Assembly: GCA_950295325.1 (NCBI GenBank) | Contig: OX485807.1 | Coordinates: 36,298,440-36,362,439 of the forward strand | DNA: 64,000 bases | From: Polytrichum commune | Lineage: Eukaryota > Streptophyta > Polytrichopsida > Polytrichales > Polytrichaceae | Direction: 5' to 3' | Shown here: positions 1-64,000 of the stretch, in pieces | How positions within the stretch are numbered: the first letter of the stretch is position 1 | How the letters are laid out: the number at the start of each line of letters is the position of its first letter | The notes under the pieces: generated by a model | Told to the model about the DNA's origin: nothing | Database searches by the model: none | What the model saw: the letters and a program-made list of their open reading frames with translations, nothing else | Program-made: the position numbers and the translations under genes

Positions 1-482
1 GTTTTCTTCAGAGATTAACATAGAAAACATCGATGTATGGATTAGGGTTTTAGATGAAGGGAAGACTTGACTTAAGAGTATTCAAGTCAGAATTGGGAAG
101 GTGAACTAGGGCATATTATGCTCCTCACCACTCTTCATAAAAAAATGAAACCAATCATAATTCAACACCAGTGTGGTCAAAACATAATTACGAAAGGTTC
201 CTATTCAATTTATGAGGATCTTGCATGACTCGAAATTCACGTGTTATTCTGTTGCCAGATTATAGTTGTAAGGTATATTTTTCTGTAAAGTTTGTGAAGC
301 TCATGTTGTGTTTGTCCACATTTTGAAGCACAATCTTAAGGCTCCTTAATTTCCAAGTTCGGTTTCATGAACTCAGAGGACTATTATTTATTCATTAATG
401 ATGTATTTGTGGTCTTGTCTCCAGTGATCATATAACGGACACAATTTTCAATTGACTATTTTGGGGGATTCCAAGAAAGACA
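1..482. other. 5' flank of the MDP-1 gene, no gene seen
   Basis: AT-rich sequence upstream of the first MDP-1 exon. It presumably holds the promoter and 5' untranslated region. I see no open frame of useful length, no convincing TATA box and no repeat shared with the rest of the window. Confidence 0.4.
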
Positions 483-2762
483 ATGGTGGGAAGGAGTGGC
501 AGGATGAGTGAAGATGATGTGGTTGCAGAGGCACTTCGCGTCCTCAACGCTGTCGAAAAACTCCCTCGTTTGGTGGTCTTTGATCTTGACTATACGTTAT
601 GGCCATTTTGGTGGTGAGTAATTAATTTTACCATGATGAACAATTTGGATGCATCTTAAACCCTTAAACCTTACTTTAACTTCTTGGCGTCCCAGTGTAG
701 TCGGTCGTGCTTCATGTTTTGAGTCAAAGATTTGGTGCATTGCAGATGGGATTTCATAATCCTTGCGGAAGTTTTTATGAGGGGAGGTATGTAGTTAGCA
801 TGGTCAAAAGTTTCTTCATACTTACATACTCGATGCTTCAAGTTCAGGTAATTTGCTCCAAGGTAAATGGGTCTTAAATGGTTACTTTTTCCGACTAGCC
901 CACTTCTCCTAGGATATGAAACATGCGAGTAGTGAAAGATGCTTAGCTAATTCGAATCATGTCCTTAGCCACTTTTCTCATAATCCTTGAAGCTCATATG
1001 TATACTTATCATATTCATTGTCAAAGTGAAGATTAGATAAGTTATTAAACAATCATATAGGTCCCCTCCAATGATGTTGACTGTTGTGTCTAGAATGGTT
1101 GACAAATTTTGAACACGTAGTCCAATCCTTTTTCAGCACGTCTTTTTGGTTTCCGTTCTTAGATCCACACTCAACCATTCACCAATCAAATATAGGTGTT
1201 TATCTAAGATGAGGCACCGAGTAAGGCATATCTACCTTACTACACATTCATTGCTGAATGCTCAGGGAAAATGCTCTATTTTCTTTGCAACCATGCAATT
1301 TGCTATTAATGTTGTCTTGCATACTCGAACAAGCAGTATGTGGTTCGTTTTTAGATTGGCCACAGTTTGTGTCAGTTTTGACCTTAAGTTTGACTAGTTT
1401 CTGTAGAGCTTTCCACTGACTTCTCAATGTCACACATAATTATACTCTGCTACCAACTGCTGATAAAGTTCAAAAAGTTCAATTATAAGTATGATGTATG
1501 AAATCTGCTCACCTCGTGAACCAAAATTTATGTGGCGAGATGAGCAGAAGTTTGTGTTGGTGGTATTTGTAGATTAATGTGTTATTTGGTGTATGGTGCA
1601 GTGAGTGTCGGTCACCAAGGGAAAATCCATCTCTTTATCCTGAGGCAAAAGGGATACTAAATGCTCTTAAACAAAAAGGTGTGACAATGGCTGTTGCCTC
1701 GCGGACACCAACCCCGGATATAGCGCGTAATTTTCTCAACAAGCTAAGCCTTGTGAACCACTTCGCAGATATGGTATGGAGGGTTGAAGTCCTTTTTTCT
1801 TGGCTTATCAATGAGTTTCATAACTCACTTCATGATGTTGAGGTTTCACAGCATATGACATAGATGCTTAGAAATGGATAAGTGTTACTCATGGTTTTGG
1901 ATAACATGCAATATGGTTGGGAGTTTGATTTCAGCAAATTTATCCAAGTTGGAGCCATAAAGTGGAGCACTTTCAAAAGATTCAACAGAGGACAAATGTT
2001 CCATACAAAGATATGTTATTCTTTGATGATGAAGATCGCAACATTCAATCTGTGAGTACTGTGCTTTGACTCTTAGTTTTTTTTATTTGTCTTTGATTTT
2101 CCCACCATATGATATGATTGCAACTTGTCTTCATTTTGTATGGTACCATAACTTTGACACAAAGAAAGCTTCTAGTTTTGGTATTTAGGAGGTTCATTGT
2201 CATCTACGGTAGACGTGCCTGAATCTAACATAGAAATAATCTGGACACCTAAATTTAAGTGGTATGTGGTAGGTGTGAATGTTAGAAGAGACAATCAAAA
2301 AGACATGTGTTTAAAAGAGAGTGGACTACGTGCTCAACATATGATAACCATTCTAGGATCAACATTTAACATGATTGGGAGTCATATATGAGCACGGGAA
2401 TCATCTTCACCTTGGTACTGGAGAAGATATTCATATGCGCTCTGAAAATTATGAGGCAAATGGCTACGGGCGATTTGGATTTGTCAATCATCTTGCACTG
2501 ATCGTGCATTTCATATCCTACAAAAAGTGGATGCAGAGAGAAAGTATCTGAATAATACACATTTTCTATCCTTAAGTTGTGTGTCCTCTCATAAATCATA
2601 CGAAAAAAACAGTACTGAGGGATGATTATAATGGCAGATTTGGGGTTTGGTGTGCAGGTATCACAAATGGGAGTGACGAGTATCTTAGTTGACGAAGGAG
2701 TAAATTTGAGTGCCTTGAGTCAAGGCATCAGTAAGCATGCTGGGTCATCCACTTCATCTTGA
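483..2762 (+). CDS. MDP1: Magnesium-dependent phosphatase 1 (MDP-1, HAD superfamily), 4 exons, 174 aa
   Basis: Small HAD-type phosphatase; animal MDP-1 acts on protein tyrosine and on sugar or fructosamine phosphates, and the plant role is poorly known. I reconstructed exons 483-613, 1602-1773, 1935-2051 and 2658-2762; all junctions are GT-AG, phases agree and the sum is 525 nt. Residues 32-40 read VFDLDYTLW, HAD motif I with the nucleophile and acid/base aspartates at 34 and 36. The Cys-Glu-Cys-Arg segment typical of MDP-1 is split across the exon 1/2 junction (residues 44-47). ASRTPT is motif II, and FFDDEDRN (130-137) is the Mg-binding acidic motif IV. Length fits the family. The start is the first ATG; a second ATG at codon 8 is possible. 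Introns 1 and 3 carry copies of repeat family A. It converges with the RanBP1 gene. Confidence 0.92.
1020..1230 (-). repeat. Dispersed repeat family A, inverted copy in MDP-1 intron 1
   Basis: The reverse complement contains the family landmarks in order: a short GGACACCT-like start (here degraded), a GTGTGGATCTAAGAACGG-like block, CCAAAAAGAC, GATTGGACTA, GTGTTCAAAAT, ACCATTCTAG and GGGGACCTATATGATTG. The order matches copies at 2232-2562 and 56465-56800. It is diverged and truncated. Confidence 0.6.
2232..2562 (+). mobile_element. Repeat family A, near full-length MITE-like copy in MDP-1 intron 3
   Basis: About 330 bp, collinear with 56465-56800 over its whole length. Both begin AATAATCTGGACACCT and end AGT(A/G)TCTGAATAA(T/C)ACACAT. 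The two ends are imperfect inverted repeats (AATAATCTGGACAC against GTTATTCAGACAC), as expected of a miniature inverted-repeat transposable element. There is no coding capacity. No target-site duplication could be fixed by eye. Confidence 0.65.
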
Positions 2763-5478
2763 TAGTGGCATGTTGAAAGCAATTGAAGGCAGAAAAATGC
2801 ATCTGTATGTACTTCAAATTTGGGGCAATAAAAGGTGGAAGGTCTAAGTACTTTTCATTTAGGTCGTTATTTTTTCCTGCACAGATTTTGGAAAGCCTCC
2901 AAATCCTTGTAAATTGACCCACATTAAATCACTACCTAATTTACTTTAGTAGTATGATTAAGAAGTGGAGATGAAGTGCGCAGATACTGGTGTGCTTGGA
3001 CAAATAGTGTACAGTAGCAACAGTTTCTAACCGATGTTCATTTCCTTATTGCATTTTCAGTTTCATGTCAACATTTTTCAAAACTCTTTCTGGCATTTTT
3101 GCAATAAATAATGAGGTGGATTTGTCGAATCGTATGCTAGAATGGGGGCACATGCATTAATTTCAAGAAACTTTTGGTTAACTTCCTGGTATTGGTTATA
3201 AGGTACAGGTAAGGTAGATAATTGCAATCGACGTGCATATAGTCTCACATTACTTTAAACACACACGAGTGAATGTGAATGAAACCATGATTCTTTTGTG
3301 AGGTGAAAGCAAACATAAAGTGCCATGACGTCAGTGTGAATTGCAAGCACAGCTTTTTAGACCGCCTACTGCACAAAATTAAACATCATCCAGAAACTAG
3401 ATTTTTTCCTTCTTTCCCGTCAGGGAGGAATCTAGAGATCACTTCGCCTAGATGTCCATGTATTCTATTATAGCAAAGTTCACGTGGAGATGTGCAATGA
3501 TAATGCAGATCATATTTGTATCTACAATGTCTAATAATATAACATCTCATCGTTCAAGATGAAAAGGCACATATAATTTATAAACCAAATACTCAATCCA
3601 GCTTGTAACATAAATAACTGTCTCCACCGAATTTTTATAAAGGACAATTATGGTGGACAGTTAAGTTTCGGCAAGAAATTTGTGACTGCAGTGTACGCAT
3701 ATCAAGCGTACAGATCACAGGAATCTCAAGCTCAAATTACTTAAATGTTTGATTGGTCTACGCAGTTGACTAGTATTTTGCTGATTGTCATTCAGTTTTC
3801 TCAATCCTTTGCTCATTGAATCATATTGAAACCCTATATTAAAGATTCGATGTCCAATATAAAAATGAGGCATGTGTATGTAGTCCCACTTAGCAATCTA
3901 CCCAGTCCCTCAACTACAAGGGCGTGCTGCAATGGGAAAGTCAAGACACTTTACTAATTCTCTACAATAGTTTTGTCCCGGAAAAACATAGCCATCCAGT
4001 TATCCAGCAATGCGTGAATACATTTATAAAAGTGTGGCAACATTTCCTGTTCAGTGTGTAACTTACAACCTACCAGTTCACTGCTGCCCTGACTTCGAAA
4101 CGGTGCAACTGATGTGCACGGTTTGCACATATGGGGTTTAAGATGGGATTGCACCACCAATACCTAACTGCAACTAAGAAAAAACTCCAGCCCCCAATCA
4201 GTATGTCGGTGCATGAGGTCCCCCTTAAACTACTGCCATGTAAATACATGTAGCATGTACCATACGGTATGACCTAGATCTAAAAATTGATCCAGAGTTG
4301 CAATGAAGATAGCGATTCTTGCATATCCCACTGCCTTGCTATAAAAAGCGCCACTACAAACTCCAAGACTTGAGATAGAGGATTCCACTCAAATACCTGT
4401 GTTCATTGACCATGTTCGAGCTCTCAATCTTCGAGTTGTGTCCACAACGAAGAAATGCTCCAGAATAGAATCTATCGAGTCGTCATTGGACCCATCCATC
4501 CGTTAATCATCGACATGCATTTACAAAACCCCCATCCGGAAACCAGTTCCAGTGCGAGAAATTAGAAGACAAACCTACCTCATTCGATAATCGCTTGCTT
4601 CACTGCCTTTGTGCCTCGAAAAATGCTCTTTCACAGCTGAGGCTCAAGATTATTCTAGCCCCGGAAACCTTGTAAGCATCCTGTGTATGAAATTTGAATG
4701 CCACGGAATCAGTAGATGATGACAAGCTGTTCAATGAACAGACTTATCATTCAACCTCTCAGATCGGTTCAGTTCGTGACCGCCGCGATCTCTCAAGAGC
4801 AAATCGCATGTGTCGGAGGATGATCGGAACTCCAACTTCCATCGCATGTTGTAATCATTTCAGCTACCCTTACCTATTCTTCATCCATCATCAGCCGAAC
4901 ATGATCTCTCCCAGACCCACCACAAAAACACCATCGAAATATGATATCACAGCATTGGAAGCTCCACGACTTTATTAATCAAACTCCACGATTTGATTCC
5001 CACTGGGATTCTCCTGATTTTTCCTTGTGCTGGTTTCCCTAACTTCAAAAGTAAGTAACTCGGATGATGACCATGATGATGGTGGACACAAAGAGCCGTG
5101 AATTTGACTTCCTTTCATTTCTAATCTGCATTCGCGGGGCTGCTGGCCACTATGGAGGACAGACAAATCCACTAAACTTTAAACCCTCCTAAACCTTAGA
5201 AACTTTTGGTACAGTGGAAACATCCATGCCTAACTTGAATCGAAGAAAATTCCCCAACATCGTGGATTCATCACTAAGTATTAAACCTGTGTGCACAAAC
5301 ATTGACTGGATGATTACTTAACAAAAATAACGAAAATGAGACTGCCCAATATCAACTTTATCCAACAGTAGAGAATCCCCACCCACACTATCGCATCACA
5401 CTATTTTCCCTGACAAATAGATCTGTGTATTTAATTTCCCCTCCATCCCTCATCTGAGAGGATTGATTGAAAACCTAA
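2763..5478. other. Intergenic region between convergent MDP-1 and RanBP1
   Basis: No supportable gene. It holds the 3' flanks of both genes and a diverged family D fragment at about 4075-4520. Short open frames (for example 4694-4978 and 4975-5172) have no recognisable domain and overlap on opposite strands. Confidence 0.5.
4075..4520 (+). repeat. Dispersed repeat family D, diverged copy downstream of RanBP1
   Basis: Two blocks. The first, near 4098, reads GTGCAACTGATGTGCAC and can be translated QLMCTVCTYG; it is shared with copies near 36390 (inverted), 38905 and 39485. The second, 4450-4500, reads CTCCAGAATAGAATCTATC and GAGTCGTCATTGGACCC, which matches the CTTCAGAATAGCGTATATC blocks of the array at 38380-39860. 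The copy lies about 1 kb past the RanBP1 stop codon, on the opposite strand to that gene. Confidence 0.6.
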
Positions 5479-6159
5479 TCATGCTTCTGATGTTGTCGTC
5501 GTCTCCTTGTCATCCTTCTCTTCAGCTTCAGGTTGCTCAGCCTTAGTTGATGATTCCACGTTCAACTTATCCAACAATTCGGCAGTGGAATCCACCTCTT
5601 CCTTCTCCTTGGTCTTATCTACAACTTTTTTCTGGGCAGACTCATAAGCCTCCTTGAAATTCTTTGCGCTCTCCACGCTCCCGAACCGCATACAGAAAAG
5701 CTCCTCCTTAAGCTCACCATCGGAGAAATCAGGGGCATGCCACACCCATGTCTTATCACTCCCAGCGTGCTCAGACATCGGCGAAGATGCATTCACCAAA
5801 TGGTTAGCACATATCTTAAGAGTTCTGCTCTGACGCATCAGCAGACGGATACTCTTGGAAACTTTGTGTTCCAGAAGCTTCACTTGCCCTACACCTCTCT
5901 CCTTCCACTGGGTTCCATCCTTGTCAAATCGGTACAACTTCGCCTTAGCATCGAACAGCACATCTTCATTCTCCTCTCCCGTGCTGATGGCCACCTCCTC
6001 CAGCTTCACGATCGGGGCAATCTGCGCTCCAGTGTCCTCCTCGTCGCCTTGCTTCACGATCTCGGCTTCCTTCGATGACTCTTCCGAAGCTCCTTCTGTT
6101 GTTGATGGCCCTGCTTGCTCAGCAACCACGGGAGCCTTTTCTTCATCTCCTCCGGCCAT
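5479..6159 (-). CDS. RANBP1: Ran-binding protein 1 (RanBP1), intronless, 226 aa
   Basis: Cytoplasmic or nuclear-rim co-factor that binds RanGTP, helps RanGAP hydrolyse it and so drives release of import/export complexes. An acidic Glu/Ser-rich N-terminus (residues 1-46) precedes the Ran-binding domain at about 47-180: APIVKLEEV (48-56), the KLYRFDKDGTQWKERGVG core (74-91) and KTWVWHAPDF (136-145), all typical of RanBP1. An acidic, lysine-rich coiled tail follows (181-226). The frame is open further upstream, but that extension starts with TTG, so the ATG at 6159 (MAGGDEEK) is chosen. The coding region is uninterrupted. A telo-box lies about 150 bp upstream, family A about 400 bp upstream and family D about 1 kb downstream. 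Confidence 0.95.
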   Translation of the reverse strand: MAGGDEEKAPVVAEQAGPSTTEGASEESSKEAEIVKQGDEEDTGAQIAPIVKLEEVAISTGEENEDVLFDAKAKLYRFDKDGTQWKERGVGQVKLLEHKVSKSIRLLMRQSRTLKICANHLVNASSPMSEHAGSDKTWVWHAPDFSDGELKEELFCMRFGSVESAKNFKEAYESAQKKVVDKTKEKEEVDSTAELLDKLNVESSTKAEQPEAEEKDDKETTTTSEA

Positions 6160-6308
6160 GTTGACAGCAATTTCGAAACAAAACTGGATGTAGATCTGAC
6201 GCGACAGACAAAATGGTGAAGGCGAAAGAGCAAAAGAAGAAAAATAATGCAAGAGAAGAGCGGCAGTAATACAGAGCGATGTGTGTGAGACTTAAGAAGA
6301 CAAGCTTG

Positions 6309-6322
6309 CCCTAACCCTAACC
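6309..6322 (-). promoter_or_regulatory. Telo-box (tandem AACCCTA) upstream of RanBP1
   Basis: The plus strand reads CCCTAACCCTAACC, two AACCCTA telo-box units about 150 bp before the RanBP1 ATG. Such elements are common near transcription starts of plant housekeeping and translation genes. That it is active here is inference from position. Confidence 0.5.
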
Positions 6323-6544
6323 AGTTCCCTCCACCGCCCGCCCGTCTTGGCCGACCGCTGGTCGCCGCCTGACCCCACGGAACCCGCCCTTACATCTGCG
6401 TGCTTTATAAGCACTCCTCCTTCCTTTCGTTCTTGTTGCGTCGAATTTGGCATGAATCATAACTTGGACTCCTTCCTTGTTTGTTGTCATTGGATTGGGT
6501 TGCATCCTTTCTTCCATAAATCTTACCATGCACAAGTTTTTTTT

Positions 6545-7580
6545 TGGGCTATAGTAACATAAATGGGCCTACTTCGGCCGCTTATCTTTATTGGACATCT
6601 ATATTTGGGTGGTGGGTGGTTAGGTGCAAAAGAGAGTGACATAACAATGCCAACCCTATGTTGGCGTGAATGGGGACCTCTTCACTCTTTATCATTACTT
6701 TCTAACACATAAAGGTGGCATTATGTGATTGGGAAAGAAGATGACTTCCATAAAACATAACCCTCTCCCTCCCTAGCCCTTAGTCTACGCTATCACTCTC
6801 TATGATTGGAGGCTCTAAGGAGATCACCAAAATGATCACGTTCAATAACCTTGCTCGGGCGTCCTAGCCCCCAAAGAACACCTAGTCCATAGCCGCAATT
6901 TAAAATCTAAACCTAAAGCAGGTTTACATAGCATGACTTATGATAATGTTTTATTGTGTATTATATGGAGGCGTGCCCTTCCAATATCCAGCTAGGTGAA
7001 ATCTAAGAATAGACACCAAAAAGACACGTTCGAAAGATATTGAACTATGTATTCAAAATTTGTTACCCATTCTAGACTCAATGAATCAACATACTTGTGG
7101 GGACTTATGTGGCCTTCTTATATCTCACCTTTAGTGGACTTTCATGATTCATAACAATTCAAGATTAGCTCCAAAACTTGATCATATTGATGATGGGCTT
7201 CTTTGTATACATTTGTAGACACACAAAAATCCTAACCCTAGTTACACGAGGTGTCATACTACAACAACAAAAATCAAGTAGGGTCATGTACCTTATGTGG
7301 ACCTTGCATGTCACTCTTCTTGATTATACACCTACATTTGTGAAGTATATGACAACCTTGTAGTTAAGAGCAAATACCAAAAAGACATGTGTTACAGTGA
7401 GATTGGACTATGTGCTTAACATATAGATACCATCCTATGTACAACAATGAACATGATTGGAAGGGTCTATGATAATTTTGAAAGTAAGGGAATCTTCAAT
7501 TTGGACAAGTTTTCCATCCCAAATCTAGTTATGAAACTCGAGGCAAGAATATTCACAATTCAAATTTGTTGATTGGATGA
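6545..7580 (+). repeat. Family A remnants upstream of RanBP1
   Basis: The left end of the family (GGGCCTACTTCGG at 6565-6577, then TTATTGGACATCTATATTTG) is followed by unrelated sequence. Two further family A segments lie at about 7005-7110 and 7365-7520; each has the CCAAAAAGACA, GATTGGACTATGTGCT-like and ACCAT.CTA landmarks. It reads as several overlapping, decayed insertions. Confidence 0.5.
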
Positions 7581-9943
7581 GACAATTCTCGAGCCAATCC
7601 AATGATCAAAATTGTATGTGGACATGTAAGTGCCCACAATGGGGCCACATACCTTTTGTTGAATCATTAGTGCACTTAGAAAGCAAGACTTGGTATTCCA
7701 TCCTATCATATTGCATTCAAGTGGCGTGTGATATATTGGTCCAGTGAGTGGTTCTATGATGGTGGAATCCATGAGCATCCATTTATTGGGAGGTGAGAAC
7801 AAATCTGCATGTTTTTATGCATGCGTTAATTACAAGCCATTCCTTCTTTGTTGCTAGACTCTATCCATTGTTCCATAAAAGCTTGAATGATTTGTTGTTG
7901 TGCTAAATTAGTAGTCTTACAAAGTAGAACCTACATCAACCTATAGTAATTGTCTCCAAGTGGCATAGGATGTGCTAGTCCAAGTAATGGACTCTATGGA
8001 CAATTGATGGTGAGCAACACATCAAAATAAAAATGAAAGATATTGTGTTTATATGTAGTAAAATTGATCTCGGGTCATGGGCTTTTGCATTTACGGTTGA
8101 TGACCCTTGGGCTAGTGTGATGCGCTTGTACTGGGAGGAAAGCTTGTGCATTGCATCTCAAGGTGAGAAAGTGTATAAATAAATCATTATGGTTGTCAAT
8201 CAAAGGTTTTGGGTTGCCATTTCTCCCAAAATCCCAACTAGAATGAATTATCTATGTATTTTCTCATCATGAGATGCAATGAACAAATTGCAATGGAGGT
8301 TGGAATGGACAAGTTTTCTCCTACGAACCAAACCCTTCATTGAAGCAGTTTTACTATGCACAATTAGTAGTCCCATACGGATTGTGCATTTAGGATTGGC
8401 GGTTTCAGTGTCAAAATATGATGTCTTTGTGGGAATCTACAGGGTCGTAGTCAACGTGGTACTACATGTGATAAACTTTCTTTACTCTTTTCAATTGCTT
8501 CACTGTTTCAATATTGATGCCGATATGTTTTTCCTAAGTTATTTGCCTTCCTCAAGCCATGATTCATTTGAGGTGGATTGCAACTCTTTTTTGCTCGTCA
8601 AGTGAATGGGAATTGGAGACTTCTTCATCCTAAGAGAAACAATGCACTCTAGCGTGCTATTCAATTTGTGTTACTTTGGTGACAATCACAAGCATCAACC
8701 AGAGAGGCTTCATGTTTTTATGTTACTTGCGTGCACTTAGCTATATATGTCCTTCTAGAAATCAACGTTTACATGATAACTATAGGGATGTGATGTTCAA
8801 ACATGGGCAATGTAATTATCGTATTCAAGCCTTGTGAATATATGGCACAAACTCATGACAACACCAATGTTGTTAATTTTACACCAAACAAGAACTTAAT
8901 TACATAAGATTAAGCTTTTCAGTCTCGTCTTATGCCAATTATGTGGAATGCATTATTATGCTCTCCGACATCCCCCTTGCCAATTTGCGAATCTACTGTT
9001 GAAACCATGTCCTTCGGGAGCCTGGTTGCTTGGCAGTAAGTTTATCAGTGGTTCTCAGCAATTTGTCTGCACATATTGGCCCTAGCCATTGGTCGTCTGC
9101 CGTTTACAGTCGGAAAGATACGAGCCAGAATTGGATTCCATCGACAGCCAGTCTGTCTGTCTATCATCAGTTCAGATGACACAGGCTTTTATGATACTCT
9201 CTATGTACCATAGTACTGGTTTGGAAGCTGATTTCCTCGTTGGATTGAACAGGGTCTTCACTAATGTGGATACAACACGTGGCATAATTCTTCCAAACAG
9301 AGAAGACTCCACATATACAAAGGACCTGACAGCTCCTGTGGGAAGGGGTGTCAATCATCACATTTTAATATATTTGGTGTAATATGATCAAAACTGTACA
9401 TTGGTGAGGAGGATCCACTACTGAAATTTCTTACGGCCCCTCAATGTAAGTGATGCTAAACCCACTACCCAAGCCTATTCTAGGAGTAGAGAACACCACA
9501 ATCAGCAGAAAGAAATTGGATAAGTAGTGGACACACAATTCGTATGCACTGGTATCTGGATATTTTTGACATTAATGTACTAAGAATTCAATAATCCTTC
9601 TGAATTAGACATAGATACTGGTTCATCAAGGTAATAGTAAATAAACGTCAAACATGTGTTCGACATCAGGAGACATTAACATCTAGTTTACTCTGTCATC
9701 AGAATACTGAGAGAATGAATTAAATGCTGACACAAGCCCATCTTACTCTCCATGCAGTATAGAGGCTCGAGCAGCTGAAGCGAAAGTTGCCCTGGCCCTG
9801 CCATTGACAAACAAATTACACAATTTATACCCAAATTCTTTGCTAGTTTTTAATCTCGTGCACTAAGTACCCCTAAAGCTCAATATACAGACTTCAAAGT
9901 TGCACTTAAAGATGGTACTAATAGTTGAAAGACCTTTGCTTTT
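7580..9943. other. Gene-free spacer between RanBP1 and UMP-CMP kinase
   Basis: AT-rich, without recognisable coding sequence. The longest frames (8279-8605 plus; 9089-9382 plus) show no conserved motif. The segment around 8380-8480 weakly resembles the right part of the family A copy near 43050. The rest is unassigned. Confidence 0.4.
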
Positions 9944-12235
<2,292 letters not shown>

Positions 12236-12369
12236 AGTGTAAAAATTTTGTTAGAAATGTGTGCGAAGACAAGACGATATATGCGATGATGCGGAGAGGC
12301 AGAGGGGCAGAGAGAAGTGGAGTGGAGTGAAGAAAGAGCTCCTGGTCTGTCTGGGTGCCTCGTGCTGCT

Positions 12370-12465
12370 TTTCTATGCTCCACGTTCCATGTATAGGACC
12401 ATTGTGCTAATAACCAGGTTTTGGAGATAACTGGGTTTTCTCTTGGTTGTCACGAAGTGATTTCG
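12370..12465 (+). repeat. Direct repeat, copy 1, upstream of UMP-CMP kinase
   Basis: It contains the blocks ATGCTCCACGTTCCATGTA, CAGGTTTTGGAGATAACTGG and GTCACGAAGTGA. They recur in the same order at 13630-13722, about 1.26 kb away. No other copy was seen in the window. Confidence 0.7.
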
Positions 12466-13629
12466 AGGACACAGTATCGAGCTTAGGACCCCTTTAGGGC
12501 CACTCACACACGCGACTGAAGGCCCGTGACCATTGAAGGAAAAATAAATAAATTAGAACGTAAGTGTCTTTTACCCTAACATACGATGTTTGTTCATTGT
12601 CTCTTTTCCGTGTTCATATGGGCATGGGAGTTGGGGTGGCTTAATGCATATTTTCATAGGTGGACCGTCGTGACTATTGTAATATAGGATCTCTCATTGG
12701 TCAAAAAGGTCGAGACTGTCTAAGTTCACTTCATACTAGAAAGTGAAGACCTAAGGGCCCAAAAAATTATCATGCATCCAAAGTTTATATGGATTCTTAC
12801 ATGGTAACCCATAAATAATGTTTCATGATCTGCCAAAATTTGAGCTAGACTCACTTCCAAGAGGTACGCTTCATGCAAATTCCAGCAGACAATGTCCATT
12901 GTACGGCCTTTGGATGAGAATCAAGGGCTTTCATAATTACATGGTCATGGCCCTTAGATGGGGTCGAAGGGGGAGGGAATAACATGATGGAATAATTCTA
13001 TTGGCCAAGAGGTGTAAATTGGACCAAAGGCCTTTAGATAAGGGTTCAAGACCATGAAGAAGCAATGTCAGGTATCTCCACATGGCATCATTTTGGAAGA
13101 AAACACTAATGGTCCAAACCAAGACATGCACCTTAAAGGAGAGTTCATGTTTTGGAGAACCATGTTGGAATGTAAGGTCCAAGGGAGGGAGTGGTACAAG
13201 GGTTCAATATCCCTCAAATTGCTTCAAATTAGTCCCTATGTTCTTGGACTGTGGATTACCATCTAAAGCGCTTTTTATTTCCAGCTAGGACTAGACACAC
13301 CACCTTTTTTAGTTGGTCCCCCACCACTATTACCCAAGGTGAAAACTTAGTCAGATATATTCCAACCATTCTTTTTTTAAAAGATTATTTGATCTCAAAA
13401 TCAGTAATAGAGATCTCAAATTAGTCTAGGGAGTCTTGTTTGAGATGAATCAACCACAATCTATGGGGATCAAGTTTGAATTAGACCCCCTTTACCTCGG
13501 TAGCAATGATGCATTAATTATAGTAATTAGTGTGGGTTGCACTAAAATATTAGGGATTATATTGTGGGTGCGCACTATGACCATGTGCATTATTCAATAT
13601 TTGAGATGTGTGTTTTGGGTGTTACTTTT

Positions 13630-13722
13630 AAATGCTCCGAGTGCCATGTACAAGACATTGTGTCCCAGTACCTAGGTTTTGGAGATAACTGGATATTCGC
13701 TTTGAATGTCACCAAGTGACCT
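13630..13722 (+). repeat. Direct repeat, copy 2
   Basis: Matches 12370-12465: ATGCTCCGAGTGCCATGTA, TAGGTTTTGGAGATAACTGG and GTCACCAAGTGA. The pair could bound a decayed insertion or record a segmental duplication. No transposon ends are evident. Confidence 0.7.
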
Positions 13723-16700
13723 ATTATGTTAAATATTATGGGCCACACTAAAAATGGTGGGAATATTATTGTAAGTGCAACTTATTTTTCAAATAATGTT
13801 ATTTCCTTGAGCTCACAAGACAAGGGAAATTAGATGTTAGGCCATGTCATCCACATTTCTTGTCAAGAAGGGGCAATTCTTGAAATTTAGGTTAGTTTGT
13901 AGTTAAAAACTCCTCTTCGTAAGGTGAATAGTGAGAAAAACTATCAATTAATATTCATTTAGTGAAATGAGAGGTGCAGTTTCAAAAGTAAACAATCATG
14001 ACTATTAGATAGGGATAGGAATTTTTTAGTAAGGGGCAATGGTCATGTGAAAAATGTAAAAGGAAGGTTGGAGTCTGGCTATAGATAAATGCGCCCCTTG
14101 AGGGTTGAACTCCCTGGTCCTCTTCCATATACCCCAATGTAGGCTATAGTCATGATAATCATAGAAAACTCAAAAACTGTTTGGACTAAAAAAAAGTCTC
14201 GAGAAGTGAGTGGATATTTTGCAAATATAAATTTGTTCAAGTACCATTGTCTGAGTGGATTCTAGGGTATGAAGCCCTTGTTTTGATAAAGTTAAGTTCT
14301 CTAGATTTATTTGAAGTTGGCAAATAGTCTTATTTTTTTGGTTGGCTATTGGCTAGTGCCTTGGAGAAAAGGAGAGATAACTCATAACTGGTTGATTACT
14401 TCTATAAACTAATTGTCATTTGCGTAGTTGCTTCCTTTGTCTACTAAAGAATTATGGCACTTGGTTCGATCCAAATGTTTGGTTAAATGCTCATACTCTA
14501 AGGAAGAGAGTGGATTTTTTACAATGTTAGAATTACTTGGACACCGTAGTCTAATTGAATTAATTGGGTGTGAAGCATTGTTTTTTGTGAATTGGTTTCT
14601 TACGAATTTTATCTGGTTCAGACCATTTGCTTGATATATTTGCCTACGCAATTGTCTTGACTCTTGGGAAGAGAGCAGAGGATTGAGTTGAAAGTTGGAG
14701 TCCTATCATTGTCTGAGTAGCTGTTGGTTGAAAGAGCAACCACTTTTGAATTATGACGATAGTTTGTGAATGAGTAGACATGGCAGGAAGCCTTGGAGAC
14801 AATTATATTGCTACTCATCATTATTGCATTGGACAAGTTTCTCTTTTGAATCAAGGGGTCACTTGTGTAAAAGATTGGACGATTGTGAATGTCATATGGG
14901 CCATAGCCTAAGACCGACCAATGGGATGTGAAGTCCTTGGCAATAAGAGCAGTAAGTTTATGTATCGTGTTGTTGTGTAACCATTTGTTGTGAGTGGACT
15001 AAAGTGTAATTCTGACCAAGAGCCTTGTGAGATTAACATTGGTTTATTTGTTGAGTCTTACAAGCGGTTGTCTAAACTATGACAAAATAAATTGATTGAA
15101 ACAATAGTATGATGAATCAAAGTGGAGACTCGGTGTTATACATATCCTTGATGAAAGAGGATTCATTGCCTCATATAGAGATGCTAAGTTGAATTTGATT
15201 GATGACATTGTTGTGAGTATAGACGTTTAGATATAATTCATTAAGTTCATGGGCTGGAGTATGATTTTTTGTGCTTTGAATGATGAAGAGTTAAGAGGAC
15301 GGGTAACAATCTAATCGCAATTGTGATGATTCTCAATGTTGATCCAACATGAAGGATATCATGGAATTATTATTGAGTGGAAAACGACAATAATTTCCAG
15401 AAAGCTAGGGTGGAAATTAATCCTTCATCATGTTGAAATGTAGTGATCATTGACAATTCACATAGTTATACAGTGAATTGAATCTATAGCCTTGAGATTA
15501 CAAAGAAATGGACAAGCAAAATTAGAGAATTCAAGTATGTTGTAAATTGTTATTTGATTGTAGTCATTTTATAATAAAGTCATGATCGAGTAATATATAA
15601 GTGCTCATGAACAACCAACCATGAGTCTAGGAAAGACCATAGTTTAAGAGATTTGGTTGAGGATGATAAATCTTTGACTACATCGAGTTCGTTGCCTTTT
15701 GAAGGTGAAGAGGCAAAGAATCGGACATGTAATTTGACCATTGACAAGTGAAAGAGGTGAGATTTAGGCATTAGTTGTAGCATGGTGGCAACTAGTGAAA
15801 AAAAAGGGCGTGGAAGACAAGCAATTGGCCAACCAATCAGGAGGACTTCAAACATATAAGAGTTGACCATTGCCACTTTGAAATTATGAACGAATTAATT
15901 AACATCTAAATTTGAAATTACTCAACAAAATTTATCAAATAATTGAATTTTAGTGCAAATATAAGAAAAGATCAATTGTCACAAAGAGAAAATAATAAGT
16001 TTGTTAAAATTGATTTATGAACCAAACTTGGACCAATCAATGAGTTGGATTGTTAAGAAATTGTTCAAAACTATTGTCCAAAAGTATGGTTTGGATGATT
16101 ACCACGACTAAATACCCTTTAAATAATTTGGGACCACTTGTGAATGGTAATTAAAACCATCTAGAAGCCGAGGAATGGACAATTATTTTGGCACCTACCT
16201 AACTTGCTTGGACAATAGTTATGGAAACTTACAGGTGGATGCCCTTTAATTAGTCTACGTAAGGACAATTACTAGACGAATTCATTAAAATTCAAGGACA
16301 ATTGCTAGACAATTGCTAATACTCTCTACATTTGAATCCATGATATAGCGAGTCGATACTACTAGACTGTGGTTGGTTGTAAGGGAAAGATTGCATAATT
16401 GAATGTATTGTAGTGAGTGATCTTTGTAAACCACTTTTTTTTATTTCACAAATCTTCATAAAACAATCACCTAAAATCAAGTCTAATATAGGTTTTGGCA
16501 CCCAATTCTTAATTAGAACTCATTGTGACCTATTAGTTAACCTAATAATGACACCTAGAACCCCAAACTAGCACTAATTTAGCCTTCCATGTTTGTTTTG
16601 TTCAATTGAACCCAAACCAAAAAACCTATCTACATGCCATGATGGAAACCCTTGTTCGAAGTGGGCGTGACACTTGGAGACCTCTAGGCATCTAGTTTAG

Positions 16701-18993
16701 GCCATTCGCAAATAGTGTTTGTGACAATAAATACCATAAACGGTGTGGTGGACATGAGAAAACATAATGAAGAAGGTTACTCTCTTGTATAAGTGCACAT
16801 AACTTCCTTACATTTCCAAAGTAGTGAAGTGTTTTGGTGACTAACGTATTTGGGGGTTATTTTTCTTACTTGTTAAATATAACTACAAACGTGTCCGTTC
16901 AAGTTTACATGCACATCACGCATCCTCTTTGTGGCTCAAATCAATTGACAACCAATAGGTAATGATTTTTCCTCTGTTTTTAGTGTCCTGGTTTCCACAA
17001 CATTCTTAACCTTCATGTTTCCTCACTCTTTCTTGAATAAAAGAGATGTCATGTTTCATGGGAACCACAACTTAGGCTGTCATTTTTTAGAATCACAACA
17101 TGGGTTAAACATAGATGGCCTAATCTCCATCGGTGGGAGAAGTTAAAAGGGTTGTGCATATTAGATACATGTCATGCTACATGATTATGTGCAAATCGAA
17201 AGAGAGAAAGGACTCGTTGTTGAATTAAGTCAAGTGTAAACCCTTTGAAATACATAGAGAAAATTCACCCATAATTGAGAAAAATCACCCATAATTGCTA
17301 TGGTCTTTTTCAAAGAGGTGGTAACTTAGACAACCTTGTTGGCTGTATGTATAGCGACAAAATGAAATCATGAGAATATATTACTATCACAGGTGGGACC
17401 TTTAAACAATCGATTCCCAACTCGAATCACCTAGGCCTCAAAGGTTTACAAATTCTTGGACAATTGCCTTTGGAATTGTGCAGAATCATTTCCTTCATCG
17501 TGTGAAGGGTTTATACCAATAAGGGAACTTTGTGTTTATGCCTAAGTGGACTTCATCCCATTCTTCAAGCACTAGCACTAGCACTAGGTAAACATAAGTG
17601 CACGTTAAGGACTAAGCCCAACAACCTAACTTCTACGCCCAAAATGGGACCAAAGTTGGGGCACAATAATTCTATAAGAATTGTGGTTGTGGTTCATTTT
17701 GATTATAGGTAACATGATATAATTTCGGTTTAATGTTAAAATAATAAAAATATCAAGGTTGGGTCCTACAAAGTGATCAACAGTGAACCTCAATCATTTG
17801 CATGAACAAAGTGCTCAATAAGTAGACTTATTCTGTCATGAAACACGGATACTTCATATGCTACACGCATAAGGTAGGTTGGTGTTATTAAGTTCATTTT
17901 TCATGTTTTTCTGGCTTTTAGTGATTAAATTTATATAACGGAACTTGTGTTGCATTAGCAAATCTAAAATGAAGCATCTGCAAGATTTGGAATGGAAATT
18001 GGTCCTCCTCTGATTTAGCTCTGGTTATTGGAAGTGCATAATTGACAATTTTTGACTGAATGTACAGGTTCTCCCAATCGTGTTTAGTATTGGATGTGTA
18101 CTAGTTGATAAAATCTGAAGATGAATTCAATCTCTTTTGAACATGTGTCTTGATGGTGTTTGTTCTTTGATCCTCACCTGACCACAACCAATCAAATATA
18201 ATGTCTGATTAAGAAATGTGATCAAATTACACCCGCAAGATACCTTAACGATGCAACCTTCGAGCCCCACAATTTAAAGTGGGACAACCCACAACCTAAA
18301 CCAACAACATGATGTGTAAGCTTAAATTATCCAAGAAACCTGCTCCGCAAATCGAGATTCTACTCACAGGTAGCCTTTACAAAAGCATCTGGATACCCAG
18401 AACACCATCCATTCTACTGAAATGCTAGAATTGAAACCACCGTGTTGAATTCTCAGGCTATCAAATTTGGTTCAAATTACCTACTCTGGAAATAATCAGA
18501 GTGGACATATCATCTGGCTTGAATCACTTACATCATCAATCCTTGACGACAAATGTCACAACATCTACAAACCTGCTATACAAGAACATCATGAGTCTTT
18601 TGACCTAACTAAACCTTGACGTTATGAATGCATTAGTTGAGAACTCCAACCGTCTTGAAAAGTAGTTCTGAAATACTTTTTGTACAAAACAAGACTCAGT
18701 CTCTCTCTCTCGTTCGCCAAATGTACAAACTACACAACGACGATGTCCCAACGGAACTCGAACTCCTTGCGCACTGCTTCAAGAAACCCCTCCTTTTTCT
18801 TTCTTCAAGACAGTAATTAGCTATTAGTAGAAGAACGTGTATATGGCCCTTTTGCAACTTTTTGCCGACTTTGTGGTAGCAAGGTCAGCATTGAGAGAGT
18901 TGTCCAAGGCATACTTATATGTATGTACCTGTCAGAGCCTGCCTGCCTGAGAAAAGAAAAAGGATTAAATATCAGGGTTGCATGAAAACACAA

Positions 18994-21900
18994 CTAGAGG
19001 TGATGAGTCGAGGTTGACGTTGCTGAATTGGAAGGGGCTGCTTTCACAGGCTTCGAGTTTGAGTGCGAGGAAGAGGAGCTGCTTTGTTGTTGTCCAGAGG
19101 CGAGGGCCAGTGATGGCGGCGGTGATACAGGTTGAAACGTAGTGTTGCCAATCAGCCAGTAAAGGGCCCACTTCAAATTGCAAAGCGTGTATTTGAGCGC
19201 TTTCGTCCATTTCTCATGCCGGTTGAAGCTCTGGGTGATGGTAAAGCCGTCCACTTTATCATTCTCAATCCTGCATCCACAACAAGCACCTCAACAATAA
19301 TGGCAAGGGAGCGAACCCAGAAACAGGATTTTACATTTTTTGGCATAAGTGTATAATACATTCAATTGATTGCAGTACATTAGCAAGGAGGACCCCAATT
19401 GTGCATCAACAATTGCCAACAAATGGGGCCATGCTCACTTTGACAAAGACTCTTATTTCCCTGACAGTACCAGAAGTTGTTCCTCATGTATACCTCTCTT
19501 TGTACATGATTGCAAAGCTTGCATTAAACTTAAGATAAAGCAAAAGCCAGTAGAATTGAAACTTGAATCATATGAAATTCCTCCTCCATGTAGTAATCAA
19601 AAAGCTGATATGCTTTCAGTCTGTTCAGAGTTTTGTAAAGATATCCTGACACTCGTTATGAAAGTGAGTGTAAAGATATGTACCCTCGTATAATGGTATT
19701 GGAAGGTAGTACTGATTATGGTACAAGGACGAAAGAAAAGTGTCATCCTCTCCTAAAACGTCTCTTTTTCCAAGGTCATGTTGATCTCCTTTGGAATTTT
19801 GTGGATGGGTGCTCCTAAAGCTTTCAATCCAAAAAATAAAAAAATGTCCTCTCTAATAGTATATGGGTGGCTCACTATACTATTTATCAAATATTTCGGA
19901 AACACCACTGCTGAGCATGCTTTAAATCATCAAGGGTGTTCTTCAGTGCCTTGGTCCATTTTTCTGGGACATTTGGGAAACTCTGTGTGATTGGTAACCC
20001 CCCTACAAGGGTGTTCTCTATCCTGCAGTTGGAAGTAAGCAAAATGACGAGTTTTCAAAAAGAGAAATGGATGAAGAACAGAGTTGTGAGTGTTTCCTCA
20101 ATTACTCACTGCACTCAAACATCTAATACAATATTTGGATCAAATCCCAAAACACAATGAAGCAGACGTGTTTTGTTCTTTTTAAAACCCTTTGACATTG
20201 TTGTTGACTTCACAACTGTCTCTAGAATGCCAGAAGGCCAGGTCTGGGTCATGCATGGACAAATACCACAATACCTTATCAATTTCAGAACAAAATATTT
20301 ATTTTCTTGAGTGACGGTACCACATGTCACCCCATGGTTGATTGAAACATAATGAAAAAATTGGCATGGAAAAAAATCAAATTCAGCAAGCAGAGTGCCT
20401 AAACTGATTCCGTACCAAGCAACAGAAGCAGTCGTACTGTCATTGAACTTTTCACCTTAATAAACTGGTGCCTATGTCAGCTATTGAACCAAAACATTCA
20501 GTAGTGAAATTACTTACTTATATGGCAGCTGAAAACATTTCTCCGGTGGATGATTGGCTGCCTTGTCCTTGGCATTTGCAAACTCAGCAAACTCCTTCAG
20601 ACACGCAAGGAAGAAGGTCATGGCCTTGTCATACCTTGAACTCCAGAATAGGTTCACTGGCCCAAAACTACACACAGCAAAGAAAATGGATATATCCACA
20701 TCAGTATAATGTCTGAACAGACAGAATGTACCCAACTACATTGGTTGAGATTCTAATCAGATGTGTCACACCATCACCGACTGCATTTTTTTGTTCAGAG
20801 TGGCTGCAAGAGAAGTCAAAGGTGATCCAAATCCATAATTGCAGTAAACTGTCTTGAGACCTTCCTCAAAATCCATCTAGTAAGAACATATTCTTTTAGT
20901 TCCACCTTCCAAATAATAATCACAGCATGCTGCATCAAAAAGCTGTGCAGGAAGTTTCAAGTATATTCACAAATGGATATTGATCTTACAGCTCATATGT
21001 GTTCTTGTTGTCGGCAATCTTTGGGTAGCTTCCCATGGGAAGTATCCGGTACCTGTCACAAAGTGGGCAAGGTTTAAGCAAGAAACTGAAAAATGGCAAA
21101 GATTTTAACTAGAAGCAGGTTCAAGCATGCAAAAATCCAACAAAAACACATGATCTGATCAAGGAGACCACAGGACATGAAGTAACATTAAGACAATGCC
21201 ACCTAGAATTTCAAAATCATACGCAAAGACAGTGGAAATGAAGAGCATACGAGAAGTTGAGGCGACAATATTGAGCCATTGTGTGGAGGAGTAAGCAAGC
21301 CTGGCCCCAAGCTGCATTGATTTCATCCCATTCCACCTGTACAATCATAGTAATAACAATCTAAATCAGTAATAGTCAACAATAGGAAAAACACATGTAC
21401 CCTAAAGCCAACAACGTACATGATGCTCAATGGCACTTTCAGGAGATCAAAAACTGCTTGAGAATATCAAGTGGACACTAACATGTGTGATTTAAATATA
21501 TTATAGCACAGAACCAACATGCGTGAGCAAATAAATCCTGAAAAGAGGTTAGTTTAAATTTACATATTTCCTCCAAATAGTATATAAAAGAAAATGCAAC
21601 GACCCATCACAATTTTGCATTTATCTTGATAATCTAATTGTGTACTGTTTAACAGCAGACCTTGAATAAGACAGGTCAGAACATGGATAGAAGTAAATTA
21701 CTACATGATGTTGATATCATCTTTGATAAAATACAGACAATGCATCTTACAGGTACATTAGGAAGCCTCCCCAAGCGGAAGTTATTGATGGTTCCGAAGT
21801 CCCCATCATGCCATATGTGGAAAGCATCATTTAGCACGTTAGTTCTCTTCAACATCTCCAACTGTGATTGAGCAACCTCGATTTTGGCCAGCACACCATC

Positions 21901-24900
21901 CCTATCCTCCTGTATGCAACATTCAAGACAATTAAATTGTCAGAAATGAACCAATTAATTCTCTTCCTTCCAATTTCAGTGGAGAATTGCTTGGAGTATA
22001 AATAGGTAAGTGAAACTCCAAACTGTTACAGAAGTGAGGACTGGCGCTGACACAAAAAAACCAAGAGACAACCTTGTGCTCTACATAATCACAATTGGAT
22101 CCATATCCTATCACTACATCTTTGGTTTCCATATTTCGGCAATATGACACTAGTTGTGAGAGTCACAATACTTGGTCCCATTCCTTTGCAGTATCAATGC
22201 TACAATTTTCTAGTGCAATTAACTACAAGGCTTCAATCCATGATGAGTCTTTTGCACTTTCTCTTTAGAGGATAACAACCCAACTTTCTAAGAACAACTC
22301 AATATCTGGAACATAGATATGATGATTATTTACACAAGAATTATGGTACTGTAGGTAACCTGGTGGACAGTTAGATCAAACTTGAAGACATTACAATCGT
22401 GCCAGAACCTGAAAATATCCACAACACACATCCATAAATACAAGCAGCAATGTACAAGGGGTCATATTATACACCTGCGGTTCTAGAAATTTAATGATAG
22501 AAAGATCAAGACTTGCCAACTCCCACCCTATACTGGTCTTAAAAAGCAAAAAGTGGCATAGGCTACTTCACTTAAATATGCTTCTCTCCTGGTTTACATA
22601 TTTGTGCTTGCTCTCTCGACCAGTCACCTAGTGCCATTGTTTATAGAAGAATTGGAATAGAACGTGATCCGATTATTTGACAGCAGTTACCAAGTCAGCA
22701 GAAGACAAAAGCTGATGACTAAACTACAACAGAAGAAAAGCTCACATCTTCATCCTCTATCTCAGCATGACTTTTGGTCAGGGATTGGTTATATTGCATA
22801 CAACACCTTCTGCGATCAGTGAGTTTGTGGTGCATACTTGGGGGTAATGTGGAGATTTGAACAAAGAACATTCTACATCGGCACGCCAAGTGGTGCTAAA
22901 ATGAGTTTGGCCCTTGATGAACCACATAGGTTTCTCTTCATTCAAATCCAAACACTACCTCGAAGAGGGCACCACAGGTTGAAAGATTTAATTGTATGCA
23001 AAACAACCAGTGGAAAATCATAGGGGACCAACTCCAAACTAAAAGCCCCATTCAATTAAGGTTAACTCTAAAAGCATCAAATATTATCAGGACATAGTTA
23101 TGAGAAACAACAGGAAAGGACACATACTTCTCCTCCAGCTCTTGAAAGTCTTTGGTCTTAATTTCCATCTCATGCAGCTGACCTACTACTTCCTCCTTTT
23201 GCCTCTCAACCTCCTTGATAGCTGCTTTTAATTTCTTTTCTTCTTCGTCCGCCTTCTCAGCACACCCAAAGACAGATCAGAATAAACATAGCAGGTGATG
23301 CATCCTCCAGCATTCCTAGGTTGATTGCAGTAACCAGAAAGTACATCAACCAACAAATACTTGTTCACAACTGGAAGCGATGAGGATACAGCCACACAAG
23401 AATATTCAGAAGATGAGCACTCTGGAAGAAAGGAATGACACAATGAACTAAAACAAAACATACCGACTATCCTGTTTTATTTAACTCGCAAAACATGTTC
23501 AGAACCTGTGAGGGTGTCTTTTAAGCTATGCTCATGCCCAGCCAGACAAAAGGGGATGCAAGAAAAGAAACACTATGCAAACCTTTGATTTCTCCTTGGC
23601 AAACTCTTCTTCACTGAGAGCTTCTGTTGATTTCTTTTCAAGCTGATTGAGACAGGATTGGTAAGCTTTGATGTCATTGTTCACATCATCCATTTGCTTA
23701 TCAAGTTCCTCGGACAGAGCACGCATGCATTCCAAACAAAGTGGTTGATCCACCTGATGACAACAAACCTTTAAGGTTAGATGCATCAATTTCTACCTTA
23801 ACCAAAATCATCTTAACAATTCAGTTATCCTTTAACTCAATGGGACTTTTTGTCGGGAGTTGGGCCCCTATGATTTTCTATTGGTTGTTTTGTATACAAA
23901 ATCATTCATTTCTTTCCACGTGTCGTGCATAATAGGAGGTATTGTTTAAAATTGAAAGAAGAGCAACCTATTTCAGTTTATTGAGGGCCAAACTCGTTTT
24001 AGCATCTCTTGGCATGCCAAACTGAGTTTGACTGTCAACAAACCATTATAAAAAGTTTGTGGTTCAAACCACCACACTATCTCCAAGCATGCACCAAAAA
24101 CTTACCAAACATGGAAGGTCTTGTATGCAAAGCAACAACCCCCAACCAAAAGTCATGGTTGAGTGAGGTAGAGGACAAACTCTGATGAGTACAGAAAAAT
24201 AAGCAGATCAGGACCTGTGTTTGGTTTGATGCAATCTCAAACACTCGTGTAAGCACATGGACGGTGGCATTGAAGCTTGCATTATTGGTGTGTTGGCCAG
24301 TCTGGCCTCCCCCTCCTCCTCCACCAGCCCCACCTGCATGGCTCATGCCTCCTCCCTCTACAGGAACTTCAACTTTGTACATTGATGCTGCTGCTGAAGG
24401 CAAGACGACAAATGACTCGTCCATAGCCCTTCCCCCATGAGACTCATTCACATTTGCTGCTGGCTGATGATGATGGGCACCTGCACTTGGAGTTGCCCCT
24501 GAGGTTGTACAACAAGAACATGTCAGGAAAAAACAAACCATGACCTTGAAAACAACTTACCGACACGATACACTGCAATAAGAATATGACAAATGCAATC
24601 TCTGTATACAGACATTAGCTCCCCTTAAATTGCCCATGTCAACCAGAGGCAAATTGGATAAGTCTAGATTAAAGCTTACCAGGAAAACAGAACATGACCT
24701 TGACAATAACTTACAAACACCATATATTGCAATGAGAATTTGACAATACAATCTCCTTATACAAAAATAAGGAGATTTCTCTCCTCAAATTGCTACTATC
24801 AACCAGAGGCACACTGGACAAGTCTAGATTAAACACTGTCAGGAAAAACAGAATATGACCTTGACAACAACTTCAGACACAATACATCACAATAAGAATA

Positions 24901-27105
24901 CGACAATGTCATCTCTACATAAAGAAATAAGCTCCCCTTATTGCAATTGTCAACCAGAGGCAAATTGGACAAGACTAAATTACAGCTTGAACACCACTCA
25001 AATATGGTGGCAACAAGGATATAGCAAGAAGACTATCACCTCCAACATGCATGGCAAGAAGTGGCGACCCTCACCACACTGGGAACTAAATCAACTGCAG
25101 CCAAATGACAATCAACTCTACATGCAAGAACCCAAAAAAACTCAATTTAAGCTTGTTACTTTGCACTAAAAAAAATCTAAGCTGCAGATGCATGGTGCTC
25201 TGAGACTGGAAACAATACAATATTTGTAGGAGGTAAGAGTGTCTCCAACAATCACTGTAAAAATATTCTCTCCCACCCACAAAACAAAGCCCAAGTGATA
25301 TCCAAATCTTTATTGCCCACACATTATTGAGGGAGAGGGAACCCACTAAACCCCTACCCACACCCTCAAAAATCAAGTGACCAAGGTTGAAAGGTTGTCT
25401 CTCTCTCACTCAATAACGGGTGGCCAATAAAGTTTTTAAGATACATATACATGGACTTTATGGGTGAGATGAGCATTCGGAATGGCCCCCTAAAACTGCA
25501 AAAGCTGATTATCAAGAGAATTATTTAGGGTGACCATAGGAGTTGTTCTAAGAATAGATACCTGGAGTTGGGTAGTGCAACCCTCCAGACCTAGGTCGAG
25601 GAGGAGGGAATCCTGGTTTCACTCCCCCTTGCTTCGGTAAGACCACAAAAGAATTCTCCATCCGGCTCCCTGCAAGCACACTTCCATGCACCGACACCTG
25701 CACCCCTGAAACCACACTACCAAATATTGGTTTTAAAATATATTCATAAATCTTGTGGTTATGGAATAAATGTTTGTCAAAAACAATTCATAATCTGCAA
25801 TTATTGACTTCTCCATGTGGGCAAGTGTTAGATGAGTCCAACCTTTGAGGGGAAACATACAACTAAGATTATCTGTATCCAAGTGCAAACACAGTAGACA
25901 TAACATCCTAAGTCGAGAACACAATTGATGTTGATTTACAGTATAAGTGCCCTCTTGTGTTACGGTATGAAGCTTGATCTGGCGTTTTGCTTGACAATAC
26001 CTGTTCCTTATCACCATACAAAAGAACCCTAAGGTATGTGGGTCTAATGTAGTCACTCATCTTTATTGGACACCAATATTTTGAGTGGTATATTGCAAGA
26101 CTGGTAGATAAGAACAAACCCCATAGAGAGATGTGTTGAATTGAGATTGGACTATGTACTCAGAATATACCCATGAACATTCTAGGTTCAATTGATAACA
26201 TGACAATTGAGAGGGCCTACGTGATCATTTAAAGAACCTGAGAATCTTCACTTTGAACTTCTACAACATATGCGTCTCAACCCCAATGATTTTGAAACTT
26301 TAAATGACAAAGTAAATTGCATGATCCCAGAATGAGACAATTCAACACTTCGGCCCAATTGTGGAGTTGGAAGTGCCTACAATAGGGCCACATGCTTTGG
26401 TACTTAGGGCATGAGATGTGGCAACATTAGAAACACAAGCCTGATTGAGCTGCTTCCAAGAGGAGATGTGTTATGTTAAGATTGGATTATGTGCTCGGAA
26501 TATACATACCATTTTAGGTTCAATTGATAATGGGAGGGCCTATGTGGTCATTATAAGAGACTGAGAATCTTCACTTTGACTTTCTATAACACATGCGTCT
26601 CAACCCCAATTGCGCATGCCTTGGTACTTGAGGGATGAGATGTGGCAAAATTAGAAACACAAACCTGATCGAGCTGCTTCCATGGAAAGATGAGTTACGT
26701 TGAGGTTGAGATTGGACAATGTGCTCGGAATATACATACGGTTCTAGGTTCAAAAAATAACTTCAAAATTGGGAGGGCCTATGTGATCATTTAAAGAGAA
26801 CAAGAATCTTCACTTTGACCTCCTCTAATATTTGCGTCTTAACTCCAATTCTAAGGGAACTTGAAATGACAAATTCAATTTATTGGGCGATCCACAATTG
26901 CTAACCGGATAAGACTATTCCCAGGTGTGTGGCAAAAGTGAAAACGCAAACCTGATCGAGCTGGCTCCATCATGATTCGTTCTGCATAGGTATCTGCTCC
27001 GGTGACAATAAAAGGGTGCTTGCACATTTGACACTTCCATCTCGGCAGAGTGGGATCGACTCCCACCTGTACCCTTCCACTCCTCGCAACCAATTCCTCC
27101 TTCAT
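18994..27105 (-). CDS. ATG6: Beclin-1 / ATG6 / VPS30, 11 exons, 554 aa
   Basis: Scaffold subunit of class III PI3-kinase (VPS34) complexes, needed for autophagosome nucleation and endosomal sorting. Exons in transcript order: 27105-26952, 25705-25562, 24498-24215, 23753-23583, 23255-23128, 22408-22360, 21909-21751, 21336-21251, 21052-20990, 20667-20518, 19270-18994. Phases agree; total 1665 nt. The upstream codon pair GTG AAA makes ATG at 27105 ([10 protein letters not shown]) the start. Residues 25-28 are the plant CxxC (CQMC). MENSFVVLP and MDESFVVLP follow, then a Gly-rich linker and the BH3-like [15 protein letters not shown] coiled coil spans about 195-330 ([19 protein letters not shown]). 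The C-terminal beta-alpha repeat domain has [31 protein letters not shown] and [19 protein letters not shown]. The Ser/Gln/Pro-rich tail is lineage-variable. The exon 5 acceptor could be 3 nt further in. The promoter is shared by inverted duplication with PEX1. Confidence 0.95.
22795..23075 (-). mobile_element. Repeat family B (MITE-like), inverted copy in ATG6 intron 5
   Basis: The reverse complement is collinear with 23815-24175, 57285-57660 and 61257-61602. Shared blocks include GGAGTTGGTCCCCTATGATT, TGGTTGTTTTGCATACAA, AGGGCCAAACTCATTTTAGC and CTTGGCGTGCC. It has no coding capacity. Confidence 0.7.
23815..24175 (+). mobile_element. Repeat family B (MITE-like) in ATG6 intron 3
   Basis: Left end GTTATCCTTTAACTCAATGG, then GGACTTTTTGTCGGGAGTTGG-type sequence. 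Internal blocks are TATGATTTTCTATTGGTTG, TGAGGGCCAAACTCGTTTT and CTTGGCATGCCAAACTGAG. The right end contains AACCAAAAGTCATGGTTGA, an imperfect inverse of the left end. It fills most of intron 3 (23754-24214) and reaches within 50 bp of exon 3. Confidence 0.7.
24520..25000. repeat. Three-copy tandem repeat, period about 160 bp, in ATG6 intron 2
   Basis: Copies begin near 24522, 24679 and 24838, each with CAGGAAAA.ACAGAA.ATGACC-like sequence. Each then carries CCTTGA.AA.AACTT, CAATAAGAAT..GACAA, ATCTC and a CAACCAGAGGCA(A/C)A(T/C)TGGA block. The array starts about 20 bp from exon 3, so it occupies the region expected to hold the branch point and pyrimidine tract. Confidence 0.75.
26030..26860 (+). 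repeat. Family A repeats with duplicated exon 1/intron 1 junctions in ATG6 intron 1
   Basis: Three family A-derived segments: GAGATTGGACTATGTACTC at about 26143, GATTGGATTATGTGCTCGG at about 26480 and GATTGGACAATGTGCTCGG at about 26710. They alternate with copies of a 27-bp piece of the true ATG6 exon 1 donor region. The piece (AAACACAAACCTGATCGAG and following bases) lies at 26431-26457 and 26655-26681; the real junction is at 26942-26968. The whole looks like tandem duplication of a unit of about 225 bp after insertion of family A. Confidence 0.7.
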
Positions 27106-27189
27106 TTTCACCCTCCAACTAGTCCAGCGACCACCAATTCATACACCGGCCGGCCTCAATTCATAACCTCGTAAACTCCAAATATGTAC

Positions 27190-27708
27190 TCGGAAGGCTT
27201 CCACACAAGGCAATTTGTCATGTCAACCAATCTGGCAAACGCAAAACCTTAACAACACGGAAGTAGCTCTCCTAGCGTTAATTCCAAGCGTAGAATGTAA
27301 AAGCGGATTACACCACAGGCGCAAAGTCGAAGACATCCAGCAGCATCATTGGAATTGAGTGGGTGGAATTGAGCCTTCTGAATTTGAGCAAAAATGGGTG
27401 ATGAGATTATGAAGGCCGGAAATTTCAGCACGTAGACAACCATGTAAGCTACGCAGACAAGAAAATGCACATATCCTGACAGAGAGAGCGCAAAGCTCCG
27501 TATCACATGCACATCAACAGGAGCGTCTCTGTCTGTCCCTTTGACGCTCTCTCGCCGTTCCTGCTAACTGATTCTTATATATCAAGTCATCGGGTAGCTT
27601 TGAGAAGTGCAATTTACGAGCTACCGCGGCAGAATTCTTTTGATTCCCGCTATCTGTGATTCCCGCAGGTTGGGAGGAAGGCTAGAGGCAAACCCTAAAA
27701 CAGAGACT
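27190..27708 (-). promoter_or_regulatory. ATG6 arm of the shared inverted promoter/leader repeat
   Basis: Read on the minus strand, this segment matches 31019-31560 read on the plus strand, by eye about four-fifths identical. Shared blocks, in order: CTCTGTTTTAGGG, AATCACAGAT, CCGATGACTTGATA, TTGATGTGCATGTGA, GGAGCTTTGCGCT, TCAGGATATGTGCATTTT, TTCATAATCTCATC, GCTGGATGTCTTCGACTTTG and GGTGTAATCCGCTTTTACA. It ends about 85 bp before the ATG6 start codon. It includes one copy of the unit that is triplicated near PEX1 and an AAACCCTAA telo-box at its outer edge. Confidence 0.85.
27574..27583 (-). promoter_or_regulatory. Probable TATA box of ATG6
   Basis: The minus strand reads GATATATAAG, about 470 bp before the ATG. 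The equivalent place in the PEX1 arm reads GATACATAAG (31136-31145). Conservation between the arms supports this as the core promoter; there are no transcript data. Confidence 0.5.
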
Positions 27709-29431
27709 GAAGTTGCCAGGTTCCCTCGCACAAAACTTCAGCTCAAGCTCAAGCTTGCAAGTTTGTTGGTGGGCCAAGGTAGTCCAAAACTTACAAGGAG
27801 TGGAGCCCTTACATGTGCCAAAGATGGTGGAGCTTTGGTTCCTCCTTATTTTGGCTTAATTTTCACAAAGAAAGAATATCGGCTTATTTAACGAATGTGA
27901 ATTTGAGCTTGTTGGTCTGACCTTGTTCTAGAGTGTCCTTGGTACAAGGTTGGGTATATTGCTTATCTTGCGATGGGTGGACCCTAATTGTAGGAGATAG
28001 AGGGGACAAAGTTGTTGGTCTTACAGTGTTTATTGGTTATGTCTATAGGACAGAGACTATGCATCAACTTCTTTGTTTCAAGAGTAAATTTCCTAACCAC
28101 TTTGCGTTTACACTTGGACATTACTTGATCCTGCTATTTTTTGTCCAGTTTATTTAATGTGGATGTTAGCTATAGTTTATATATATAGTTAACCATTGTT
28201 GCTCCCTAAAAATGTATTGAAAAAATCTAGTTAAGTATAGTTATTTTGGAAGTTGTTAATTATTTATTTTAAAATTTTCGGGTGATAAATGAGTAGCTTC
28301 AGTCCTTGACCGCATTTGAGAAGAAGGTGCACAAAATCCAAGAAAGGTTTGGTTAGAGGTATAGTAAATAGCCATGGACTGGAATAAGCAAAGTGACAAC
28401 TAGAGTTGTAGTCTTTCACAAGAAAGGACAAAGCCTCACGGTTCTACCATTTTTTTATTATCGAGTTTGTGTTCATTGAGAACAGGATACGTGAGGTATT
28501 TAATGGTTATTTGGTGTATGCTTCGCATGGATTTTTTTATTAACGTAGTTTCTATTTCAGATTAGGCAATCCTGGATTCAAAGGAAAAATATCATATTTC
28601 CTCATAACAGTTTTTGAAAATTTTAAATGCAATTTCCAACAAAAAATAGTTTCCCTAAAAAAGTATTTTAATTAGTGTTGAAGTGGTAAATGTACTATGG
28701 TATACAAATAATGCTATACTGACGCATTGGTTAGTAGACGTAATATCAACCCTCAACATTATCCAACATCAAAGTCTTGCCCAATCAATGTGTTCTGTAC
28801 GAAGATAATAGAATAATAAAATAAGCAACTCAACATTAGCCCCCTACATACTATACGTCATATGATGATGGTAAATGACATATTTTTCTTATAGTTTGAG
28901 GGCATCATCACACGAAAGCTATTAGGCCATGTTTTTGAGAATCCTTGAATTCTCATTGGTTGAGTGTGTCATGGGCCCCCGCTTTAGGTTTACACGAGGG
29001 TAGTTTTGGACCACATCCCATAACATGCATCTTCAGCAGATGAAAAATCTACATGGAATTCGACATGGTAGGTATGGATAATGTTGACTGGGATTGTAGG
29101 GAATTTTTCCGGGAATCTGAATGTGGGGAATATCCGAGAATACTACATGGAATAAAGTCAGTCCCACATAACATTGTTATGGATATGAATAACGTTATGG
29201 AAGTTTTTGCCTTTTTATTTTATTTTCTTGTCTCATAAGGAAAAACTATTCCTTGCATAACATATCCTTTATTATAATCAATATGAATAGCTAATGAAGG
29301 TTATCCTGCGACTAAATGACATGCCTTGTCATGAAGTGATAGAGGAATATTTGTAAGACTTGGAATTCATATATGGCAACAAAGTGATGAGTGGGTTGAT
29401 GCACTTGAAAAATCCTCTAGTGGGTTGTTGT

Positions 29432-29805
29432 ACACCATTTATGGTATTTAGTGTCACGTCCACTACTTGTCAACAAAACAATGTTTGTCAAGAGAAGTAA
29501 TTATATGACATGCATAATTATTTACACTATGACATTTAGAGTAACATGTTGGGTGCTAGAGACAATGTTTTTGTTGCATTTTAATATGCAAGAAGGTAAT
29601 GAGACCACATCAATTACAACTTCCAAAAACTGACGAGGCAAAGACGAAGCAAACATGAAGGTATTATTAAACATGCGAACAACAAGTATCACGAGGTTCA
29701 CAATAATTGTCAACTTTGTTGGCAATTAGGGTAACCTAGGATATGCCTCATTACATGTTAAGTAACACTATTAGTCGGTGACACTAAATATCATAAAATG
29801 GTGTA
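29432..29805. mobile_element. Candidate MITE with inverted ends of about 27 bp
   Basis: The left end starts ACACCATTTATGGTATTTAG and the reverse complement of the right end starts ACACCATTTTATGATATTTA; both run on into GTGTCAC. The 374-bp element has no coding frame. A similar end block occurs near 16722-16748. The target-site duplication was not resolved. Confidence 0.55.
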
Positions 29806-30408
29806 GTCTTCTTTGCACCTAAAAGTTGTAGATTGCAAGTTGGCATCCTAGCAAGTATAAATATACCTCATGCCAATCCAATTACCTTTGTCAACTATAC
29901 GAGTTCTTACAATTGTTGTCAAATTTGGTGCAATGGAAGTCATTTTGCTTTGCATAAAACTAGAAATTGGTTCTTTGCTACATCACACACAATAATACAT
30001 TCACAAGCCTTTTGTAACTTTCTTCAAAGTTTCTCTTAAAAGAGGTATTCCGTCCATTGTGGATGCATTCTCCTATATCACCATGATCGTAGCATCATGT
30101 AAAATACCTATAAAGTCTATCGACGTAAGATTTGTCTCCTTCCCAATTATGTCATTACATATGCATGTTTCAAAATATTAATCACATATGAACCTTGACA
30201 CACACATGGATCCTATCACATGTGCATATTAATCACCACTATTATATGAACAATTGGGCTAAAACAATGTCATATTACAAACGATAACAATGTAGTTGTA
30301 ATATGAAGGTACAATATTAACACTAGAAAGTTTGGTCGACGGAAAATGCGTTGTATAGTTGGGCTGTTGCATAAATCCAATATTATAATATGGAGGGTAG
30401 ACATGTAA

Positions 30409-30825
30409 GAGCGTCCGCACCAGACCGTGCATGGGGCATGCCAACGCCAAAAACGAGGCATCCCGGGTTCTTAGGTGACGGTACCGGCAGAAATTGAGCC
30501 CCACCAGTGTTCGGTCCCTCATAATTTAGAACTGGTCTGGGTATAGTAAAGGCCTTCCCCCGCCATAAATGATTCATATAACGGCCCTCCTCCAGCCCGC
30601 CAAGAGATTACTTTAATATCAAATACTCCAATATCCTACTTTATCTCATGTCAGATAATATGTGTCGTTGTCTTATTGATTGCTTCCTAATTATACCGAG
30701 GGTATGCCTAGGCTTTGGTGGGCTTTGACTGAAGATGAGCTGCCCCGCCCAAGATGGAGGGCTCCCCAAAGGTATAAAATATTATATATTCTATTTGACG
30801 TTTACCTGATCTGGTGGGGATGCTC
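30409..30825. mobile_element. PIF/Harbinger-like MITE with TAA target duplication
   Basis: The left end is GAGCGTCCGCACCAGACC; the reverse complement of the right end is GAGCATCCCCACCAGATC. These are 18-bp inverted repeats with three mismatches. TAA flanks the element on both sides (30406-30408 and 30826-30828), the 3-bp target typical of PIF/Harbinger elements. The 417-bp body is non-coding and more GC-rich than its surroundings. Confidence 0.75.
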
Positions 30826-31018
30826 TAAGAAGGGAGAGGGCTTGCGCCTTGCTGCCCCCTGCCCGATAGAAAAACATCCTGGATGATATTCGTTCACGTG
30901 GATGAAACCATCGCACATGCACCGCGGATGAAAGCTCCCATCTAGGATGGGGCACCCGGGGCCTGCTGGGTTCCCAGTTCCGTTCCCCGTGTTCTCATCG
31001 TAGTTACCCTTCGGCCTT

Positions 31019-31560
31019 AAGTCTCTGTTTTAGGGTGTGAGGCCACTGGCCTTCCTCGCACTCTGCAGGAATCACAGATGGCGAAAAGAATTTTGCTCGT
31101 GAATTGCACATCTGATGAAAGCCACCCGATGACTTGATACATAAGAATCAGTCAGCGGGAACAGCGAGAGGGCGTCAATGTGGCAGACAGACACGCTTGT
31201 GTTGATGTGCATGTGACACGGAGCTTTGCGCTTTCTATGTCAGGATATGTGCATTTTCGTGGCAGCGTATCTTACATGGTTTGTCCACATGCTGAATTTG
31301 TCGACGTTCATAATCTCATCGCCCGATTTTTTCAAATTTAGAAGGATAGGAACTGCCTTCATCGCCACTTCGGTCTCGACATACTTAATTCCGGTGGAGC
31401 TGCTGGATGTCTTCGACTTTGAGCCTATGGTGTAATCCGCTTTTACACTCTACACTTGCAATTACGCTAGGAGAGTTACTGCCGTATTTTTAAACTCTAG
31501 GATTTTGCTAGATTGCGTGACACAAACTGGACGACATAACCTTTGCCGTAGGTGGAAGCA
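31019..31560 (+). promoter_or_regulatory. PEX1 arm of the shared inverted promoter/leader repeat
   Basis: The plus strand matches the minus strand of 27190-27708 from CTCTGTTTTAGGG (near 31022) through the TATA-like GATACATAAG (31136-31145), ATGTGCATGTGA (31205-31216) and the TCTTCGACTTTGAGCC block (31411 onward) into the first 198-bp unit. The TATA-to-ATG distance is about 890 bp here against 470 bp for ATG6. Two extra 198-bp units account for most of the difference. Confidence 0.85.
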
Positions 31561-32012
31561 TTCCTTTATGGACTTAGGGTGTTCAATGCTGCATGCTTGG
31601 AGCTGAGCTTCGAGCTTTGAGCTTCTGTTTTAATCTGCTTTTACACTCTACACTTACAAATACGCTAGGAGAACTACTGACCTTGGTGTCAAGGTTTAGG
31701 GTTTGCCAGATTGCTTGGCATAATCTGGGCGACACGGCAATCGCCGTATGAGGAAGCGTTCCTTTAACGGACTTAGGGTGTTCAATGCTGTGTACTTGGA
31801 ATTGAGCTTCGACTTTGAGCTTCTAGTGTAATCCTCTGTTACACTCTACACTTGCATTTAAGCTAGGGGGATTACTGCCGTTATAAGGGTTTAGGGTTTA
31901 CCAGATTGCTTGCCACAATCTGATTCTGGACGACATGACAATTGCCATCTGTGGAAGCCTTCCTTTATGGACTTAGGGTGTTCAATGCTGTATACTTGGA
32001 ATTTAGCTTTCT
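31411..32012 (+). repeat. Tandem triplication, period 198-200 bp, in the PEX1 leader
   Basis: A TTTTACACTCTACACTT block begins at 31441, 31639 and (as TGTTACACTC) 31837, exactly 198 bp apart. GTGTTCAATGCTG recurs at about 31580, 31779 and 31979. Units also share TTTAGGGTTT.CCAGATTGC, a telo-box, and GTGGAAGC.TTCCTTTATGG. The last copy ends about 25 bp before the PEX1 ATG. The ATG6 arm has a single partial unit. Confidence 0.9.
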
Positions 32013-32035
32013 CATTGTGACCACCAGAGAGGACA

Positions 32036-35000
32036 ATGGAGGTGGAAGTGGAAACGGTTGGGAAGCAGAATTGCTATGTATCTCTGCCAGATTGGCTACT
32101 GGAAGCATTTCTGTCGGAGCAGGAGCTACCCTCATTTCCCATTGTTCTGGAGCTTCACGTTCCCACAGAGAAGATGCAGCAGGAGGCTCAAGGTGGCCCA
32201 TGGTTTGTTGCATGGGATGGCTCTGTGTCAAGGTCAACTAACATTGAGGTTGCAAAGAAATTGGCAGATTGTATGGGCTTACCAGCCGGTGCACGTGTTG
32301 TGGTGAGAGGCAGGTCTGGGGTCCTTAAAGCTGACTCAATTGCCATTGAGCCTGCGAGCCCAGATGACTGGGAGATGGTGGAGCTGAATGCTGCATTTCT
32401 TGAGGAACAGTTGATGACACAGGTAGGGGTGTTGTTCGAAGGCCAACAGTTTCCGGTGTGGATTGAAAGTGGAAGTGTATTGCTGCTGAAAGCTGTCTCC
32501 ACAAAGCCAAGCAAGCTGGTAAGATTAGGGCCTGGAGCAGAGCTTGTTGTTGCTCCGAAAAAGCGAGTGGTTGCAGCACCTTCAACAAATGATATTGAAG
32601 CCTCTGTAGCTGATTGTAAAGCAAATGATCTGGATATGAGCAAGAAGACCTTACTGGGGGCTGGACATGCTTGGCTCCGAGTTCAAGAGTTGGATTCAGC
32701 TTTTGCTCAGCCTGTTAAATTTGAAAGATTGGTCTGTTCTAGTCTACCAACCACAGCAATCTTTGTGTGTCTTTTGACTGCGAAATTATTGGGACTTGAA
32801 CATGGACAACTGGTTGTGTTGTTCAAATTTGCTTCTGTATCGTCCGAAGAAACTGGTGGAATTGATGCTGCCGCTGGACATGCTAAGAATAATCCACAAG
32901 TACAAAATTTCAAGAGGAGGGCAATTGTAAAAGTTTGTGTCACAGAAGCTGCAAGAAGGGGTCACGGAATGCTGGCACACCCTCTTCAGAACTACTTGGG
33001 ACTTGATTGTCATTCCTGTATTGGAATCCAGGCATGCAATACTAAGAATGCGGCACTCCCTGCCATTCTCGAATTGACTCCGACGGTGTTACGTGAGATG
33101 AAAGAAGTCGAACATGGGGATACAGCTGATGCATATCCTGCAAAGAAACCAGATCTTCGTGCGGGTGGACAGCTTGGGAATAGTTCAGGTAGATGGAGTA
33201 ATCACATAGAACTATTTGCATTAGCAGGAGCAGGTCCGCCAAGTCAAACAAAAACTTTGAAAATAAGTGATGTTCCTAAAGAAAGTGTGAGGAAATTGCT
33301 GCAAGGTTGGGTGGCAGCGCAAAGGGCTGCTTTGCTTCTTGCAGGTTGTGAATCTGAGAAATATGTTCCTGTCACAGAAGAGACTGTTGTCCATATCAGA
33401 ATTAATTTGCAATCTGCTAGGAATTCTCAGGAGACTGGCTCCTTGAAAAGTTCTTCAATTCGGAGCTGTAAAGATATGTTCTTTTTAGTTCGTTTCCCTG
33501 GTTGCCAAGAAGTTGATTTGCCAAAGACAATGGGATCACCACAGCTGCCTACAGAGAACAGATTGAAGGCCTACTTTTTATTGGACGAACAGATTCTTGC
33601 AGAAGGAGTCAAACCTCCCAGCAAAGAGTCACCAATATCAGCATCTGGTGGTGATGGTTTTCTGTCAGTTGGGATCGGTGGTTTTGAAATGCTTTCATGT
33701 CAGATGAGGTCTTACTGTTGTGATTTGAAGGAGCCAGATGTTGCTTTGCCAATTCGGTTAGGTAACCCGGTTTTTGAGGCCCTCTTGAGGTTGAGATTGC
33801 TACTATTCCCAGCCATTCGAAAGACGCAGAAGAAATTGGAAATTGCACATCCTGGAGGTGTCCTTCTGTATGGACCACCTGCATGTGGGAAAACTCGGAT
33901 GGCTTTAATGCTGGCACAGGAGCTGCAATCAGACAGTCAGGTGTTGGCTCATAGGGTATTTGTGAGCTGCAATGAACTGGTTGGAGAACAGGCAGAGGCT
34001 ATCCAAGGAGTTCTAAATGACGCTCTGTCTGAAGCCCTGGACCACTCACCATCCTTGATAATATTGGATGACCTTGATTCCTTGTTTCCAAAAGACACAG
34101 ACGGTCCAGAATCAGCACCGGCAGTTATGGCACTAGCTGAGTACCTTTGTGACCTTATGGACTGTTATCAGGGAGGGGACCAAGAACAGGCGGTCGCATT
34201 TCTTGCTACTGCAAGATCGCCAATGGCACTTCCAGATTTGTTCTGCTTCTCAGGCAGGTATGATTATCATGTGGAGTTGCCAACACCTGCAGCATTGGAA
34301 AGGGTGTCAATCTTGGAGCAAGCTGTAGCTGCACGTGGATTCAAATTTTCCAAGTCGGCTGCATCTAAAGTAGCAATGGACCTTGATGGGGCTAATGCAA
34401 GTGATCTGGACATGCTGGTGGACAGAGCTGTCCATGCAGCTGCAGCTCGTTTTCTTTGTCCAACATCAGTTGTGCCTACTTTGGCAGATGTAACTGATGT
34501 GAAAGCTGTAGAGGAAGTACTTTCGTCAATGAGAAAGCAGAACTTTGAATTAAGCTTGCTAGATTTCAACATAGCTAAACACAGCTATGTCCCTGCAGCC
34601 ATGCAAGGCATCACAACTGGTGGTGCCAGTGGAATATCAGGATGGGATGATGTAGGTGGTCTTGTGGAGACACGTCAGGCTCTGCAAGAGATACTAGAAT
34701 TGCCGGTGAAGTATGATGATATTTTTGCAGGATCTCCATTAAGAATGCGCTCAGGTGTGCTCCTGTACGGTCCTCCTGGCTGTGGCAAAACATACATAGT
34801 GGCTGCTGCTGCTGCAGCATGCTCGCTTCGATTCGTTTCTGTCAAAGGCCCTGAATTGCTGAACAAGTACATTGGAGCCTCAGAGCAAGCTGTTCGTGAT
34901 GTGTTTGCAAAGGCAGCTGCTGCCGCTCCAGCCTTGCTTTTCTTTGATGAATTTGACGCGATTGCTCCACAGCGTGGTCACGATAACACAGGTGTCACAG

Positions 35001-35530
35001 ATCGTGTTGTCAATCAATTGCTGACGGAACTTGATGGCGTGGAGGCTCTTAATGGTATATTTGTATTTGCAGCCACCAGTCGGCCAGATTTATTGGATGC
35101 AGCATTGCTTCGGCCTGGTCGGCTGGATCGAATGCTATTGTGTGACTTCCCATCTACTTCAGAGCGAAGTGAGATACTACAAGTGCTCTCTAAAAAGCTA
35201 CCCCTTGCAGAAGATGTGGACTTGGACAGTGTGGCAGCATTGACAGAGGGGTTTAGTGCTGCTGATTTGCAAGCAGTTTGTTCAGATGCACAGCTGGAGT
35301 CAGTGCATAGCTTCTTGGCCAACAAGGAGACAATGACATCATTCGAGTGGGAAGCAAAACCAGTAATTGCAATGGACCAGTTGCGAAGGGCAGCTTTAAG
35401 TGCACGACCTTCAGTACCTGAAACGGAGAGACGGCGTTTGAATGATATTTATGCTTCCTTTATGGGTTCAAGGAGAACAACCTCCACAAAGACACAAGAA
35501 CGAGAAGGAAAGAGAGCCACTTTGGCTTAA
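32036..35530 (+). CDS. PEX1: Peroxisome biogenesis AAA ATPase PEX1, intronless, 1164 aa
   Basis: With PEX6 it forms the hexameric motor that extracts ubiquitinated PEX5 from the peroxisome membrane. Residues 1-180 form the PEX1 N-terminal double-psi/beta-barrel region (SLPDWLLEAFLSEQ). AAA domain D1 has Walker A GPPACGKT (613-620) and Walker B LIILDDLDSL (674-683), with Asp-Asp as usual in PEX1 D1. D2 has GPPGCGKT (912-919), Walker B FFDEFD with Asp-Glu at 971-972, and the second region of homology RPDLLDAALLRPGRLDR (1016-1032). Length is close to plant PEX1 (about 1130). A TGA lies in frame 18 nt before the ATG, fixing the start. One frame codes the whole protein, whereas flowering-plant PEX1 genes have many introns. 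No poly(A) tract or flanking duplication marks a recent retrocopy. Family D lies about 0.8 kb downstream. Confidence 0.96.
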   Translation: MEVEVETVGKQNCYVSLPDWLLEAFLSEQELPSFPIVLELHVPTEKMQQEAQGGPWFVAWDGSVSRSTNIEVAKKLADCMGLPAGARVVVRGRSGVLKADSIAIEPASPDDWEMVELNAAFLEEQLMTQVGVLFEGQQFPVWIESGSVLLLKAVSTKPSKLVRLGPGAELVVAPKKRVVAAPSTNDIEASVADCKANDLDMSKKTLLGAGHAWLRVQELDSAFAQPVKFERLVCSSLPTTAIFVCLLTAKLLGLEHGQLVVLFKFASVSSEETGGIDAAAGHAKNNPQVQNFKRRAIVKVCVTEAARRGHGMLAHPLQNYLGLDCHSCIGIQACNTKNAALPAILELTPTVLREMKEVEHGDTADAYPAKKPDLRAGGQLGNSSGRWSNHIELFALAGAGPPSQTKTLKISDVPKESVRKLLQGWVAAQRAALLLAGCESEKYVPVTEETVVHIRINLQSARNSQETGSLKSSSIRSCKDMFFLVRFPGCQEVDLPKTMGSPQLPTENRLKAYFLLDEQILAEGVKPPSKESPISASGGDGFLSVGIGGFEMLSCQMRSYCCDLKEPDVALPIRLGNPVFEALLRLRLLLFPAIRKTQKKLEIAHPGGVLLYGPPACGKTRMALMLAQELQSDSQVLAHRVFVSCNELVGEQAEAIQGVLNDALSEALDHSPSLIILDDLDSLFPKDTDGPESAPAVMALAEYLCDLMDCYQGGDQEQAVAFLATARSPMALPDLFCFSGRYDYHVELPTPAALERVSILEQAVAARGFKFSKSAASKVAMDLDGANASDLDMLVDRAVHAAAARFLCPTSVVPTLADVTDVKAVEEVLSSMRKQNFELSLLDFNIAKHSYVPAAMQGITTGGASGISGWDDVGGLVETRQALQEILELPVKYDDIFAGSPLRMRSGVLLYGPPGCGKTYIVAAAAAACSLRFVSVKGPELLNKYIGASEQAVRDVFAKAAAAAPALLFFDEFDAIAPQRGHDNTGVTDRVVNQLLTELDGVEALNGIFVFAATSRPDLLDAALLRPGRLDRMLLCDFPSTSERSEILQVLSKKLPLAEDVDLDSVAALTEGFSAADLQAVCSDAQLESVHSFLANKETMTSFEWEAKPVIAMDQLRRAALSARPSVPETERRRLNDIYASFMGSRRTTSTKTQEREGKRATLA

Positions 35531-38379
35531 AAACACCTCATCTTCATATTCCCTTCATCTGAAAAGCGAGTTGACTGGTCTTCCTCAATACAAATGTGAG
35601 TAAGTTATGTCAAAAAATGAATACATCCAAAACTACTTTTTGCTTGGTTGAGAGGATTGAATGGTGTACATGGGGGCACACAATTGCCAATCATATACCT
35701 TTGCCTCCTTGTAAGCTAATATACTTCTTACATGATCCTTAAATGCATATCATAAAAAGATCCTCAAATATCTTTCTTCGGCATAACCATTCAAGGCTCA
35801 TTGACCTTATTACTAAAGGAGGTCAAAGCTTGGAAGAGCTGTGTTTGTGTCACCCAGACAGTAAGCTTCTGAGGTGCAGGGAGGGTGCAGATTGAGTGTC
35901 AGCTGTGATTTATTGAGCGAGCATTTGTTGAGGCACAAGGCAGTGATACGAGGGGATCGATATATTGAGGTTGGTTTTGTTCTGATTCCTCTTGGTCATA
36001 CATGTTGAGATAGGCCATGAAAGTGAATAGCCTGACCTAGAGCAGTGTTCTTTGGTTTTGATTTGGATGATGAGAGGGTCCAATGTGGAACTTATACACG
36101 CTATACTTAAGCATATACACACTTAATACAACTTGCAGATAAGTATCTCAAAAAAGGACTGAAGTATCGTTGATGTCGAGTTTATGTTAACAAGGCCTGT
36201 GTTGTATAGGTGTTCACATTCAAGGTATTAGATTTCTCAACCTGCAGTGTTGGGCGGTTTTGCAGAGGTGGTTTATCCTGTGCGGTCCATCCCATATTTT
36301 AAGATCCTGTGTTTTAAGAGAGACAAGTATGCACCTGGATACTGATTAGTCTTCAATAGCTATGTCTTGCCCACAGGAACAAATTGTGCACATCAATTGC
36401 ATCTTTTTCAAATTGGGGAAGGCAACCTGTGGCAGGTTGTAAAGCATGTGTAATTTGGGCACTAGAAGGTTGGCAGGTTGCAATCCACAGAGGCAATCTA
36501 AGGTTTGTTGCATTTGCAAAATTCTGTACACATTGCTGGATCATGGAACGGAATTTATTGGCAATGGGGCTGATGACAGAATGCAATTGTCAGACTCATC
36601 CATTGTGCTACTGATAACATCAATTTATTTTCATGTTATGCACTTTGGTTGGAGAGTGTGTGAGGGCAACTGAAGAAAATGTCTGTTGGATTGCCATGGA
36701 CTATAGCTGCTTCACATGGTTTGCACATCCGTTTGTATCTTAGCTCAATGATAAATAGATCCCCTTGCTTTGTACAAAAATTAAGTATACACTATTCTGA
36801 AGTTATGTAGCTTGTTGAGAACTTATGAAGTATGACATTTTTAAAGACCGCGCACCAACTTATGTGGTAAGTGTTTCCTCTAGTGCATAATATTTATGTG
36901 CAGTGTGCCTGAACAGCGGTCTTTAAATCCATATCCTTGAAATCTGTGGCAAGGAGTTCAGCTATTGATTACTGATAAAAGTGTGCCAGAATACTTATTA
37001 CAAACTCTTGAAATTGCAATGTGCTATTGAGTATCAAAGCTAAAAGGAGTCAAATTTGGCCTGATATACGCTACCTTGACGCACATGGCTGTGTGAGTAA
37101 GGGTGGGTAACTTCAAGGTGAAGTCCACCTTCACGATGAGAGATTGGTGAAAGACCTTCATTTTATTTTTATTAAAGAAGTTTAGGACCCATTTATTTCG
37201 AAATTGAAGGATTTCAGATGAGCAGGATAGGTTGGTGGGTGGGTCATGGAGCTCTTGCATGTAAGCCGCCAATGCAACGCAGAAGACTCCAGAAGCTGGA
37301 TAGATTCCAGGCAGAGATCATACATCGCTTGTTCAGAATTGCTGATATGTTTCACAAAGAATGTTCAAAGATTTGCAATTTTTCAATTTACTGACCGATC
37401 GCTATCTTGATATTTTGAGGTAGCAACGGTGTCCCAAGCTCAACTTCAATTTAAATGAAAAGTGGAGGGGGGATTTTCTGTCCATAACTTTTGTTGCTTG
37501 GGCCCGACCTTCAAATATTTGATTGCTCGGTATCATTATGTTCGGTCCAATAAGGACCAGCTTGAAAAATCAGTACGACCTTTCTCTCAACCCAATCTCT
37601 CACATGGACCGAGTTGTACTCATCCATCAACCATCTGTATCGTTGGTTCGTTTAAGGTTACATCTCTTCACTGCACAATCACCAGTCCTAAAATTGGGTC
37701 CTGTTACTTTCATGTGCAAATGCCCCCGCATAAAGTTAATAAAAGTGGGCAGCATCGACGGTTTTGCATATGAATTGGACCATTGCCCGGCTAGGCTACT
37801 CTATACCGTCGTGTAGGCTTAGCCCCTTGAAATCAACCGAAGGTCATTGCACATGATTGCCCCAACAGTTCGCTACGTAGACCAACAGTAATCTTCCATT
37901 GACAATCTTGGCATATTTTTCATTTGCAGTTACAGCATAGTGTTGAATTCGAATTTCTTAAAAATAGAGAATGCAACCAGATATACATTTAGTTTAGATT
38001 TACACTGCACAAGTAACAGCCGTCCTACTAGACAAACATATCCATATACTCATGTGGCATTAATGAAAATTGATTATAAGTTTGCAATTGGGTATGACCC
38101 ATTCTCTTTGATATTTCTAAATTGTCGCCGCTGAATGAGGTACTCTTAGGTCTCAACCTTGCCATCACTGTGTAGTAAGTCCGTACAACTTGTGCTTGCA
38201 ATACGGCCAATTCCGGTAGCCGATGCAGCTGCATCCAAGCACAACACAGATTGTTGATATAAATTCGTATAATCTGCCACCATTAAATTCTAGCAAACAA
38301 ATCAAAGGAGACAATGGCCACTCATGTGCTGATACCAAAATCAATTTGGCTCACCTGAGATTGATTGTCAACCCATCGG
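35531..38379. other. Downstream flank of PEX1, no gene seen
   Basis: 3' flank of PEX1 and AT-rich spacer. Apart from the inverted family D fragment at about 36350-36430 (possibly extending to 36590 as a degraded frame on the minus strand), no conserved structure was recognised. Short frames overlap on both strands. Confidence 0.45.
36350..36430 (-). repeat. Family D fragment, inverted, downstream of PEX1
   Basis: The minus strand can be translated FPNLKKMQLMCTICSCG, matching the peptide-level pattern of the copies at 38890 (INLKKVQLWCTISTCGG) and 39475 (ANLKTAQLMCTICTYEG). At DNA level it shares the block CAAATTGTGCACATCA. The orientation is antisense to PEX1, as for the copies beside RanBP1 and TypA. 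Confidence 0.65.
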
Positions 38380-39860
38380 AGGAAGACCATCTATATCAAA
38401 TAATATACACTATTTGCGAAGATTCTCATCTTGTGTACTTAAAAATAATGGTCAACTCTAGCTCTCTAGGTTTTGATGTCATGGTCTATTTTGGCAGACA
38501 TCCTACATCGCGCTTTGCTCACTAGCTCCTCGTATAAATCAGGGGGAAGTTCATCCAACCACCCAAGGAAATGAAATGCCGCAATCCTGCACAAGAAGAA
38601 ACCACTCAGACATGACACCCTTCAAATCACCTCTCCCCTTGGTGGATAGTCCATCAGCACGGTATTTCCATCAAAATAAAAATCTAGACGTCACACATCT
38701 GAGCTCTCATCTTGAAATTATCCACACAGCCACAAGGCTTCAGAATAGCGTATATCAGGTCATATTTTAGACCCTTTCATCATTGAGCTCAGCATATTGC
38801 AAATTCATAAGACAATCTACAGGCTATCTTCATAGAGACATGAACCACAATGGGATAAGTCCAGAAATATATGACGATCCTATGATTATCTCCATCAATT
38901 TGAAAAAGGTGCAACTCTGGTGCACAATTTCTACCTGTGGAGGAGAACTTCCTATCACGCCATCTCATACTATACTGGCATTAGATGTCCGGCTTGTAAT
39001 CAGTACTTTTGACCCACACATCTAAAGTATTCAGAACAATGATCAATACAATATCCATCAGTGTTAAGACCCTTAATGCAAATCTTCAGTCCACCATTCT
39101 GGACTCACATCTGCTCTATCAGATAGTTATATACACTGTGATATGTTCCACATGAGCCTACTCTAAGGAAACATTTGATCACTTCACAGCTTCAATTCTC
39201 AGCTCTCACCAGTTTATCTTCCACAAAAGCTAAATAGCTTCAGAATAGCGTATATTGGATCACAACGGATCCATTCATCATTGAGCTCAACAACCCATCT
39301 ACGTTTAATATCACATCAACTGACCAAAGAACATGATGCTCTCCAGTCAACTCGCCACTGTTCAACTATTTGAACAAATCAATGTTCAAAGCGAAACACC
39401 TAAGTACAAATAGTGAAACACAACAGTGTACGCATAATCGAAGTGTCTCACGGGCTTCTACAGAATGTCTCCGCCAATTTGAAAACGGCGCAACTGATGT
39501 GCACAATTTGTACCTATGAGGGAAGAATGAATTTTGCACCATCTCATACTAAACTGGAACGAAAGTCTCCAGCCTGTAATCAGTATGCTGGTGCCAGTAG
39601 GGGAAAAAAAGTGAACCGTACAAAACAGAGCACACTCGCAGGACAAGTGTGAAGAAACCAGTTCAAGCAGGTTTACTATTTCCGCCAGGAAAACCACATA
39701 TCGACTCAAGGCCCTACAAGGCTGTAATCAAATCCTAAACCCCTAAACCCATACTCAGATTCTTGAACATAGCCCTCATCTGTAAGTTCTCCACAAAGCA
39801 TGTGTGCTTCAGAATAGCGTATATCGAGTCCACATCGGACTCTTTCATCATCGAGCTTAA
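38380..39860 (+). repeat. Family D tandem-like array downstream of TypA
   Basis: CTTCAGAATAGCGTATAT occurs at 38738, 39238 and 39807. Each copy is preceded by a CCACA block and followed by a GACTC/TTTCATCAT.GAGCT block. The GTGCAACT..(G)TGCACAATTT block occurs at about 38905 and 39485, and each is followed by CCATCTCATACTA and CTGTAATCAGTA. Unit spacing is 500-580 bp. The array runs to within about 100 bp of the TypA stop codon, so it may contribute to its 3' untranslated region. Confidence 0.75.
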
Positions 39861-39957
39861 AACAAAGCAGCCAACCCAGAACCAGACCAACCATTTTGAT
39901 GTGAATTATTTACCAACAAATGAAGTGTAGGAAAAAAGAAAGACATACCCTAACTGC

Positions 39958-41979
39958 CTATTCCTTCTTCACACGTTTCACTGCCTTCCGCCTGGATGAA
40001 TCCAAGATGCTCTTCCGCAGCCTAATGACTTTTGGGGTCACTTCGATGATTTCATCACCCGCCACATACCCAATGGCTTCTTCCAAATTGATCAGCCTCG
40101 GCGGTGAGAGCTTCACATTCTCGTCCTTCCCTGCAGTCCTTATATTGTTCAGCTCCTTCGTTCGCACAGGGTTAATCTCCAGATCGGTCTCCCTAGTATG
40201 TTCACCTACAATCATACCATCGTAGGTTTCCATCCCCGGTTTTACAAACAGAATGCCTCTGGCCTCCAATCCCATGAGAGCATGAGCGGTGATGGCACCA
40301 GAAGCCATCGATACAAGCACACCTTTCCTCACATTACCAAGGGGGCCTCGGTACTTCCCATAGGTCAGAAAAGCTCTATGCATAAACCCCGTTCCGTGTG
40401 TATCAGTGGAAAAAACACTTCGGTAACCAACCAAACCCCTCGAAGGACATGTGAAGGATAGCCTAGTCCGCCCCACACTCTCGGGACAAGGACCCATGTC
40501 CAGAAACTCGGCCCTACGATGTGACAGGGCTTCAATCACAAGGCCTGCATGTTCTTCGTTCACTTCAATCACCACTTCCTCTATTGGCTCCAGTTTCTTT
40601 CCATTCTCCTCCTTGTACAGAACAGCTGGGGGTGAAACAGAAAGCTCAAAACCCTCTCTCCGCATGTTCTCCAAAAGAATTCCCAGCTGAAGCTCCCCGC
40701 GCCCTTGAACTTCATAGGCATCCTGCCTGGGTGTGGGAATCACAGCGATGGACAGATTGCTCATAGCCTCCGCAAGCAACCTCTCTCCAATCTTAGGTCC
40801 AGTAAGCTGGTTTCCATCACGACCTCCCAAGGGCGAATCATTCACACTAAAGGTCATGGATAGAGTGGGTGGGTCCATTGCTGCTGCTGGAAGAGCTTCA
40901 ATCACATCCACAGATGCAACTGTATGGCCAATGGATGGTTGAGAAACCCCAGCTATAGAAACGATGTCTCCAGCACCCGCATTGTCAACCAATACGCTAG
41001 TCATGCCGTTCTTCTTCATGAGTTTGATCACTTTGCCTTCATCAAATGGCACCGAGGCTGATGTCCCATCTGTTACCCTTAACCCGTGTATTCTGTCACC
41101 AACTCGAACAATGCCGGAAGCTATCCGCCCTGTAATTATACGCCCTAGGTACACATCATGCTCCATCATCGAGATCAACATCCGGAACGGAGTTGACAAG
41201 TCACCCTTAGGAGCAGGGATGTGATCCACGATGGTATCCATAAGGGGAGCCATGCTACGGACAAACCCCTCACCTTCACCTTTCGTGTAAGTTTTGGAAA
41301 CCCATCCTTCTCTTGCTGAGGCGTATAGCACGGGAAACTCCAGCTGCGCATCTGTCGCTCCTAGATTTGCAAACAAGTCGAAGATCAAACTCTCCACCTC
41401 CCCACACCGCTGTTCGGTTACCGAGGGCCGGTCCACTTTGTTTAACAACAAAATGGGCCTGATGCCAAGGTTGAGGGATTTCGCCACCACAAACTTGGTC
41501 TGTGCCAACGGACCCTCGCCTGCATCCACAACGAGAACAGCTCCTTCCACCATCCCAACCACACGTTCCACTTCACCTCCGAAGTCCGCATGGCCAGGTG
41601 TGTCCACCACGTTCAGTTGCATACCCTTCCATGCCATGGAAGTGTATTTGGATGCTATGGTGATGCCCCGTTCACGCTCCAATGTGATGGAGTCCATGGC
41701 TCGGTCTCGTGGGACATTAGCCCCGCACTCACGTAGTATCCTGTCCAGCAGAGTTGTTTTCCCATGATCGACATGAGCTATGATGGCCACGTTCCGGATC
41801 TGCGATGGCTCCAACACCACCTCTGCCTTCTCCTCCGGTGCTAAGGCCGCACCGGATGCAAACCTCCTCACCGCCTCATTTGAGGTTGCGCTTCGATGCC
41901 ACCATCCACTCTGCAGCTGCCGGCACCATCCGGTGCCCAGATTTGCCGCCCTCCGCATCGTGTTGGATGCGGAATACAT
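39958..41979 (-). CDS. typA: TypA/BipA translational GTPase, organelle-targeted, intronless, 673 aa
   Basis: Ribosome-associated GTPase of the elongation factor family; bacterial BipA/TypA helps 50S assembly and stress growth, and plant copies work in plastids or mitochondria. The open frame runs 20 codons further upstream but begins with TTG, so I start at ATG 41979. The first about 45 residues (MYSASNTMRRAANLG onward) are Arg/Ser-rich with few acidic residues, like a mitochondrial presequence. GTPase motifs: HVDHGKT (69-75), ERGITI, DTPGHADF, NKVDRP and SAREG. The C-terminal BipA signature includes QGRGELQLGILLENMRREG, PSRGLVGYRS and the family-specific end with LSPPRLINLEEAIGYV. The gene is intronless, whereas the Arabidopsis organellar homologues are intron-rich as I remember them. 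Mitochondrial rather than plastid targeting is inference. Confidence 0.94.
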   Translation of the reverse strand: MYSASNTMRRAANLGTGWCRQLQSGWWHRSATSNEAVRRFASGAALAPEEKAEVVLEPSQIRNVAIIAHVDHGKTTLLDRILRECGANVPRDRAMDSITLERERGITIASKYTSMAWKGMQLNVVDTPGHADFGGEVERVVGMVEGAVLVVDAGEGPLAQTKFVVAKSLNLGIRPILLLNKVDRPSVTEQRCGEVESLIFDLFANLGATDAQLEFPVLYASAREGWVSKTYTKGEGEGFVRSMAPLMDTIVDHIPAPKGDLSTPFRMLISMMEHDVYLGRIITGRIASGIVRVGDRIHGLRVTDGTSASVPFDEGKVIKLMKKNGMTSVLVDNAGAGDIVSIAGVSQPSIGHTVASVDVIEALPAAAMDPPTLSMTFSVNDSPLGGRDGNQLTGPKIGERLLAEAMSNLSIAVIPTPRQDAYEVQGRGELQLGILLENMRREGFELSVSPPAVLYKEENGKKLEPIEEVVIEVNEEHAGLVIEALSHRRAEFLDMGPCPESVGRTRLSFTCPSRGLVGYRSVFSTDTHGTGFMHRAFLTYGKYRGPLGNVRKGVLVSMASGAITAHALMGLEARGILFVKPGMETYDGMIVGEHTRETDLEINPVRTKELNNIRTAGKDENVKLSPPRLINLEEAIGYVAGDEIIEVTPKVIRLRKSILDSSRRKAVKRVKKE

Positions 41980-42244
41980 CTCTACACTCTCATCTCTGAA
42001 CTCTCCAACCCTCACCTGCCCGCTCCCTTCGAGGCTCAAAAGCCTCTGACCTAATGTTGAGCAACCCTAACACATCTCTTCGTGAAGGTAAAACGTTGAA
42101 GAGAATTCAGAAGGACGCGAAGCTCCGGGTCTCCAAGGTCGGAAACCTCGCCTAAAGGAGCTTCCGAGTCTGATTCGCAACGGAATCGAATCGAGAAGCA
42201 ATGTCCATGAGTGGCATCGGCTCCGAGCACCACCCTGAGCTCCA

Positions 42245-42300
42245 CTAAACCCTGAACCCTAACAATCCTTGGCCAGCAACCCTAGAGCTTTAAACCCTAA
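42245..42300 (-). promoter_or_regulatory. Telo-box cluster upstream of TypA
   Basis: Plus-strand CTAAACCCTGAACCCTAAC (42245-42263) and TAAACCCTAA (42291-42300), 270-320 bp before the TypA ATG. They resemble the telo-box near RanBP1 and those in the PEX1/ATG6 arms. A role in transcription is inferred from position only. Confidence 0.45.
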
Positions 42301-42339
42301 AAGTGCTCTGTGCTATCCGATTAGGTCAGCCACGTAAGG

Positions 42340-43060
42340 TTAGCGGGCCTACTTCGGTTATGATACTCGTCTTATTCGGACACCTAAGGTTGAGGCATCT
42401 ATAACCGATAAAATAAGAGAGTTTGCATCTGTGTAGGAGGAGTGATAGCATGGAATTCTTTTTCTTGCAAAGAGAAACATATAATGCCAAACAAAAATCA
42501 TGAATTGTTATAAATTTCGAGGCGGCAGTTTAGGGTAACATATAAGCCTAGTTGGTCTACATGTTAACTTATAAATAACCACTCATCTAAATGCTAACCC
42601 TTGGCTACGATAGTGTCAAAACTCTTATGGGAGTAATCAATCACAAGTTGCCATCACATAAATTTTAACTCCATTTGTCTAGAAAATGTATATCTCATCC
42701 ATGTCGGCATTACATGACCCCGGTGAGCGGTTAAATGAACCTAGTCAATTATGGATGTCTCAACCTTATAATTAAGTGAATGTGTCGATGTAACAACGCG
42801 CACCAAAAAGACATCGTGTGTTTGAAGAGATTAAGCTTGTTGGAGCACATGCTCAAAACCTGTTAATTCTTCTAGGTTTAGTAGTCATTGTAATTGGGGG
42901 GACTTATACATATGACCGTTTAATAGAAAAGAGATGATCTTCACTTTGACAACGTATGTGATATTCATATGGGCACAACTCTAGATTGGCAAATCATCTG
43001 GTACTAATCTTGTGTTTCGTATCCTACGAGAAGTGGGTGCAAAATTAAGATTGTTCATTT
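42340..43060 (+). repeat. Family A copy upstream of TypA
   Basis: The left end GGGCCTACTTCGG is at 42345-42357, then CGTCTTATTCGGACACCTA. Central blocks are CACCAAAAAGACAT (about 42802), TTCTAGGTTTAGTAGTCA and GATCTTCACTTTGAC. The right block is TTGTGTTTCGTATCCTACGA and GAAGTGGGTGCA. It is longer than the intronic copies because of internal insertions. Confidence 0.6.
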
Positions 43061-44054
43061 AGGATCCGCTATCTTGTTCCTCGCAAGCTCAACTTTGCAA
43101 TATGAGGACCAAGGATTGGTGGTAGCCATGTAAGTTGAAAGTCAAATGTTGAGATCCTTGCACTTTTGGTTTTTTTTTAAATTAGGACTCATGATTAGTA
43201 TCAAAGACACCGAATTAGTCTAAAGAGATTAAGTTGGGATGAAACAACTAAACATTTATAAGGGTTGGGCTTTCACTAGACATGTAACATGGTTGCTGCA
43301 AATTCTAATGTCAATAGAGGTGTTATTTATTGATATCATGGAGACTTTTAGTCACAACAAAAACAACATCATAGTAATACATTTGAGCTTGTGCAAATAT
43401 ATAACATACTTGGGACAAAGGTTCCCATCTTCAAATGCGACATGCATGGATGCCAAAGACCCCGAAGATAAATTGGATACCTCCACGTACATCAACACAA
43501 TCCCATCGTCCATCTTTTTCCATACATTGATTGTTTCACCCTAAAACTAACATCATAGAATCGTGTCATGAGATAGACAGTACTAAAACCAACACCTCGT
43601 CCATAACCAACACCCTAAAGTTTGATCAATGAGGCATATTCATTCTAAGAACGTCCACCACCTCAACATATATCGACGTGTTGGTTTCGAGTCATCTATC
43701 AATAAAACTTTTAACCCTTATAACTATCCCATACAAAATTCAAATAAGACGTACTTAAGTTGAAAGCCATGTCGATCGTTTAAATAATTATTTGAAACAA
43801 TAGTATATATGCTTGACCCTTGGAAATGAATGTTGTAGCTCAATCGACCTTACGTTCTAGTCAAGAGGTTGATACATCGTTGAAAGGGGGGAGCGTGTAG
43901 ATTCTAGAGGAAGCCCCTTGGTAGATGGATCCACGAGAATCTGGCCTCAACTAAGGGAGTGACCTAAGAAAGGAAGTGATCCTCGTTCTTGCCTCAACAC
44001 ACTACTTATTCTCAAATAACCTATGGTTGGCGTGTCTTCTTTGCTCATCACACA

Positions 44055-44530
44055 AAACTCCATTTTACAACACATGTGAATTGAAAGCCCACTAACGTTT
44101 AGCGCAATCCCACGAGTCTAAGTTAAGGGCATGTTTTTACTACTACCCCCTCAACAAGTGTTACGAAACAAAACTTTTATCACATACACAAAGAGATTAC
44201 TTGCACGCCTTCTTTCTGACAACCTAAAATTAACAGCCCACCCACACTTACTGGTGCAAGCTATCAGCGAACAACTCCTACAAGCACGGGCCACTTTTAG
44301 AGTTGGTTTAGCCAGTGAGAACCAGTGGATGTAACTAGTGCTGGTACTTGTCGTTCACCGGTGACGCGCACCAGTAAGTATGGGTGGACTATAAGCCACA
44401 CAAAACCTCTTTCTTTAACCCCGTGTGGATTGAAAGTCCGCTAATGTTTAGTGTGATCCCACCACTATAAGATAGAGGACATCGTTGTTTTCATTATTAC
44501 CCCTTTCGGTAGGTGTTGCAAACCCAAAGG
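44055..44530. repeat. Direct repeats of about 110-130 bp flanking a palindromic element
   Basis: Segments 44055-44175 and 44398-44530 share, in order, TGTGAATTGAAAGCCC/TGTGGATTGAAAGTCC, CTAA.GTTTAG.G, ATCCCAC, ACTA.TACCCC and GTGTT.C.AA. Between them sits the hairpin element at 44235-44390. Confidence 0.55.
44235..44390. mobile_element. Short palindromic MITE-like element (about 156 bp)
   Basis: The left end reads CCACCCACACTTACTGGTGC and the reverse complement of the right end reads CCACCCATACTTACTGGTGC, one mismatch in 20. The pairing continues inward imperfectly (GAACAACTCCTACAAGCAC against GAACGACAAGTACCAGCAC), so the element can fold into one long hairpin. It is non-coding. Confidence 0.7.
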
Positions 44531-45869
44531 CTTTCACCATGTACATTGTAGATAGAGAGAGAGATGTGGAAACCTTGTCCACGGATTACTCCATAGTGGG
44601 CCCAAAACAATGATGGTGGGCGGACTTGTACCCCCACTCCACATCACTCTTACTCAAATGTTCTCGAGCGCGGCCAATGGGGGCTCTCCCATTGCGATAA
44701 TCCTTGACGTGGTCTCGATCATACAATCTCACCCATTGTCCGTACTCAAGCTTACAAGTGTGTTTGTTGTGACATGCCAGGTGGACCAAATCCTCATTGC
44801 TCCGGGTTGTAGCCAATGGCGTATGGCGACACTTGTCAATCTTTGGATCGAACTTCATCCTTTATGTCCAAGTTGTTGACCGGCACTTAGGGTATACTTT
44901 GACGTGTTTCACTCGACTCGCTCAAGACTTGGCCTTATTGTAACTTACCCCATGTGGTTTACTTTTGATATGTTCACAATCAAATGTCATAACATTATTC
45001 AATTGCATGGTTATGTTTAACACTTCTATATTTAGTATATGACATGGGCCTTCGCTGTTTTATCTTCATGGGAAGAGAGAAATGAAGAAAATAGGAAGAA
45101 ATGTACACTAGTACAAATAATGAATAATGTCGGTTTGAATAGTACGAATATTGTGAATAGTGTCAGTATTTTCAACGCTTGTGTTGCTATGAATAGTTTC
45201 AAGGAATATTGTGATGAATAGTGGCTCCTGCGAATATTCATGGGATGAACAATAATTCATGCAAATAGTGCAGAGAGTATGATTCCACCCAAATTTCCAA
45301 GTTCGGCCTGAATGTATGAATAATAACGATTATGCATGTTTTGTAAAAGGCGCCGTACAATATAATTGACATACTCCATGGTCATGGAACCAAACCCACA
45401 TGGCTGGAAAATGTTATGGTCACCAAGGAAGTACATAGTGTATTTTTGGGGCGGTCATAGCTTATTTTTATTTAACCTCTCCACTTTGGAAGACATGTGC
45501 TACAAGATGGAAGGAGTGGAAATGCTTCCCAAACTTATTACTCATAAAGAAAGAGTTGTGTCAGTAGATTCTTTAGGGCATCAACATTTTGATTCCTCTT
45601 GATAGAAATGCATCTTTAGTGTCCCTCTCTCCATGACTCTCATTTAGCAAAATAATATACAAGGGTGGCATTCGTACAACTTGTCACCTTCTTTTTATTT
45701 ATTTAAGAAAGTGTGCGTCACTTGCATAACATTACTTATGCAAGTTAGCATGCTCCCTTTTTGAAACGAAAAAGCTTAGTCGGGCTTTACAAATCATGTT
45801 GAGGAAATTCTCTATGCAAACAAAGTTGTCGGATTGAACATCCCCTTTGTTATTTAACAATCATACGGG

Positions 45870-46020
45870 TCTCCCCTTCATTTATGTCAACTATTGAACC
45901 TATAACAATCAACAAATTCTAAGCACATAATTCGATCTTTTCAAAACACATATGTTTTTGGTGTTTGCTCTTAAATCCACATATAGGTGTCCATTTATGA
46001 CGAGTAACCAAATTAGACCC
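45870..46020 (-). repeat. Family A fragment, inverted
   Basis: The reverse complement reads GCGGGTCTAATTTGGTTACT, then ATGGACACCTATATGTGG, AGCAAACACCAAAAACA and GTTATAGGTTCAATAGT, i.e. the left half of family A. It is truncated at its right side. Confidence 0.6.
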
Positions 46021-49000
46021 GCTTACCTAGCACAAATCAAGGTCTTCATTGCTCGACTTGCGTTCCATGGTCCACATTCTTCTCCCATGTTACCATCCAC
46101 CCCAATCCTACATATCTACTTGTGGTTAACTTAACCCACCCCAAGGCTCCTCTTATATTGCACCTTCGAGAGAATTTGTGTAAAGGTCCACATTTGTGGG
46201 GTCCATGTAAAAGTTCCTTCTTACTATTTGCACGGGACCCGTGCCCGAGATTTCGCAAACAACTTTGGGCCGGGGGAAGTGGAGGAAATTCCATGCTTGG
46301 GGAACACTCTCGTATGGTAATGCCCAATCACGTTATTAAGAAACGCATTTTGTCTAGTACACTCCGACAAACACAATATCCAAATGCATCTCTTATTCAC
46401 AAATCTACATACCATCAACATGATTTGGATGGGGATTAGTTTGTCACGATCTTTTAAGTAGACATCCCTCACTTCACGTTGTACCTTTTGTAGGCTTTTG
46501 TGAGTCATAGTGATGTAATAATAGAAGGATAATATACATAAGGGGGATGTTGAATCAACCGTAAAGACGAGTCGTACGGTCATAATATGAAATTTTATAG
46601 TTGTAAGTGGAAATGTAGAGAAAGAGGAAGCATAGTTGATACCTTGTTCCCCTTGATGTGTGCGACGATTTTTTTTATTTTTTATTTTTTATTTTACAGG
46701 TTGTGTGACCACACAATGTGTCTATGTGGCCGTTTTAACGAATTATGGGGTTGATATACCGTAACGATCTCCTATGCATATAGGTTCATGAAACTTCACA
46801 TTGTATTAGGACAAGTTTTAGCTAACCGTTCAAGTGTTGTGCACATGTAACTAAGTTGACCTTGTTATGGAATAAAATGTATTGTACTACAACACTAGTA
46901 AGATTCTAGTTGGGATCAAAGTAAAACTCCATAAATTGATATTGAATGTGTTTGCAAACTTGCATTTTCCTTTTCTTTCATCTATAATTGAAGTGATGCA
47001 TGTTTGATGCTATGCACACAATTGTTGGAATCAACACTAGACAAATTTTCTTACACAAATTTTGTTGCTTTCATTGCTAGGCACGTGTTGTATTCATAAT
47101 AAAACAACCGCACATATAGTTTTGATATAGCTAAGAAGGTTGCCATGGATAGAACATAGAATTATAAAGAATCCATTTTCTTTCAATTTCTTGTTTTACT
47201 CAATGTACCATGCAACCATACACACGAAATGTATGGTTGTAGAGTCAGTTTATGAGAACACCTCATGAAGGGTTGATGCAAGACAATAAATAATGTTTTA
47301 AAAACATGTGCTTCAATGGCGCTGGAAGTGTGTTACTTTGAATTGAGTACATGTAATTGGGCATCTTGGTTTCTATCTAGTACTTTTGTTAGCGGTTGTG
47401 CTCGCTTTTAAAGGAATTAGTACTAGACAATGGCCATTAGGTGGACCCAACAAAGTCCAATGACCATCATCTAACATGTATGATATCCATTGGGCAAGTA
47501 GATTATGCATATCATTTGAAATTTTATGTAGACAATTTGTTGGACTAGATACATATTCTAAGAGAGGTAGAGGTGGATGTGTTCAAATTTGTGATTCATC
47601 CTAAGAAACTTTGGATGGAGGATGTAATTCATTTATGATGGACATTAAGTAAACATATCATACATGCTTACCCTATGGACATATTCAACCATCATTGGCT
47701 AAACATTTCAATTTAGCTCCAAAATCACCAATTTTGGTCAAAATTCTAAAACACTTTGGTAGGTTTAGACTTACTTAATCCTATGAATTGAAGATTCTCA
47801 TTGAAGATGATGGCAATGAGCTCTTTCACATAATCCATGTTTTGAGACACTAACCACTTATTTTGCAAACAAACGACATTATGAATATGGAGTTAAAATT
47901 ATGCTTTCAAACAAGGAAGAAATAATTATTGTATTATTTAGGTCATGGGTCCTTGATGATGCACAAAGGGGTCCAAAGACTCCAAACCCCCTATCTAGTC
48001 CATTGGAGGGGACACTATCAAAGCATGGTCTTCACGAATCCTTGTAGAATCTATAAATCATATATCATAAGATGGATTGAAATATAGGTGTTTAAATTTC
48101 ACATCAAATCCATCAAATCTAAAGTGTTATATGTCCAACTGAGAAAATTAAAGACATGTGGCTCAAAAGAATACAAGGAAATTGAGCATTGTAAAAGGGC
48201 ACTTTATAAATTCATGTCCATTTTTAGAGTTGGAATGCACATTTCATGTGAGATTCATATGTTTTTAGACTGATGTAGAAATCTCACCTACCATAATTCA
48301 AGGCCAAAATAATAATTTAAATAATATCAAAGAACCCTCTACATAATATGATGTGTGGCGGGGAATCAAAACACAACCGCATCATTCATATTATGTTGGA
48401 AATAAAAGCATGGCCATCTCAGTCATATTATGTTGCATAGTAGGTTGCATAGTAACCTACATTTCCATAGTTCGATGGTACTTGGAATGTGTGTAACGGA
48501 TTGTACTAGTGTAGTTTATTTTATCTTTTCATTCTTTCAATAGGGTTTGAATACTCACGTTTTGTCACAATGTGCCCAATGGCAAAGACCAATTTAAGCA
48601 AATAAAATAAATAATGTTGTCATCAACATGAAACATGGTCTTGAGTTCATCTTCAAGGTGGTCCAGTTCAATATGTAATTTTGAAACAAACATCATGCCG
48701 GAAATCAAGGGAGCATGAAGGATGTTGCCTTGGTTTTAGCACATGTTTTCCATGGGATTTGTGTTGATGCTTTGGATCAAAGTCATCCTTGGTAGGGGAC
48801 ATAACTTACTGCCCTCACATAGAAGCCCATGAGAAATGCTATCACGCTTCCCAATGCTTGCGCAAGGCATGTTGGCTATGGCCAGAGCCAAGAGAAAAAA
48901 ATCTTCATGCATACAAGTATACCTCTCTTCCATCAAAAACTTGTTGAATCATCTCAAATCACATGGTCTAGATCCATTTTGGATTTTTGAAATTGATTTT

Positions 49001-49040
49001 GATATCAAATCAATCAAATAAAGTTGTTATGTTGGATGAT

Positions 49041-49042
<2 letters not shown>

Positions 49043-49077
<35 letters not shown>
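49043..49077. repeat. (GA)n microsatellite
   Basis: An uninterrupted AG run of about 35 bp in intergenic DNA. Confidence 0.9.
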
Positions 49078-49079
<2 letters not shown>

Positions 49080-50400
49080 CTTGGTAGATTGTTTTTTTTA
49101 ACTTTCTTGGTTGATCAATTGCAGTTATGTCTTCGTTACCCTGAACAATCCAAAAATGAGACATTTGTGTTGTTGTTGTTGGAGAAACCAACCGCGAAAG
49201 TCATAAACCTCACATATTGTTTTCAAAATGAGGCATTTTTATGAGTGATATTCCAAGAATGAGTGGGTTTGAGAAGTAAGGATTGGCTTCTCATTTTCCA
49301 TTGTTCAAGTTTATGGCTTGGTCATGAAGGATGCACCACACATGTTAGAGCCCTATGCATGATGGGTGAAGTGGGCATTTTAAGTACCAAAAGGGCTCTA
49401 GACATATGAAATTGTAACATTTGTTGAGATATTTACCATTGAGTCCGAGTCATATACCTTATCCATGTCTCATATGAATTTACTAAGAAATAATACTTGG
49501 GCGAGGTCCAAGTGACAAGGCATTGTGTATACCGCATGCAACAAATGTTTTAAAAGAATTTTACCCATGTCATTCCAAATCCTCCAACAATAATTTACAA
49601 TTCAAGCTTGAGAGTGTTGAACAAAATGGTCTCTATGATTATGAGACAATACGCCCATGACAATCTCAAGATATTTCAATCATCTGAACTTCAAAACATG
49701 ACCTACAAAAGATATTTTACCATGAATGGCCTCGTGTCATCACAAAATCCTTCATATTTCAAGCTTGAGAGTGACAAAACAACACTATTGTGACAATCTC
49801 GATGATAATTTCATGAAAATCTCAACCTCGAATCTTAATCTACAAAACACACTTACTTAAAAAAAGTTGTTCATATTGTATTACAAATCCATTCAAGAAA
49901 TTACAATTCATAATTGAAAGATGCCAAATTATAGCTCTTTATGACAACAAAACAACATGCACAATACTTGAGTTCCTCATCCCCCCCCCCCTAAATGTCA
50001 TAGCTTTAATAATGACGGATACAACCTAAAATGGATACAATTAATATGCTAATTCAAGGAAAACCTCAACCTCGATCTTTGATCCACAAACACATTTTTG
50101 TAGAGGTGGCTCTACTAAGTCACCACAAGATTCTCCCTCCAAAAAAAACATTTTAGAATTGAAAGTGCCAAAACATGGTGCTCACCAACAATACTGCCTA
50201 TGACATGACATGCATTCCTCGTTTTTCCCTTCCCATCAACCTTGTACCATAAATTATGATGGGTATGATATCAAATGGGTGCTAGTGCAAGTTAAATGTC
50301 CCTACTAAACTGTCACAAAATCCTCCATAACATTTATATCATGTATTAGTGAGAGTGTGGAAACATATTGCATGTACAATAACACCCGTGTGCCTACTAT

Positions 50401-50426
50401 GCCATGCCATGCCAAGCCATGCATAC
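50401..50426 (+). repeat. GCCATGCC-type short repeat, copy 1
   Basis: GCCATGCCATGCCAAGCCAT occurs here and again, identically, at 51391-51410, where it continues a longer run starting at about 51377. Confidence 0.8.
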
Positions 50427-51376
50427 CTGATTTGTTTTCTTCCATAGACCTCTTAGCATGAATCGTGATGGATGCAACCTCAAATGGATGCAATACGAAT
50501 CCTAACTCGGTCAATGATATAATAATATTAGGGCTTTTAATTTGCATCTACGCGAATGGGAGCCCGTTCTTCCTTACCTTGGTCTTGTGTTACATGGCGT
50601 CATGGTAGGGGTACTTCGTACCTTTTGGGATGTGGGCTCCATTTAGTAACAATTTTGTTTTGTGGGCTCTTGTTGTGGTTGGTCGTGGTGTTCGGGTTCA
50701 TGATGTTGAGCTATTTTTGTATTTAGGACAAGGCGTGTGAGGCATATTATGGCTATTTTATGTACGTGTTCCATGAGCTTTTTGACTTCTCGCGGGGGTA
50801 TTGTGATAGAGCCCCTAGTGATTGCATGTGGATAGCTCCACGGACCAATCCAAATGCTAATTTGATAATTATCAACCTTGATTTATGATCTACAAATACA
50901 TTTTTAAAAATATTTTTTGTATGTCTCTACTACTTAAGTGTAGGGTACGGGTTTGGCTCAAGTAGTTTCCATGTTGTTGAGTGTAGGGAAAGGGCATGAG
51001 TCTAGTGGAATCTCATGTTGTTAAGTGTTGGGGTAAGGGCTTTTCCTCCAAAGGATTCTTTGTTGCTAAGCATAAGGTAAAGGGCCTGCCTCGAGTGGAT
51101 TCCATGGAGGCACGAGGCCAAAGCTTGAGTGTCTTATAAGCTTACAACATGGAATCCACATGAGACATGCCCTCACCTCACCCATTGTGCAAAACACAAA
51201 GGAAAATCCATAGAACATGTCGTTGAGAGGACTTATTATACTGTGAAATCCTCGCGCTGAGAAATTATGCTCCATTGAACCAACCACTCAACCTACAAAA
51301 GAAAACATCATGTAAGTAGTTCTTTACATCATCACAAAAGCCTCTAAAAACATTCCACATTCCATGATTGGAAATG

Positions 51377-51412
51377 GCATGCCATCCCATGCCATGCCAT
51401 GCCAAGCCATCC
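51377..51412 (+). repeat. GCCATGCC-type short repeat, copy 2
   Basis: GCCAT(C/G)CCAT units in tandem, ending with the same 20-bp sequence as the copy at 50401. No function is apparent. Confidence 0.8.
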
Positions 51413-51599
51413 TTGATCCATTTTCCAATAAACCTCACTCATCATCACCATCATGGATGATGCACCAAGAGTGGCTTTACCATGATGGCCCAAGCCGATT
51501 ATTCCATTTTCCAAAAGAGGACAAAAAAACCTCACAAAGGCCAAGAGCCAACTTGAATGAACAAAAACTCTCCAAATGAAATGAAGAGCCACTGCCACA

Positions 51600-52928
51600 C
51601 CATCAACACCCAAACACACAAAGAGAGAGAGAGAGAGAGAGAGAAACACTCACCCCTGACCCTTGTAAGTTAAGCTCAGTTGGAGAGAGAGAGAGAGAGA
51701 GAGAGCCCAAGCCCTAGCCTCGCTCTCTTGCCTTGGCGGCTGTGCTCTCCTCGCCCCACTGCATCCCATCATCCCACCAACTCACAAACTCACAAGCTCT
51801 CCAGTTTGTGGGTCTTACTCTCGGTGTCACACTTTCTTTCTCTCCCATTTTGGGCTTGTGGGTTTTTGTGGGGGTCGGGGGTTTACTACTGGGTCGAGGG
51901 AGTTCGGTGGCCAGCTCGCATTTTCGGTGGTGTGTGCTGGGTGGGATTTAGAGGTTCATAGATTCGTGTGTATTTATATAAGAGTTTTTGCGATTTTTTT
52001 TTTTGGGAGTTTTTTTTTTTTTGGTTTTTTGAGTTTTGAGGGATTTCCGATCAGTTTGGATTCTCCGCGCGGGGGGTTGTGGCGATTGTGGGATTTTTTT
52101 TCCAGTGAGGTGTTCGCGTGGCTTGTTTTTATTTTTTTTCGGTTTTGTTTTCGTACGTGGTTTTGTAATTTTTTTTGTAATTTTTTTATGTTGAGGGGAG
52201 TTTGAGGCGGTGGGGGCGAGAAATTGGGCATTTGGGCGAATGCAGATTGGGTGGAATTTGTTGTGTGGGTGGAAACCGGGCTGCGAATTGGGGGTGAGCT
52301 TAGGTTTGCCAATTTTAAGAGTTTGGGTTTTGTGATTTTTGGGTGTTGTGTGAGAGTGGAAATTGCATGCGTGGGAGGAATTAAGTGCGGGGAGCGCCGT
52401 GCCTAAGACAACGATTGCGGTGGTGGATCGGTGCCTGGCTTTGACGCTCCCTCTTCTTTTTCTTCTTCTTCATCTTTTTACACCACTAAGCTCTACAAGG
52501 TTACCCCTTAGCTTCCCCATCGACTTCTGGGCTTCTTCTTCTTCGCTATCTCAGTGTAAAGCCTTCCACAGGAGGTTAGAGGAATTTTCTGGAGGAGTAG
52601 ATAAATAAATTTGTCCAAAAAATAGATTCTTCCACCGAGTTTAGGTTGCTCACATCGGTGGATGATTAAGGTTGCGCTTGCCTGTTTTGATTCCGCCGTG
52701 GAGACAATGTTGCACTTGAGATGACCCGATTGCATGCAATTAGGTCACATTCCACTTCGATCCTGGGCGAGGAGGAAGTTACGAGGATCTCTTATTCTTG
52801 TGCATTGAGCTGGGCCATTTCTGCAAATAATTTCCTTTCATTCAGATCACTTTGGACGAGCTGAGTTTTCTTCTTCTTCTTCTTCTTCTTCTTCTTCAGC
52901 ATTAGCTCCAGCTTCGAACCCAAACCTA
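51600..52928 (+). promoter_or_regulatory. Probable promoter and long 5' leader of ADNT1
   Basis: Two (GA)n tracts (51621-51645 and 51682-51705) are followed by a CT-rich, relatively GC-rich stretch like a plant 5' untranslated region, then a very T-rich stretch (51970-52200) resembling intron sequence. A (TTC)n run (52867-52898) lies just before the ADNT1 ATG. A leader intron ending near 52850-52900 is plausible but unproven. Open frames here are low-complexity. Confidence 0.45.
52867..52898 (+). repeat. (TTC)n microsatellite in the ADNT1 leader
   Basis: About ten TTC units ending roughly 30 bp before the start codon. A pyrimidine tract here could be part of a leader-intron acceptor or a 5' UTR element. 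Confidence 0.85.
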
Positions 52929-55900
52929 ATGGTTTCGCAGACTGATGCAACCACCTCCAGGTTGAAGAATAAGTATGCGGAGCAGGATCCTTCTCCCGGG
53001 GGACCGCAAGGAATGGGGCAGGGGAACACAGCCTACTGCCAGACCTCCCCACTGTATGTTGACGGCAAAGACGCAGCTGCCACCACTCTAGTCTCCTTGG
53101 CGGAAGAGGCAAGGTTGGCTACTCAAGATGTCAAAGCTCCCACCAGCAATGCAATTCTCACCATCTGCAAGTCCCTCGTGGCAGGGGGTGTCGCGGGGGG
53201 AGTGTAAGTCATCATCATCATCTGCCTCTTCATTCTCCTCTCTTTTCAATATGCTAAAATGGAACTAATTGGGTAGTAGTGCTTCATTCCTTCAAAATCC
53301 TTCAGAACTTTTCCCATCCCCTTCCCACCTCACATTCATGATGGTTCCCGAAGCTTGTGAAAACACATTTAAGATAATTGAGGATCACAAGCTTTGAAGA
53401 TTGATTCTATCTGCATTTTGTGCTATTTAGCATAGATCTATACGTGGATGTAGATGGCCCATCTGCCTCATCCTTCTCCCTTTTTTATTTCCGAAAATGC
53501 AACTAATTAGGTAGTGCTTCTTGCTCTCAGAATCCTCAAGCTCAAGGGGTTTGTTATTTATTCTCTTCCTTCTCCAAGTCCCCCCAACCCCTCAGATTTA
53601 TGATTCCGAGGCTTGTGGAAACACATCTACGATTACTGAGAATCACAACAAGCTTTAAAGATGATGGCTACAGCCCTATATTGGTTCCATCTGCAGTTTG
53701 TGTGAAAACACATCTCCTGTCTCTACAGATACTGAGAATTGCAAGCTTTGAAGACGATGTCTACGAATGAACAATGATCATTTGTGCAAGTTTGTGCTAT
53801 TTAGCATAGATCTTGTCCACCTAGATGTAGATGCTCCTCCCTACACGGTCCGCAAGTTCCAGCATTTTACCTATAGCAGATTTTCGGAGGTTTCGGATTG
53901 AGTTTTTGGAAAGGCATTGATGTGTAGAGTGTTCCGTCAGGTGTGATGAACAGGGCATATATTCAAGAAATTTGCCTTTGTGGAGTTTATGCTGACTGTC
54001 ACGATGATTTCTATGTGGGTCTTGCACCACTTCTCATTTCTTTTGGGTTTGCTACCTGTTACAGGTCTCGCACTGCGGTTGCCCCATTGGAGCGCCTAAA
54101 GATCATCCTACAGGTAGGCATATCTATGCTACACTCATTGGATCTGCTGTTCTGTTAAATTTCTACCTGTACGGGGCTGGAATCATCCACATTTTGAACC
54201 CGGGCAGTGATCCTATTGTCATATGTCTATGACACCAGTTGTTTGTTGTTGTCCCTGTTCCCTTGTTTGGGGAGCAATGACACGTGGCACTTCAGTCTTA
54301 CACTTCAGTCTTGCACATCATTGTCACATAGTTGAGCAAGAAAGTTTATCTGTATGTGTTTCCACAAGCAAAATGGGAAGGAATTGATTTATTGTGACAT
54401 CAATGTTCCAATGTAGGTGCAAAACCCTTTCAATCCAAAGTACAGTGGAACTATCCAGGGGTTGAAATCTATCTGGGGAAGTGAAGGAATACGCGGTTTC
54501 TTCAAGGGCAATGGCACCAACTGTGCACGAATTGTTCCCAATTCTGCAGTGAAGTTCTACAGCTACGAGCAAGCTTCCAGGTTTGTCTTGTCTGTCTGTC
54601 TGATATATGCGTTTGTTTTATCTGTTACTGAGCTGTATTTAAATCTCAAATGGTTAATAGGTCGGAGGATACTGCATGTGCAGATGCACTTGTATCTACT
54701 TTGAGTCCTTGGAAGATTGCACTAGATGCTTGAAACAATTTTGTATTTTGAATTTAGAGTATGTGACTGAAATCTCTGCTGTGTCTTCCTGCAGTGCAAT
54801 TTTATGGGCATATCGGAGGCAAACAGGCCAGGGTGAGGTTGCTACGTTTGTATTTTTGTCTCTTATGTTATGACAAGAGTTTATAGTTGTAATGTCTATT
54901 AGTCCAGTCAGCGTGGATGATAAAAGCAATTCAATATTAGTTAACTTCTGGTAGGTGATTATGTGTGTTGATCAAAGGTTGTAGAATGGGAGGTTGTTTC
55001 ACCAGTTTGTTCTACACTGCTTTTTTCCAGCTTTTTATTCAGTGACCAATCTGTTTCCTACCTTTGTATACCCCTCACTTATAACATTTTGTACACATAT
55101 ATTGGAGTTTGTCAGTGATCTGGTTTGCTTATCTGCATGTATTTGTGGTTTTTTACAGCGGATGCTGAGCTTACTCCTGTTCTGAGATTGGGTGCTGGAG
55201 CATGTGCTGGTATAATTGCGATGTCTGCCACGTATCCAATGGACATGGTGCGAGGGAGGCTGACCGTTCAGGTGAATAATGTTAATCTCTTGTGATAGGA
55301 TAAGTTGAAGATATTTCACGCATGGAGTATAATCTTTGTCCAGTAAATGCTGCAGGTACTCGAGAAGCTGTAGTTTTTCTTACTAATTTAGTCCCTGCAC
55401 CTTTTTTCACAGGTAATAAATTATATATCTTTATATATCCATATATATAAAATCATTATTATTATTATGATAGGGCATTAGTCTGAGAAATTGTCTTGAC
55501 ACTTTACAGGGGAACATATGTGGTCCTAGATCTATATTTTTCTTTTTGACTTTTGATGACAGAGATGTCACTGGTTTGCAAGTCTTATGGTTTCACAATG
55601 TATTTAGTGATGTAAAGCTTGGATGGTTTCTGTACGTCCTTGTTTCTGTTGCAGACAGAGGACTCACCTCACCGTTACCGAGGCATGGTTCATGCTGTCC
55701 GCACAATCATCAAAGAGGAGGGTGCAAGAGCTTTGTACAAGGGATGGCTTCCGTCTGTTATTGGAGTGGTAAAATTCCAGAGACTTTATTGTTTTTCAGA
55801 GAGGAATTTGTTTGAAATGTGGAAGTGGTGGGTGCATGAGATTGTTATTGAATATGAGTTCTAGGAGATGTAGAAGGAACTGTTTAGTCGTTCATCACAA

Positions 55901-58068
55901 TTAACCACAACTATGGTTCTTTCCATTCACACTTGTAGTGTGCGAATTTTTGTTGTGTTGTTGATGGTGGGGTTGTTCTTCCAAATCGCAATCTATCATA
56001 GGTGGAGGCCTTTGACTTGAGAATAAACTAAAGTGATTATTATCCTTGTGGCCTTGGAGCGTATTGTTAAAGTGGTTGCCTCCTCATGGACCTTGGCCTT
56101 GAAGTCCTCTAGTGATGCCACATGAGCTTGAAAAACCACAGTAGGGTGGGCTAACCACGTGGAATAGTGGGAATGATGGAGTAGAGGGTGGTTGTGGTTG
56201 TGGTTGTGGTTAGCATTTATTATGCTCTTTCATTCCAAATAAAACCAACAATGGTAACCACAACCACCACCCCAGCTTGAATCAAGAAGCGAATTTAGGT
56301 AGTGTGAAAGGAACCTTGAGAGTAAATGTTTGTACCAGTGTTGGTCACTCTCTTGTAGGTGGAAGTTATGTTAGATAATGGATGCTGGTAAGACCTGGCT
56401 TACGTCACCCAAAGTCGCCAAGAGCTATTACAGTTCTAGGGTAAATCTGTGTTAATAAAATATAGCAATAATCTGGACACCTATGTTTGAGTGGGATGTG
56501 GTTAGGTGTGGGTCTAAGAACGGACACCAAAATGACACTTGTTTGAAAGAGATTGGACTATGTGCTCAAAATATGCTAACCATTATAGGTCAATAATCAT
56601 CATAATTGGTTGGACCTGATTAATGGGCACAAGATTCTCACGTTGATAATGAATAAGATGTTCATATGAGTTGTGAAATTTATGAGGCAAATGGCTATGG
56701 ACAAAATTTGGATTTGATAATTATCTTGCACCAATTTTGTGTTTCATATCCCATGAGAAGGGGGTTGCAGAGAGAAAGTGTCTGAATAACACATGTCTAC
56801 TTTATGTTATGCTGAATCAAACTGCTACTGCTCGTAACACACGTTGATGATATCTTCTGGGGTTGCAGGTTCCATATGTGGGGCTGAATTTCGCAGTCTA
56901 TGAATCTTTGAAGGACTGGATATTGAAGCACCCACAATGGCGGCCAGATGATGGGGCTGATTTGGCGGTTATGACAAAGTTGGGGTGTGGGGCTGCAGCT
57001 GGAACTGTAGGGCAAACAGTTGCATATCCTCTGGACGTAGTTCGTCGACGATTGCAAATGGTTGGTTGGAAATCAGCCTCACCAATCATAACAGCTGATG
57101 GCCAAGTCAGGGCACCAACACAGTACACAGGGATGGTAGATGCGTTTAGGAAGACCGTACAATATGAAGGTTTTGGGGCACTTTACAAAGGCCTTGTACC
57201 AAATTCTGTGAAGGTGTGCTTCTTGACTTCACCTACATCTTGCATTTTCGTGGTGGTTAAAGTGTAAAATGGGTCTGATATTAGAGTTATCCTTTGATTC
57301 AACTGGACTCTTTCAACAAGAGTTGGTCCCGTGTGATTTTCTATTGGTTATTTTCATACAATATGAATAGTTCTTTCCACTTGTGGTGCATGCTTGGAGG
57401 AAGTGGTTGAATTTGAACAGAGAGCAACCTATTTCAGTTCCATTGAGGGCCAAACTTATCTTAGTACCTTTGGTATGCCAGAATGAGTTTGATCCTCAAT
57501 GAGCCAGTGTAGGATGTTCTTCGTTCAAACCTCCACACAAGCTCCAAGCATGCACCACAAACTTACTAAACATGGAAGGTATTGTATGCAAAACAACCAA
57601 CTTCTAATCAAAAGTCATGTTGACTCAAGAGGATAACTCTATTATCATTAAACAAAAACTTGTAGTATTTCTTTAAAGATCTGTACGATGGTGCATTGGT
57701 TGATATGGCCAAAAGGTCAATGCCAAACGACTGCTCACCTATAACCACTTTATGCACACCTAGAACCACTTAAGAAGACTGCATTTCTTCTCTTTGGAAC
57801 ACATTCACCTTGTTCTCATCCTTGTGGCATTCGATTCGTACAAAATTTTCTTATCGGCTGTTTTTGTTTCCGTAGTTTATTGCACATTGGTCCTTTGTAA
57901 ACTTATCATGCTGCATACCAGTTGTATTCACCTTGTGTTTTATTTTTTCAATCCTTGTTACTAAGAAGGGTGTCATATTTGCAGGTCGTGCCATCGATAG
58001 CCCTCGCGTTTGTGACATATGAGTTGATGAAGGATCTTCTGGGTGTAGAGATTCGAATTTCAGATTAA
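52929..58068 (+). CDS. ADNT1: Mitochondrial adenine nucleotide carrier, ADNT1 type, 8 exons, 393 aa
   Basis: Inner-membrane carrier; Arabidopsis ADNT1 exchanges cytosolic AMP for matrix adenine nucleotides. Exons 52929-53203, 54065-54113, 54417-54580, 54795-54832, 55159-55271, 55655-55768, 56869-57213 and 57985-58068 join in frame (1182 nt). The three carrier signatures are PLERLK (99-104), PMDMVR (202-207) and PLDVVR (305-310). Other conserved segments are FFKGNGTNCARIVPNSAVKF, LYKGWLPSVIGVVPYVGLNF and FGALYKGLVPNSVKVVPS. The C-terminus ends LLGVEIRISD, nearly the ADNT1 end. The N-terminus is about 40 residues longer than in Arabidopsis and is low in conserved motifs. Exon 4 is a 38-nt microexon. 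Introns 6 and 7 hold repeat families A and B. The leader has GA, CT and TTC tracts. Confidence 0.96.
55905..56330. mobile_element. Candidate inverted-repeat element in ADNT1 intron 6
   Basis: The left end has GGTTCTTTCCATTCACACT and later GGTGGGGTTG. The reverse complement of the right end has GGTTCCTTTCACACT and later GGGGTGGTGGTTG in the same order. The ends are imperfect and no target duplication was fixed, so this is tentative. Confidence 0.35.
56465..56800 (+). mobile_element. Repeat family A, near full-length copy in ADNT1 intron 6
   Basis: Collinear with 2232-2562: AATAATCTGGACACCTA, GAACGGACACCAAAATGACA, GATTGGACTATGTGCTC, ATGAGGCAAATGGCTATGG, TGTGTTTCATATCCCATGAG and GTGTCTGAATAACACAT. 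It ends about 65 bp before the exon 7 acceptor. Confidence 0.7.
57285..57660 (+). mobile_element. Repeat family B in ADNT1 intron 7
   Basis: The left end is AGAGTTATCCTTTGATTCAA. The reverse complement of the right end is AGAGTTATCCTCTTGAGTCA, then ACATGACTTTTGATTAGAAG. These are the clearest inverted ends of the family. ATT flanks both sides, a possible 3-bp target duplication. Confidence 0.75.
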
Positions 58069-60473
58069 GCCAATTTTGTTGTCAAGGCTTGAGATTATAC
58101 AGCGTAGATGCGATTGGTTGACAAATGGGTCGTCTGTAGTAGTTGTGCAGAAGAAAAGAGGTCTAGGACCTGAATTGGAGGAAGAATGAAAGTAGATTGT
58201 TGCAGTTTATGGCGGTGTCCCAGTGTAGTTCTTCGACAGAAAATTTCAGTATTGAGTTTCAGTGATTAGTACACTATTGTGGTATGTTTCTTTTCTCTCA
58301 GCTGATGTGTAAAAGGAGAACCAGAGCAGCAAAATAGCAAGAAGGAGCAGCTTCTGTTCACCATGTTGTGGGGGTATCAAAGCTAGAGGCTTTTGGGACG
58401 GGGTTGCTAAAACCCCTGCATATTTCAAGCTAGGACCAAAAGTCCTTTCTGCCAAGGTTTCTTTTCATACTTATGGATTCCCACCCGGACACTGAATGTT
58501 GTGACCCTGCTGTGGGTACACCATTTCAGAGTTCTGTAGCTTAGGCACTTTGTGATGAATGAAATTGCCTCTTGAGGGGAAGACTGAAAGGAACCTTGGT
58601 CCCAACATTTTGAGCAGTAACTACTGACTTTGTATATTATTCCCATCAGAAGTGCAATCTTGTGCAGCCTCTTGTGTGAACACTTTCTTTGGTGTGCTCT
58701 GTTTTTGTTAGGCCTGCTTCAAGGCTGGACACTACAAGGTTCTTAAGTAGGCTATTTGGGTTTCAATGAAAATGGAATAATTCCTAGGTAACCTTGATAA
58801 TTCTAAAATGATTACATTGGGGACATATGCACCTCTTCAAAATGAATCTTGCTAGAAGGCTGTGTGTTAAAATATAGGCCACAATGAGGCGTTGACTGAT
58901 GAGAGCTTGCCACTTACTATGCTCTGCATTCATAGATGTCTTAAGGACCTTGATTCTTGAAAATGTATTTGTTTAGAAAACAAAGTAGACGTCATAAGTA
59001 TACACATGCTTGTCATGCATGCACTTCTGGGATTCGCCTTAGCCTTGGTGGGTTCCAGGGGAATAATATGGAATGAAATTAGTTTCAAAGTCTGGGAAAT
59101 CAAATGGTTTATGGGACTAAAAGTACATCAATATGGTGTCAAACATGCCAATCCTCTACTGTAGTGGAGTGCAGTGGCATCTTGGAGATAGATGCTAATG
59201 TGAACTTCATGGTTTAACTGGAAGACTCTTAGTACTACATTCTCAAGTAGTGAAAGGGAACTTGTCTCCAATGGGGTTGGAAAGGGGACTTATTAACACA
59301 AAGTGTATCTTATCTTCAACTACATTGGAAGAGAAAAAGTGGCGTACTTTGTTATCTTTAGAGATTGGAATAATTGACCATCCGTCAATTTCAGTGACAA
59401 GTCTATGATTCAAGGTGCGGTAACCAACAATGATTTTGCATGGGGTGTTGTCAATGCAGTTAAAAAATGAACTGACTACATTGTTGATGGTATTTAGTGT
59501 TGCTCAGTATTAGCCTTGGTGTCTGCCATTGTAGAATTGAACTTACTACACTGGTGATGGAATTTCATGTCACTTTATGCAATTACATAAAGCTAGACCG
59601 TTGTACTATGGATTCATTAGAAAAAGATACAACTGTGTACATAGTTTGGATATTATAGAACATGAATGACTTTTCTTGGAAAAAAACTATAGCATACCTC
59701 TGAATAGTGAATTGAGTGAAGCAGTTTGAAGGTCAAATCCCTTCCTTTCCTAAGCATGGACTGGTTGGATCAATTTGTGTTGAAATGGAGAGGCATTATG
59801 GTGTTGGCTTTTACATTCAAGTGCCCATTTCACCAAAAATTAACATGATCCAACCAGTCAATTGCAGCTGTGGCAACTTGTACAAATTTTCCCTTCCAAA
59901 TTTGGATGACAGGATGGACAAACTCTCTGGATACAAATAAACACCTTGTATCTCTACATGTGACACTCCAACATGAAACATTAATAATTGACCTTATATG
60001 AACAGATTCGGTTATCCTTTTGAATCCATTGCGTCAACTGTATGAGTCGTTCCAGTCTGCATTAAAAAAGTGCTTTTCCCTTTTATGTAAATAATTCACA
60101 CAACATTTATTGAAGGCCTGTATTGAAGGCCAATGATTTTTGTTGACATGGACTAGATCAAATATCCAAAACTTTCACCTCCAATGATAAGACTTTTTGT
60201 TGACACTTCTTTAACTAGGGATTGATCTTGAAAACCACAAACGAGAGGCTAACCACATTACAGCAACAAATAATAATACCTTATAGGTATATAATATTGA
60301 AGAGTCCAAGCATCTATAAGAGGTATTCGTCTCTTTCCCTTGGTGGAGATTAATACTCAGCAGAGGATAAGATTCCTAAACAACGTTGGCCATATTCATG
60401 ATCCAAGCTATTACCACCAATTGCTAGAATGTATGCTAAATCAATTTAATGATTTCCAGTCACCAGGGGGGTA
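58069..60473. other. Spacer between convergent ADNT1 and HAD hydrolase genes
   Basis: It includes the ADNT1 3' flank and about 2 kb without recognisable genes. A short degenerate tandem occurs near 59420-59580 (GTTGATGGTATTTAGTGTT and GGTGATGGAATTTCATGTC). Short frames lack domain motifs. Confidence 0.45.
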
Positions 60474-63400
60474 TCACTTCAATTTGGCACAGAAGTCTGG
60501 AAGCTCGAGAGTATGGATTCGGGAAATGGTACTTGCTTCGTCTCTTTCCCTTGGTGTGTTATATCCCCAAGTACCTGCATTTCGACACAATCAGGAAGAT
60601 GGTAAATCCCAATGTTGGACTGGTATGTAGGTGAATGCATGGTATCAATAATCAACATCAATAATGGTATCAACATTGTAATATCACTCAAATGTTGATA
60701 TTTGGTGGGTATTTCAAGCTGAGAATCTTTGTATACAAATTTGGGTCATTACCATTCTAAACCATATTGATACTAAAGTGATTTTACCTAAGTGGAAAGA
60801 TTCTTGCATGGTCTATAGACCCGAATGGTATTGAAAACAATAACACCAAAAAATATCCATACCCTATTGGTATCAAAAACTGTGAATCCTCATTATAGAT
60901 ACCTGAATGGTATAATAAAAGATGATGCCAGTCCAACACTGGTAAGTATCAAGGAACCTCTTGTTTTTGTTTTCAACAACTAAAAGTAGTTCTGATTGTA
61001 TGGAAGAAAGGAATTTCAGAGTTTAGTCCTTCTAAGTTATTTAACAATCAGTACTGATACTTCGATCTAGAGAGAATATCGCATACTTCCAAAGGGTGGT
61101 CTATAATGTACAAAGTCATGCAATTATCACGACATTAATCAAAACTTGTGTTATTTCAAAATTATACCATTTCACACATTAATTTTGCTTTTGAAAGGTT
61201 GTGATGAAAGAAAGCAGATCTGACTACTTGAAAACAAGCAAGTTTCATGTTTGACATTAGTGTTATCCTTTAACTCAATGAGACTGTTGGTCGGGAGTTG
61301 GTCCCCTATGATTTTTCTATTTGTTGTTTTGCATACATCTTTCATTTCTTTTCACTTGTGGTACATGCTTGGAGATAGTGTTTGAATTTGAATGAAAAGC
61401 AACCTTTTTCGGTTCATTGAGGGTCAAACTCATTTTAACACTTCTTGGCATGCCAAAGTGAGTGTACAAATATAGAATGTTCTGACTTCAAATCTCCACA
61501 CTACCACTAGGCATGCTTGGAAAATTTACCGAAAATGGAAGGTGTTGTATGCAAAACAACCAACTCCGACAAAAAGTCCCTTTGAAGTAAAGGTTTAAAG
61601 TATTAACTCAAACATGACAGGTGGGCAGGGGAGTACCTAGGTACAGATTCCATTGATCAAGAGCGGGATCCTTAATGACGTTCCGTAATGTGGCCAGCCT
61701 ATCTTCCACAAAGCTGTTCACAAAGTCCACACATCTCAAGAAATTCACATTCTCCATCTGAAGCATCCGGTTAAGATTAGACAATTTGCTAACTATTTTA
61801 AGTTCAACAATCAACATAATTGGGAACCTAGGTGATCATTTAAGGAGAATCTTCACTTTGATGATAGATAACATATTCATACGAGCACCAATAATTGTGA
61901 GGAAAATGGTTACCACCTCAATTTGGATTTGCTAACCATCTTGACTAACATTGTCATTAATATACTAGGATAAAGGCCCATCCCCACTTGGCTTTACCAA
62001 ATAACCAAAGTCTTTCCTAAACTTAGGTACAACTCTCTTGGATATTCTATAGGATATGGTGGAGGCACCCAACTATCCCGGTGCACCTACAAGAACTCGA
62101 TTTGGAGATTTTCCAATAGGTTTAAGTGAAGTAGCTTTCACACATGTTCATTGTTTTATCTACCGAGCAATGACATGTTAGATAGTTTTTGTCCCATCCC
62201 CAAATGCCTTACTGCTCATCTATTTTACCATCGGTTTTTGTTCATGAAGCTCCTCGCACCCTCATATCTGAGACCAAAAGCAATCAATCACAAGGGCTGG
62301 AGGCAACACTTTTAAGAGTCCTACATTCTTGTCTCATCTCTAGGTACCGATGGGAGGGTCAATGCTTGAGGTTTAAAACCTCCATATTTAAACCATGCCA
62401 TGTCCTTTGCCAACTAGACTTGGGATTAAATAACATCAATGGTGTGAAGGCTATGTTTTTAGAATGAACTTTTATGCTAAGCTAAAGTCAGGTGGGAAGA
62501 GCACATAAGTGGGCTAATTTGAAAAACTAAAAGTAAAGACCCGTCTACCTTAGGACTGAAATCAATAAAGAGACAATTACTACCCTGAGAAAACATGATA
62601 GTGTAAATCGCAACTGATGCATCGTGTTAGTTCCTCTAAGCCCGATCTCAACATATATATTAGAGTTATCCCTGAAGTCTCTCAAAATTTCAAGTTTTAG
62701 TAGGGAGTTTCACCCCACTTTGGACATTTTATAATGTTCAAGGAGTGTTCAAGTGGTACCAAACCATCCAAGTAGAAATGAAGGGGATGTGTTTGACTTT
62801 GGCCAAAAGATGGCTACATGAAAATAACCCTCATGTCAAAGTTTTGAAGTCATCTAAAATTCTACTTTCCTACTTACCTAACAAGAGTGACATGAGGTAT
62901 CAAGGACTTACTGGAGAGTCAAGCCTGAATGCTCTTCTTGTTGCTGCAGCTTCTTTAGAACCTCCACTTTAGGTCTGACTGGGACAAGGCCATGTTAATA
63001 CTTCAAGGAACAATTTTTAGCAACAAGAATAAACTACACGTCACAGTTGAAACCAAAATATTAAAAAACTGACTCCAGAGGAGCATAACCTTTTGAGTAG
63101 GTAAATTTCAGAACAGTCTTACCCAGAGCCAAGACCATATATGCGGTCAGCTGGGAAGTCGACACCTGCCAACTCCTTCAGTAATGCTAATGCAAATCGG
63201 GCCTGAAAGTTTCAGAAATTGAGGATTACAAAAACCATGGAAAAAATAAAGAGGACATTAATTCACAGGACCATCAAGATCTACATGGATCTACATGACG
63301 TTCACTCATGAGACAGGACTGGAACAGGATCTGGACTTGAAGATTGAAATTAAGTCTATTTTCACAATTGGACACAAATAGACTCCCCTCAAGAATTGGA

Positions 63401-63482
63401 ACAATTTTGTACCTGCTTAGTTGTCACAATATACACTGTCGAAGAAGAGAAGCGCAAAGAATCTGCCGTTCCTGGATAAAAC
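60474..63482 (-). CDS. HAD-superfamily hydrolase, 3' part (five exons), 5' end outside window
   Basis: A haloacid-dehalogenase-like phosphatase of a plant family with unassigned substrate. Exons in transcript order: 63482-63413, 63202-63123, 62974-62912, 61713-61637, 60574-60474. All have GT-AG junctions and matching phases. Translation runs FYPGTADSLRFSSSTVYIVT (motif II Thr in IVTTKQ), ARFALALLKELAGVDFPADR with IYGLGSG, PKVEVLKKLQQ (motif III Lys), HFVEDRLATLRNV (motif IV acidic ED), DQWNLYLG, then TWGYNTPRERDEA, and ends at a TGA after CAKLK. The motif I exon with the nucleophilic Asp is not found between 63483 and 64000, so it lies beyond the window. Large introns 61714-62911 and 60575-61636 hold repeats of families A and B and an inverted-repeat element next to the last exon. 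Confidence 0.85.
60605..60945. mobile_element. Inverted-repeat element beside the last HAD exon
   Basis: The left end reads CCAATGTTGGACTGGTAT and the reverse complement of the right end reads CCAGTGTTGGACTGGCAT, two mismatches in 18. TAA occurs close outside both ends (60603-60605 and 60943-60945), suggesting a PIF/Harbinger-type MITE of about 340 bp. It is non-coding and ends about 35 bp from the splice acceptor of the last exon. Confidence 0.6.
61257..61602 (+). mobile_element. Repeat family B in the HAD gene intron
   Basis: The left end reads CCTTTAACTCAATGAGACTG, then TTGGTCGGGAGTTGG. The reverse complement of the right end reads CCTTTACTTCAAAGGGACTT, then TTTGTCGGAGTTGG. The inverted ends are about 34 bp long. 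Its interior matches the other three B copies. Confidence 0.75.
61810..61960 (+). repeat. Family A fragment in the HAD gene intron
   Basis: Right-half landmarks: AACATAATTGGGA, GTGATCATTTAA, GAATCTTCACTTTGATGAT, ATTCATA.GAGCACCA and TTTGGATTTGCTAACCATCT. The left half is missing. Confidence 0.5.
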
Positions 63483-64000
63483 CTGCAAAGTGATACAACC
63501 AAGAAAGTGAATCACTTTGCCTCATTGTGTACTTGGTCAGTTTCTTGATGAGTTAGGGTGGGTTTACATTAGGGTCTGGGTCCAAGAAACTTGACTTCAA
63601 AACAACCTGGACTATCCTTTTGGACGCAAAATTTGACCTAAAGCTTGAAGATTGGTTTCTCAAACTAGGAAAAGTATTTTCTTGAGTAAGGACCATTGCG
63701 ATTTGGCGGGAAGGTGATTAGCACCTCTTCATTTTTTCCTTACCTTGGACACGGACCCTAGTATGAACTCCTTGGGTCCAACATTCTGCTCTCTACCAAT
63801 AGGATCGCTTGATTTTGTAGTTTCTTTGGTCTTGGACCCAAGTGTACTCCCACCCTCAAGAACTTCTTATTCCTTCTAGGACTATTCTTGGAGAAGAAAA
63901 ATCTAGCACCTGTTTCTGTGAATAATAAGTACAAGGACTGACCATGTGTGATTCTCAGATTTAAAAGTTTTTGACTGCCACCTTATTTCAGGAATCTTAA
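63483..64000. other. Right edge: intron of the HAD hydrolase gene
   Basis: It follows on from the exon at 63413-63482, which begins in phase 2, so the gene must continue to the right. I searched the minus strand for an exon ending two bases into a codon and for the HAD motif I pattern and found none up to 64000. Confidence 0.5.

Follow-up and report, generated by a model that had tools for sequence, protein, structure and literature searches.

Introduction

Several kinds of described locus bear on duplicated upstream DNA. Retrogenes can gain a promoter, hairpin RNA loci can originate by inverted duplication, and DNA transposons with long terminal inverted repeats (TIRs) carry long inverted ends around internal sequence. 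The abstract of PMC2670823 defines bidirectional gene pairs by a distance of less than 1,000 bp between their start sites, and PMC13333887 discusses promoter duplications and aligns two mutually inverted human segmental duplications.

The window analysed here, a stretch of 64,000 nucleotides from Polytrichum commune, contains ATG6 and PEX1, with related, inverted DNA segments (arms) upstream of the two genes. Like promoter and segmental duplications, the arrangement consists of two paralogous inverted upstream segments, one per gene, that diverged after copying, but unlike the segmental duplication cases the segment is short, appears to be non-coding, and lies before two unrelated genes rather than before two copies of a single gene. 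ATG6 and PEX1 are transcribed away from each other, as are divergent pairs with a bidirectional promoter. However, each gene has its own copy of the segment and 3,303 bp separate the two arms, a distance that, judged from the arm positions, would speak against such a promoter. The uninterrupted PEX1 frame beside duplicated upstream DNA recalls a retrogene that has gained a promoter, although a parent is missing among the 40 scored matches (100 candidates) and either gene may have been the donor. The close range of the inverted arms is likewise that of hairpin RNA loci formed by inverted duplication, but the arms face outwards and no hairpin would form unless a transcript crossed the spacer.

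Literature on inverted or duplicated promoters, ATG6 and PEX1 contained no description of the locus in the titles and abstract beginnings of the matches listed. A search for literature on MpATG6 in Marchantia polymorpha found none, and the available parts of the Physcomitrium ATG6 literature give no ATG6 locus. The type of event behind the ATG6/PEX1 arms is known, and this example of it is unusual.

Results

Homology between the ATG6 and PEX1 upstream arms

The earlier note had described about 520 bp of collinear sequence upstream of both genes, with long common blocks, arranged as head-to-head arms about 3.3 kb apart, and the alignment bears out each of these points. The reverse complement of the ATG6 arm is collinear with the PEX1 arm (Table 1), with 430 identities in 568 columns, 66 of which are gap columns. 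Identity is 85.7% over the 502 ungapped columns of the pairwise alignment, and 77% over 525 columns, gaps included, in BLASTN. The score of 590 is far above background, the maximum in 200 mononucleotide shuffles being 43, and the block GCTGGATGTCTTCGACTTTG is identical in the ATG6 and PEX1 arms. The arms are inverted, with the intervening 3,303 bp measured between their upstream ends.

The homology stops at the upstream end of the arms, with none detected in the 101 bp beyond it (p 0.99). Between the arms and the start codons, a match of 14 bases (p 0.085) is all that was detected. The ATG6 start codon lies 86 bp from the end of its arm, and on the PEX1 side the homology, tandem copies included, comes to an end 26 bp short of the start codon. 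A larger palindrome including gene bodies was ruled out by an inverted comparison of 10000-27800 with 30900-55000 (E up to 0.01), which returned only the arms, the ATG6 repeat unit against PEX1 units 2 and 3 (see below), and one 48-bp match. That the upstream DNA of ATG6 and PEX1 represents one old inverted duplication is well supported.

Table 1. Features of the ATG6/PEX1 locus, in window coordinates.
Feature	Position	Strand	Remarks
ATG6 exon 1, 51 codons + 1 base	26952..27105	-	donor 26951; open frame from 27105
ATG6 upstream arm	27192..27712	-	one shortened ~198-bp unit at 3' end; alignment, genome searches
Short upstream frame ATGTGCATGTGA, ATG6 arm	27503..27514	-	window scan
TATA-like box TATATAAG, ATG6 arm	27574..27581	-	alignment
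Spacer between arms	27713..31015	.	at least ~1,430 of 3,303 bp match dispersed sequence
MITE-like element	30406..30829	+	listed genome copies 86-93% identical
PEX1 upstream arm	31016..31564	+	collinear with ATG6 arm; alignment, genome searches
Weaker TATA box TACATAAG, PEX1 arm	31138..31145	+	alignment
Short upstream frame ATGTGCATGTGA, PEX1 arm	31205..31216	+	window scan
Three tandem repeats of the 3' part of the arm, period ~198 bp	31411..32009	+	first copy inside arm
PEX1 ORF, intronless, 1164 aa	32036..35530	+	PEX-1N domain, two AAA stretches (Pfam)

Copy number and genomic background

With either arm as query, the 408 Mb genome (406 Mb of it in seven contigs of 42-78 Mb) gave matches at this locus only, and these counts are lower bounds because the DNA search ignores words of very high frequency and gives scores to the top candidates only. 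Two diagnostic blocks of 28 and 32 bases, searched with up to 3 mismatches, were also confined to this locus, with 0 hits for the reversed-pattern controls. A high-copy repeat scattered through the genome, the case that the earlier note had named as contrary to its claim, was accordingly rejected for the arms, as the searches with arms and blocks gave a single locus (again as lower bounds).

For comparison, 20 pieces of 10 kb were sampled at round coordinates from the seven largest contigs. Inverted matches of at least 300 bp (E up to 1e-10) were present in 6 of the 20, five of them being self-palindromic fold-backs and the sixth a separated pair that turned out to be repeated in high copy number (2254 candidates). 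None of the 20 pieces therefore had a comparable inverted pair of at least 300 bp restricted to its own locus. Direct local repeats were frequent, with at least one in 16 of 20. The window has two other separated inverted pairs, 900-1199 with 2245-2530 and 22753-23067 with 23823-24175, and both are repeats with more copies in the window.

The ATG6 and PEX1 genes

The claim that PEX1 is intronless stands, a single frame of 1164 codons having PEX-1N and AAA support. The other 39 of the 40 scored PEX1 matches (100 candidates, whole genome) cover the AAA part only, at 31-52% identity. Intronless TypA/BipA and RanBP1 frames are also present in the window, and therefore the missing introns of PEX1 are, alone, no sign of a retrocopy.

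The name ATG6 is supported by a match to the APG6 BARA domain above the cut-off. Two ATG6 exons also show similarity to the APG6_N coiled coil; the higher-scoring match, to part of it, reaches 44.1 bits, just under the cut-off of 45. The three exon matches to the APG6 family all fall at this locus (4 candidates scored, whole genome). Exon 1 gave no match to Pfam, and is presumed to be the first ATG6 exon from its reading frame and its resemblance to plant ATG6 N-termini.

Tandem units on the PEX1 side

The last ~198 bp of the arm occur three times in tandem on the PEX1 side, up to 32009, and once on the ATG6 side. In its first half the ATG6 unit differs from PEX1 unit 1 at 8 of 72 positions, compared with 17 of 72 for unit 2 and 16 of 70 for unit 3. 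In the second half the order is reversed, with differences at 12 of 61 (unit 2) and 14 of 62 (unit 3) versus 21 of 61 (unit 1). Fitting the ATG6 unit to two parents saves 9 mismatches (column permutation p 0.003), and its second half is no closer to units 2 and 3 than those are to each other. Such a mosaic would fit the collapse of an array between units, but a very similar pattern would result if unit 1 had changed fast in its second half.

Divergence among the PEX1 units is 0.161-0.200, versus 0.138 for the arms upstream of the units. Because the units are somewhat more diverged than the arms, the tandem array may be older than the inverted duplication. The indication is weak, as the arms were at least as diverged as the units in bootstrap fractions of 0.03 (units 1-2), 0.24 (2-3) and 0.14 (1-3).

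TATA-like boxes, upstream frames and constraint

The TATA-like box that the earlier note had assigned to both arms is similar and aligned in the two but is not identical, the ATG6 arm having TATATAAG and the PEX1 arm TACATAAG, which differ by one base. This is the sole substitution in the 28-base TATA block, and it falls within the TATA core, in the PEX1 box. The minimal upstream frame was found as described, beginning at 27514 on the minus strand and at 31205 on the plus strand. ATGTGCATGTGA occurs exactly twice in the window, once per arm, and two copies were seen in 0 of 100 shuffles. Only ATGTGCATGTGA and ATGACTTGA are common in full to both arms; the longer upstream frames shift between the arms and their ends are not conserved.

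Substitutions are uniform along the arms (variance test p 0.45; 37 transitions, 35 transversions; K2P 0.16), and the longest identical run, 23, is not above expectation. At 164 columns, the longest gap-free block exceeds expectation (Monte Carlo p 0.04, tested after the block had been sighted); it spans the TATA-like box and the short frame, and could be a marginal hint of constraint on the part from TATA to uORF. Upstream ATGs, counted from assumed starts ~30 bp past the TATA-like boxes, are not depleted, numbering 10 on the ATG6 side versus 10.0 in shuffled sequence and 17 versus 15.7 on the PEX1 side. This would be odd for a long unspliced leader, and the real leaders may be shorter or spliced.

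No donor/acceptor pair convincingly common to both arms was found in a scan for 5' leader introns that used rough splice-site weights. At 31279 the PEX1 arm has a donor-like site with a score of 7.1, versus 7.0 for the ATG6 exon-1 donor; this site has no counterpart among the listed donors of the ATG6 arm, and a PEX1 leader spliced from this site is possible. A protein-coding origin of the arms was rejected on the three arm frames scanned, none of which matched Pfam significantly (the best match, with E 0.53, fell well short of its cut-off). No Rfam family matched 26900-32100 at E up to 1, and together the Rfam and Pfam results suggest that the arms are non-coding upstream DNA.

The spacer

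Dispersed matches in the spacer cover 28029-28460, 28899-29114, 29450-29807 and the MITE-like element (Table 1). Copies of the latter are mostly 91-93% identical (best 40 of 5395 candidates scored), so that most siblings resemble the element more closely than one arm resembles the other (85.7%), which is consistent with insertion after the duplication. Segments 28899-29114 and 29450-29807 match at many places (2842 candidates, 40 scored), and 28029-28460 has one more place in the genome among the scored matches, adjoining a MITE copy. Matches to the spacer part 27713-28460 also occur in 2 of the 20 pieces sampled for comparison. The arms may once have been nearer together.

Discussion

Origin of the arms

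The best explanation of the locus is probably a single local event that duplicated upstream DNA in inverted orientation, so that related segments came to lie before both genes, with transposons widening the arrangement afterwards. Approximately 0.5 to 1 kb upstream of one gene, probably with the region of the tandem units, would have been copied in inverted orientation before the other gene. Homology and orientation of the arms are evident from the alignment and no further copy appeared in the searches, and a single copying event would account for them. The two copies then diverged evenly to K2P ~0.16. Transposon copies presumably entered between the arms and widened the gap, as the spacer repeats and the identity of the MITE to its siblings indicate. 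Each arm most likely gives its own gene at least part of a promoter or leader, because the homology reaches to 26 or 86 bp from a start codon; by position, it is plausible that the arms are promoter and leader. Shared regulation may have existed at the birth of the arrangement, though the sequence carries no clear sign of its retention.

Which gene was the donor is a separate question. The fuller PEX1 side would slightly favour PEX1, in which case ATG6 received an inverted copy of the PEX1 upstream DNA, tandem units included, that was there reduced to one unit. The three units at PEX1, their divergence relative to the arms (perhaps marking an older array), and the resemblance of the ATG6 unit to unit 1 and then to units 2/3, as a collapse leaves, all agree with this direction. 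However, the age difference is weak on the bootstrap values above, fast change in unit 1 explains the mosaic too, and a collapse at ATG6 fits either donor, so this version is possible rather than probable. An intronless PEX1 would instead suit ATG6 as donor, an argument weakened by the intronless TypA/BipA and RanBP1. In the form in which PEX1 is a retrocopy that came to lie beside ATG6 and took an inverted copy of its promoter, this direction is unlikely: the uninterrupted frame of 1164 codons is as expected, but there is no parent PEX1 among the scored matches (a lost parent is conceivable), nor does an obvious poly(A) tract directly follow the stop codon, further intronless frames occur in the window, and either gene may have been the donor of the duplicated DNA. 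It is less likely still that a mobile element of low copy number, with long terminal inverted repeats, supplied the arms as its two ends or as two copies of itself, its ends abutting the genes by chance. Long inverted arms around a 3.3-kb spacer do resemble long-TIR DNA transposons, but no other arm copy was found in the genome searches (lower bounds) and the spacer holds several unrelated dispersed repeats.

Possible common control of ATG6 and PEX1

Since the arms face outwards, the leader would have the same sense in the mRNAs of both genes, and therefore no hairpin or mutual antisense would arise from the arms. According to PMC6722239 the plant VPS34 complex includes ATG6, and the review PMC7013971 reports that, in human cells, loss of peroxisomes goes along with loss of PEX1-PEX6-PEX26.

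The earlier note had suggested that promoter duplication may place the two genes under common control, and most of the results lean away from this. A duplicated promoter and leader that hold ATG6 and PEX1 in one programme, for example autophagy initiation versus peroxisomal receptor export, would draw on the position of the arms immediately upstream of both start codons, on ATGTGCATGTGA kept in both arms, and on the 164-column block free of gaps that takes in the TATA-like box and ATGTGCATGTGA (p 0.04) and leans towards constraint. It would also suit the function of the genes, as the PEX1-PEX6-PEX26 ATPase opposes pexophagy according to PMC7013971, and the defects of Arabidopsis pex6-1 are reported in PMC6722239 to be partly restored by disablement of ATG7. 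Nevertheless, the even substitutions (p 0.45) give no constrained core, upstream ATGs are at shuffled levels, the TATA core differs between the arms, the longer upstream frames shift so that ATGTGCATGTGA and ATGACTTGA alone are common in full, and 12 identical bases are unsurprising at 86% identity. Shared control in this sense is improbable. The more specific proposal, that one inverted duplication wired both genes, one for autophagy initiation and one for the peroxisomal exportomer, to one promoter and a uORF-bearing leader and so would, in this lineage, send the same transcriptional or translational signal to opposing sides of peroxisome turnover, is doubtful to a somewhat greater degree. 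As far as the sequence allows a judgement, nothing would require that both arms were kept for function, and nothing would exclude function.

Significance

The locus offers a clean and apparently single-locus case of upstream DNA common to two unrelated but functionally connected genes. Should the arms not both drive transcription, the locus would illustrate how a local duplication can leave collinear upstream blocks as neutral relics. Should both do so, it would allow a natural test of whether copying a promoter is by itself enough to couple an autophagy gene to a peroxisome gene, and relatives would date the coupling.

Local repeats and uninterrupted frames

The end of ATG6 exon 1, together with its splice donor, is present in three copies, one at exon 1 itself and two within intron 1, and in the most distant copy the donor is GC instead of GT. 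K2P values for local repeats in this region are 0.15-0.17, a divergence similar to that of the arms, the inverted upstream copies at ATG6 and PEX1. A diverged tandem repeat lies elsewhere in the ATG6 gene region. The MITE-like element between the arms has inverted ends and is high-copy: a first look across the genome gave 5395 candidates, of which 40 were scored.

Three single uninterrupted frames were found in the 64-kb window, namely PEX1, TypA/BipA and RanBP1, and repeated segments occupy the stretch leading up to the TypA/BipA frame's 3′ end.

Repeats and domain-bearing frames in the window
Feature	Position	Composition
RanBP1	5479-6252	domain in one unbroken frame
ATG6 tandem repeat	24530-24988	~155 bp unit, 3 copies
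ATG6 exon 1/intron 1 repeats	26417-26975	
MITE-like element	30406-30829	
Repeats beside TypA/BipA	38698-39857	segments of ~55-120 bp
TypA/BipA	39958-42039	domains in one unbroken frame
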